From Lunularia cruciata (Eukaryota; Streptophyta; Marchantiopsida; Lunulariales; Lunulariaceae), in contig OX419761.1 of assembly GCA_948567375.1 (NCBI GenBank), forward strand, positions 11,632,243-11,696,242: 64,000 nt of DNA, read 5' to 3'. Below, piece by piece: positions 1 to 64,000 of this stretch; position 1 is the stretch's first letter, and each line of letters begins with the position of its first letter. The translations under genes were made by a program, and so were the position numbers. Under the pieces are notes generated by a model. That model was not told the origin of the DNA, did not search any database, and saw only the letters and a list, made by a program, of their open reading frames with translations.

Positions 1-1260
1 TCAATTCAATGCTTATGACATATTAACAGAAATGTCTTGGCAAAGATTAAAGTTGGCAATAAGAGAAGAAAAAAAAGGTGATGATAAAATTGAGCAAGCT
101 TGTAAACTCATCTTTAGGTGAATCATATGATGAAGAACTGATAAAGCTGGCGGAAGTATTGTGAAACCATCAAGATATCATGTCATAGTTGAACTCTATG
201 GCTGGTCCATAAGGAAAGTTTGTACATTCTTTGATAGGCCACATCCCACATTTTGGGAATGCCATTTCATAACGGGCAAAAGGAGCTCATTCTGTAATCA
301 AGAAGTTCCTTACAGTCTCCATGGTGGATTTGAACGGAGCATTTGCAAAAATGAAGATTGCATGGGAAGAGCAAATTTTCCAAGTCCAGTCTTGCCTGCT
401 TCCAAATTTTCACTGGCTGGTTTTCTCCGATCCTGCCTTGAGTGGCAAAAAGGCTCCGCCCTGCCCCTAGTTTTTTGGGAATATCTTTAGGTGTGGAGAT
501 GAGCCTCCTTCAAACTTCGTACCGCAAAATAAATAAATGAGATGTCCACCATGTTGTATTGTTTTATGCATTGTCTAAAGTGGCCAAGCAATATGAATGT
601 GTCTTAAAACAATTGGTGATATTGTTGCAACCATGTACAAATTCATTTAACCGGTCGATGAGAATGCCTTATGCGCATATGATTTACAAAGCTTTGACAA
701 GAAATTTGAGCCTGATGTTGGAACATTCCATTCATAATGACATCTTAGTGCATCCATTTGCCAATAGTTGCCATTAATTGAGGCAAGAGATAGAAAGTTG
801 GAACAATTACTTGCCGGTTACAAAGCTTGGTTACAAAGCTTTGTTGCCACATCAATGAATGCAATTTATAGAGAAATTTTATAGTGCTTGCATTCAAGTT
901 GTCATGATTCAAAATCCCATTATTATTAGAACTAAGGACATCTTGTAGGTGCTATGGGAAGACTTGATAACCCAACAAGGTGTGACCCATCGGCTTTTGA
1001 CATCAATCCAAGTACATGGTGCTGGATAAAAAAATGAAGTCTTTGTCTATAGACAAGACACAACTGTGCAATATATCCACAAGCAAAGGCATTGTAGGTG
1101 AGTCACTAGAATTTGTCTTAGTAACACATTGATAGATTAGGTGTAATTCATGTAGTACCATACCCTACTCTCTTATAAGTAGGACGTAAGGTTGCAATAA
1201 ACATGGTCTACATTGGGTGATGGATTGAGAGAGGCATGTGGGTTGAGAAGAGGAGTTAAT
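1..1260. other. Degenerate, possibly transposon-derived sequence
   Basis: No intact gene is recognised. Short open stretches on the plus strand near 560-780 have the feel of an old transposase but match nothing with confidence. A stretch near 1170-1215 (a run reading ctcttataagtaggacgtaa followed by gcaataaac) resembles the promoter and poly-A part of a plant LTR. Both readings are weak impressions from composition and motif look. Confidence 0.2.
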
Positions 1261-2250
1261 AGGAATTTTTGATAACTCAATCACAATCATAATGATAATA
1301 CCAATTACAAAATGAGTTGTGGATCACTACAGATTTACTATTCTCTTCTGATAGTCTGCAGCTAGATTTAGCTATATATATTGAAATCAATCCAGTGCAT
1401 AAAGAGAAAACATATAGGAAAGGAATACATCTTGAGAGAGAATGACAAAAACAAAGAGAAGCACTCAACTAACATCAAAAAGGTGCACATGAATTAAAGT
1501 GGTTAAGAGCCATTTGCTCCTACCTCCACGAGAACACCGTTTCTGGATTTTACTCACGGTCAATACAAAGTACATAGATCTTTCGGAAACTCTGCACCGA
1601 CCAGCTCTTTTCATGTCCAGTCTGCTCCTGCATTTATCCTGATCCCTCTTCCTGGTTATCTCATGCTGCTCATTAAAACAAATCTCACATAACCAACCTC
1701 ATGCAAATCACATTCATCACAAAGTTCCACTCACTCCTTTTCCAGCTGCACCTCTGTTCAACTCGTGACATCAGATTCTCTCTGCTCAACTCACGAAATC
1801 AACCTCTCTCTGTTCAACTCGCGAAATCAGCTTCTCTATCCTCGACTGGTGAAAAGAAAGTCCAGCTTCTCTTTGTGCGGGTCGCAGGGTTGCACACACA
1901 CTCAGAGCAGGTCGCATGGTTGCACACAAGCTGAAGCCCGGGAGAAGGCACACTCTCAAAGTATCACCCCATCAATACATTGTCAAACACCTGTCCCTGG
2001 GCAAGAAGATCTTGTGGATGATCTGAGCCGCAGATCTAAGCATCTCAGATGGATGAATAGGACGAATCAAGCTCCACATCCTAACAAGATGTTGTACCTT
2101 TAGAGAGGTAACCTGTAAGAAGATTCAAGTATCCACATTAGTTCATCCATTTTGAACAGTTAATTGGGTCATACCTCGGTGGCCCTCCATGTCGCCAGCA
2201 GTTTGTGCCTCAAAATCTCTATAATTGGTGCAATCTATAAAATGTGCCTC

Positions 2251-2308
2251 CATACGGCTTGTAAATGCAATCTTAGCTTCATACGGCTTGTAAATGCAAT
2301 CTTAGCTT
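2251..2308. repeat. 29-bp tandem duplication
   Basis: Two adjacent copies of a 29-base unit beginning catacggcttgtaaatgcaa. The copies look identical, so the duplication is recent. Confidence 0.85.
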
Positions 2309-2385
2309 CATGGCTTGTCACTTTTTATAGCATGGTTTCTTCTCCTTTAAACAAAGTTAAAATCAGACTCTGTACGGTGAAAGCT

Positions 2386-2468
2386 TCTTTGTATCGAAGT
2401 GCAACTCGGAAGATCAGTACTCCTAAGGTGAAAGCTTCTTTGTATCAAAGTGCAACTCGGAAAGATCA
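2386..2468. repeat. 41-bp tandem duplication
   Basis: Two adjacent copies of a unit beginning ggtgaaagcttctttgtatc differ at about two positions (the second copy has one additional base). The start of a third copy (cctaagg) follows. It lies less than 100 bases from the 29-bp duplication. Confidence 0.85.
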
Positions 2469-3685
2469 GTACTCCTAAGGATCAGTTGCAGGTCACTATG
2501 TAATATTGACCAGGTTTATGACACATTTTACAAAAGTTTTGTTTTCCAAGGAAGATACGTGTCATCCTAAATTCATCCTTCAGACTGAATTCCAAGAGTG
2601 GGAGCTTTCCAATGGGAATTCATATATTACTGCTTAGGGTGTAGAACATGGCGACGAACGCATTTTGTATATGCGTACTGTCATGTACATTTCGTTGATC
2701 AGCTTGGCGGTGTTGAGATTCTTGACACTCTCGTTCGAGCAATGGTGTCTGTTTTCTACGAGTGCAGTATCCATCGTGACATCTGCCGGTACTCTGTATC
2801 GCCAGTCTATTACAGCTTCTCAATGAAGAGAGGTCGATGCTAAATTCAAGGTTTGCCTACCTTAAACGTATGGACAGGGCATTGAGTGTAGATATTTGAC
2901 AGCTAGCTGGAAGTACACACAATCGTGAAGCCACGTACATGGCACGTTTTGTTATTTAAAGTTTAGAGGCCTAGCGTACAAGGAACCACAGAAGTAGTTA
3001 CAGGATACGAGAAAGGCCTACAATATTCTCAGTTGCGGTGTCAATATTGCACACAATTTTGTTATTTATTTATAGCATAAATTTTTTTTTCACGTATAGA
3101 TATAATTTGTAAGAAATAAGCGTCGAATTTTTACAGCCTATTTCTGTGTACAACCTGCCTGCAGCATTTGCAGGATGTATGACCTGCAACGTGCTAAAAC
3201 TTCGAAATAACATGCCCTCTTCCCATTCTCTCTCGGGTCTACTTCCTTACACCGTTGCACCACAGGAAGGTGCAGTGACTGCCTACCTAATGCTCAAATT
3301 GTATAGATGAGTACCATCCGCACACTACGAACACTACAAGAATAATTGTTTTTACATGCTGCTGCGATCCCCTATGTCCCACTCCACTACCCATCCCCAA
3401 CCTGCCAGCTGAGTATTATATACAGGTCTACCTGATTGTCCTCGATACCCTTTCGTTTCTTCTGTGGAGGTTGCCGTCCTTTGGGACAGGGGCCGGTTTC
3501 TGAGAATCTAATTGTTAGCTTCACCTGTTACGAACGGAAGTGCATGGTCAGTGGAATGATATCTCAGCTACACTACCAGCGATATAAATTAAGCTGGACA
3601 GCGAAACAGACCTGATAAACCAGTACGACGTCCATCGGAAACGTCGATATCATCAAAACTTAGCTTTCCCGTGTGACGATGACTC

Positions 3686-6600
3686 TCAAAATAAAAATGG
3701 CCCATTGAGTACGTATGGAAAGTTTAGATGTATACCGTGCAATCTCTTAACGAAGAGAGCGAACTCATCCAAATTGCTGTCTTCCATCAGCGTGGGGTTG
3801 AGTCTTAAATAGGTGAAAGCTTCCAAGTGATGACCGTCTGGGTCCTTCAAAGGTTTGGCGTTCTCGAGGATTTTGTTGTAGCCATCACGATCATAGCACG
3901 GGAGTGCGTTCTCACTTGCAACCGCAATATTGCTATCCCAAGCTGAGTTTAAAACCTGCCATACAAGACCTTCAGGATCCGCCATTGCTTCTGGGTAGCC
4001 TTTTTCCTGTGCGAGAGTTCGCAACTCCACACAGGTAAAGTTTAACGCGGCATTGTGTTTTGCTAGCATCTGAGCAATTGGGACATACCCATCACGATTT
4101 GAGGGATTGTAGAAACCTGCAGCAAGCTCAGCAGCATGACTAGCTGTCTTGTACCACCAATGAATACCAGATACCTGGAGAAGCAACATGGATGTTAAGG
4201 ATGTACTCAATGAACAGAACTAAACACCGTACTATCTCACGTCATCTTCTCCTTGATTGCAGGTTATTAGTTGGAACAGCCGCTAAAGCTTTCTCCCTAT
4301 TACTGCTCACATTCACCGGAACAACAAGAAATGACCATGATGCCGATGATCTTATGGTCAGGTGAGAACTCTTGGACAGGATAAGAATGCTTACTTTTGC
4401 AGCAATTTTGTAACCTTCGAAGGCAAGATTAGCAAGGGTCAACACGTTGTCTCCATGTTCGATGAGCAGTTGTGAATACCATTTCAAAAAGAATCGCCCG
4501 TAATAACTGTCATAATCACCACCATCCCTGTAAAATCCTGTGTCCTGCGGCATTGCGTTGTACTCCCCAGCATTATCAGGAGCTCTTCCCCAATGGGCGT
4601 GTCCACGAAGGATGGCTGCTTTCGTTAGGCTCTTTTGCATATACTTGTCGTAGCACTGACAGACAGATAGGAGAGAGTCAGTCACTGAAAGTTGGCGTAC
4701 AGAATTAGACATACATGCAGTAAAACTAGATCAGTTGTTGGATGCAGCGTACATACACTTGTCAAGACAGAGAAAGATCATTAAACTTCTCAAACCGTTA
4801 GGCCAACAAAGAGCTATTTTGCTCAAGGTTAAAGCTTCGTACTTGGAATTCACCAATGCCAGGATATTTCCAGCCATGTCTTTCAGGATAAGAAGGATAT
4901 CGCAACTCTCCACATGCGCCGAGACCAATTTCAATTTCCGTAATTGTGCCGTCCTCAAAAAATTCGTCCAACTGTGAGCGAAAACTCCTCATAAAATCGT
5001 AATAGACCTGCATATGGATAAGCAGTAAGAAGAGAGACGACGAAACTTGGCCAGAGAAGAGATAAGTCGTCATTTTGAACTGATTGCGTGCTATACATGT
5101 ATAAATTCAAGGATACAGGTCTTATCTGCTTGGCGTGAACCCTTACCTCGAGTCCCGTGCGGCCGGCAAGCACTCGCTCTTTGTCAATGCCCCATGAAAG
5201 ACATTCAGGGTTCCGAACACCGCTGCGATCAGTGAAGAAGATTTCAGGATTCTTCTCTCCTATCTCCAAAACCCAAGAAGGGATCGCAATGTTTGTGTCA
5301 TCCCCAACATTCCCACCACATTGATGGAATGACATGACGACCTGCAGCTTCAGACCCGCTTCACGAATGATGTTGAAAAGTTGCCTGTAACCATCCCAGT
5401 TGTATTGTTGGGGGGCTTTTCCTTCGACCAAGCCCCACCAACAGTCAACCATGACTCCATCCACATTCACAGACTTCAGTGCTCTCAAGTCGTACTTCAG
5501 ATACTCAGGATCATTGACTTCATTGTTCTCATTAATCGTGTTCAACTGCAATGTCATAGACCCGAGTCACTACTTGTATACAATTCAAACTCTACCTTCG
5601 CTAAAGCTTCACAGTATCAGAGGATTGACTTAACCAAGACATATGCCTAGCATCAGAATGACAGCAGTTAATAAAACTGCACAATCCTGTAGCCTAGTAC
5701 GGTATGAAACGTCCTTACAGGAAGCATGACATAGATCGGAATGTAAGTTGTTCCAGCAAAATTTCGTTCGAAGTCCTCCTGTACCTACAGGACAAAACAA
5801 TTCAACTGTTAATGAATATATCGTATGCAAGGCAAAGGCCACGAGAGCTATGCACCCTGAACTCGTGTGCATCTGTGCACAGGAATCAAGAGATCCAACA
5901 AAGAAATCAGGGTTTAGGCAAATCCATAGATATCACAATCCAAATACCGAGAAGGGAGTTGTAGAGAAACTGGCGACCTGTAAGATGAATGCAATTTTGA
6001 AGACTTCAAGAAGCTAAAAATGTAACACGAAATTACTCTCCTAATGAGGTGATAAGCTGTATCACATGTGGCGACCTGTAAGATGAATGCAATTTTGAAG
6101 ACTTTAAGAAGCTAAAAATGTAAGACGAAATTACTCTCCTAATGAGGTGATAAGCTGTATCACATGTGAATGTAAGCGAGCCTTGGCATGACGACCAGAT
6201 TCGCAGACAACACAATGCAGGGTCCGGGTGAAAAGAACATGGTCTGCAGACCATGTTCTTTAAAAAATTAATAGATAGGCTTTTCCCGTGTGGAGTATAA
6301 CCTCAAACGTTTTGCGACGTCCTTCTTTCTTCACCCGTTTGGCAGGATGCCCGATGGTTTGAGCAGATTTTATTGCCATCCTTTCCTGAACTTTGACTCT
6401 TCCTTCTGGGTCTGCTTTCTCACACTCGAAAGCGATATGTTTCTCCATCGTTCCAAGTCGACTAACCATGTCTACCCCACAAGATTTGCAGCAAACATTG
6501 AATCGGCGACTCTTGTCAGTGCGCTCACCAGACACAATGAAGTGCTGCCAAACCAAAGACCTAGGTCTACCTCCGCGACGCGATTTCCTCTCTTGGCCAC

Positions 6601-9232
6601 CTTGAGCTGGAGTTAACGCAAGCATGTCTGAGTCACTGCCAGTCTCAGGATCCAGTTGGTCCAGATTCTCCAAGTGCTCCAAATGTTGATCCATGATGTT
6701 CATCATTTGAGCCAATCAGTAATTTGCTATTCACGGCGCTTCCCAATATCTCAAAGCTATCAACAATATGCCCATGCTTGTCGCAGGAGCGTAATTCAAT
6801 TGACGCATTCCAACAATTGCAAATGAATTCCTCTTTACACTACCCAGTCAGCGCCCGTAAGCGCATGTGATCGGCATTTCAGATTCATAACCTCGGACTG
6901 GAGAAGTCTCTACAAGGCAGAAGGCACTGCCACTTTCCCGATCCTATCCCCGCTATCACCTGCACGGGGGTTTCACAATTGGTCTCACTATCCACTCAAT
7001 TTCCTGCCCCAAGAGATGGCCATCAACATTGCGTCGGATTAAATTGCTCCAATTAGAGGCCAACGTCTCTGCACACTTCGAAACTGTCGCATTGCTCTAA
7101 CGCATTAACATGGATGGATAGCCAGAGCATTTGAAGCCAATGGTCCCACACACCGCTCCAAAGCAAGTGCAACCATGACGTAATTGGCAAAATGCAGCAA
7201 GTCGCTGCAGCAGAAGCACCGCCCAATTTTGGCACCTCCGTTAACCGCAGGATTAATGCTCTTTCGTGATCCCCACTAGACAGAGTCCCACACCAATGAC
7301 GTGCGAGGGAATCTGTCTCCAAGCATACAATACGTAATGCACAGATGCAAGTTGCAAGGTTCTGAAGATATGGCGCTAGGGTTTAGGGTCTAAACCTAGA
7401 CAATTCGCCACGTGGCGAAACAGGAATTTCGTCTGGCTATCCTGGCGACACCCCGGGTTCTTCTAAAGTACCCCTCTGCCAAATTCGTAACGCAAATCTA
7501 TACGTTTTGCCAGCCGTCCAAGAAAAGCCCAATATTCTCTCACCAGGGACACATTTCTCGGTTTCCTACATCCGAATGATTTCGGATTCCTGCTTACCGG
7601 CGACCTTAGCCAGCACCGTACATAACTCGTACTTATCAAGAGATTTTCTTCGTTCAACAAATTGCCTACACTGAAAGCTTTTGTGACCAGCTTTCAGGAT
7701 TCAGCGCTTCCAAATTCAATTTTAAGGTAGCTTGGAACCGAAAGTTAGGCAAAAGGAGGCACGGAGGTTGTGCAGTTGTTCATTGCGATCGAGGCTATAG
7801 AATTCGCTTATAGAAACTGGTGTAGATCGACGGGCTGACGTGAAGAATATAGTCCAGCAACAAAAAGTGAGGAATTTAGAGGGGAGGTTGAGGAACGACC
7901 TACAGGTTATTAACCCCAAATTGAAGACGAGCTGCAATGCGTCAATCAACAAACTCTTCTCAGCACAATCAAGTAGGTGATTGTGTTGAAAATAGCACAT
8001 CCTGGCCCCTCTACAACCCCAGGCATTTGCGTTCAGGTTCATAGCCCCGAGAAGGCCAGTGCTGAGGTGCCACTCCACGAGGTGGAAATACTACCGAGCA
8101 ACGCACAAGTCCACTTGGCCAGCTGTTCCTCTTGAGTCTTTCCCTGATTCCGGATTTGAGAGCAGACAAGGGCAGTGCACGATCTTCCCTCAACGGAGAA
8201 GAGTAAAACATGTAAACATCACGACCAGCCCCTAAGTGGGCATTTGAAATCAGTCGAGCGGGCTGAAAACTCGGCGAAATTTCAAATAATCCGTCCTCGC
8301 AATAGTACCCCGCTACGATTTACTATTAACGATTTCTAAACATCAGATCAAATCTCAGGACGAAAACTTATATTTGCAACGAAAACATGGTAAAACCATG
8401 TCACATTCTTACCCTCTGCCTTCCTCAATCTTTTCCCGTACTTGCGACCAACCCCTTCCCACTCATTCCATGGTGGGGCAAAGACGATGGCGGCACATTA
8501 TCACCTGCCCCATTGAGCATGTCATGTGATTGTCGTGAAACCACTGGTGCTCCGGGAAAAGAAGAACAGAATGCATTCAAGTGTTGGGCTTGCTGTGTGA
8601 CAATGCGAGACCAGAAGGCACTAACAGGACGTACACTCATCTCAGACCGGACATTGTGGTGTATTTTCCCGATGATCAGCGAAAGCTATCAGGATAAATT
8701 CATAACCGCGTCATACATATAAAGGGCACAACAGGCTCGCATACACTTTTTTCCTAAACGAAGCGAACTGAGCGAACAAGCTCCATTTGGGCAACAGTCA
8801 TGCCCACTGGGTGGCAGAAATTCTCATGAAGGGCATTTAGAAATCCTGAGTAAAATCCAGCCGAGAGAGCAGTGTCAACCTGCAGAAATCTTTCAACTTT
8901 GAAGAATAGAAAAACTGATGTAGATAGCTTACCTTGACACCTTCCTCGCTAGTTTCGATGGAATTCTCCAAAGCATTTGCGTCAGCTACTGCGACATCAC
9001 CATCTTGCTTCACGGCTTCAGCCCGACACATCCATCTCGTGGCTCGGCTAATCTTGGAGCTGATCGGTCGAACTTCTCTCAAAACACGTCCGTCACATTT
9101 CAATCCCTGCCACATGTTCAGGCGAATGCCTGACTTTTGCAGCTGAGCAACATCTCTCGTAGCAAAGAGACTCGCGCTCGCCACCGGCACGCTCGAGCAT
9201 TGCAAATTCATGGCGACGCCAATCCCAGTCAT
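3686..9232 (-). CDS. BAM: Beta-amylase, probably plastidic (six exons)
   Basis: Glycoside hydrolase family 14 enzyme that releases maltose from non-reducing ends of starch glucans. Exons read on the minus strand: 9232-8933, 5784-5719, 5545-5147, 5007-4843, 4655-4395, 4174-3686. All junctions are GT/AG and phase 0, giving about 559 residues, a normal length for plastid BAM1/BAM3-type enzymes. Residues 1 to about 70 are rich in Ser, Arg and Ala and poor in acidic residues, as in a chloroplast transit peptide. The domain opens at [11 protein letters not shown]. The flexible loop GGNVGDD is at about 199-205. The catalytic acid Glu lies in GELRYPSYP (about E289), the inner loop FTCVEL follows, and the catalytic base Glu lies in SENAL (about E485). 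Both catalytic residues are kept, so activity is expected. The start at 9232 is the first ATG after an in-frame stop; ATG 9211 is an alternative. The C-terminus is short. Confidence 0.93.
5971..6166. repeat. 98-bp tandem duplication in intron 1
   Basis: Two copies of a 98-base unit starting tggcgacctgtaagatgaat differ at only two or three positions. They lie within amylase intron 1, about 190 bases from exon 2. Confidence 0.9.
6232..6261. repeat. Perfect 30-bp palindrome
   Basis: The 30 bases equal their own reverse complement, centred on ctgcag at 6244-6249 with arms of 15 bases and no spacer. It abuts the stop codon of the BED-finger ORF. It could be a dimeric protein-binding site, a transposon end or a chance cruciform. 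Its function is not known. Confidence 0.9.
6260..6706 (-). CDS. BED-type zinc-finger ORF inside amylase intron 1
   Basis: A 148-codon ORF starting at ATG 6706. The N-terminus is acidic. A basic stretch ([10 protein letters not shown]) then leads into a BED finger: an aromatic W-x-x-F, then CKSC and HIAFEC, giving a C-x2-C...H-x4-C zinc site. A lysine-rich tail follows. BED fingers bind DNA and occur in hAT transposases and in proteins domesticated from them. No DUF659 or hAT dimerisation domain follows within the intron, so this may be a 5' exon of a lost transposase, a small domesticated gene, or a fragment. It shares strand with the amylase. A splice donor (GAG|GTTATA) near its end is possible. 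Confidence 0.55.
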   Translation of the reverse strand: MMNIMDQHLEHLENLDQLDPETGSDSDMLALTPAQGGQERKSRRGGRPRSLVWQHFIVSGERTDKSRRFNVCCKSCGVDMVSRLGTMEKHIAFECEKADPEGRVKVQERMAIKSAQTIGHPAKRVKKEGRRKTFEVILHTGKAYLLIF

Positions 9233-9256
9233 CAGACCAGTGATCACCACCAGGAG

Positions 9257-9577
9257 TTACAGGATTTCTTTCTCTGAACAAACTACAGGAATGCGACTTC
9301 GAATCCCTGCACCCTCAACAGGGAAGAATTTCTGTTGCAGCAGTGAAGAGGGACTGAAATCCTCGACGCCTCGAATATGAAGAACTTCTTTATAAAGGCC
9401 AATCGCCAAGAGACCTTGGGTAAAGGAATTCCAGACCTCCCGGGTTGAAATTCCAGCATGGGGCATCGATCCCCTCTCATGTGGTAAAAACGCTTTGTAG
9501 GGGCCACAATCCACGAGACCAACGGGAGGTACCAGGTATCGCGCAGCGTTTCCCTTCTGCTGGAGCTTGTCCGCCAT
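9257..9577 (-). CDS. Upstream ORF of 106 codons, in frame with the amylase
   Basis: It starts at ATG 9577 in a favourable context (GCCATGG) and ends at a TAA at 9257-9259, 24 bases before the amylase ATG at 9232 and in the same frame. The protein is not recognised and contains no clear domain. If the amylase transcript starts beyond 9577 this would be a long upstream ORF limiting translation. If part of the region is spliced out it could extend the amylase. A second overlapping ORF in another frame spans the same region, so some of the openness may be chance. Confidence 0.35.
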   Translation of the reverse strand: MADKLQQKGNAARYLVPPVGLVDCGPYKAFLPHERGSMPHAGISTREVWNSFTQGLLAIGLYKEVLHIRGVEDFSPSSLLQQKFFPVEGAGIRSRIPVVCSEKEIL

Positions 9578-9579
9578 GG

Positions 9580-11860
9580 CCCCTCTGTTCTATTTCGCCT
9601 TTCTAAATCAGGCATCAGACCCGCCCTGGATCTGAAGTCTAAGTTCCTACCTTTAGACAGAGGTAAAGTGGAAGTACTGTATTCGCCCGTGGTCGTCGTC
9701 ATTTCCATCGTTTCTTAAACTCGCATATTGGAAGACTGTACTACTATGTGGCGTTTAGCAAGACTTCCACAGACGCAATACCTTGTTTCTCCTTTCCCAT
9801 GGGAGGACGCTTGCTCCAGATGTCTGTCGGAAATGATTGACAAAGTTTACATGTCTCCAGACATACGGGCGCGATTCTAGAGGATTGATTTGTTCTCGTT
9901 TTGAGAAGATTTTATGTTGAAGTATTTCTTATTGTGAACAGTTTAGTTAACTACATAGCAGTCATTATTCACAACCTTACACCTCTTCTAAGAAGATGAA
10001 AACCTTGTACAGAAGGGTATTACTAGCAGATCAACCATACAATAGAAGAGACCAAGTAAGAGACAATACGGTATTAATCGCGAGAATAGACTAAGTAAAT
10101 AACACTTTTGTAAATACTCTAACGTGAAACGGAAACTCGCCTCTGACCGCCACCTCGATATACAACTATGCCGCGAATCACGTTAATCAAATCATGTGTC
10201 AAAAGCAACCAAAGACTTTAGACCGTAATCTTTTGCAAGTCGACAGAAGCGCTCAAGTTTCAGTTAAGACTTAATTCTCCTACAAGTGTACGTTCCTTAG
10301 TAGGAAGGAGCAGAGGGTGGGACCAGAACTTCCACTCGTAATGAGAATCTCTGAGGGATTCTAATGCCTGCTATGATAGTCAACTTCTCGACAAGTACTG
10401 TCGGGCCCATGCAGAGTCTTCGTGATTGACAAGTGGCGGCGTTGTTAGGAACCAATGCCTGTGACCAAAGACAAACCGAACACGTAGCAATACACTTGGC
10501 ACATTGCGGTACAGGGATAGCTGCAAACCGCAATATATAGAGGAACTGTACACGTGGTGCTCTCACAGAAGATGGGTTGCTGCCCCAGTCTGCTATTTCT
10601 CGAAATTTTCGTATGTGCACCACACACGTGTCCCAGGCAGGTTGGAGACCAGTCAGAAATAATATTTCAAGACATCAAAGAGAGGCCGTTCACCTCTTTC
10701 CCGTTCGAGAATATGGTTTATGCAACACATACATAGAGTAATCGTGAGTATACGTCATATCCTTTTGAAAGTTTTCTTAATAACGATGATAACAAATATG
10801 TAACATTATAACGATGTCGATACGCATAAAAGGAGTAAGATTCAATTATAAGGCGGCATGAGGATAAGGATGAGTAAGCGTGAGGACATCAAGGTGAGGA
10901 AAGGAGCTGTCATACAATAAGAAGGAGCGCGAAAAGTCTATAGTGCCATATACAAGAAGAAAAGATCTCCTAAAAGATAAGAAAAAGAAAAGCTGAACAG
11001 TACATGGCTGTGTATTATTTCGATGACACTTATAGTCATGCTCACCTTCTTGGGATTAGTTTCACCTTTTGTGGCCATCTCACTCTGAAGGCGACTTGAA
11101 ATTTGAGTGGTGGTGAGAAATGAAAAGATATACCCAAATGAGATGATGATATCTGTGGTACATAGTTGCATCACCTTCCGAATGAAATGAAACTTACGTT
11201 ATGTGAACAGGGTTCAAACTACTTCATGTGACGAATGATCATATTCATATCCATAGTGATGCATTCATGTTAGAAACAAACGGGTTTCCCAGTAATTGTT
11301 GCACCCATATAAACGATACAAATATCAGTCACTAAGTCTTAGTAGGTTCACGCTATGGGACATTTAATGCGCTTCACATAACTGACTGCTTTATACAATG
11401 TAGACAGCGAATGTGCATAGACTTTTAGTGAACAAAGAGAAGCATATAGAAAATGAAATTTTAAGGCAGTTAGAGACATCTTCCACTAGTTCATGCAGCG
11501 TCTAAACAGCTTTTTAAAACACTTGAGAACCATCCAGATGATAGGGCTCGGAAATCATTATATATTTTATGAATCCACCCTGTAGCAGTTACAGGTGAGT
11601 GGAACTCACAAAGTCCTCCGAGTTGTTCTAATATATCAATAGACTAAGGAATATTGGTAGGAGCATATTGGGTCATATGGGCGGCGGTCGACAAACAAGG
11701 CACCGTGCAGTTGCGAGATCGAGTCGTGGATTTAACCTCCTTTTGAAGTATGGCACATATCTTTATCTATAACTATGCTGTGGGCCCCTTCACATGGATA
11801 ATGGATGGGGGCAACTGAATTATACCAAACACTAGTTAGTGTTGATGGTTGAACACTAAC
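9580..11860. other. Intergenic, no recognised gene
   Basis: This presumably contains the amylase promoter near its left end. Only short ORFs without family resemblance are present. From about 10,740 onward the sequence becomes AT-rich and purine-rich. Nothing else is supported. Confidence 0.4.
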
Positions 11861-11861
11861 C

Positions 11862-11979
11862 ACCAGCTAGAACACCAAAGGCTCTAAGTCAATTTGAGTT
11901 ATTTCAATCAGCTCTTTGTTACCAGCTAGAACACCAAAGGCTCTAAGTCAATTTGAGTTATTTCAATCAGCTCTTTGTT
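11862..11979. repeat. 59-bp tandem duplication
   Basis: Two adjacent copies of a 59-base unit beginning accagctagaacaccaaagg look identical. The array directly abuts the extra LTR start at 11980 that borders element A. An imperfect inverted repeat (around tagtgttgatggttgaacac) lies just to the left. Confidence 0.88.
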
Positions 11980-12083
11980 GTGCGTATGTATATATCGCTA
12001 CACAACATACATTGTTGTCAATATCATACACTATAGAAGCACAACTCACACATAAATCATACATAGATCCTAAAGTGCCACAA
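11980..12083 (-). repeat. Extra partial LTR start next to element A
   Basis: About 104 bases strongly similar to 12526-12628, which is the beginning of element A's 3' LTR read on the minus strand. The order is LTR start, full LTR, then a second LTR start. This suggests that two copies once lay in tandem and shared an LTR, or a local duplication. Confidence 0.6.
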
Positions 12084-12628
12084 TAATCAAATTGTTTACC
12101 ATTCTCAACTCAATTCAAATCAATACTTGATCTGTCACTCTATAAATTGCCAACAACTCTGCATTGATTACAATGAAGCCACACCCACTCTAGCTAAGAG
12201 AATCCATGTGATGCTTGCCGGCCTCTGTCCACCATAGCCAGGAACTCGAAGGCTCAACATTAGGGAAGTGAGCTCTCTGGAGCTGCACTTTGAAAGTATA
12301 CCCCCTGGACTCGAGCTAGATCTAAACCCTAACGGTCCCGCTGACGGCACACTCGGCGATGCAAAGTGATGGTGGGCCCCACCTTGAAGTCAGTACCCCA
12401 AACACAAAATCTGACTGTCGGAAAGTAGTCTTTGAGAAACTGCTAAAATAACTCTAACTACTATTGCTGGAACTCTAGTGTCCGAGCAATCTAGATGCGA
12501 CACTACAAATGGCATGACAGTTGGCGTGCGTATATACATTGCTACACAACATACATTGTTACATAACATCATACACTATAGAAGCACAACTCACACATAA
12601 GTCATACATAGACTCTAAAGTGCCACAA
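12084..12628 (-). repeat. 3' LTR of element A
   Basis: On the minus strand it starts TGTGGCAC just after a purine run (GGGGGGCGA) that fits a polypurine tract. Its body at 12,084-12,519 matches 26,147-26,598 over about 440 bases at roughly 85% by eye. The outer end is set by the repeated start at 12,083. Confidence 0.7.
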
Positions 12629-13299
12629 TCGCCCCCCTAGCTGGCGGTTAGGTCCCTCTAACTCCAGATAGCCATCTACTCTAAATATATGGTATACCCT
12701 ATAATGAGCAAAGATCAGGAGTCCCGGTGCTATAGAGCCCCATTGTTAATTGCCTATCTGCAATCTATACCATATAAAGAATGAACTAGCTATAGGTCAA
12801 GTACATCTAGGACATAACCACTTTCCTTGAGGAACCACCACGAGGGGAGGAGTCATACATGCCATATGCCATCCTCTTGAACAACTATCATCCTCTCAAA
12901 CAACTATCACACGCTAACATAGTAGTAGCCTCACCAGAAGAGCCACATAACATACACCTCAAGCCTGCACGTACAAGTGCCAAGCTTGGGTCCATAGTAC
13001 CATCAATGTTTGGGAGGTAGCATGGTGCACAATTGCGCACATGATCCTTCTAAACAACACCATCACGTCCTTTTAACACAAGGACTCCAGATGGAAAAAC
13101 CTCACACACTCTCAAGGTAGTGGAGCATGTTGAAACATCAAGTGTGGTTGGTGATGTCTGTTGTAGATATACATAGTCTCATAGATGAAATCGATAGATC
13201 GAGGATCTATAACCTCCTCCTCAAATGGTAGCATAGCATAAAGTATCTCTATGCTGAGCAATTGCCAAGTTCTCAAAGGCCATCAACATCACTCTATGA

Positions 13300-14900
13300 A
13301 AGATCTATGCCCGTTGAGAACATGTGCTCATCCATACATCTAGGTCATCCAAGTCAAATTCTATAGTAGCATCTCGACAAATGGCTATAGGTAAATCTGG
13401 ATCTTGTCCATAGAGTAGGAAGTAAGGAGAGGAGGATGCTAAGGAGGCTTGCCGGCTGAATCGATAGCCCATGGCCAACCAAGGTAACTTGAGATCCCAA
13501 TCTCCCAAGTGGCCTCTCTGCAAACCATACGTTTGCAATCCTCTCTTCACCGTCTGAACTACTCTCTCTAGTAAGCCATTTGCCTCAAGGTGATCTCGGG
13601 AGGTAATATGATGATCAATCAAAGACTTGTCACACAAGACCTGAAACTCCCCCAAGAACTCTATACCCTGATCAGTCAAAACCTCAGCTGGTGCACCAAA
13701 ATGACTAAGAACTCAATCCAGGAACGAGTAAGTTGTCCCTTCACTAGACTTGTTAGGAAGTGCCACCAACTCAATCCACTTGGAGAAGTGCTCCACCATC
13801 ACCAAAACATAACGATGATGTCTCACAATCAGCGATAAAGGTCCAATGGTGTCCAAACTCCAACGGTAACCCAATCCCATGATAGGTAATGGGTGTAACT
13901 GTGGCATAAGAGCATTGAATGATGCTCTAACTTGGTCAAAAACCACACATCTAGCAACAAACTGATGTACCTTGGTCTGCATACCACGCCACCAATAATG
14001 ACTCTGGAGTAAGCTATATGCACGCTTGACTCCAAAATGTTCTAGCTCTTCATGAGCATGACCAACCAACTGTGGTCTCTAAGATGGAAGTGGTACTACT
14101 TGCACTCTACCATCATCCCATACACACAAAGGGTGTCTGCACTCCAATCTGAATTGTTTGGCTCGCTGAAGGATACAGTCTCTCTCCTTGGCCCCAACTG
14201 TGCCACCCACAACACCAGTGCAAAGATAGTCCATCACTAAGACATCATCATGAATGTCTCATTGAACTATACCAATATCTTCACGTTTTGGATCTGTGAC
14301 CTCAATAACTCCTCCTGTATGCGCTAAGAGAGATACCACCAAAGCCTCAGAAAATATACATAGAAAGGCAGATGCATGCCAACTTGGCACCATCTCCTCA
14401 TCTGTCTCACCATGCCAACGTGCTTCGGTCTGATCTTGCTGGCTGGGACATGGGTTTCTACTCAACCCATCTGCATCACGGTTCACCACTCTAGGTCTAT
14501 GAACAATTGTGAAATCATACTCTTGTAAAATCAGAGCACATCGTGGAAGCTTCATTGAAAGCTTGTCGGACTTCATCAACCACTTCAGTGGTTGATGATT
14601 AGTGATGAGAGTGAAGGGGTTACAAAATAGGTAACATCGGAATTGTGCTATTACCCAAATTGCTGCCAATCACTCTCGCTCATGTGAACTATAATTTGCC
14701 TCCGCTGAATTGTTGGAGTGACTAGCATAGGCCACCACAAACTCCTTCCCCTCATCATCATACGGGTGAGCACCGCTCCAATTTGTATGAACCTGAAATG
14801 GTTGTCCTTTGATCTATCTCCTCAAAATAGGAGCAGATGTCAGCCTCTCCTTGAGCTCTACAAAAGCTCTCTCCTGCTCTTCTCTCTAACACCACTCTTG
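13300..14900 (-). pseudogene. Element A RNase H and integrase regions
   Basis: RNase H-type text such as FTLITNHQPLKWLM and ADGLSRNPCP lies near 14,669-14,450. The zinc-binding and core parts of an integrase (HEELEHFGVKRAYSLLQSHY near 14,050; LDTIGPLSLI near 13,850; DQGIEFLGEFQVLCDKSLID near 13,670) follow. This is the 3' half of a Ty3/gypsy pol and a fossil part of element A. Confidence 0.75.
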
Positions 14901-15149
14901 TGTAAACTTGGTCAGCTTCATCAAGGCCTTAGGCAATGACACTAAATCCTCTAACATAGCGGCAATAGAAGTTTGCCAACCCAAGGAATACTTGCACTTT
15001 GCTCACATCCGTAGGCCAAGGAATATGTGCAATAGCCTCTACCTTGGTGTACTAAACACCAAGTCCGCCGGGGTAGATAGTGTGACCCAAATACTCAACC
15101 TACTCATGGAAGAACCTACACTTCCCAAGATGTAATTTGAGTCCATGCG

Positions 15150-15850
15150 ATCTCAACCTCTCAAACACATCCAACAACTATCTCTCATGCTCCTCCACAG
15201 GTATTGCTATAGACCAAAATGTCATCAATATAGCACTGAGGAAAATCCAACCCAGCTAGGATCCTATCCATGACCCATTAGAACTCAACAAGAGTGTTCT
15301 TCAACCCAAACGGTAAGAACCTCCATTGATATAACACATCCTTATCGTGAGGATCAATAGCCTGGAATGTTGTTTTGGACTTATCCTCCTCCTTGATTGG
15401 CAATTGATGATATCCCGCTTGAAGATCCAAAGTATTGAAGACCTTTGCATGCCCAATCGCATCAAAAATCTCCTCTAGTGTAGACATGGCATACAGATCA
15501 GCCCTAGTTTGTCGGTTGATAGGAGGGTAATCTCCACACATCTACCTATTTGTGTAGTTGCCATGCATATCTTTCTTGGCTGGCATCACTATTGTTGATG
15601 CATACTCTCCATGTGAAATCTCCACCAAACCAGCCTCAAAAAGGTCACTACTCCGGCTCTAAATCAATGTCCTCTCCATATCACTATATCAATAAGGACG
15701 TCAGAAAACTGGTGTATTGCTAGTCAGCTCAATCCATATACTAGGTCCCTTCAGAGCACCCAAATCTTTCATAATGAAGGCAAAACAAATCGCGTGGCTC
15801 CTCAAGAACCTCAAAACCCTCCGTCTTTCCTCTCTAGTAAGCTTGGGTCC
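15150..15850 (-). pseudogene. Element A reverse transcriptase region
   Basis: Recognisable gypsy reverse-transcriptase text: a block with VFNTLDLQAGYHQLPIKEED near 15,430, then WRFLPFGLKNTL near 15,300, then YIDDILV near 15,225. It lies directly after the methyltransferase region in reading order. Fossil part of element A. Confidence 0.8.
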
Positions 15851-16199
15851 AAGATCTGGCTCCCAAGTATCCTTTGCAACTGTAGTAGGAGTGGAAGACG
15901 TATTGGCTGGCTGCTACACTGGGCCCTTGGGAGCAATAATGCCATGCTCCCAACCTCTGTGTGAAAAACTCTCTCCACTTTGGCTGCAAGCTCCACACGT
16001 CCTCTAGCTGCATCTCAAGTGGACCAAGGGTGTAATCCAAGTAGCCCACGCTCACCCGGATGGACTCCAAGTAGACCACTCTCCCTAGTAGCTACTAGCT
16101 GTGTCCCAAGAATACCATGTCCACTTGGTCCATCGCCCTAGCATAAGCCTAAATCGTCTCGACAGGCACAAGGTTCACAAGTGTCCGAGTGGTGATGCC

Positions 16200-17170
16200 T
16201 ACCAAGCGCATCCTACGCTACTCTGCCAAGCCAAGGCTCACAATCCAGGTCAAATAGTTTAGGTCCATAACGTGACCTAACACTTGACACCTGGATGCCT
16301 CTACCACTACTGGATCAGCGGTAATTCTGGTACAAAAACCCATCGCCCGCTCTCTCTCATCAGCATTGAGCTCCACCAATTGCTATAACTATGAGTCCCA
16401 AACTAGTCTAGATCCTCCCTCTCGAAAAGCATGAGAGCATGGGAAACTCATGAGTGTGGGAAATGCGGCTCTAGGCTGTCCAACTAGGTTCACCATTGCC
16501 ATAGATGACTTATCAACCACTACCATTGTCTGAGACTGACACTCAACATCCAAGATATCATCAACAAGGATGTGGTCAAGTCATTGAATCCAATCATAAG
16601 CACGCCGTAGAACCTCTCTGGGTAAGAGGTTTGTCCACCAAAGACAAAGATGATGAGCCCATGATCTCACTTTGGCTGCATCTAACAATACAGTAGGTCC
16701 CATCCAAGAATGGACCTGATGTGTACTCGCCACCACTTTGGTGCAAGAATCACCCATCAAGGGAATGTTCTCCAAAAGGTAAGCTGGAGAAATGGACTGA
16801 TGAATCTGGAGATGTCATAGTATTCGTAATATGTCCCAAAACACACCAGAATAAGACCCAAACCTCTACAAGCACATGTATATCCCTAACATGGCCATCT
16901 AGAAATCACCAAGTGAATAGGCCCATGTCTCTCTAGATCATGCGCCCCCAATAAGGAAATGTCTGTTGGTAGGGCCTTTTGGTAACTTCTGACTGCTGAT
17001 ATCAATAATAACTCCGGATATTGATAGGCCAAGTGTGCTACATGATGTAGAGAGACTTGCCTAGCAGTCTCATCTCTCTCTACATACAAGTACCTCTGTA
17101 CTCATATACCCGCCTGTAATACCACAACTAGTCCGGTGCTAATCCTACTGAACAACTCCAATAGACATAT
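16200..17170 (-). pseudogene. C5-cytosine DNA methyltransferase domain inside element A
   Basis: About 320 codons with the C5-methyltransferase motifs in order. Motif I, the AdoMet site, reads LELFSRISTGLVVVLQAGI near 17,160-17,108. Next is an acidic aromatic segment YVERDETAR near 17,085. Motif IV, GPIHLVISRWPC, has its Pro-Cys near 16,890. Motif VI is ENIPLMGD near 16,770. Motif VIII, DAAKVRSWAHHLCLWWTNL, lies near 16,690-16,635. Motifs IX-X follow: VGQPRAAFPTLMSFP near 16,470, ELNADERERAMGF near 16,370 and VLGHVMDL near 16,270. The TGL of motif I and the W-x-N-L-L-P end of VIII resemble the DNMT3 type most; subfamily is an inference. It sits between protease and RT, so it was probably made as part of the pol polyprotein. 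Fossil. Confidence 0.85.
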
Positions 17171-17619
17171 CCCTTCTATTGGATACTGCCAAGAAATGAG
17201 TGCGTTATCTAGAGGTGTCAAAGCAATTGACTCTTGAGGCTCATCCTCACACTCATCTCCTGATGGTACAAAGGCTCCACTCCAAGCCTACTGCACCAAC
17301 CAATCTGCATGTTGCTGCAATGGCTCCTCTGAACTCCACAATAAAACATCCAAGGTGGATGGAATAATCCCACTTGTACTCCAAATCCGAGTGATCCTCT
17401 TTGGTACTAGAGTATCCTCTACATGGGTGTTCCCCTCCAACAAGTCACCAAGCCAAGTAACTGCATCACTAAAAGCTAAAATTGATGCTGCCATGGTCCC
17501 GAACTACAATGAGCCAAGACTGCCACTATTGAAGCGTATTGGTAGGCGACATACACGTCCCTCACTAGACTGCCAACCGGGTCTATAGGAGGCTATCTCC
17601 TCCCAATAGTCAATGCTGA

Positions 17620-18440
17620 AACTCATGGGGTATAACACTGCTCCCCCAACTAGCACATCATATGACTCAACTATCGTCGCAAGTGCCTGAGCTCTCACCA
17701 CCGAGCTATCAATAGGATGACCAAGTTGAACCTAGACAAGAAGCTCCCCACGTATAATGTATTGTGTTAAACCACCACCTAGAGATGTCTGGATCTGAAA
17801 TGGACACCTCTCCACATTGGTCGACCGTAACTCCAGACCGACCATTGCCACCTTCCCCAACATAAGGGGCTGCGCACCAGAGTCTAACAAGACTCTCTGT
17901 GGTGTATAGATCTTCCCTGAAGGTCCCACCAAATAGAAAATCCCCCTCTGATTATCCAATAGGATAACACAAGGTGTGAACCGTGCTCTCTCAAAGGCCG
18001 GTCTAGCTGGCAACTCCTCCAGTGTAGTCGCTATTGCTTGCCATAAACAATTAGTGGTTGAACGGATCCCATACTCCTCAACCAAGTCAGCTCCACTACC
18101 AACCACCTCTACTCTAGTAGTAGGAATTGCATCATCCCTACTTTCACAAAGCATAGTAGCCAACCAGAACATTGGGGTTGGGTCAACTCCCAATGTAAAT
18201 ATATCATTGGCTGAAAACAAAGGATGCCGTATAATCAGCTGAGCCGCCCCCAACATCATGCTAGACTTAGACTGTTTAGTAGCAGGTGGTTGACTAGTAG
18301 GTTGTCCATCATGCAATCCATCACCACCTACCACACCTGCACTAGGACGTTTAGGAACCATGGATATCATTTGCAATGCCTCAAATAGCGTGAAAGACTA
18401 AGGAAGTCTGACGTGTTGTCCAACCGCTCCTCTCTATGGG
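17620..18440 (-). pseudogene. Element A gag end and aspartic protease region
   Basis: A gag-tail region leads into a retropepsin: RVLLDSGAQPLMLGK near 17,890 holds the Asp-Ser-Gly of a retroviral-type aspartic protease, followed by a beta-rich stretch and DVLVGGAVL near 17,660. Around 17,180-17,600 lies a linker between protease and methyltransferase that is not recognised. Fossil part of element A. Confidence 0.7.
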
Positions 18441-18444
18441 TCCA

Positions 18445-19178
18445 TGTAATACCAAGAGCTAGCCATATGATCTTGATGTGAAATTTGGTTTGGTAACATC
18501 TAGAATGATGTTATACATGATGGTCAAAATAGATCAGATAGAAGTATCACCAAAAGAGTGCTTCTATTAATAGAGCAAAAATGGAAATAGTCTTGAGAAC
18601 CTTAGAACCAATATTTAGACATACAATTTAAAGGTGAGAATTTGTTTGGTAACATCTGGAAGAATATTACACATGATGGACTAAACAGATCAGGAAGAGG
18701 TATCACCAAAAGAGGACTTCTACTAATAGAGTAGGAACCAAAATATGCTTGGAAACTTTGAAGGTAATTTTGGAGGGCTAAACGGATGACTTAGACCTCA
18801 AAAATATGCAGATTTCCCTCCCCAATAGAGGTAGGGTTGGCCTTCTCTCCCCCTTGGTTTGTCTCATTGAGAGCTTTCCAACGGTACCTTACGTGATTTT
18901 GAGATTCCTATAGGAAGATTCCCTAAAAGATTCTCTCCAATCAAAGCTTGTTCGACCAACCAGATAGGACCTAGACCGACATGTCACCCATCCAACTAAG
19001 TAATCCAAGGGTGGAGCTTCCTGACATGTCACCTATCTATGTGCCTAATCCTATGGTGGAGCTTCCTTGGAAGAGATCCTCTTTGTCTATATAATAAAGA
19101 GAAGGTGCTCCTTTTGGACACCAAATGTTGAGTGTATAATCTGTGTTTTCTCTCTTCTCTTGTCCACGGAGTATTACA
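18445..19178 (+). repeat. 5' LTR of element B
   Basis: 734 bases from TGTAATACC to GTATTACA, directly followed by the primer-binding site. Two imperfect copies of a roughly 170-base unit (sharing gtaacatc and gtatcaccaaaagag) lie in its first half. A TATA-like ctatataataaag is near 19,088. A related LTR stands alone at 36,255-36,979. Confidence 0.85.
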
Positions 19179-22100
19179 ATGGTATCAGAGCGAGTGTCTT
19201 AGTCCAAGAGAGTGGATCACCCCTCTTGGAAGAGCACAAACTACTAAAACTAAGTAATTTGAGGTGGAGAACATAGAGTAATTGCTAGACTTAGGAAAGA
19301 CTTTAGAGAGCAGCCGAGATGGATGCACCAAGAGGACAATTTCCCGCACCTAGCTTTCCATTCCCAAATCCATTCCACATCAAGGTTATGTACATCCAAC
19401 GTGAGCAAATGAGGGTATTGCTAGTTTATCACTTTGGCATAGAATTCATGGACAGGGTGATGAACTCACCAAACCTGATGATTCTACCTGTAGTGATATA
19501 TAACAGAGAGTGGGATTTGACAATCTACATTCTATTATGATAATATGGATGTGAATGTCTTAAATCTTCTTCTTTCAACATTCACGTAGAAATCCGTTAT
19601 ATAGTGAGACCAAAAGTGATGTTTAGAGATTTTGTGGTTAGCAAGGAGTATTATCAATGAGTGACAGCTTTTGAGGTCCCAATGGTAGTTTTGATAGTTT
19701 GTACGCCTTCTAGAGTGATCATATTGACTATGTATTGAAGTAGACATTAGCAATTGAGTGTTGCAAGACCCATGGATCCGCAATTGCAAGAGTTGGTGCA
19801 AAGAATGCAAGAGATGTTGAATGAATTTTGAGAGATTAAGATGACCATGGAAACATTACAAAGTCAAAAGAAAATCTTCAGGAACGATCAAGCCATGCAA
19901 GGAGAAGAGCCGTCTCAAAACCCAGTACTTGCGACTAAAGTACTTGAAGAGGCACCTATGCCTACGAACCCTATCAACAATGAAGCCACATTGCTACTCC
20001 GGATGAAGAAGACTTGCAACATTGAGCCTTACAAGGAGTAGCGTATGATGGGAGAAGTGGAAAATTGGATCTCAAGAATGATGGGAGAAGTGGAAAATTG
20101 GATCTCAAGAATGAATCAAAATTTCTGATTGTTCTCAACAGAGATCACGGAGTATGCTACAGGTGTGTTTGCATGTGGGTACTTGACCAATAAAGCCCTC
20201 AGATGGTATGATGCTTGGGAACGATCCATGTTGGCAAAGAGAAGGGAGGTTACGTGGACAGCAATGCAAGAAGGATTGTTGAAGAATTTCCAATTGGTGG
20301 ATTCTGTGCAGATGGCTCAAACCTGACTATGGGGATTGAGACAGAAGAATAGCGTACAAGAGTATATGAAAGTATTTCTGGATCTACAAGTTGCAATAAC
20401 CTACATGAGTCCAGCAGAGGCTCTTGACAATTTCAAACAAGGGTTAAAGGAGCGGATTTGCCAAGAAGTCATGGTGCAAAATCCGTGCACAGTGTTTGAA
20501 GCTATTGCTTGTGCACAAAGAATAGCAAGAGCATTGGGTGAAGGTGAAGGAGTAGTTCCACCTCAAAATTATTGGGCAGAAATGCCACACATGGGTGGAC
20601 AAGTACCAATGGAATTGGGCAACCTTTGATTTCAAGATCGAGGAGCACGACTACTTCAAGGGGAGCATGGACGGGTAGAAGAACAAAGAGATGGAGTCCC
20701 ACGAGGAGAACGAACTCAAGGAGAACAACACCGTTGTTACAATTGTGGCCGTATTGGGCACATATCTACCAACTATTGCACTTGTCTCCTTAGAGGCTCT
20801 CGGCCTTCGTACAGACGATCTTTGAACAACTTGGAGAGGCGCATTGAAGAGGAGGAGGTGGAAATCACTTTGGAAAACAAAGATCACCAGTAAATGTACC
20901 TCGTGGCCTTATTGGCTCAATAAGGAAGAAGAGAAGCAAGGGAAGGAAGAAGACTAATGCACAAAGATCCTAAAAGGCAACCTCATAATTGATTGTCGTG
21001 AATGGAGTCCTAGAAGGCAATCAAGTGAGAGTATTAATTGATTTGGGAGCAATAGAAATTTTTTTATCTTGCTCTATTGCAATAAGATTGGGAATGGATC
21101 TAGAGAGAGATAGAAGTGAATAAGTAGAGTTGCCTAATGGGCAAATAGAGAGGATTGAATCATTACCTAGACAGGTAACACTCTCTATAGGAGAATATCA
21201 AGAAGCAATTGAGTGGCGAGTGATACAATTAGCTCGTTATGATGCAATCTTAGGTATGCCATGGATGAATCATTACAACCCTATGGTAGATTGGAGGAAG
21301 AAAGTAGTGAGAACCCACAAATGGTCAATCATTGGGATTAAAGAAAAATCACCCATGCAGGATTTGCCTCTATATGTCATATGGACGGCAATTGTCTGTA
21401 AGACCGATAGTGTTTCATGAGTCTAATAAGAGAAATCCAAAGTGCACAACTAGATGGACAAGTTCTTGAGAAATTGAAGATGTGGTGGATGAATTTCAAG
21501 ATGTCTTTCTGGATGATCTACCCTCAGGATTACCACCATAAAGGAGAGTAGATCATAAAATTGAGACACTCCCGAGGAAGACACCTCTTTGTAAGGCCTC
21601 ATATTGCCTATCACCTCATGAGTTAGAGGAGTGTAAGACTCAAATTGAGAAGATGTTGTAGAAGAGGTTCATCCAACCTAGCGTATCACCATATGGGGCT
21701 CTTGTCTTGTTTGAGAAGAAGAAGGATGGTACAATGTGCATGTGCATTGACTATTGAGATCTCAATTAACAAAAAATGAAGAACAAATACCCCTTACCTT
21801 GCATGGAGCGAGATACTTCACCAAATTGGACTTACAGAGTGGTTACAATCAAATCCAAATTGTAGAGGAAGATGTGTACAAAATTACCTTTCAAACCAAA
21901 TATGGCCACTTTGAGTATCTTGTGATGCCTTTTGGCCTCACCAATGCACCTGCCACTTTTCATGAGTCTAATGAATGACATATTTCATCTATACTTGGAT
22001 AAGTCTGTTATCGTCTTCTTGGATGATATCTTGGTATATAGTAGCACGATGACGGAACACAAACAACATCTACAAGATGTCCTCTAGATTCTAAGACAGA

Positions 22101-24115
22101 ATCAATTGTATGCCAAAATCTCAAAGTGCGAGTTTAGCAAGTTTGAAGTAGACTACTTGGGGCATAGAGTAAGTGCAGAGGGAATTCAAGTATTGATAAA
22201 TAAAATAGAGGTCATTCAAAAATGGCATGCACCAAAAGATCAAACTCAACTCAAGAGCTTCTTGAGGTTAACAATATTCTATTGTTGATTTGTCAAAGAC
22301 TTCTCCAAGGTTGCACAACCTTTAATGGCACTACTTGGCAATGTGAAGAAATGGACATGAGGAACCGCACAAGATTTAGCCTTTCAAGAATTGAAAGCCA
22401 CCTTGCTACATGCACCAATCTTGAAGTGGTATGACCAAAAACGACCAATCAAGTTGGCTATAGATGCATCAAGCATAGCAATAGGAGCAATCCTACAACA
22501 AGAGTGGCATGATAGATGGCATCCAATTACATATTTCTCTTGAAAGTTATTACTGGCAGAGCGCAACTACCACACCACAGAACAAGAAGAGCTGGCCATT
22601 GTTTTGGCAACCAAGCATTGGAAGCACTATTTGGGCAAGAACACATTTGTAGTAGAGACAGACCACAAACCTCTAGTCTACCTCAAGACGCAAAAGGATC
22701 TATTTCATCGCCAAATTCTATGGGCAGAGTGGTGACAACGCTTCAACATGAAAATCACCTACGTGGAAGGTAAGAAACAACTTGCAGATGCATTCACCCG
22801 CATGCCAATGGCAAACAACTTGGTGGTAGAGGTTAAGATTAACCCTAAATTCTGGCCCAAGATTCAGGCTGCTACAAAAACTGATCCGCAAATTGTAGAA
22901 GAGCAATCATCCAAAGGCATCACCAACACCCAAGGACTCACCTTTCATGATGGTAGATTATGGATCCCAAATGTCCCAGAATTATGCACCACCATTCTAG
23001 CGGAATGTCATGATTTGGCCATTGCAGGTCATGTTGGAGTAGACAAGACCTTGGATGCAATCCAACACCATTACTATTGGCCCAAGATGAACAATGACGT
23101 GATGGACTACGTGCGCAGCAGCCTACTTTTTCAACAAAACAAAGCTTCCAATCAAGCTCTTGCAGGGCTCTTTCAACCTCTCTCCACGCCTACCCAACGT
23201 TGGGAACAAGTGAGTTTGGATCTCATCTGTGAATTACCCAAGACCACCTTAGGGTTTGACTCCATTGGGGTCTTTGTGAACTAGCTTACGTACATTTATG
23301 TACGGCCTACCACCAAGGATGTGACCGCTCCACAACTAGCGCAATTATACTTAGATGCAATCTTCTCTCACCATGGCTTGTCTAGAGTACTTAGCACCAA
23401 TAGAGGCACTCAATTCGCCAATTTGTTTTAGCGAACACTCTTTGGTTTCTTCAAAACCAAGTTGGCCATGTCTACAACTTATCACACACAAACAGATGGC
23501 CAAATAGAGCGGGCTAATTGCACGATTGAAGACATGTTATAGGGCTTCACCTTAGAAGAGCAAGAAAGGTGGGACACACTACTCCCATTGGTGGAATTTG
23601 CTTATAACAATTCAATGAATGCATCCACCTAGATCACTCCGTTCTTCCTCATGTATGGTGAGTATTACTTCACACCTTCTAGCTTGATGAAGATCCGTCC
23701 AGTGGCTACCAAGGTCAATGCAGTCAACACGTTTGTTTCTAGAATCCAACACGGTGTGGAGAGAGCCAAGCACAGATTACAGATTGCACAAAATCAACAA
23801 AAGTAGTATACTAATGCACACCATAGGCACATGGAGTTCAATGTTGGGGACCAAGTGTGGCTATCGATAACCAACCTCACATTAGTTGGACCTCATAAGC
23901 TCAAACCTTGTTTTATTGGGCCTTTCTCGATTCTTTGTTGCATCGGCGCTATGGCCTATCACCTTGAGCTACCATCACACATGAAGATCCATCTAGTGTT
24001 CCATGTTTCCCTACTACGTAGATATGCTCCCCAATCAGGCCAAGGTCATTCCACACAAGACAATTAACCTTGTCCAACACTCATTGATGGCATAGAGGAA
24101 TATGAACTCTTGCAA
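18445..24115 (+). mobile_element. Element B: Ty3/gypsy retrotransposon nested in element A
   Basis: Plus-strand element inserted into element A in opposite orientation. Parts: 5' LTR 18,445-19,178; tRNA-iMet primer site TGGTATCAGAGC at 19,180-19,191; gag about 19,320-20,640; zinc knuckle CYNCGRIGHISTNYC near 20,735-20,780; protease near 21,000-21,400; reverse transcriptase about 21,540-22,290 ([12 protein letters not shown] and [13 protein letters not shown]); RNase H about 22,430-22,800; integrase about 22,930-23,750; chromodomain-type C-terminus about 23,831-24,110 (IDGIEEYEL). Only one LTR was recognised. The copy is broken, with roughly a dozen breaks. It is a chromovirus-like member of Ty3/gypsy and younger than A. 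Confidence 0.83.
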
Positions 24116-26146
24116 GCTCCTTTGCTTGTCAATCCACACTCCTTGATAATTCTACCTCAAACATTGGAAGAACTCCACCATGGGGTTAAACCCCAATACC
24201 ACACCACCTCCTATAGTAGTACCTCCACTTGTAGTAGCACTATCTCCAGCTAGTGCACCTCCACTAGCTCCACCAACACTACTCTAGCTAGAACTTGTAA
24301 GTACATCCAATCTACTCTAGGCGACCAAACCTAAAGTGATAGAGATATAGTTTGGAGACCAATACTATCTCCATAACTTGATCTCCTCCAATGCTCTCTT
24401 GAACTCATGGAAGTCATCCATCGGCGGACCCTCCAGATGTTAAACCCCTTCCATGCCATGAAAGGTGTAACCAAAGTTGGGTTACGCATCTGCTGTAGAT
24501 CACACTAACTATTAAACTCTTGGATAAAGTCATCCAACTCAATGGTACCCACTATACTAGAGTAACGCCTAGGGCTTTTGGAGGCCACATAAATCTTGTC
24601 CATGTCCCACAACAATGGTGCGGACATACCAAGTGGACTCTCAACTGAATTAACTCTTGTGTCAAACTCCAACTCAGAGTCAATCTCCTCCCTCATTGGG
24701 ACCTAAGATACAAGCTAATATCAAGTACCACTCTGAGTAAACCCACTGCATACTGCAGAGCTATCTCCTGTGAAATCTCCAAAGAACTCCGTCGTGACAA
24801 AGTAACTACAACCACAACCGCAAGAACAAACCAAAACCACAAATTGCAACTGCAAGTCGCAACCGCAAGTACCCCACTAAGTGCTAACACCATCAAGTGC
24901 CAACACCAACTAAGCACCACCCACTAATGTAACTCTGACCGAGATAACTACACTAGGGGAAAGAGCAACCTGTAACTTGCCACACAACACGCACTCTCAC
25001 GGTCTCCAGGTCATCACTTCTTGCCTCACCGTAGAGAAACAAAGATAGTTTGATTGGTCATCACTCTAGCCTCACTATTAAGAGCACACAAGAGCACTAA
25101 CGCTCAAAAGTTAGGGCACCTCACACAAACGTGGTGCACAAACAAGAAGCAAAGAATGGAGGAGGTCCAATCACAAGAAATCTAAATGAAAACCCTCCAT
25201 CTCATAAAACGACATGTGACTGAGTCTGTCATCATTTGGCATTTGACATAAGAGAAGTTTGCATCTAAGTCCTAAGCTACCAGGATCACCAAAAATGGGA
25301 TCAAACTGCCTCTCTTAACCAAAGCTACAAGTGTATAGATAACAATGGCACAGTCACTAGGACAACAAGTGAGGTGGACCAGTTGGCTAGGCACCAGTCT
25401 AAGAACAAGAGATCTAGGTGTCAAACCCTATGGCGCACAATCTAGTAGGAAAGGCAGATTTTGCCAACCAATGACCAAGATCTACTCTAAACTAGCTAGC
25501 CTCACGCCAACAAGATGGCTTGCTAGCCCTTCTGGCCCTTTTAGGCCTTCATAGCCCATAGCTCTATGCCTTGAAGCCTCTAAATGCCAAATGAGGTCTT
25601 TCCTCTTGCCACTTTGAACCTCCTCCAAAATTTGGCAAAAATCCTCCAAACTTGCAAAAGTCTTCCAAACTAGCGAAACTTCTCCAAATCTGGCCAAACA
25701 GCAAAATTCCTACAAATCTGGCCAAAATCTGACGTAAAATCTAACATAAACATAAAGATAGCTGACCGCCAAATCCCCCACTAACTCTTCACTTGAGCCA
25801 AATTGAAAACATGGGTTTCTCTAAATCACAAATTCACAAGAACAGCTTCTCAACTCCACCTTCAATTTTACTTTTTGAGCCCAACTCACAACAAATTGGT
25901 CATGCCTTCACCTCTTGAGCTCAAAATCACAACCACTGCTCAAAATTTGCTCCTTTTGTGCTCAAAGATTGGCCAACGCTTCCACACACCGTCTGCCTTA
26001 TTGCCAAATCTCTATCAAGCAACAAGCTTCTGCACACTAGGGAAAATCTGAACTTGAATCAAACTACCAACGATCCACCGAGCTTGGAAATACCACCAAC
26101 ACTCAAAGTTTCTGCACCCGATTTCCATCTCACTTCACTTCTTTGA
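24110..26146 (-). pseudogene. Element A gag and leader region
   Basis: Between element B and the 5' LTR lies gag-like text (WDMDKIYVASKSPRRY and IELDDFIQEFN near 24,600-24,510) and, nearer the LTR, a leader of more than 1 kb with no clear coding signal. A short ORF near 25,697-25,482 is not recognised. A clear tRNA primer site next to the LTR was not found. Confidence 0.5.
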
Positions 26147-26598
26147 TGTAATCAGATTGTTTACCACTCTCAACTCAACTCAACTCAGATCAGTTCTTGA
26201 TCTGTCACTCTATAAACTACCAACAACTGGACACTGATTACAATCAAGCCACACCCATTCTAGCTAAGAGAATTCAGGTGATGCTTGCCGGCCTCTGTCC
26301 ACCATAGCCAGGAACTCGAAGGCTCAACATCAAAGAAGTGAGCTCTCTAGAGCTGCAGTTTGAAAGTATACCCCTCGGACTCAAGCTAGGTCTGAACCCT
26401 AACGGTCTTGCTGACGGCACACTCGACGGTGCAAATAGTGCAAAGTGACGGTGAGCCCCACCATGAAGTCAATACCCCAAACACAAAATCTGACCATCGG
26501 AAAGTAGTCTTTGAGAAATTGCTGAAATAACTCTAACTACTATCACTAGAATTCCAATGTACGAGCAATCTAGATACGACACTACAAATGGCGTTACA
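26147..26598 (-). repeat. 5' LTR of element A
   Basis: It reads TGTAACGCC to GATTACA on the minus strand and matches 12,084-12,519. The recognisable copy is about 450 bases, shorter than the 545-base copy at the other end. No target-site duplication was found for element A. Confidence 0.75.
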
Positions 26599-27551
26599 TC
26601 TCCAATTCGATATGTGATATCAAAAATCTCATAAAAACACCACCGTTTTTATGAGATAGTTTTAGTTTTCCACTTTTAAACGTTTGGTATTTCAAAGTAT
26701 GCATGCCTATTGTTGTGTCTTATCCTAAACCACACTACGCATTATGTATTTATCTTGATCTTGCAATAAAGTACAGTAATTTTGAGTATTTTTTTTCTCT
26801 TCAACATGAACACAATATGAAGCTTAAAAGCTCCTTAAGGTACTTAGGATACTTGTCATATGTGGCCAGCTTTAATTGAGGCTTGTATCAACTAAGAGTA
26901 GAAATTGAAGTTGAGCGGAACTAAATCAAACAAAATTGTCATTTTTGGATCATTTTTCCTCTATTTGTTACTTGATTATGATTGATAAATTTTATTTATA
27001 ATTTTTTGAATGAGAACTATAAGAGATTGGCCAAAATGATAAATAAGAAATGATAAAAGAATACAAAGACAACAAGAAAAAGCAAAAGGGAAAACGAGCA
27101 CAAGGCCTAAAATACAAGGCTAAAAACAAAGCTAGAATGAAGGATCAAGCCTCACAAGGAAGGAACCAAACTGAGTTAGTGTTGAACATTGTGATAATAG
27201 TATATTTGGTAAATGAGGAGAGAGTCCTTGACATTATGGGAGCTTTTATTGCATTATATGTGTACAAACACAAATGTTGGTCGTATATACTTTCTATCAC
27301 CTTAAAGAAACATGTACGTTTTGCCACAAATAAGAAGTGAGCTTTTGTGGAGAGATAACTGAGGTTTTTATCACCCTAAAGAGATATATACATTTTGTCA
27401 CAAATAAGAAGTGAGCATTTGTGGAGAGACAACTAAGGTTTCTATACTCGTCAAGCAACTTTCTATTGTCTCTTGAAAGAGATCATTGAATTGGTGAAAT
27501 TTTTTTCCAAAACTCTCTACCACCAAAAGTACAAAGGTATCAAAGGTGTGT
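26599..27551. other. Intergenic AT-rich sequence
   Basis: No gene is recognised between element A and the Harbinger transposon. A 74-bp tandem duplication lies near its right end. Confidence 0.45.
27297..27444. repeat. 74-bp imperfect tandem duplication
   Basis: Two copies, each containing cacaaataagaagtgagc and ttgtggagaga, are offset by 74 bases with about ten differences between them. Confidence 0.8.
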
Positions 27552-27796
27552 AAGAGCATGTCCACCGCACGGCTATTTGCTTTATTATTCCAAAAATATC
27601 TGAGAGAGTTCCTAACCATGAAGGCTAAAGGCTATTTTGAACAGCCCAACCCTCTTCTCCGGGGTAAAAAAAATACCCGCCAAGCTATCCATAGGCTATG
27701 AAGTATGAAGTGCTTTTGTTGAGGGGGAAACAATATCATAAAAAATATCCAACATTTTCAATAGGTTGCGGCAAAGGTTAGGAAGGTGAAGAAGAT

Positions 27797-28470
27797 ATGA
27801 CAATGAGTTGGTTAGTTGTAGAGATCAGTAAAGATCCTAGCAAAAGCACTGATCAAAAGGTGTGCATCTATTGGGAATCGTTTCATGTCTTGTTTAAAAG
27901 ACATCTATTTAATACTACTTGGAGTTTAAGCACGATCATGGATCATTGGAAGAAGGTTATACAACCATTGGTCTCCAAATTTTGTGGCCATTACGAGACA
28001 GTGACAATGGTCAATCCTCATTAAGATTAAGTTACTTGTTCTTTAGATTTGCACAAAAAGATCAAGGGAAATTCTTTTTCCACTCAATTTGGGAGTACTT
28101 TCAAGATAAGAAACCAAAGTTCAAAGATGTCGGCAATGCATAGACTCCCAATGTGGTAAACATGAACAAAGCATTGCTGCAATGAAAATGGTTAAGGTCT
28201 TGGATCTTAGGATTCATCACAACCGGGTAACTTGGAAGGCCCGATGGAGCCAAGAGAGTGAAGGAAAATTTGTATTCAATAGAGGCCAAGCTGAACCTCA
28301 AGCAAAAGCTAGCTAAGTCTTAGGATTGACATAATGATCTCATTGCTTAGCAGAACAAGATAGCTCAAGAATAGATGCAAATTGCTCTATTTGCATCATG
28401 TTTGGATGCTATGTCGGAGGAATTCTTTGACATGTAGCAAAAGATTGAACTTTCAAAGTTGAAGATGTTT
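27797..28470 (+). pseudogene. Harbinger ORF1, Myb/SANT-like (NAM-associated) protein
   Basis: It begins at ATG 27,797 with MTMSWLVVEISKDPS, then WESFHVLFKRH and WKKVIQPLVSKFCG, the pattern of plant trihelix/Myb-like ORF1 proteins that partner PIF/Harbinger transposases. A frameshift near 28,010-28,025 moves the reading to another frame, which continues with FFFHSIWEYFQDKKPKFKD. Near 28,235 the text RPDGAKRVKENL matches the C-terminal NAM-associated part. Several stop codons interrupt the last third. In living elements this protein helps bring the transposase to the DNA ends. Confidence 0.75.
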
Positions 28471-28740
28471 GCCAAAATTTATAGGATTGATTATTGTAAT
28501 GAATACACATGACGACTATTAATAATTTATTGAGTGGCTTTCATGTTCCATAAATGCAATATCAAGTCTTTTTGGAATTGAAAATACATACTAGAATTAT
28601 GAGTAGCTTGCATTTGCTGGATAGTAGCAGCAAACAAGTAGGTCTGCAGTTCTTCTATATCCATCCAAACAATTGAAATTGGATACTCTGCCTCCCTACC
28701 AACCTGGTCTTGCCTAAGCTATTGCTAACTTAGTCTTTCC

Positions 28741-29790
28741 ACTACACTAGAATTAGGAAGATGTTGGATATCATACTACAAATGGTTATCATCTTGTTTG
28801 TCTTCAATGATCATATTGTGCAATATGATGCAAGTGGTCATGATGCTATTCATTTTATGCTTGCTCCATTAGCATGCCAATGTTTTAATAATCACAAAAT
28901 GAGCTTGCAATACATCAAACATCAACTCTATGTCTTTTCTACATGATTCATGCATCAAATAGTTTTGCTTTGCTAATCCTTGGGGGTCTGATATGGACCT
29001 CATTAAAAAAGGCCAATTGGATAGATCCAATTCATTAGCCAATATAGGAGATCATACATGTTGCCATTTACTTTGAAAGTGATTGTGTGAGCAATACCAT
29101 GAAGTCTTGAATGCAATAGATTTGATCATAGAAGTACATTGGTATTGTTTAGAGAGCTTGGCATGCCAACGAATTCTTCTTCTGCACACAACTTTCAACA
29201 TGATAAAAGGCCCTTTAAAACCTATATGCAATACTTGCTAGTCCTTTGGGCAATTCTTCCACAACAATTGTAGTAATACAAGGAGCCAACCATTTCCAAG
29301 AACCCTTGTTGGGCATTTTTTGGGAAAATTTGATGAAGATCTTGTTCTTTAGGTATACTGGACAAAACTTGGCAATTATAGAATCACAAAAGTGATATAA
29401 GCATTTGCTACTTGTAGATGCACCCATTAAAACATATTTATAAATAGTATAAAATGCTGAACTATATGCCAATATCCAAATTGGAGTTACCATCTTCTAC
29501 TATGTAAACAATCCTTGTTTTGCAAAGCATCACATTTTTGTTGAAAGTAATCATCGTAGTCCAATTCCATCAATTATCCAAATAAGAGTTCATGTTGCAT
29601 TTTAGAACCGTCTTTTGAATAAGATGGGACCATACACAAGGTTGTTAGCAAAGTAATCAAGAAAGATTCACTTTGCTCCATCTTCATGACCGCAATCAAT
29701 GTTGGGAGTGAAACCAAGAAGAGATCCATGGTGCCTATTGTGCTCATCCTGGTCTCTACTATCATTGAGAAGGGATCTGATGATATCAAT
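28741..29790 (-). pseudogene. Harbinger DDE transposase
   Basis: Recognisable pieces in minus-strand order: DDYFQQKCDALQN near 29,555; WKNCPKD and HIGFKGPFIMLKVV near 29,260-29,195; HNHFQSKWQHV near 29,075; SISDPQGLAKQNYLMHESCR near 28,990-28,940; ELMFDVLQAHFVI near 28,920; IILHNMIIEDKQDD near 28,800. These match the conserved order of plant PIF/Harbinger transposases. The reading changes frame repeatedly and carries several stops, and the first catalytic Asp region is not convincingly preserved, so the enzyme is dead. Confidence 0.8.
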
Positions 29791-29963
29791 CAAGTTGTCA
29801 AGTGCATTTTCTAGTTGAATCTGAACAAACCATTGGCAAGAACCTTGAAGTTGAATTGAATAGCCTTGCATTGTAGTATGGAAAACTTTATTTGAAATCT
29901 GGTTGTAAAAATTTTGGTGCATACAATAGAAGAACTTTACCTCATGCAGTGGACATGCTCTAA

Positions 29964-30535
29964 TGTTCCTCTTTCCCCATTGGTGGTGATTACCATTGCT
30001 GCTCCTGGTTGAATGCTAACTTGTGCTAATTACTTACTCATAAGGTTGTGATCAACACATCAAACAAGGTACATTGACCATCCATGCATATGATTATATC
30101 TATTCTCGTATGCCAAGGGGGTAGTGAGGCAAATCTTACCACTACCCAATTTGTATACGGGACTAAGTAGATTCTATGGATTTGTCCTATTGTATTTAAG
30201 ATGGCATCATGATATTTGGTGTGCTTTACATTTAGTACACATCACAAAATGTATACCATGTGAATAATATGTAAATCCACATGAACATTGATTTGGTAGT
30301 TTTTCAAGTGTTACAATAACGAAAAATAAAGGTAAAGTGTCATAGTAATTTTCTTAGATGTGAAAAAATCCTCAATCAAAAGATAAAAATAGAGCACAAC
30401 TTTGGACCCTTTCTCTCCACAAGAAAGAATCCTACTTTTATAAAGTAAATGTACATTAACAAGAATGTTGAAAATAATATGAGTATGATAATTGAGATTT
30501 GAGATCTATATGAAACTTTTTGGAGTCTAGTGATA
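29964..30535. other. Intergenic AT-rich sequence
   Basis: No gene or repeat is recognised between the Harbinger element and element C. Confidence 0.4.
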
Positions 30536-30540
30536 CAAAG

Positions 30541-30950
30541 TGTAAAAGACCAAACTCAAGGAGAGAAATAGGAACATGGAAACTCACATTGGGACACTTG
30601 AATGAGGGAAAACTCCAAATGCCTAGCATGAGCTTTGGCTTTGGTATTTATAGGTAACATACCAGGCCCTTGAGAAGCTTCTCAAGAAGCTTCCTCAAGC
30701 CACTTTCTTAGAGTGCAAGCCAAGTTAACTAGGAAGCTTCTCAAGAAACTTCTTTCTAGAAGTCACCTATTTGGTGTGCAAGCTTTTAGAAGCTTCTTGC
30801 TAAAAGCTACTTACTTGAGGTGCAAGCTAAGCTAGCCGGGAAGCTTCCCAAGAAGCTTCCTAGATACTTCTGGAATATTCTAGGCTACTTTGTCTTATGT
30901 GCTACTTTGTAAGCCCGACTATCTTCGTCGCTAAACTCCATATTGTTACA
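30541..30950 (-). repeat. 3' LTR of element C
   Basis: 410 bases, reading TGTAACAATATGG to TTTTACA on the minus strand. It contains several copies of an aagcttctcaagaagcttcc-like palindromic motif. It pairs with 35,754-36,158, roughly nine-tenths identical by eye. Confidence 0.92.
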
Positions 30951-33900
30951 TATTCCCCCGCCGCTAGTTGGTGACGACCTCGTTGCCAGTGAAGCTTTGA
31001 ATTCCTGGATGGCCGTTTGTGCTTTCTAGAGGTGAGAAAGAGGTTCCTAGGTGGCATCATGAAGGGGTTACCCTTTCCAAAGGACCTTGTACTCTGTATG
31101 TTGGCTACGGCCTCGTTAAATATGGCAACATGCAAGGATACAATCAACTTTGTACTCCTCATGATCATTGATAGGGATAGGAAGAGGGAGAGGTTGGACT
31201 CAAGAGGAAAAGGAAGAGGGGTTAGGAACAAAGGGTTTCAACTTGGAAACATGAAAGACAAGATGGATACGCATGTGACAAGGCAAGGCAAGTCGATAAG
31301 CAACACAAGAGACAATTTGGGTGATATCAAAGGGTCCTTTCTAATAAGGGGTAAGTTTATGAACTTGGGTATCAAGTGGGAGAGGGAGGTTACTGGAGGA
31401 TAACATGACTTTATCACCAACTTCAAAGGTGAGATCACGACGATGATGACCCACATATTTTTTTTTGGTGATTTTGAGCAACAAGGAGATGAGACTTGGC
31501 TTGTTGGAGAGATTGGGATATAGTGGTCAAGAATGTGGAAGTATGAGGAACTTGAAGTGGAGGGGGAGCAAGAAGAGAATCTGGAACAAGCGGATCTTGG
31601 CCAAAATTGAGAAAGAAAGGAAAGAATTCGGTGCTTGCTTGTTTGGAATTGTTATAGGCAAATTCTGCAACGGCAAGACATTCATCCCAATTGGTATGGT
31701 GAACATTGACAAAGGCATGCAACATATCCTCCAATGTACGATTTTCATGTTTAGTTTTTCCATCAATTTGAGGATGATAGGCTGTGGACAAAGGAAGCTT
31801 GGTGCCGAGTATTTGAAAGAGTGCTTGCCAAAACTTCCCAGTAAATTGAGGATCATGGTCAGAGACGAGTACGCATGGCATCCCATGATGCTTGAAGACA
31901 TTGTTGAAGTAGATTTGCACTAAGGTTGGAGCATCCACGGTATCACAGGTTGGTGCCAAGTGGATTTGCTTACTAAGCTTATCCACAAACACCACAATGG
32001 CAGTGTGTCCTTGTTTTGTCTTTGGCAAGGATGTGATGAGATCCAAGCTCACATGCTCCCAACGAGCTGATGGAATGGCAAGCGGTTGAAGGAGTCCACT
32101 CGGCTTCTAGTTGCTGGCCTTGTTACGTTGGTAGCTCTCACACGAGTGGACAAATTCTCAAACATCTTGTGTCATGTTGTGGCACCACCATTTACATTGG
32201 AGGGTTCATAAGGTCTTGTCCACACCCATGTGACCAGCAATGGGTAAATCATGGGCTTCTTGAAGATGCACAAGTCAAAGATCACCTTTGGCTAGAACAT
32301 AGATCCGGTCCGCATGGAATAGAAGGCCTTCCTTGAAGAAGAAGGTGTTGTACTTCTTGTCACCTATTGTTAGACGACCATGTACCATTTGGAAGAAGGG
32401 ATCTTGTTGTAGAGCTAACCAAAACTCGTTATGGATCTTGGGGTCAATTGACATCATCGTAATTGTTGCCGTGATGAGAGGAAGGGACTTCAAATCAGGT
32501 CGTCGTGATTGAGCATTAGGGATGACATTGAACCGACTTGGTTTGTACTCAAGTTTGATATCAATTAATTGGAGTTGCTCTTCCCATTGATGATGTCGAC
32601 TCTTCATGTGCTCCAGGTGTAAGGTCTGCAACAATGGCTTGTGATCAGTTTGCATGATCACTTGTTTCTCCAAGAGATAATGCCTCCATACCTTGGTGGC
32701 ATATACCATTGCAAATTGTTCTTGATCTAGAGCAGAGTAATTTCTTTCAGCTATATTTAGTCGGTGAGACACAAAGGCAATGAGATGTAGTCCATCTAGG
32801 AATTCCTATTGCAACATAGCTCCAATTGCAAAGTTAGAAGCATCAAAATCAACCACACAAGGTAGTTGAGGATCATATGGTTGAAGAATAGGTCTTGAAG
32901 ACACCATATGTTTCAACTTCTGGAATGCTTCTTCATGCTTGGTGTTCCATTAGAAGCTCAAGTTCTTTCCCAAGAGGTCAATCAATGGTGCAGTCACATG
33001 AGCATAATAGTGGATGAACCACCTGTAAAAACTAGCCAATCCATTGAATCCCTGTACTTTTGTAGCATCCTTTGGGGTAGGCCAATCAATAATGGCCTTG
33101 ATCTTCTCTTCTTCCATCTTGATCTCCTATGAGGAGATTGTATGACCCAAGAAGGTAACCTCCTTTTGCCAAAAGGCACACTTCAACTTCTTGTAGTAAA
33201 ATTTCCATGGTCATAGTCATCTTGGGATTTCTTGCACATGATTCACGTGTTCTACCTCTATCTTGCTATAGATTAAGATATCATCCAAGAATACCACCAC
33301 TGACCAATCCAATAGTCCATCCAACACCCGATGCATATGATCCATGAAGACTACTAGAGCATTAGTAAGTCCGAAAGGTAAAACTCTCCACTCAAAATGC
33401 CCATACCTTGTGCAAAAGGTAGTCTTTTGCACATCCTCTCTATCAATCAGAATTTGCCAATAGCCGCTGTGAAGATCCAACTTGGAAAAGAAACGTGCTC
33501 CACTTAGTTGATCAAGAAAGTCATTGATTCGAGGCAAGGGATATGCATTCTTCACGGTTTGCTTATTGAGCCCATGATAATCAATACAGAAACAAAGTCC
33601 TCCATCCTTCTTTGGAACAAATAGTATCGGTGCTCCCCAAGGAGAGATACTATGTGATACAAAGTCCTTCTCCAACAACTCTATAAGTGTTGTTCGCAAC
33701 TCCTCCAACTCCTTTGGTGAGAGCCGATAGATTGGTCTACTCATTGGAGTACTTCTTGGCAATAACTCGATCTTGAAGGGCATACCTTGATTGGAGGGTA
33801 ATCCATTTGGTAGATCATTCGGAAACAAATCCGTAAACTCCTTAACTATCCGATCAACCATTACTTGATGAGGCTCTTGGTCCTTCACAAATTGGTCTTG

Positions 33901-35753
33901 TGCAATCGGCTTGATCCACACCGCAAATATAGACTTATCTTCCTCTCAAGCTTGCTCTATGGCTGTTTTACTAACAAACTTCCCTTCTAGGGATTCATCT
34001 CTCTTCCAAGCCTGCTCCATGGTTGCCTTCTTGGTAAACTTCCCATCTTGGGACTCCACTTTTTTCAAGGTTTGCTCTATGGCTACCTTCTCGACAAACT
34101 TCCTATCTTGGGACTGACTATTCTTAGGTGTCTTACTCAAAGGTTCCAGACAACCTAATCGGAAATTCCTACCTTGGTGTTGTACTTGAATTTGGTGTTG
34201 GGTCCAATCATATTGAACCTTATGTCGTTCAAGCCAAGGTAGACCCAAAATGATATCATAGTGTAGAGGTGCTACTACAAACCTCATACACTCCAAATAC
34301 TCCTTCCCAATCTTGAAGGTAAAAGGATGCGAGGTGCGGAATGTAGAACCCTTTCTACCACCCGCCATCATCAAACTACTTCCAATCACTAGCTTGATAG
34401 GAATACCCAATTCCTTTGCTACTTGCATAGACATGCAATTCTTTGAACTTCCAAAATCAACCAAAATCCTACAACCCCGATTAGATATCATACCTTGCAA
34501 GTGAAGCAACCTTGCATAGGCCGAGCCTTCAATCCCATTGGAACTAATCAAGCTCCCAATAGGTGGCTCAAATTCTCCTATTGGGATTCTTTGTTTCCTT
34601 GATCATTCCGCTCTACAACCTCCACTTGGGCAACTTGTCGAGGTCGTCCATTCTTGAGTGGACATTTAGCAATGCGATGCCCCAACTGGCGACAATAAAA
34701 ACATCCACCATTTGTCGTAATTTCTCTCTATCTGCCGTGCCAAGTGGTCTTTGTTGGATTGCATCAATCTCCATTGGTGCTTGCTCCTCCACTTGTGTGT
34801 AGTGTATTGGTAGGCTTTGTGGAGGTCGAGGTCGAGACCAAGTTGTTGCCACCAAGGAATTAAAACGTTTGGCCAACCGCATGGCTTCCTCCAAGTGTTG
34901 TGGCTCTTGCATGGTTACCTCTAATTTGGTTCTTGCCTTCAATCCCCTCACAAATCAATTCAGAGCTTCACCTTCCAATATATCTGGAATTTGCATGATG
35001 ATGTTTTGGAACTATGTGATGTAACTTCTTATAGAGCCAATCTGTTTCAACTTTGCCAACTTATCCCATGCAGCTCGTGTGGCATTTATAGCTTGGAACC
35101 GACTAATTATTGCACTTTTGAATTTTGTCTATGTCAAGATTGGTGTAAAAATTTGTCGTTTAGCTTGCTCCATTTGGAATCTCCACCATAGCTTTGCTAC
35201 TCCATCCAATTGGCTAGAAGCCAAGAGAATCTATTTTTGTTCGTCTTGTAGATTGGTAACTTCAAAATAACATTCACAATCAAACACAAAATTCTCCACT
35301 ACACTTGGGAGATTCTTGTCTTCAAATACCTTGGGTTTAGAGAATATGATCCAATCTTGTCCTTCTCGGATTGGTACTCTCTCCACCTGCTCTTGTCGTC
35401 AAAAATCTTGTTCCTCCAACGATCGAGCAAGGTGCTCGGTTTGTTGTTGCATAGCAAGGATAACATCAGGTATTGCTGCCATGGTTGCTCCTCTATCACA
35501 CCACTCCCAATCTATCTTATTTATTAACACATAGAAACAACACGTCCACCATTCTCCATAAGTTACAATCGGAAGCACCAAGGGTTCCTCAGATATGGTG
35601 ATCATATGTAGAAAATCTTGTCCAAAGTGCGAGGTGATGAATTGTGTGAAACAATGCTTGGGTAGTATTTGGATGCAAAAATCCTAATGGTTTGGTGGAA
35701 GTGGATTTGATGGTCCATAAATTCCATCCATCCCATTCCTACTTTGATACCAA

Positions 35754-36158
35754 TGTAAAAGACCAAATTCGAGGAGAGAAATAGGAGAATGAAAACTCAC
35801 ATTGGGACACTTGAATGAAGGAAAACTCCAAATGCCTAACATGAGCTTTGGCTTTGGTATTTAAAAGTAGCATACAAGGCCCTTGAGAAGCTTCTCAAGA
35901 AGCTTCCTCAAGCTTAGAGTGCAAGCCAAGTTAACTAGGAAGCTTCTCAAGAAACTTCCTTCTAGAAGTCGCCTACTTGGCATGCAAGCTAAGCTAGTTG
36001 GAAGCTTCTAGAAGCTACTTACTTGAAGTGCAAGCTAAGCTAGCTAGGAAGCTTCCCAAGAAGCTTCCTAGATACTTCCGGAATATTCTAGGCTACTTTG
36101 TCTTATGTGCTACTTTGTAAGCCCGACTAACTTCGTTGCTAAACTCCATATTGTTACA
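35754..36158 (-). repeat. 5' LTR of element C
   Basis: 405 bases, the partner of 30,541-30,950, with the primer-binding site at its inner edge and the CAAAG duplication at its outer edge. Confidence 0.92.
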
Positions 36159-36254
36159 CAAAGTCAATAAAGATGAGGAGTGTTGTGCATATCGGGCTTA
36201 TAATAGATCATGAGCAAAAAAATATATGACTCAAAATCAGAAGTGCTTGAATTC

Positions 36255-36979
36255 TATAAAACTCCAAGAACAAGAGAAGAGAGAAAACACATATTATACA
36301 CTCAACATTCGGTGCCCCAAAGGAGCACCTTCTCCTTATTATATAGATAGAGAGGATCTCCTCCAAGGAAGCTCCACCATAGGATTAGGCACACAGATAG
36401 GTGACATGTTAGAAAGCTCCACCCTTGGATTACTTACTTGGATGTGTGACATGTAAATCTAGGTCCTATCTGGTTGGTCAAACAAGCTTTGATTGGAGGG
36501 AATCTTCTTGTAGGAGTCTCAAAATAACATAAGGTACCGTTAGAAAGCTCTCAACAAGACAAACCAGGGAGGAGTGAAGGCCAGCCTTTCCTCCATTGGG
36601 GGGGGGGGGGTGGGGAATCCGCTAATTTTTAAGGTCTAATTCATCCCTTTTAGGCCTCTGATATTGCCTCCAAAGATTTCATGCATATTTTGGTTCTTAC
36701 TCTATTGTCCCCTTTTGGTGATAACTCTTTCAGATCTGCTTAGTCCATCATGTGTAACATCCTTCTAGATGTTACCAAACCAATTCTCACCTTTAAATCA
36801 TATGTCTAACTACTGATTCTAAGGTTCTCAAGTCTATTTCAGTTTCTGCTCTATTAGTAGAAGTATTCTTTTTGTGATACTTCTATCTGATCTATTTTGA
36901 ACATCATGTATAACATCATTCTAGATGTTACCAAACTGAATTTCACATCTAGATCATATGGCTAGCTCTTGGTATTACA
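36255..36979 (-). mobile_element. Solo LTR of the element B family
   Basis: 725 bases matching the 5' LTR of element B in reverse orientation. It is flanked by a perfect AATTC duplication at 36,250-36,254 and 36,980-36,984. A lone LTR with intact target duplication is the usual product of recombination between the two LTRs of one full element. A run of eleven G bases followed by TGGGG lies inside near 36,600. Confidence 0.9.
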
Positions 36980-36984
36980 AATTC

Positions 36985-39900
36985 ACTACTATGATTTGTG
37001 CAAACAAAAGAAAGCAACCATGGTATAAGAACCTATAAGCAGATAGGGAGCTCTTTAAAGCCCATGCTCCTATTGGTGCGATAACCTTCTATGATATGAG
37101 ATTACATCACACCACTCTTTTGATGATTGAATGAGCATACATGGCACTAATAGATTAGAGAAAGTATGATTTATAGACTATCAAAAGTACATAGATAGTT
37201 TAGAAGTACATTTATGTGTGGGTAAATTTGTGCAAAACAGGAGGCTCTAAGGACATAACATCAAGTCTAGAATCTAAATAATTTAGCATCTAGATAGATG
37301 TTTATATAAGGGTAATCAAGTATATGTCCTACATGATTCTACTCTTTGCTTGACTTGATTGCAAAAAGTAAATGATCTCCTTATCTCATGTTTTGTTGGA
37401 GTATATAAGAGCAATCAGTTTCTTCAATGTTTTGGTCATTTTGGAGTAGATAAGACTTAAGATTTTCATCTTCATTAATATTCTTGGTAGCTTAAGATGT
37501 TTATATACTTATTCATTTATGTGAAAATTGAAGGTAATAATCTTGTCCAATCATTACCCATACTTACTTCACTTTAGGAGCAAGTTCATCATCACTTTTC
37601 TCCTTACCATTGCTCAAGGTTACATTATGATTGATGTGGATAAATTGAGTAGGCAAATCCACTTAGCTCTTATTTTTAACGCTCAATTAGCCAAGGTTTA
37701 ATTTTAACATTATGTTTCATCGTATCATCATCTCTTGAGGATACTCATGTTAGATATCAATCAATATCTCATGTAAAAACTCCCAAGCAAATATTCCTTG
37801 GGATTGTTTATCAGATTGTAATTTTTATTATTGTTCAAGTATTAAATTAGTCATTACCTATTAGCTGATCAAACTAAATGGGTCAACAGTACTTTACCAT
37901 ACATGCCTTTTATATTATGAATATGCTCTACAAGAACTAGTGTACTCTCCTTCTAGATGTAGAGGTTGCTTAGAACAACCCATAGCAAAAAATAGTAAAT
38001 TCTCTCCTTTCCTTTTGAAATATAATCAAGCCTTCAATTTTCTTAAAAGCTTATTCACTCCTCCATTTTCCACAATTCCTTGTATTTCCACACTTTGTCA
38101 CTTTATCTTCTTCCTTATAAGAAGCCAAGGCTCATCTGCATGTTGTCCATAATTTTTATAAACAATATCTTTGTATCCATCATAGTGACCTTCTTTATTT
38201 AATTAGTAACTATAAAGTCATGCTCTTTAGTCATAACTTTCTCTTACTCTTGATACTCCAGCTCATAATCTTACTCTTACTTAGATTGTACCTTTTCTAT
38301 CTTCACAATTATCTCTCTAGTTGTTTATTAACTTGATCTTCCACACCATATTTGTATTTATCGTATCTTCTGTACTCCCATGTTGTAATATTCATTTTCC
38401 AATATATGTTCTTTTCCTTCTTTAGTTCAAACACCTATAAGTACTATTATAGTTTAAGAGGGATATGAAAACTGATCAATCCTTGCCATACATATAGTCA
38501 ATTGTAGCACCAGCGTGTAGATTACAAATTAGTTTGAAGGGTTATCTGCGTTATGATGCTTCATGAGATCTTCTTCATAATACATTTCGCACTTGAGAGC
38601 ACAAATCTAGAGCATATGATGAAGTTTCGATCAACTTACAAAAGGAGAATGTGTAATAGTATCAGAATTTAGCAAAATATTTTAGTGTGAATTTAGCATA
38701 ATATTCTAGTGGAAATCTGAAATATAAAATACTTCAAAATACTAGATACTTCAAAACTACTTAGTTTGTTTTATAAAAGAGTATTAAAATGGTACCTAAT
38801 TTTTAGGGATTAAAAAATTGGCCAAGAAGGTCATTTGGCTACAAGGTTAAGTCATAATTATCTCAAGCAAGATTATCAAATCTTCGGGATAATTAATAAG
38901 CCTTGGGCAGTCTTCAAAATGTACTCCATTGAATTTCTAGTAGCTCTCTTCTATCTGCATTGCTTAATCCTTTGAGTTTTAGGCCTTCTACAACTGCTAG
39001 ATTAACTTCACATTACTGAACTCTATTTTAATATTTTCTTCAAATAATATATTCAGTGTATTAAATTACCAACCAAACATATCAAAAGAACTTCATTTTG
39101 AGCTCAAGATGAAGTTACATAGAGACTCCTGTTGACCTCATAAATCACAGTACTTCTTTTCAAGCTCGTCTTTGAATACATTAACTCGAGTTACTCAACC
39201 TAAAAAAACCTTTAACATGTTTTCACTTCTTCGCGAGTTAACCAACCAAACATTATATTTGAAAACCTATGTAAAAGGATATTTCCACGATAAAATTATT
39301 ATCAAAATTTATTATAAACCATAATAACTTTAAAAAAGAGAAAATTGTAGTCCTCTTTATTCTTTTGCATAGAAATTTTTTTAAGTAATATTGAGCACTA
39401 TATAACTAGTGTACTTGTTCCAACATTTTGTACTTTACTGGGAATACATCATTTTTATATTATAATAATAGAGAATAAATTATTTTAAAATAAATTTCAC
39501 AATAAAATAAATTTTTAATTATCTAAAATTATATTATAATTATCTTTCATCCTCTATTATTCAATTTTGTATCAATTTTAAATAAACTGTTTTATAGCTA
39601 CTATTTATTGAATTTGATGCATCATATGGTTTACAATATTTCATAATATGCCTTGCTGAGACTGAAACAATTTAATTGAAGAAAAAGTTGAGCTATTTGT
39701 TGTGGAGTCCAGTAAAATTTCTTATAATCATCTTAGTATGTCAAAAACATTTAGTGTTTTGATATCTTTGACTCTACACAAGCATTCTAAATTATATCTG
39801 ATATAGAAAGCTTTAGCAATCTCTCTTAAATATAAATATATAAATTTTTTTATTTTGATAGTATTATGCCAAATTTAGTACTACATGAATCTGATAAATA

Positions 39901-40100
39901 ATTTTAGCTTTGTTATAATGCCATTGCAACTATCTCTTCATAAAACATATACCAAATATTGAGGTCTAAAATATTTCTATTTATATCTTTGTGGACTTTT
40001 TCAATAGATCCTTGAATTGTTTCTTTCTTTATCATATTCAATGCTTCTTAAGCATCTATATTTAGTACAGTCCAAATTGGCTTACCATAGTTGTGCGTGT
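36985..40100. other. AT-rich sequence with faint gypsy integrase relic
   Basis: Plus-strand stretches near 37,430-37,520 (GHFGVDKT followed by LKMFIY) and near 37,850-37,900 (LLADQTKQVNSTL) recall the zinc and core regions of a Ty3/gypsy integrase. Near 37,940-38,100 a possible downstream part continues. The relic is very old. From about 38,600 to 40,000 the sequence is extremely AT-rich and has no gene. Confidence 0.4.
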
Positions 40101-40279
40101 GATGCACTTTAGGATCATGACAGTGCATCACATGCTCAATGTGCAACATGCAAGGTCTCCAAGTATAGGGGTATATAGCGAGGTTACCTCTTTGTTCCTT
40201 TAGCCTTGGAGTTATATGGAGTGATGGACATAAGCGTTCTACATATTTGTTAAGGAGTGCACAAAGAGATTATCATATT

Positions 40280-40710
40280 GGACATTGAGGGATACCACTC
40301 TCACTCTCATACTTTGTAACATATTTTAGACAGAGTATGTTTATTGCTCTTTGTAGAACAATGGACACAAGCTAATATACTACAAAGTATGAGTATGAGA
40401 GTGAGAGTGGTATGGATTGCATCAACCAATGCTCTTTGTAGAAGAGCATTGCCTAATAGAATCTATATCACTCTCACTCTCATACTTTAGATAATTTATG
40501 TCCATTGCTCTATAGAGAACATTGGTTGATGCAATCTATATCACTCTCACACTCTCGTACTTTAGATAATTTATGTCCATTGTTCTATAGAGAATATTGG
40601 TTGATGCAATCATAATCACTCTCACTCTCCTACTTTAGATAATTTATGTCCATTGTTCTACAGAGAACATTGGTTGATGCAATCCATAGGAGAACAATTA
40701 CTCTAGGTGA
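40280..40710. repeat. 75-bp satellite array with an inverted unit
   Basis: Three direct units, marked by tttagataatttatgtccat at 40,486, 40,561 and 40,636, have an exact 75-base period. To their left a related unit runs in the opposite orientation (about 40,345-40,460), and a further direct partial unit lies at about 40,285-40,340. The inverted neighbours could fold into a long hairpin. Confidence 0.85.
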
Positions 40711-40890
40711 TATTTCATAATATGCTCTAGTAATTTGTAGATTGTCCGATATGCTTGGGTATCTTAGGTATAGTTGCACATATCTTAGGTGTGGTTGTGC
40801 AGATTTCTCATATTGAAACTATTGGAGCCTAGTCCCAATTCTACATCATTTGTCTCTCCCTTGTGGGGCTTGATGGGGTCTTTTCATCTT

Positions 40891-41002
40891 CTTGTGTTCT
40901 ATGAGCTTTCTTCTCTTCGGCTTTATGAGGTATGCATCAGTAGACACTTGTGTTCTATGAGTTTTCTTCTCTTCGGCTTTATGAGGTATGCATCAGTAGA
41001 CA
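40891..41002. repeat. 56-bp tandem duplication
   Basis: Two nearly identical 56-base copies begin cttgtgttctatga and differ at one position or so. Confidence 0.88.
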
Positions 41003-44001
41003 CGCCCACATCCACAAAGAGAAACGACGCTGATTCAAGGGTACTCTAGTCAGAGGTAGGAGGATGTTAAAACAAGCTGAAAACCTGCAAGCCGCCAATT
41101 AAAATCTCAAACTAATGGAAACTGCAGGGGAATCTTATGGAGTTTGTGCGATGCGATACAACAGACTGAAACTCTAGATCTGATGTGTACAGCCTGAGAA
41201 CTCTTTGTGACTGATTCCTGAGTATCGGAATCGGAGAGTACTTATTTAAACTAAGCCCTGGGGTACCAACGAAGCTCCTGCTTATCCCACGACTTGTGAA
41301 CCTCCAAATGTCGCAAAAGGACACACACTGCTGTTCCGTGAGCTTGCATGACCGGGGTTGAATTACAACACGGTTGATACATTTAAAGTAGTTTCCGTCG
41401 AAATTTCTTTCACGGGTGTGCGACTCAAATGATTAGAACAGGTGAACGGACGGGCCTGCCGCTTCATGTACTTCTTCAGAGCACAGCATCCACGAAATAT
41501 AAACCGAACCATGCTCAGGATATGAACTGAATTTTGCAGCGGCTATTACTCTATCAGAACTGAAGCGATTTCTGTGAATTCACGACCGGGGGAATTGGTC
41601 CGTCACGAATCAGTTGGACCAAAGAATTGCAGGTGATTGAGCAGCTAGGTATTTACTTCTTGCGGAGTTTGAACAGTATGTATGAGACATGTTTGTACAA
41701 GATTTGATGAATTCGACTTTGACAAGCTAATTGACAAGAATGCAATTCGCCTATCGGCTATTAGGAAATATGCTAGGGTAGGTGGATTATGCTCTAGATA
41801 TGTGGATGTGTTCTCTATGGAGCTCGTCAGGCTGATCAACCGTGGATGGCTTTTGAAACACTTTTTAGACCTCTCTTGATTGAGGTATTTCAGTATTTTC
41901 TAAAAAGCGCGCGTTGACAAAACACGAGCAAGGATATGCAGATAACAGAGTATCTACGGTTCAGACAATGGGTCCTCTCTGGTGTGTGTCACATGAAGTA
42001 GACGGCGAGGAAGCTTATGAAATTGTTTTTGCATTTCTCCAGAGGCAAAACGAGCCGTGTCTTTAGTGAATGATCATGAGAACAGAGATCTAGAATTCAG
42101 ATCATTCACTATGTGTTCCCGCAGATGATCATAAATTGGGAGCAAAAGCCTCTAAATTCGCAGGAGTGTGTAAGTTCGCAGGATTCGAGATAACTTTCTC
42201 CCTCAAGTAATCTGCATCATATACATCCCCTCCTTGGGTCAAATTAATCGAACACTTGGATCTATTTTACAAGTTCTCGAATCCATAGGGTTCCGTGTTT
42301 TCAAGAGGCAAGGTCATGAAAGAAGCACAATGGTAATCGAAGGTAGTTGTACAGGTAGTTGCAGGGAACTTCTGGACACAAGACCTGCTATAATTTGCAG
42401 GGCTAGCAATATCGCGTTTACAAATGGTTTTTATTCCTACCGTTAACCAGTATGACGAGCAGTGTGAAAGGCACATATGGGAAATAGGTGGAAAAGGGGA
42501 GATTTTGGACCTCCATCTGCTTAGTATACAAGATTCTGAACGATGGATTTTTTTTTAAGATCTCGACACCAGCAGAGAACTTCTATCCACGAGAAGGGCA
42601 GGTAACAGTTCAACAAATAAATTGTGTGAAGTGCGTGATCCAGCTCCTAGATCAAAGCTAGCATTCAGGATTTAGACATGCTGGACAACACCTGTTCATT
42701 CTCTTTAGATGGAAAAGGTTTAGGTGTTGTTTGGGACCAACTTCCTCCAAGATTATTTTACCTTTACGTTTATTCTTAAAGACTTCGAGAAGACTACATC
42801 CGACGGCCAACAGTTTTATATTCAGTATCGAGGCAGTCAGCGATTCTGAATGCAATTGAATCAGTAAAGCTAACAAGTTTTGCAACCCCGATCTGAGCAG
42901 CTTTCATAGCTCATTGGCTATTCGCAGATCCTAATCTTGTGAGTCAGGATGTCATGCAGCAATGTTGGATAAGTTCAATTAATATACGAAGATACCATAA
43001 AGTCGGGTCCGCAGCAAATTTCTAATTTGGTAGTCGACTGGTTTCGTCTCACACAAACTTCTCACTCAGCTACAGTGATACCGTGTATGCTCAACGCTTA
43101 CCTATAAATCAAAGTTCGCACAACTGTGTGAATATACATGTAATCTAACTAGGAGGAGATCGGAGAAACGTTAAACAGATCCGAATCTGTCTATCAGATT
43201 AGAGTTCAGATATTGTCGGTATATAGATCGTGTTGCACACAGTCATACAAAACCCGAACTACTATGAAATTGTTTATGAGCTGTGCATTATAAAGGAGAT
43301 CAGATTCACATGCTGGATACATAACGTGCTTTGCACAACCATCATGCAGTCAGGTGGATTCTACTCTAAGATCTAATTTTTTTCATTCCAGAGCTGATTG
43401 AATTGGCAATTGCCTGCTGTTGTATCACTCAGATCTTATGACCCGCACGAATACATACTAGCTACGGGGGAAAGGGAACAGAGAAAAGGAGCGATCAAAG
43501 AAAAATTGGGCTAATTTGTGAAATACCGCATCACTTACGTTTGATACATACAAGTCTGTCCCTAGATCCGCAATCTGGGTGAGGTGGAACTCGAAACCTG
43601 CGATAGAACGACCCATCAGAGCACGAGTGCAAATCGGGTATCATCCATGATACTAGGTCTATTCTGTCAATGGAGCAGCTAAATTTTGACTAGTTTTAGG
43701 TAGTTATCATGATTATAAAACTCTACATCTTTGCATAAATACAATTATGTTCAATGTATCTAGTGTTTAAACAACAGACCTTTGCCGCTTCTACATCTGG
43801 ATCCCAGGAACGCAATTTTCGGGTGTTCCTGCAGGCAAGTAGAGTTCATAAGAACCTCAATTACTAGTACAGCTTGTACATTAACTCCACATATCCGGAA
43901 GCTTAGCATTGCTCAATTGATAAGATTCAGCACTGAATTCAGCTCTCTTGAGTCGGACACTGACATAGTTGCAAGTGTCAAAGCTTTTAATTTCTATTAC
44001 C
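41003..44001. other. Intergenic sequence downstream of the KNOX gene
   Basis: The composition is host-like and less AT-rich than the element-rich stretches. No gene is recognised with confidence. The right end should hold the 3' untranslated region of the minus-strand KNOX gene. One plausible small ORF at 41,682-41,879 is listed separately. Confidence 0.4.
41682..41879 (+). CDS. Small hypothetical ORF, 65 codons
   Basis: It starts with ATG and encodes an Arg- and Leu-rich peptide (begins MRHVCTRFDEFDFDKLIDKN) of coding-like composition. It is not recognised, and no splice partner or domain is evident. It may be a gene fragment or chance. Confidence 0.2.
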   Translation: MRHVCTRFDEFDFDKLIDKNAIRLSAIRKYARVGGLCSRYVDVFSMELVRLINRGWLLKHFLDLS

Positions 44002-47000
44002 CTAACCCTTGCGACCTTTGTTGTTGGAAGTCAATGCCAACGGGTTGTTGTGCCAGTTCCGCTTTCTCTGGTTGATGAACCAGTTGTTCACTTGTTTCAG
44101 TTCGAGTCCAGTCTTCTTGATGAGGAATTCCTTCTCATCCTCCTATATTTAACCACAGTTCCATACGGGCCATGTCAACTGCTTATGGAGTAGAATCGCC
44201 CTATCATAATAACGTAAAAAGTAGATTGATAACAAGCTGGCATTCAAGAGAACACAGTCAGACAATGGTAGACTGGCCCTTGCGCTCAAACATACTCTCC
44301 ACCAGGCGAGCCCCTGCACCACTGGACAGGCCAATGATTTCTGTCAATTGTGACCGCCTAGTTTGCCGGTCGATTTTGACAGCGATACTGACGTGGTCAC
44401 GTTAGGGTCCAAAAGCACATTCGCGACTTTGTGCACCTTGCTTCACCGTTACCAACTGTATTATCACTTTCACATTGTAACCTGTATCAATGTGGGATCA
44501 TCCACTGTCTAAGTATGTCCTTTTGAATGCCAGCGTGCCGGTCACCACAGTCCCCATTCAGCCTGTCAAGAGGGATACTAGGTCCAAGGAGGATATATGC
44601 CACAGGGTCAGTCAAGAAGGTATTTGAGCCCATTGGCTCTAAGTATACATCTGCATTAGAGTAAATTCTAGAAAGTAACCAAAAGACATATCTTGTATAT
44701 TAGGACTTCATGGAACTTCAGAAACTTCAAGGACTTCAAGATTTGGAGTCCTACCGTTGGATAAGGCCACTTGCTATGGGAATCCCACCACCCTTTCAAG
44801 ATGGTTGTTGTCCCTTCAGGTAGTTTGCCGGCTCTGCGCTTTCTCATGATTTCTTCTCTCACTTCAGCTATCTTTGCTCGATAATGATCCTATAAACATT
44901 GATTGAATTTACCATTTGTTAGAAAGAGCCTAAAATTTCATACCATATTCTGACAGCAGTTTCTTGAAAGTAGGCAAAACTATGATCAACATGTGTTTTC
45001 ATAAGCTCCAAATTTTAAGCACCTTGAGGACAAAAAGATATTTGAGCTTTCTTTCAACGCATGAGAAGATGCGAAAGATGGTTACTGTCGAAGGTATTTG
45101 GAAATAATAGTGATCGATAACATGTGTCCAGAAACTAGATGCAGATGCTTCCTATTGCATTTATAATCAGAACATGCAAGCCTTGTAAGACTTTGTAAGT
45201 CCAGATGATATCAACGGAAATTCGTACTACTATCTAATGATGTTCTCTTACAATTTAATTCAGCCATCAATTATCTACTAGAGCTAGCAGCTAAGAGTAA
45301 CCAATCGTTAGCTAGTGCATGAGCGAAGGTCATAGATTGATAGAAAGACAATACTTCGTCACTAGGAAGTTTTGTCCCCACGAATCAGATCAGCATCCAT
45401 CTACTCTCACGCGGAGGGCTACTTGTAAGCATATGCTCGAGTTTCAAGGCAAGGACTTAATCATTACCTTGTCAGAAAATCTGCAATATTCCTGAATGTA
45501 ACCCAAACCCTCATCATGGATAATGAGCCTACTTTAAAATATACTTGCTCTGTGCCTCCGATACTTCGCGTGTCTGCTTGTTCATGTACGATACAGCCCC
45601 TACTTATGCCTACAGCTTGTCTTGACCGTGGATCAGGATGCACTGATTGACGGTGTAATTCATAAAGAAGGGGAATCGGGATCTAGGCTTTTCCTCGACC
45701 CTTGGATTTGAGCATTCAAGCAAGGGTCGAGGGAGCTCGGGTATAAGTTTATGCTCCTGTGACAGTCGTATTAAATAGCAGTTCTTGAAGTGTAGAGTCT
45801 CCAGAAACTATGGGAGATGGAAGTTCCAGTTTCGTGGTTAATCGACCGCACTATTTGATTGGTAGGCTGTCTTAAGCTTCATAAGCAGGATAAGTGCTAT
45901 AGCAGCGCTCAGTTTCCAGGTAGGAGTTGAACCCTGGGCTGTTGCTTGAGCTGGATATGTTTGGCATTGTGAGATCTGCATGTTGACTCGTTGCTAGTGA
46001 AGAAAGTATTGCCCTTGAAATAAGATCACGTAATCAGGTCTAGAATGCTGCTCAGGATATGATTTGGTGTTAACTTACAATTCCAAGAGTGGCCTTCAGC
46101 TCCTTTTTCACACGCTCCATCAAATTGCGCTCTGAATCAGAAGGACTAAATGGCCCGAATAATCCGCCGTTAACGTCCACGTTGAAATCAACTTCTCCTT
46201 CGCCGTCATCACTGTCAACGTCGTCGTCTTCATCCTCGGACATAGTCGGGCCTGATGTCAACCTTGGGGAAATGCGCTTTCCTGCCAGAATATGAAGATC
46301 TCACGAGGAGTTATCCTTCAGAAGCGCTAGATACGCACAAAAGCTTTTTAATTCGGAAAAGAATAGTTCAGAAACTCAAGGAGGTGCTTAAACTTGAAAA
46401 GGTAAAGTGAATCAGTTTCCCGCTGACAGGCTGTTAGTTATTCCGAAAGTTAGATGCGTACCTGTAGTCTCAAAAAGCTCTCGCTCCATATGCCATAGAC
46501 GGGCGAAAGTTTGTTGCCCGTGCAAGATCAAACGTTGCTCGAGACTCGCTCGATAACGTTGAAGATTTACCAGATATTTCTTCTGTGATCACATTAAAGG
46601 TACAGTCTAGGTTTAGATATTCATGCTAACGCTCCAGGCGATGAGCTTGTAGAACATCTTATTCTCGTGGCCCTGACAGATGATTAATTTCATCCAAATA
46701 TTACATAAACTCACAGCATAAGCGCGAATATATCAACTCACCAGAAAATTTTCAAAGTTCTTTTCGTCCATTGCGCTCTTTTCATGTGGTTGCCGAACGA
46801 AGGGCACGTACTTCTCGTACACTGCCGGAGATTTTTTCAACTGAAGCTCAATCTCATGAGCCTGGTGTTCTGGAGTGAGCAGACGAATGATGTCAACATG
46901 GGTCCTCAACATTTGAGGAAATAGAGAATGGACACAAGCTCTTGCCCTGAACCTTGCACTCTCAATGGGCGCCAAGGTTATTCTTTGGACCGCAATAAAA

Positions 47001-47854
47001 GTTGCTTGTTCATGTTCGTTTCTCTGTTGCGATTGTGCTCCTGCATCCACACCAAGCTTAAGACCTGGTGCCTCTTCGTTGGGGTTTAACTCATTCCCAT
47101 GATCATGATTCCTCGTTTGCGATCCTCCACGCTGAAAGTGGTTAGTCCATGTGACCGCTGCTGGCAGACGGGTGTTGGGAAGCATTGTCTGTGTAGCATT
47201 GACGTTAGATGAAGAAGGCCCAGACAGCGAGGCAGCCACGGGGGTATACTGTGATGTCTTTGCCATACCCAAAGCCACTTGAGAATGCTGCTGGCCGTCC
47301 GTCTGCAGGCGGCTATGGTTCGGAGCATGGGTCGAACCCTGCATACCCAAAGTTGTCGTAGTTAGACCAGATGCAAGAGCTGCTGGTGTAGACGGGGCTC
47401 CAGAGTTGTTGCTGTAACTGTGATCATGATCAGATGGTATACTCGACCTCAACCAGTCATGCTCCTGAACATCTACCGTTCCTCTACTAGGAAGAAGATG
47501 TCCATACTGCACTCCAGCACCGGTTGACTGCGGCGATGACATCCATGAAGTATTTTTGTTGCTCAAGTTAGCCCTTAGTAAGTCCTCTATGCGTGGCTTC
47601 CTATCCTCCTCCTCAGCCGCCTCCTGCTTTAGTCGCTCCAACTCACCTCCTCTTGCGCGGTAGTTCTGAGCATCAGATTCCGGCAATCGAGTGCCATTCC
47701 TCCACTCATTGACTCCAAACTGCACGACTTGCTGCAACGATGTCATGTCTCCATTATCTTGAAAAGGCGATTGAAGATTCTGATTATCGCTGCCACTGGA
47801 CAGTTGTTGATACATTGGATACGTGAGATCTGTAACGTTGTTTATGCTCGACAT
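44002..47854 (-). CDS. KNOX2: Class II KNOX (KNOTTED1-like) TALE homeobox transcription factor
   Basis: Nuclear DNA-binding regulator that normally pairs with BELL proteins. Exons on the minus strand: 47854-46742, 46582-46462, 46281-46079, 44889-44755, 44142-44002, giving about 570 residues with clean GT/AG junctions. Residues 1-285 are Ser/Asn/Gln-rich and low complexity. KNOX1 is about 290-371 ([15 protein letters not shown]). KNOX2 begins in exon 2 ([18 protein letters not shown]). An acidic run with [13 protein letters not shown] and the ELK segment ([13 protein letters not shown]) fill exon 3. The homeodomain in exons 4-5 has the TALE insertion WPYP and recognition helix [26 protein letters not shown] and KRNWHNNP are class II signatures. 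In mosses class II KNOX genes keep the diploid phase from expressing haploid development. KNOX1 is unusually divergent. The start is the first in-frame ATG after a stop at 47903-47905. Confidence 0.93.
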
Positions 47855-48011
47855 ATTGACCAACTCCAAATTCTGCGATCGCTCACCGTGCGCGTGCTGC
47901 CTTTACTGGTTCTTCCAGGAACAGACTGAAAACCAAATCGTGCTGGGATTTCTCCCTCTAACTTCTCTGGTTCTGCTTGCCGAGTTGCATACCCTTCTTC
48001 CAAGATGACTT

Positions 48012-48311
48012 CTAAGACAACGAATATTCGTGTTGCAAGAGGTTGAAAAATGCTCGTTTGAAGCAGAAAACTTGAATTTGGATACTTGGCAAAAAATTCG
48101 TAGTGTATCGCAATGCGTATGACCCCGGCCCAGTGCACCCACTTCCTGTCACCCGTTCAAACAAGTGACCCTTGTTGGGTTCATTACTGATGTACGTGTG
48201 CTCAATCGGTGCAGGTACTTCTCGGGGGGCCGATCGGTCTTTGATGTTGCTAGACTCACCAACTTCTATTATCTCAACGGATGCGTGTGCTCCACCGCCA
48301 CTCCACGCCAT
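48012..48311 (-). CDS. ORF upstream of KNOX: possible upstream ORF or first exon
   Basis: A 99-codon ORF from ATG 48,311. Its first 57 residues (MAWSGGGAHASVEIIEVGES and on) have coding-like composition. Its end is less convincing. A donor after GAACGG near 48,140 and acceptors at 47,897 or 47,873 would join it in phase to the open frame ahead of the KNOX ATG. It could thus be an alternative KNOX N-terminus. Otherwise it is a leader ORF. Which is correct cannot be told from the sequence. Confidence 0.3.
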   Translation of the reverse strand: MAWSGGGAHASVEIIEVGESSNIKDRSAPREVPAPIEHTYISNEPNKGHLFERVTGSGCTGPGSYALRYTTNFLPSIQIQVFCFKRAFFNLLQHEYSLS

Positions 48312-49193
48312 CGAGATGGCGACTGCGAGAACGCCCTGATAGCAGCCCGTTGTGAACCTTAATTAAATTCGTACGGAAGAAACCATTCTTTGTACGTGAA
48401 CGCACCTTTCTCACAGGCTTGACAGAGCTGGCATGTTCCAGAATTCGGGAGTCCCCGTCGCCATCGAACTGGTGAACCGACCTTACTTAACGCAAGGCAA
48501 AGAACGAAGGAAACCTTGCAGTGGAGACATTTGTGTCTAGCAGAAATTAAAGTCTTAGTACATAGACTATACTCAAATCAAATTGGTTCAGATTATAAAA
48601 CGCTCATGTTCTCTGGGCGCGAACTTAGCTTTAAATATCTATCTGTTCTGAGAGCAGAAATGCAGTAAGTAGTTTGGTGGATGGCTATTTACGTCTTCAC
48701 ATTACCTGTACGTGTTTTCGAACTTCTAGATTAAAAGGCCCATTCTACTCATTTTAAACTTTAAATGAATACAAATCCTTATAGATTTTATGTTTCATTC
48801 TAGGATATAAGATATACTAATTCAATGATAAAAGACAGAAAGAAAGGCTCAAATCATAAATTTGAGATACATTGGGAAGTTAACCAAGGGATTGGGAAGT
48901 TTACGAAGGGAGGGGAGAGGATACATGAATGCCGCAAAAATTTTTACTTTTCTTTTGAAACAAGGATTGAAGAAAGTCATGCTCTTTATGTGTTTTACCA
49001 AATTGGATGTCTTGAACGAAGCGATCCAAGTGTCATATACAGTGCGGCCGGGGAAAGGATCTAGTATCTTGTACCTAAACGTTGACGTTAAGATGAGTTG
49101 CGGAAAGGTCCCATTATGTTTATGAAGATCCAAACCTTCGTTAAAGATTCTATGGATAGTTACTCGACATGGCAATCACTCGGGACGCTTGGA
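48312..49193. other. Region upstream of the KNOX gene
   Basis: This presumably includes the KNOX promoter and 5' leader, but no specific element is supported. Small ORFs on both strands near 48,825-49,175 are not recognised. Confidence 0.35.
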
Positions 49194-49410
49194 ATCCAGT
49201 CCGGGGGCAGAACTGGGATATAAGGCTAATACGTCTGGAAGTAGAACGAGACGAACTTCGAACTTGCACGGAGCGAATGAAAGGGTGGGTTCCGGCTGGC
49301 TATCCAGTCCGGAAGCAGAATTGGGATATAAGGCTATTATGTCTGGAAGTAGAACGAGACGAACTTCGAACTTGCCCGGAGCGAATGAAGGGTTGGGTTC
49401 CGGCAGGCAA
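49194..49410. repeat. 108-bp tandem duplication
   Basis: Two copies start atccagtccgg at 49,194 and 49,302 with a period of 108 and about ten differences. The period is a multiple of three, and two plus-strand frames stay open across both copies, giving 36-residue repeats (VERDELRTC, SGSRTRRTSNL). The surrounding ORF (49,169-49,417) begins with MAITRDAWNPVR. No family is recognised. Confidence 0.85.
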
Positions 49411-49417
49411 TAGATAA

Positions 49418-50020
49418 AGCAGCACTGTTGGACAATCAGGAGGTAATAGTCCCTTGTCTCCTCATTTGGAAATTTTATTTTTTCTTATAGTACTTTGTTG
49501 AGGTTTTAAGTTCAAATGTTGATGATAGATAAACCTTTTTTTCGCTAGTATTCCAATTGCCACAAAAACGGCTAACTGTAATGGTTGTAGTCGTCACATC
49601 ATGGGAGTGGGACTACCCGGGACTGTCCGAGTGGAATTAGATCATGGTCACACATATGGGTTCCATGCAAGCATTAGTCAATCATCCATGTTTGTATTTA
49701 CATGAGTAATAAACTGCAATGCAAGACAAAGAATTGATTTCTGCAATTTTCAATCCATGTGATACTTCATACATGTGGGAACAATGACATTTCACCACTA
49801 ATGTCTACCAAATTTCTAAAACAAATCATTGGTTGGCAGGTACAAGTACCTCACCTTGAGAAGGAGTAAGCTTCAATCAAATTGAGATCGCATTGCCACC
49901 AAGAATGCAGTACAGATAGAACTGCAAAAGCGCAATAGAACAAAATTTCCTAGTGGTGAATTAGCATTTTTATTTATTTAGCATGAGAGATTGTGTAAGA
50001 GGGTGGTGATTGGGACCAAG
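49418..50020. other. Intergenic, nothing recognised
   Basis: AT-rich sequence between the 108-bp duplication and the degenerate ORF region. No repeat or gene was identified. Confidence 0.35.
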
Positions 50021-52620
50021 ATTGTGAATGAGAATTAGTGACACAAATTCAATTTGCAGCATTAGGGAACACAATATCCCCAAAGAAAAAGAAGCCAACC
50101 AGGATTGCTTTGCACTTGCTGGGAGTGATGAAATGGGCTACATTATTGCTACATTGAGTATGTCAACACAAACTGCTTGCAGTTCTTGCTGTGGATATAA
50201 AATGGGCCACAATGCTAGTGCAGACCTTGAAGAAACAAAAGCCTAATCCCCAAGTTGTGGAGTCTTTGGATGACAATGATTCTCCTTTTGAGTCAGAAGT
50301 GGAATTGAGTAGTGAAGAGGGAGATGGCCACAATTCAAATGGTTCTCCCAATGTGGTGCCAATACCCAAGAATTGAGAGAAAGAGCTGTCTCCAACCGTG
50401 GTGCAATCACCCTCAAGACAGACAACTTCCTTCTCCATGATTGAATTGTCTTCCAATTGGGAGGGAGGTGACGCATAGCAAAGTGTGGAGATGCATTCAC
50501 TCTTGCAATAGAAGTGGAGCCAGAAATATCAAATGAGCGTGCTCCAAAGGAATATATAAGTCAGATGGATGAAGAAGAGGACATCCCAATATTGCAAATG
50601 CAAAAGGACACTCCTCCAACACAAGAATTGGAAGTGGAGACAATGCAGGTTCTGATTGTCGTGCCACTTGAGAAACAAAAGGTGGCGACTCCACTCTAGG
50701 AACCGGTAACCAAGGATGCTCAAGCAACATTAACTCAATCAGGTGGATTGAAATCAAGAGAGTGGAGATATTCTTGAGTGCTAAAAAGGGTAAACAACCA
50801 AGAAGGAAAGTGTCCATATATTTAGACAACTTGTTTGTGGTACTAGCCACTGTTACCATGACCATGGTAGCATCTAAAGCAGCAATGGTCAAACGGATGG
50901 AGGAAGGTCAGGGAGAAGCATCAAGCTCCCATGTGGTGCTAACAGTGAAGAGCATCCTAGCAACAACTCAGGATCACTTACCTAGAAGAGAAGAGGTGTG
51001 AGTTCCACAAGGGGATGAAACTTGATCAACACCTGGTTTGGAGGAATGTGTGGGGCCCGGAATGAATTATCCACCTTTTTTGTGGGTCATTTAGTTGTTG
51101 GGGATGGTGTTGAAGGCTTTAGGAATCGCTTCACACTTAGCAAGAGAAAGACCCTCCCGTGATAGATTATAGGAGATTCATTGAGCGTATGCACTAACAC
51201 ATAAAAACTGCTATTTGGGAGAAGTTTGGAATAGAAAAGGAATTGAGCAAAGTGAAGGGTAATATTGCATGGTTGGAGGCTGAACTTGCTACTACTCAAA
51301 ACTAATGTAAGTACTGAGAACAATATCTAAGCCAAGGAGATAACGTTGAGCTTACAAAACTCAAAGAGCAAATTGCAATAATGGAGGAGAAGGGTTGTTC
51401 ACACTACCAAGCTCATGAAAACCAAGATGGAGACAAGGCCAAAAATGGAAGATGGCCTAAGGTCCAAGAATTAGAAGCGGCACTTGCAGCTACATAGAAT
51501 GAGCTATGGTGTAAGAGGGCAGATATGATTCCTTCTCAAAGAGCTACAAAGCATGGAAGAAATACTGATGACCTGTTAGGAAAATATTGGGGCTGATTGT
51601 GAGGTCACGGTGCTGACCTTAGCCTTGATTAGCACAGTGACCAGGGCTGAGGTCCCTGTGCTGAAGCTTGGAGCATCCCAATGCAAGAAGGCATTTGTGG
51701 ATTACAAGGCAGCTCAAGAGAAATAAGGACAAAGAAATTGCAATAAGGACAAAGAAATTGCTAAAATGAAGGTAGAAGTGATAGGGTCTCAACTATGGAT
51801 CACCCAATTAGTTTCAAACTTGTTAATGATCCGGAGGGGGTCCAACATTGTGCTAAGGAGATGAGAAAGAAGTACAGAGAGCAGTAATGTGCTTGAGATA
51901 AGGTAGTGCCATCCTTGAAACAAGAACTGGAGGCTCTTTGCCTCTAGGGTGCTAGGGGCCAGCAGGAGTGAAAAGGCCCAAATGAGGAATTGGACACAAT
52001 TGTCAATGACCACAAAGAAAAGGAGCAAATCCTTCATGTGCAGGTCAAGCAGGAGGTAGAGATGGAGCTGCAATCCATCCAAGATCCTTTGGATGCAGAA
52101 TGAACAAGGGATTTTACTATCATGGAGGATGTTGCAAATTGACTTAAAGTGCAAATCAAAATGTTGGTTATAACCTAGGCTCACTACAAAAAATTGAGAG
52201 AGCTAAAGTAAGAGATTATGCTTTACAGGCTAAAGTATACTAGAGCAAGCAACTAGTCAAGTTGGCTAACCAATTGCAGAAGCATACCAAGCCAAATTCA
52301 AGGAGGTTTTGTCTAATGTCCACCAAGAATACTAGGAGTACAAGAAATGCATCAAAGAGTTGATGAAGAGGTGTAAAGGTGAGGGCGGATTTGCACAGTA
52401 GGAACCACAATGTCACTATGTGCATATGTATATCAAGTTACAATCATTGGAGTCAAGCATCATTGTGGTGAGAGATCATTTGAATTGAGCATCATCTCGA
52501 TGTGACAACATCATAGTGAGAGATCATCAAAGTCAGCCATCATTTGGGTAGGAGACCATCATAGTCTAACATCACAGGTTTGAATCATTGTCAAAGTACC
52601 GCAACTAGATAGATCCTTTG
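50020..52620 (+). pseudogene. Degenerate coiled-coil-like coding region of unknown origin
   Basis: Plus-strand open stretches in changing frames share a charged, Glu/Lys/Gln-rich composition. Near 50,280-50,330 there is an acidic stretch (SPFESEVELSSEEGDGH), and near 51,300-51,460 heptad-like text (LTKLKEQIAIMEEKG). Pieces such as KAFVDYKAAQEK and YQAKFKEVLSNVHQEY follow to about 52,330. This suggests a decayed long coiled-coil protein, as in some plant transposon accessory or gag-like proteins. At 52,440-52,600 gagatcatc/catcat motifs recur at about 45-55 bases. No family is recognised, so the origin is inference. Confidence 0.35.
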
Positions 52621-53740
52621 TATGATAATATGGATGTATAGTATATATTGTTGTAGTACAATGTTATTAGGACCATTTTCCTGATGCCTAGATGGAGTCT
52701 TGTGATTGGCAGAATGTACAATAAAGCTTTTGCTGTAGATCAAGCCGTTGTAGCAATTAGTTGGTTCAACAAGGTAGGTACATTAGGGTTAACCTTACTT
52801 AGCTTAGAGTTACACATGGATCATGGCATTGCACAACTGTGGATGCGCCCCATCTTTTTATAGTAGAAGGTACAAGAGGAGTTACCCCAACTTAATTTAG
52901 GTTCAGTTTGGGAATTCCAAATCACACTTTCTATCTAATTTATGTATGCATAGTCTTTTGTTTGTTGTATGTGAGTTGGGGTCTATCTTGAGTACAATGC
53001 ATGGGGACCTCCAAGATCATAAGTATGTCAATGTCAATGTTATGTATATCTAATGATACTTGGACTGAGTAGCGGTGAGGAACTTGAAGTACAAATGCAA
53101 GAGATAGAGTGTGGGTGTGCACTTAAGCTTGACTAGGGTGTTGGATACCTAGTGGTTCTGAAGAATCAGGGTGATGCACTGAACAACCACGAATATCATG
53201 AAGCACCACATATAACCAAAAAAATTAGTGTGCCATGAACCTAAGACCTAGTGGTGAGAATACCTAGCACAAGGGTGGAATGTTCTTGTTAGCTATGTGG
53301 TATGCATGACATAGATAACTGCAAGGAAGAGACCATTGGAGCCATTGACTATCATAATAGACTGATCCATCACCTTCATGGTATAGGGTATATCTTTTGT
53401 AAAAGTGATTTGATTATTTTAGTTTTCTATAATGTGCCATTGTGTGTCATTACACTCTTTTGGAAATAGTTCTTGCCAAGAGGATAAAGATGTAATAATA
53501 GACAAACAATGACAAAGTGACATTTTCTATTCACATCTAGCCATTTTCAAACCGTATCCTCATGGGAAAAACCTATTTGTACCAATTATACTATTAGTAT
53601 GACAATGGGTTGTCACTTAGGACTCTTCTTATGCAATTAGCAATTGAGTTTGCCAACTGAATTAGTTTAGAAAATCTGCCCATGATTTCATCAAACTGAT
53701 CTCACTTAAATCAGAATCACCTAAGCAACATTGAGAAATT
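52621..53740. other. Intergenic, nothing recognised
   Basis: No convincing ORF or repeat. The composition is intermediate and similar to the flanking degenerate region. Confidence 0.35.
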
Positions 53741-55340
53741 AAAAAAACAATCTGTGTTTATTAAAAGTAGTTTTTGAATCTCTCCATGCATAACAAACAC
53801 ATGAATATACTTAAATTTTGAATTATAGTTTCACATTAAATATGGTTCATATTATTTACTTGATATACTTAAGGAAATTATTTGAAATTTAATATTAGAA
53901 TAAAAATAAAAATTATTTTAATCGTTAAATTATCTAAATTATTATAAATATAAAACAAAAATAAATAAATAAATTTAAATTCATGAAGTAAAAATTTATA
54001 TTAAAATTTATGGAAAATATTATATATCATAGACATATATGACATCTAACTTTTGTAACGGAACTCAATATAAAATTATAGATTACTCGTCACTATATAA
54101 ATAAAAGTTTCAAATATAATATATCAATATACCATTCTTAATATAATCACTCCAATGGACTTAAAAATTTTCATTATACATAGTAATTCTCTTGATTAAC
54201 TCATTCAAAGATAGGCATAGTACTTTTGATATATTTTAAAAATATGGACAAGTATAAGATACACTATAGTATATGACTAAAATTTACAACGGTTTTGTTT
54301 AATATACTATATATTATAAAAACATAGAATTTTTGTATCTTATATACAGAATTTCAGAATTTATTTATAAATTGTGATCCTCTAACTTCTCGTTTTAGTC
54401 AATATAATAATGTAATTAATTTTATTTTTTCAGAAAATATCTCTTTAGAAATAATAAAAATGATTTTATTGATATAAATAAATAAGCTATTGTTTAAGGA
54501 GTGGGAATATTAAATAACATGATAAATACAGAAAATCTAATCATAATCATTCAATGTCTTTAATCTATGATGGGAAAAAAAATTTCTCTTATATTGTAAA
54601 ATCTAGATCCATATCGCATTCATTTAAGTGTCTTTGAATAATATAACTTTCCAATTTAGTCAATATAATGATATAGTTTCTACAAAGAAAAGAGACAATG
54701 ATAATCCAATTGCACTTTAAATTTTGGATATTAGAGTTATGATATTTGGAATTAATACTCTAGAAACTTAATTAAATTTCTAACTCTATCTTTGGAGGAA
54801 TCTCAAAGTTATTTTCTAAGGTTATATAACTCAAATCAATATTCTACTTTTGTCATGAGAGAAAAAACTTGAATTTAGTCTAAAGACTTAGTGGTCAAAT
54901 TGCAATATGAAGTTGAGAGAATACATATTTGGAGTAATTTTTTTTGGCATTTCTATATGTTGTGATTCATTTCTAAAAGTTTATCTTCATTTTATACTCA
55001 AAGATAATAAATCAAAACCCAAAAATTATAATAAGACCTTCTTTTAAGATGGTAATCCACAAAGAAGATCCAGCCTAAACTCTTCAAGCTTTTCATCAAA
55101 TAATTTATAAATAAAAATACCAATAAAATTCATAATAATACATCAGAAAATTTAAATAAAAACTTAAATAATTTTTATAATAGGAGTTAAAAATGATACT
55201 TACAATATAAAAAAACTTTCAAATTTAACTGTTTTTAGATATTTAGTCAAATATGATTAGAATTTACATATATTCTAAATGAAATTTATAGTTAGTCTCA
55301 ATATTTTAATATTGATGTTGCAACTTAAGAGCTAAGGTTA
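53740..55340. other. Extremely AT-rich block
   Basis: About 1.6 kb of very AT-rich sequence without ORFs, with many runs of a and t and words such as taaaaataaaaatt. The edges are fairly abrupt. It resembles the block at 38,600-40,000 in composition. Confidence 0.5.
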
Positions 55341-56886
55341 ATTACAAAAGACTATTCAAAAAATTCACAATATTCTATATCACAACATTGCTCCTAGATA
55401 TCACCAAAAACATGGAGTCTCAATGCTATGGGAACAATTACAACCTCGTTGACATCCCCCCTTGTTTGCATCCTTCCATTTATATCATTGTTGTAAGACC
55501 ACAATGATTAGCTGATAATATCCAGGTCCACTTAGCATACTTCCACTTTTGTGCCCAACCCAAAATAACAACTCGACTCCAACAAGAGCCCAAGACAAAT
55601 CCACCAACTCCATGACATTGTGCCTCAGCCACTTACACTCAAGGAATTTTACCTCCTTGACAACAGTTGCACTAGTTAATGTTTGCACTCAAATACAAGT
55701 ACCGCTCTCACAAAACATTGCTAGTAGAATTTTTGGCCACCCTATTGACTTGAGGAATCAATTTATATGACTTGTCAAACTTTTAGAACTTCCTCAACCT
55801 CACAATCATCTATTAGGACCTATGACACACTTACCTCACAAAATCTCCTCCTTGTTATCTTTCTATCCCACCCATGTCCTCAACTTCATACTCACCACCA
55901 TATAGAAGGTAAGTAAGGCCTTAATGAGATTGCATTTCCATACTACACATGGTGTTTAGTAATATCTTGTATGTTAGCTTGTATGTTACATTATATAAGG
56001 TAAGGTTTGCACATAGTGCCCAATGGAAATGCCAGTCAGTTTTAGAGTATCCAATGCTTATATAGGTTTTTACCTCTTAGTGTGAAGAGTTCTTATTCCA
56101 ATTGAGATGTTAGCAACATAGTGAAGAAAGCTTGAGCAACAAGGTTTTGAGAGCAATAATTGAGAGAGGTAAGGTCAAGCAACATGACCAAGTGTTCTAT
56201 TAGTTTAAAACATACATACTAGCCTACAAGTATTCCATTTCTTGTTTCATGTGATTAGATCTCCAATAAGATGAAGTCTATAGAGTGCTTTGAGTATCTT
56301 GTAGTGTTTTTGTGTTTTGTAATTGATGTCTAGATTTGCATGAATTTCATGATAGTTTTCAATAGGTTATGGACCCATGTCTGCTAGCAAGTCATAAAAG
56401 TGATAGAAGATTATTCTTGGTGTGGAACTTTAGATTGATTGAGGGACTAGAAGAGATCTTTTAAATTTGAGAGTAGATTAATGCCTTATGAGAACAAAAA
56501 GCAATGTGAGAGATATATCACACAAGTAGATTCAAGAAGGAGAAATTCTTAATGTGAAAATGCATATGATGATCATCTTCAACTCAAAGAGACTTCTAGA
56601 TTTAGAACAAGCCATAGCAAATGGAGAAGAGATAGATTTGCAAAGCAAGAACAATTTTGCAACAGTAGAAGATAAATATATATAGATTGATCAATTATTA
56701 AAAGTATAAACCAAATATGGAGTAGATTTATTACATTGCATGAGAAATGTGCTTTAGAGAACAAGCATATTTTCTAATGGAGATTCATTCACTTACAAAT
56801 AAAACCAAGAGAAGAGATAGGAGGTTTTATTAGCCAAGTAGATACTCTTTCTAGTCAATTAAGTAACCTTGTGTAATACAATTAGA
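55341..56886. other. Intergenic, nothing recognised
   Basis: Only short ORFs without family resemblance are present. Confidence 0.3.
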
Positions 56887-57310
56887 TAGACATATTGTCT
56901 AAAGGTGAAATACTGATTGGTAACATCTATAAGGATGTTACATATCATGTACTAAGTAGATGACATAGAGGTATCACCACTAAGTCAAGGATTCCTTCAC
57001 ATGGGCTATCCTTGGACTATAGAAGAATCCAAGACAAAAAGACTTGCAGGCCCAAGAGTTCTCAACTCTTTCTTCAAAACCAAACAACCAAGAATAATAC
57101 CAAGTCAACATACTAGAATCCAAAATAGTGGTGCTCATCTTTTCTACTTCCTTTAAAGTAAGGTCCTCTCTATCTTGGCTATGACTAACTTTAGCTAATC
57201 ATGACTAATGTAGAACCATCCTTCATCTCTATATAAATAATATCTCTCAAGTACTTTTAATACCAAACTAAATATCACAATAGCACACACATGCACAAAT
57301 GGATGTTACA
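56887..57310 (-). repeat. LTR copy related to element D
   Basis: 56,988-57,310 matches 57,732-58,058 over about 325 bases and ends at the same boundary (TGTAACATCC on the minus strand). Its outer part, 56,887-56,985, contains gtaacatct and gaggtatcaccac and resembles a module of the element B LTR. It may be a separate LTR insertion or part of a tandem LTR arrangement. Confidence 0.65.
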
Positions 57311-57731
57311 TACCAAATGAAGCAAAGTATTGTTGGGGCAATGATGGCTATGATGAAGCCAAAGTGGACTTGTAAGCAGGCCCATCTCTCACTCAAGATG
57401 AACCTCTTATGACTATTATGGTAGCACACCATTGACTAAGAAGGCAAAGAACCCCAACTCCATCATATTCCTCCAAGGCTAACACTCCAAGACTCAAGCC
57501 ATTGCTCATTAGAGAACTCAATGAGAGAGATAATTGCAAATGAAAGGATGATGAGTACCTCCTCACCCTTTGTTTATATACTTGAGAAATAGTTACACAA
57601 CAAAGTTATTATTTACCGTTGTAACTCAAGTTGCTAAGCTAAAGTCAAATAAAGTCAAAAAGCTAAAGAAATATATGTACTCATAGGAATATCCTGCTAA
57701 GTATGTGGTTTTAGCTTGACCCAACCATTAA

Positions 57732-58058
57732 GTCAAGGACTCATTCACATGGGCTATCTTTGGACTATGAATGAATTCAAAACCAAAAGGCTTGTGGGTC
57801 CAAGAGTTCTCAACTCTTTTCTCAAAGCCAAACACCTAGGAATAATATCAAGTCAACACACTAAAATCCAAAATAGTGATGCTTATTTTTTCTACTTTCT
57901 CTAAAGTAAGGTCTCCTCTATCTTAACTATGACTAACTTTAGCTAATCATGACTAAAGTAGAACCATCCTTTATCTCTATCTATATAATATCTCTCAAGT
58001 ACTAGTAATACCAAACAAAATATCACAATATCACACACATGCACAAATGGGTGTTACA
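57732..58058 (-). repeat. 3' LTR (recognised part) of element D
   Basis: It starts TGTAACACCC on the minus strand, immediately after a purine tract AAGGGGTAAA at 58,059-58,068. Its far edge is not clear and may reach to about 57,311. Confidence 0.7.
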
Positions 58059-59218
58059 TTTACCCCTTGATTAAGTTTTCACTTTGTCCTCAAAGTGAAG
58101 GTCTCACTACTATCTATGATACATCTTCCACTTATCATGGTTAATCCTATCAAAGTGTCTTCCTCCCAACTCTTGAGATCATAGGTGTAATTGCCCCACA
58201 CCTTCTCCACTATGAAAGGTCCAAAGTACCTAAGCAAAAACTTCTTTTGTACTCTCTTGAATCAAATAAAATCAAATAACATTACCCAATCACCTTCTTT
58301 GAAAGGCTCTACATTCCTCTTGCCTTGCCTTTTGTCATAGTTATCATTTTGTTTTGTTTGAGCTTGCTCTAATCAAACCATAACAACTGCTCTTGCTTCC
58401 TCCAATTCCATGAGTTGATCTTTCCTTGACTTCTCTACATCACCTCCTTGTGCTTTCTTCAATCTCTAATGAATGCTTTGGAAGGTAGGAAAATCAAAGT
58501 GAATAGTTAAGGTATAATCAAAATCATATACCAATTGAAATGGAGAATATCCTATGGAATTCTTCATGGTTGTCCTATACTCTCACAAAACTACATGAAT
58601 CCTCTTGTCCCAATGATGTTTAACCCCCTCCATTTCTGCATCTTTGGCCAACATCATGCACAAGGTCTGATTGGTTCTCCTTGCCAAGCCATTGGAATTT
58701 GGCTTATAAGATGTAGTTACCCTATGTATGATAGAGAAATGTCATAGTATGGTTGTAGTAATGCTTCTTTTAAACTCTCCTCCTCTATCAAAAATCAACT
58801 CCAAAGGGCATCCAAACCTAGTGATGATGCATTCATAAAGAAATCTACCAGCTTCATCTTCATTCTTGTCCTTCAATGGTCTAGTTTCACTTGGTAAGGT
58901 AATCAGTAACTACCACAATGTACTGATTGTTCCTTGGGGTTCTATTGAGAGGACCTAAAAAATCAATTCTCCACTTCTCAAAAGGTCTTAGCAATGGAAT
59001 TGATCTAAGTGATGGAGTAGAAGTAGATTTTCTAGCAAAAGCTTGACAAACATGATAAGTTTTGCAATAATCAAGATAATCCTTGAAAATCCCTCTCCAA
59101 TGGTAACTTGCATCTAGAATTTTGAAAGCAATTACCTTTCTTGCAAAGTGTCATCACACATTAAACCTTCATGAAATTCCTTTATGACTAGGATAGACTC
59201 TTCCTTATTCATTGCTCT

Positions 59219-60034
59219 TTAAAGTAGACCATCTGCCCCATGGTGAAAAAGAATATCCTCCACCATTGTGTAAGGTCTAGATCTTGATGCAAGGGCCTTC
59301 TTTTCCCTAGCATACATCCCTTCTGGATAGTTACCTCTTGTCACAAAATCCAAAATCTCCTTGTACTCTATTGGAACCTCTTGAGTGATTGAGCTTGTCG
59401 TGAGCTCCTCATCCAAGAAGGAATCATCCATTGGCTCATCTTCATCATGATCACATGCTCTAGATAACAAATCTGCATTTGCATATTTCTTCCCTAGCTT
59501 GTCTTCAATGGTGAAGTCATACTCAAACAAGAGTATCATCCATCTCTCTAGTCTCCCTTTCACATTAGGCTTGTTAAAGATGTACTTTAAAGCCTTGTGA
59601 TCTGGGATAATGGTGGCTTTCCCTCCAATCAAATAATTTTTAAACTTCTTGAGACCAAAAATCACTACCAACCCTTCTCTCTCCATGACATAGTAGTTCT
59701 TTTCCGCTAAAACCATCTGCCTACTAACATAAGCTATTGGATGATCATGCCCATCTTGGTCTACTTGACTAAGAGTGCATCCTATAGCTACATTAAAAGC
59801 ATAAGTGTAGAGGATGAAAGGTTTACTCCAATCAGGTTTAGCAAGATTTGTAGCTACAACAAGGGATTGCTTAAGCTCCTCAAAAGCTTTGAGAGCCTCA
59901 TTGTCTCCCAAAATCACCATGTAATCTACACCCTTCTTCATGTAGATAGTCAATGCATAAGCCTTGTTGGAAAATGAGAAGATGAACCTCCTATAGTACC
60001 CAACCATCCCCAAGAATTGGCATAACTTTGTCAA
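59219..60034 (-). pseudogene. Element D RNase H region
   Basis: A long open stretch with the RT connection (FLGMVGYYRRFI), RNase H text (ILYTYAFNVAIGCTLSQVDQ; HPIAYVSRQM; ADLLSRACDHDEDEPMDD) and the start of the integrase region. It is the best-kept piece of element D. Fossil. Confidence 0.8.
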
Positions 60035-61699
60035 GTTTGAAGGGAAAGGAAGGTCTTAGATTTTCCTCACCTTCTCAAGATCAACTACTATTCCATCCTT
60101 GGAGATGATGTGCCCCAAAAGTAGACCTAATTCACATCCAAAAATGCACTTCTTTGGGTTGAGTCATGCATTTGGCTCATCCAAGCATTGCGTGACCTTG
60201 ATTAGGTGCTCTTCCTTGCTCCCATAGAAAAAAAAGTTGTCAATGAAGTCTCTCACAAATTTCCTACTGAAAGGTTCAAATACCTTGTTCATGAGCCACT
60301 GGAATGTGATTGAAACATTGCAAAGCCCAAAAGGCATGACCTTGATAGTGTAAGTTCCCCAAGGTGTGGTGAATGTGGTGAGTTGTTGATTCTCTGGTGC
60401 AATCTTGATTTGGTTATATCCACTATAACCATCTCTAAAACTATATCTCTCATGACCTGCAGCCTCCTCCAAGATCTCATCAATGAATCACAATAGGTAG
60501 TAGTCCTTCTTGGTAACAAAATTGAGCTTCTTTGTGATCCAAACATATCAGAAGCTTGCCATTCTTTTTCTTCACAATCACAATTGGAGACACCCATTTT
60601 GAATTTCCATCTCAAAAATAAATCCAGCCTCCTTGAGTGTATGAATCTCCTCCTTCACAACCAAACTATTGGTGGGCTAATGCAATGTTGCTTTTGGCGG
60701 ATTGATCTTGCATGTGACTCCACCTCTATCTTGTGCTCCTCCAAGGAGCACACTTCCTTCAGATCCTTGTAACTAAATGCAAACACATGGATGAATTTAC
60801 AAAAAATCTACTCAAATCTCACCTTCTCCTCCTGGGTAACATTTGGACCATACTTGAGGATAGATAACCTCCTTTCTATCTCCTCAAGTATCAATGGTGA
60901 TTAATCTGGGTCCTTCAAACCCTCTAACTTAGGTGCAAATCCATAGCACACAAGGGATACACATTTGAATCAGATTTAAATTCATCTTCCTTTGTAGAAG
61001 TCTCTTCTTCCATGCTTGTATCCACACCTATAACTCCTTCTTCAGAATCTGATTCCCAATAATCAAAAGATGGTGTACTTGAATGTGAAGTGTTGGTGGT
61101 ATTAGTCACAAGAACTGTGACTCTATGGTTTGATGGCCCAATCCTCAAATATCCTTTGTGCTATTGATAATACGTGCTACTCTCAACCATGGCCTCCCAA
61201 GAACCAAATCATAGCTTGAATCTTCAAGTTTGGAAAGTCATAAGATTTTAAACTCCCATAACTAAAACTACCACCTTATCCATCACCACTACGGGTGAAA
61301 CTTGTTGCTTGTTTGCCATGCTCACCACAAATGTTGAAGGTCTATAGGGTATAATACCCAACTTTTTCATCAACCTTTCTAACATGGCAGTCATTACTGA
61401 TTTTCCATCAACCAATGCATCCTTGATGTTGTGACCATTCACTCTCACATCAATCTTGGAGGTATATTCACAAGCCTCCCATGGTGCTAGCTTGGGATCC
61501 ACCACCCCTATTAATACTAGAGCTTTTGCATTCTTCTTCCTCTTGCTCCTTGTAAAACTCAAACCATCTCTAAGCTCCTACCTCAAGGTAGGGTTGAAAA
61601 AAATTAGTTGATCCATTGTGATGTAAGCCTTGTGACTACCAACATCCTCTAACACATTGTAGTTCCATTGTTGCTTTGAAATCATTAAATCTTCCATCC

Positions 61700-62911
61700 C
61701 TAACTTCTTCCTTGGAGTCTTTGTTGTTGATGGTGTTGAGGTACAAGTGCTTCTAGTAGAATAGGAGTATCTTTACTTGGATTAAATCCTTGAGAAGAGT
61801 TAACATCCTCTACAAAACAAACTCTCTTCTTCTCTTGCGCCAAAAGCTCCAAATTAAGACCCTTGGAGTTTGAGCACTCTCCCTTCTCATACTTTCTCTC
61901 AACCAAATTTATAGATGCTATCTCCTTACCTTTGTTTGGATTAGGAGCCACTTTGGTTTCACTACCTCCCTCTTTCCCCCTATTGGCTCCCTCATAACCC
62001 CTTCCTCCATGGTAAGTAGAATTTGGGCAATTCCTTTGGATATGGCCTCTTCCTCCACAACCAAAACAATTTTTATCATTAAAATTGTTTGCTAGTTAGT
62101 CTCCTCTATACAGATAGCTCCCATAACTTCTAGGTCCTCTCCCTACATTCTGATCCACCTCTCTCTTCTCCCATAGTTGCACCACATTGATCTTGAGATC
62201 TACAAGTTGTTTTGTGATGGTTTGAAGTGGATCTTTTGGTGGAGGTGCAAGAACTGGAGCAACTTCTACTTGTGGTGCACTCTTACCACCAAAGTATCAG
62301 AAGTAACACCATACTTGTAGCCTTGAGTGGGATGTTCAACCTCCTTCACCACCAAATCACTCTCATCCTCTTCCAAACTCTCCTCCATACAAATTGCAAT
62401 CTTGATAGCTTCAACCTTGGAAGAAGGTTTCTCATATCTCACATTACTTCTTATTTGTGGTCTCAACTCTCCCACAAAATTCTTGGTGAGCATGGCTCCT
62501 ATACCAATTATTGTAGTCTACAGATCGTCCCCACCCTTCCTCAACATTATGCAAAATCTGGACTCTAACTTCTCCACTCTTTCTACATAAACTCTCACTT
62601 TCTCTCCATCCCCTTGTTTGAGGAAGACAACCTCACTCATCAATCTCTCATAACTCTTATTAGAAGAAAGTTCTCAATGAATGTTGAAGTCAAACTCTCT
62701 CAAGACTCTTCTTGCCCATGTCTCCTCTCTCTCTTTTGGTATTCTTGATGCATGCCATGTAAGTTGTTGCATCCTCAAAGAAATCTAGTAATAATGAGAC
62801 CCACACATTCTTCCTCCTCTCATTGTTTCTTATACAAGATCTTTTGAAGTCTTTCACAAAGGCCTCTACATCTTCTCCATCCTTGCCAAAGAAAATTGGA
62901 AGTTTCTCCAT
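61700..62911 (-). pseudogene. Element D gag region
   Basis: The beginning reads MEKLPIFFGKDGEDVEAFVK, typical of plant gypsy gag (a retrotransposon gag domain that binds element RNA and forms particles). A CCHC knuckle near 62,050 closes the nucleocapsid part. Fossil part of element D. Confidence 0.7.
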
Positions 62912-63175
62912 CTTAGCACTTCATTATCCTTTTTTTCTCTCAAACTTTTTTTTCTTTTTTCTAACTCTATATCTAATAGAGTATATACATGACTAACACC
63001 ATTTGATAGTAATACACCCTAAGAAACACAAAAGATCCAGCTTACTCCAAGATTTTTATAGCAATATCAAATCCTAGAGTGCATATCAATTGAACCCTCA
63101 TGGATAGTTTATCCATAAGTTGAAAGATTATCTCCATCACTAATTTTGAAAACTAGCTGATGAAGTTGGTAGTAT

Positions 63176-63613
63176 TTATGTAGCTATACTAAGACTCTCT
63201 CCACAATCCTTCACCAAAGTCTCTAAAAGTGCTTTCACTCCACTACACTTGTGTCCTTTTGGAAATCCTTCCACTCCACAAACCTCACACAACTCCTTGG
63301 TCTTAGATATTCTCCCTCCCAATTTTGGTGAAGAAGGTCTAACATGCAAACCCAAGTCAAGTAATCCTTTCCTTTCACTCAATCTCTTGCTCTCAAAGTT
63401 CAATGGACATGCACTTGCCTTATGTCTCTTCTTTACACATAAAAAGCACTTAGACTCACTCTTTCCTCCAAGTGGTGTAGATTTTTGGATCCTCTTAACA
63501 CTCTCTTCAAATTCTACTCTAAACTCTCTTTTCCTCAAATCCACCCCTACAATTGCCTCAAACCTTTGGGGAACCTTGCATAGCCTTAATTTCCACTCTT
63601 GGTGACCCTCCAT
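63176..63613 (-). pseudogene. Additional zinc-cluster ORF on the upstream side of element D gag
   Basis: A 145-codon open stretch with two Cys/His clusters, CFLCVKKRHKASAC (a C-x2-C-x4-H-x4-C knuckle) and CEVCGVEGFPKGHKC, separated by a basic linker. It precedes gag by about 260 bases in the same strand. Some Tat-lineage gypsy elements (Ogre type) are known to carry an extra ORF ahead of gag. An older nested element is the alternative. Fossil. Confidence 0.55.
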
Positions 63614-64000
63614 GTTCCCAATATGAGTCTAAACACTCAAACATGCTTTTTGTTGCTCTCACACTCATGCATGAGATCTCAACTATGCAGAATTGACACT
63701 TCCTCACAATGTCACTCAAATTTCTCAACTTGTTTGTCATAGTCCTATGAAAGTTTGCCTAATTTATCACACAACTTTAGGGTGGCCTTCCTTGAAAAAT
63801 TTCAAATCTTTTCAAGGAGCCATTTGGCCTAGGCACCTTTCTATTCAAGACACATATTTCAAATTTGGTTTGAAAACCACTTCCTTCACTTTAAAAACTC
63901 ATAACTCTCTGTGAAAGAATGATCTCTTTCTAATCTTTTTGGGTCAACATGTATGATACAATGCACTAAATGTTCTTGGAAAGTTTCAAAACAATCCACT

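What the first reader, a model, noticed from the sequence alone, without database searches (positions are those of the whole stretch)
16200..17170. A Ty3/gypsy retrotransposon that encodes its own C5-cytosine DNA methyltransferase
Seen: in element A the region between the protease (LLDSGAQ) and reverse transcriptase holds, in correct order and spacing, C5-methyltransferase motifs I, IV (Pro-Cys), VI (ENI), VIII, IX and X over about 320 codons on the pol strand. Known: most plant gypsy elements have no such domain; retrotransposon-borne DNMTs were reported for dinoflagellates and charophyte algae (de Mendoza and colleagues, 2018). Inference: this plant carried a gypsy lineage able to methylate DNA, perhaps its own cDNA or new insertions, to hide from or adapt to host silencing. 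The TGL in motif I and WTNLLP after motif VIII suggest a DNMT3-like origin rather than plant CMT or MET1. This copy is a fossil.
Basis: partly seen in the sequence, partly recalled or inferred. Interest (0 to 1): 0.9.

Follow-up and report, generated by a model that had tools for sequence, protein, structure and literature searches.

The report
Jumping genes with their own methyltransferase
The window holds a decayed copy of a large family of plant jumping genes that carry their own DNA-methylating enzyme and a histone-reading finger, belong to a lineage found in mosses, liverworts and green algae, and seem to insert themselves from circular DNA.

Summary
A DNMT3-type C5-cytosine methyltransferase lies at 16203-17193 (minus strand) in a Ty3/gypsy element spanning 11976-26598. 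This copy is dead (7 stops) but 89% identical to intact relatives: the 120 best-scoring genome copies all carry the domain, 74 without a stop.

Beyond the fossil: (1) related elements occur in Marchantia, Calypogeia, Riccia, Sphagnum and the green algae Haematococcus, Chlamydomonas and Monoraphidium; methyltransferase and RT trees fit one acquisition, and grouping with plant DNMT3 is rejected. (2) The domain lies between protease and RT in one layout, between RNase H and integrase in the other. (3) A PHD finger ends the integrase (first layout: seen in this genome only). (4) Here a TMV-type leaky stop (UAG CARYYA) separates Gag-PR-DNMT from RT-INT. (5) Terminal repeats (A-coding-B-A-B), a self-priming site and variable A|B joints fit integration from a 2-LTR circle cut inside one LTR.

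DNMT gypsy elements are known from Klebsormidium, so the kind is known. The breadth, PHD finger, leaky stop and permuted integration were in no text I saw. Methyltransferase activity is inferred, not shown.

The parts
26149..26598 (-). 5' terminal repeat A1 (starts TGTAACG; in intact copies it holds a TATA and the self-primer source)
   Evidence: 88% identical to repeat A of an intact copy; A1/A2 of this copy 89.2% identical
26135..26148 (-). primer-binding site for self-priming (CATCAAAGAAGTGA, one mismatch to the other copies)
   Evidence: 14-nt exact complement inside the copy's own A in 15 of 21 5' ends
24104..24909 (-). gag end of ORF1, cut off by the nested insertion
   Evidence: 86% identity to ORF1 start of an intact copy; weak Retrotrans_gag below its cut-off (E 0.02 in L009)
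18445..24103 (.). nested insertion (contains a + strand gypsy with Integrase_H2C2 at 22736-23281); about 926 bp of the DNMT element are missing here
17486..17995 (-). aspartic protease (LLDSGAQ)
   Evidence: 91% identity to intact copy; RVP_2 below its cut-off in L008 (E 0.14)
16203..17193 (-). DNMT3-type C5-cytosine methyltransferase domain, 7 stops
   Evidence: 89.2% identity to intact copy; motifs; PF00145 5.8e-9 in the intact copy L006
15914..15916 (-). in-frame TAG stop followed by CAGCCA (UAG CARYYA leaky-stop context)
   Evidence: 17 of 17 copies; of 979 matches 100 are listed, all on contig C1: 96 TAG, 4 TAA
15013..15913 (-). reverse transcriptase
   Evidence: 91% identity to intact copy, RVT_1 1.5e-31 there
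14509..14891 (-). RNase H
   Evidence: RT_RNaseH 1.3e-35 in intact copy
13561..14129 (-). DDE integrase
   Evidence: Integrase_H2C2 7.8e-19, rve 4.8e-13 in intact copy
12800..12974 (-). PHD finger at the C-terminus of the integrase block
   Evidence: PF00628 3.2e-10 and 6e-11 in two other copies, over cut-off
12522..12629 (-). repeat B1, directly after a polypurine tract in other copies; ends CGCCA-AC-TGTC
12084..12519 (-). repeat A2
11976..12084 (-). repeat B2 (3' end of the element, ...CAACA)

Best explanation
An old, dead copy of a high-copy Ty3/gypsy family that encodes Gag-protease-DNMT3-type methyltransferase, then a leaky UAG, then RT-RNase H-integrase-PHD finger. The lineage most likely acquired its methyltransferase once and has kept it, at about the same pace of change as its RT, in bryophytes and green algae. 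Likely working (inferred): most ribosomes stop at the UAG, so the methyltransferase is made as a Gag extension, at Gag-like amounts, and is packaged; a minority read through to give RT and integrase. The RNA primes itself with a sequence of its own LTR. RT makes a cDNA with LTRs of the form B-gc-A; its ends join into a 2-LTR circle; the integrase cuts the palindrome GACAG|CTGTC inside one LTR and inserts a circularly permuted element with a 4-bp target duplication. The packaged methyltransferase most likely marks the new double-stranded cDNA, circle or insertion, and the PHD finger probably tethers integration to chromatin by reading the histone H3 tail.
For: DNMT domain. Genome family: 120 best-scoring of 13,636 candidates, 119 matching all 335 residues and one 333, 95-97% identical apart from the query itself, 74 of 120 without a stop, 7 of 120 with a 1428-aa open frame. 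One acquisition: 25 retro-DNMT rows of both layouts on one side of a branch 100/100*, joining either layout to plant DNMT3 rejected, p-AU 5e-9; RT tree separates them from four other gypsy rows of the host genome 98/96*. Co-conservation with RT: against four layout-B proteins DNMT 34-43% and RT 36-44%. Leaky stop: 17 of 17, 100 of 100 listed of 979; RT block opens in frame right after it in 9 of 12 held copies. PHD; RT-RH-DNMT-INT-PHD complete in 50 of 116 proteins. Self-priming: 15 of 21 exact 14-nt complement, TATA 28 nt before it in 14 of 15, 5000 shuffles reach at most 10 nt. 4-bp TSD 18 of 22. A|B joints: 1532, 71 with inserts, of which 52 are B's own first base, 16 are prefixes of the primer-binding site (with or without that base), 1 is the last PPT base plus that base and 2 ('TA') are unexplained.
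Against: No activity data. The domain's pN/pS within the genome (0.45) is higher than RT's (0.30), and the 12 copies were picked for long ORF1; the copies are also the best-scoring ones. The Klebsormidium gypsy DNMT gave no methylation in yeast (called inconclusive, as DNMT3B also failed). CG and CHG transitions in the repeats fit ordinary host methylation and show no mark of the element's own enzyme. 4 of 22 copies lack a TSD: two have A1/A2 identity of only 0.90 and 0.92, but two are young (0.998, 0.976), and the first of these is the copy with a CATCA joint. 2 of 71 inserts are unexplained, and whether the recurring inserts are separate events or inherited in subfamilies was not tested. Support for layout A as one group is weak (59/69) and the RT outgroup is four rows, two of them nearly identical. 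No DNA of other species could be read, so stop context and repeat layout are shown for one genome only. The spread could include horizontal transfer.
Confidence: 0.85

Rival explanations
1. The repeat layout A-coding-B-A-B is a PAT/DIRS-like split direct repeat copied as such each cycle (the internal B-A junction is the template that restores the ends), with no 2-LTR circle as integration substrate.
For: The layout is the one described for DIRS and for KnitGypsy-Dnmt3 (figure legends in PMC5890265). Most joints are identical (1461 of 1532 without insert), as copying would also give.
Against: No tyrosine recombinase hit; a DDE integrase and 4-bp TSDs in 18 of 22. B1 starts directly at a polypurine tract and A1 ends directly at a self-priming site, which defines a B-gc-A LTR. 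16 A|B joints carry pieces of the primer site of several lengths and one carries the last base of the purine tract, as expected if the joint is made anew by end joining.
Confidence: 0.2
2. The methyltransferase is a passenger: a once-captured host gene with no role in the element, kept by hitch-hiking in a successful master copy.
For: pN/pS 0.45 exceeds that of RT; the Klebsormidium enzyme showed no activity in yeast.
Against: In 16 held copies (best-scoring ones) PCQ, AHRLR, ERAMGF and GQAMDLN are each intact in 15 and ENV in 16; in 116 relatives AHR.R-like motifs are found in 111, EN[VIT] in 93 and W.CQ in 88. Identity across species keeps pace with RT, in two different positions of the polyprotein. 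The linker before the domain shows pN/pS 1.1, though on few changes.
Confidence: 0.12
3. Bryophyte and algal elements captured DNMT3 genes independently, as proposed for Klebsormidium and Symbiodinium.
For: The domain lies at two (with P0233 three) different places in the polyprotein.
Against: All 25 retro-DNMT rows fall together 100/100*; grouping either layout with plant DNMT3 is rejected, p-AU 5e-9; RT and PHD agree. A long branch separates them from other DNMT3, and no chlorophyte host DNMT3 was knowingly in the tree, so model error and missing donors are possible.
Confidence: 0.1
4. The in-frame TAG is a decay mutation of a master copy, and RT-INT is supplied in trans or from a spliced RNA.
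For: Several Marchantia and Sphagnum gene models join DNMT to RT while leaving out the stretch around the expected stop, presumably by predicted introns.
Against: 100 of 100 listed places (of 979) have a stop, 96 TAG, in the type I leaky context; three liverwort ORF1 proteins end 72-74 residues after the domain, about 101 here.
Confidence: 0.2

Closest known systems
KnitGypsy-Dnmt3 of the charophyte Klebsormidium nitens (de Mendoza et al. 2018, PMC5890265; parts 1, 2 and 4 of 7 and passages read)
   Same: LTR gypsy with an intronless, unrearranged Dnmt3-type domain in the coding ORF; the legends give A-coding-B-A-B for DIRS and say that this gypsy element has the DIRS repeat structure, as found here.
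   Different: No sequence named as Klebsormidium was among the listed hits, so kinship is untested. The paper calls it an independent acquisition; no PHD finger, leaky stop, self-priming or circle origin is mentioned in what I read. Its enzyme gave no methylation in yeast (inconclusive).
SymbioDIRS-Dnmt3 and SymbioLINE-Dnmt of dinoflagellates (same paper)
   Same: Retrotransposons carrying cytosine methyltransferases; two SymbioDIRS domains methylated CG in yeast.
   Different: DIRS with tyrosine recombinase, or LINE; not gypsy with a DDE integrase.
Host DNMT3 of non-flowering plants (Yaari et al. 2019, PMC6453930, passages read)
   Same: Same enzyme family, unrearranged motif order; two such genes in this genome (L001, L004, by my reading).
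   Different: Intron-bearing host genes, with DUF3444 in relatives; a separate clade in the tree.
Tf1/Tcn1 self-priming chromoviruses (Neumann et al. 2019, PMC6317226, passages read)
   Same: Ty3/gypsy with self-primed reverse transcription, present in non-seed plants.
   Different: A chromodomain rather than a PHD finger; the words PHD and methyltransferase do not occur in that survey's main text.
Type I stop-codon readthrough of tobamoviruses (PMC5382211, passages read)
   Same: UAG followed by CARYYA.
   Different: Here in a retrotransposon, after a Gag-PR-DNMT block.

Membership tests
Ty3/gypsy LTR retrotransposon | Protease, RT, RNase H, DDE integrase in that order | tested here: met
   (protease below Pfam cut-off, motif LLDSGAQ seen)
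Ty3/gypsy LTR retrotransposon | Short target-site duplication from a DDE integrase | tested here: met
   exactly 4 bp in 18 of 22 copies with both ends, none in 4
Ty3/gypsy LTR retrotransposon | Two identical LTRs at the very ends | tested here: not met
   5' end carries A only, 3' end B-A-B; explained as a permuted LTR pair, so it works like one with a shifted cut site
DNMT3 family of C5-cytosine methyltransferases | Significant profile match, motifs in unrearranged order, catalytic PC | tested here: met
DNMT3 family of C5-cytosine methyltransferases | De novo methylation of DNA | not testable with these tools
   no assay
KnitGypsy-Dnmt3 | Sequence kinship of RT and DNMT | not tested
   no sequence named as Klebsormidium among the listed hits
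KnitGypsy-Dnmt3 | A-coding-B-A-B repeats with gypsy domains | tested here: met
   A|B joint in 46 of 51 3' ends, with B-2nt-A in 45 of these 46, against the legends
DIRS / tyrosine-recombinase elements | Tyrosine recombinase, no target duplication | tested here: not met
   DDE integrase domains, no recombinase hit; 4-bp duplications
Chromovirus | Chromodomain at the integrase C-terminus | tested here: not met
   no chromodomain hit up to E 1; PHD finger in its place
Type I leaky stop | UAG CARYYA in frame between two open blocks | tested here: met
   17 of 17 copies; 96 TAG and 4 TAA of 100 listed; RT block open right after it in 9 of 12
Type I leaky stop | Measured readthrough | not testable with these tools
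   no assay

The most novel reading that the evidence does not exclude
A green-lineage gypsy clade that pairs a chromatin writer (DNMT3, delivered at Gag amounts through a leaky stop) with a chromatin reader (PHD on the integrase) and integrates not from linear cDNA but from a 2-LTR circle opened at an internal GACAG|CTGTC site, so that each insertion is a circularly permuted provirus. Retroviral 2-LTR circles are held to be dead ends (recalled); here they would be the substrate.
Probability: 0.5. Interest if true: 0.92.

Novelty: new variant of a known kind. Interest (0 to 1): 0.82.

Why it matters
Why a transposon would carry the very enzyme that silences transposons is a question raised in 2018 for two algal lineages. 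This shows one such lineage across bryophytes (including the model liverwort Marchantia polymorpha) and green algae, and in this genome in roughly a thousand copies or more (979 exact matches to the stop region), many with open frames. The question thus becomes testable in a genetic model. The repeat anatomy offers an explanation for the DIRS-like ends reported for a gypsy element and a case where 2-LTR circles may be real integration substrates.

Tried and rejected
Pfam and PDB searches with the window's own broken pieces (X at stops) gave little or nothing; settled with intact copies. Single-protein scans of genome contigs and viral contigs found no relative. A tRNA-type primer site after A1 was considered and not recognised, without a systematic search; the self-priming complement replaced it. 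An LTR of the form A-B was considered and dropped, because the primer site follows A1 directly and the polypurine tract precedes B1. CG/CHG decay was examined as a sign of self-methylation and does not discriminate. The host was not identified; it has DNMT3, which the passages of PMC6453930 say was found in no angiosperm, so it is probably not a flowering plant. Fold search of the AlphaFold2 model (pLDDT 84.7, pTM 0.86) could not be run.

Literature: ten searches. PMC5890265: parts 1, 2, 4 of 7 and passages; PMC12344493, PMC11244446, PMC9033089, PMC6453930, PMC6317226, PMC5382211, PMC2864245: passages only; all others: listing only. Nothing I saw in them reports bryophyte or chlorophyte gypsy elements with DNMT and PHD; subscription papers and preprints are not held.

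Full report
What is there. The element lies on the minus strand at 11976-26598. In element order: repeat A1, a self-priming site, gag, [a nested 5.7-kb insertion], protease, methyltransferase (16203-17193), an in-frame TAG, RT, RNase H, integrase, PHD finger, repeats B1, A2, B2. The methyltransferase carries 7 stops and damaged motifs I, IV and VIII. A1 and A2 of this copy are 89.2% identical against a median of 97.8% (range 89.9-99.8%) for 20 other copies, so it is one of the older copies; no exact target duplication remains.

Is it more than chance. The broken pieces alone are not significant in Pfam and reach only E 0.014 in the PDB. The proof is the family: nucleotide identity of 89% over the whole domain to an intact copy, and PF00145 at 5.8e-9 and DNMT3A at 4e-12 for another intact copy. 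A profile of 28 related proteins gives DNMT3A 4.5e-21, DRM2 about 5e-10 and HaeIII 5e-8.

The family in this genome. A PF00145 search scored 123 of 2161 candidates, all matching; the best eight were fetched, of which four are retrotransposon copies (L005-L008) and four, by my reading, pieces of host genes: DNMT3 (L001, L004), a DRM-like one (L002) and one other (L003). A protein search scored the best 120 of 13,636 candidates: 119 match all 335 residues and one 333; apart from the query itself identity is 95-97%; 74 have no stop in the domain, 46 have one or more; 7 have an open frame of exactly 1428 codons. Since only the best candidates are scored, this does not tell what share of copies is intact. 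Exact short patterns give 979 stop contexts, 1532 A|B joints (which could include solo remnants) and 637 B-NN-A joints, with 0 in reversed controls. Among 16 held copies, PCQ is intact in 15.

The family elsewhere. Protein searches gave 238 (120 listed) and 116 relatives. Of the 116 long proteins, 50 have RT-RNase H-DNMT-integrase-PHD complete and in that order, 29 have protease-DNMT, and one (P0233) has DNMT-RT-RNase H-integrase-PHD; the other 36 show fewer or other combinations, several of them spliced gene models. So the methyltransferase sits at two or three places while the PHD finger stays behind the integrase. For the bryophyte layout the PHD finger was seen only in this genome, since no protein of other bryophytes in the list reached that far.

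One acquisition. In a careful tree of 37 methyltransferase domains all 25 retrotransposon rows are one side of a branch (100/100*). Forcing layout A or layout B together with plant DNMT3, including the host's own gene, is rejected (p-AU 5e-9 each); a larger quick tree of 57 rows agrees. Support inside is weaker: layout B 94/83, layout A 59/69. The RT-RNase H tree (27 rows) puts both layouts apart from four other gypsy rows of this genome (98/96*); that outgroup is small, incomplete and holds two nearly identical rows. Across species the methyltransferase changes about as fast as RT: against four layout-B proteins DNMT 34-43% and RT 36-44% identity, against Marchantia DNMT 63-73%, RT 68-85% and protease 43-60%, some over partial matches. 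Horizontal transfer between green lineages is not excluded.

Leaky stop. In 17 of 17 copies the methyltransferase block ends at TAG followed by CAGCCA or CAGCTA, and in 9 of 12 held copies the RT block opens directly after it in the same frame; in the other 3 it is broken. A pattern that leaves the two codons free found 979 places; all 100 listed (all on contig C1) carry a stop there, 96 TAG and 4 TAA. UAG CARYYA is the type I readthrough signal of tobamoviruses (PMC5382211 passages). A family that multiplied with this stop must live with it, so readthrough is the likely route to RT and integrase. It follows that the methyltransferase belongs to the abundant Gag product. Three liverwort ORF1 proteins end 72-74 residues after the domain, against about 101 here; their DNA could not be read.

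Repeats and integration. Of nine copies with fetched flanks, all show B-A-B at the 3' end and eight also a full A at the 5' end. Over 51 3' ends, 46 show the A|B joint and 45 of these also B-2nt-A (spacer GC in 30, AC 7, GT 5, others 3; one not read); TSDs of exactly 4 bp occur in 18 of 22 copies with both ends and none in 4. The 14 nt right after A1 are the exact reverse complement of a site inside A (15 of 21), 28 nt behind a TATA (14 of 15); shuffled A reaches at most 10 nt in 5000 tries. This is a self-priming site of Tf1 kind and fixes the end of the LTR at the end of A. A run of G ends directly before B1, which fixes the start of the LTR at B1. The LTR that reverse transcription makes is therefore B-gc-A, whereas integrated copies begin at A and end at B: a circular permutation. 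The A|B joint, expected from an end-to-end joined pair of such LTRs, is present 1532 times, and 71 of these joints carry inserts: 52 A (B's own first base), 10 CATCA, 3 CATCAA, 1 CAA, 1 CA, 1 C (16 in all: prefixes of the primer site, with or without that A), 1 GA (last base of the purine tract plus A) and 2 TA that I cannot explain. These are what imprecise primer or tract removal before circle closure would leave; a single C or A could also be a point mutation, and recurring inserts could be inherited. I infer that the integrase cuts GACAG|CTGTC within one LTR of a 2-LTR circle. This would also account for the DIRS-like repeats that de Mendoza et al. describe for KnitGypsy-Dnmt3, for which I saw no explanation in the parts read.

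What it does. Shown: anatomy, high copy number, intact motifs, shared descent. Inferred: packaging with Gag (about 0.7), readthrough (0.8), self-priming (0.9), circle as substrate (0.65), DNA as the methyltransferase's target (0.6), the PHD finger reading histone H3 (0.5). The pairing of a DNMT3 enzyme with a PHD finger recalls the DNMT3-ADD pairing of animals (recalled, not tested). Possible gains for the element are protection or masking of cDNA or circles, or setting a tolerated chromatin state at the insertion. The excess of CG and CHG transitions between A1 and A2 (CG 95 on 40 sites, CHG 78 on 54, CHH 52 on 132, 31 transversions; 20 copies) suggests that copies are methylated, which host pathways would do anyway.

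Selection. Among 12 copies (chosen for long ORF1, so biased; 11 for gag) pooled pN/pS is 0.45 for the methyltransferase, 0.30 RT, 0.32 RNase H, 0.55 integrase, 0.29 PHD, 0.34 protease, 0.34 gag and 1.1 for the linker before the methyltransferase. This is compatible with constraint but is not a strong test.

Verdict. As a kind it is known since 2018; what I did not find described is the breadth of the lineage, its PHD finger, its leaky stop and its permuted, circle-like integration.

Noticed in passing
window 3689-5566, minus strand: Exons of a beta-amylase-like gene (PF01373, E 6e-25 and 4.6e-41).
   Followed up: no
window 31438-33945 and 59222-60055, minus strand: Other gypsy pieces (RVT_1 5.5e-21; RT_RNaseH 1e-31); no methyltransferase was seen in the open frames listed, and the first served as RT outgroup.
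   Followed up: partly
window 18445-24103: A + strand gypsy nested in the DNMT element, with Integrase_H2C2 at 22736-23281.
   Followed up: partly
L001 and L004: Two host DNMT3-like genes with introns; the sister of L001 in the tree is a lycophyte gene (Diphasiastrum) rather than the Sphagnum one (97/84), so the host's place among non-flowering plants is unsure.
   Followed up: partly
3' ends of L009-L020 and L039-L098, B1-NN-A2 spacer: The CAGCTG at the joint shows mostly GC to AC or GT changes (12 of 15 changed copies), as deamination of methylated CHG sites would give.
   Followed up: partly
P0121-P0236: W.CQ occurs in 88 of 116 proteins but PCQ in only 46 of 116: in many the proline of the catalytic PC is replaced while the cysteine stays.
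   Followed up: no
P0021: A relative of the element's methyltransferase is filed under a Candidatus Obscuribacterales MAG, probably plant or algal DNA in a bacterial bin (inferred).
   Followed up: no
window 46736-47902, minus strand: A 389-codon open frame without a Pfam hit over its cut-off.
   Followed up: no
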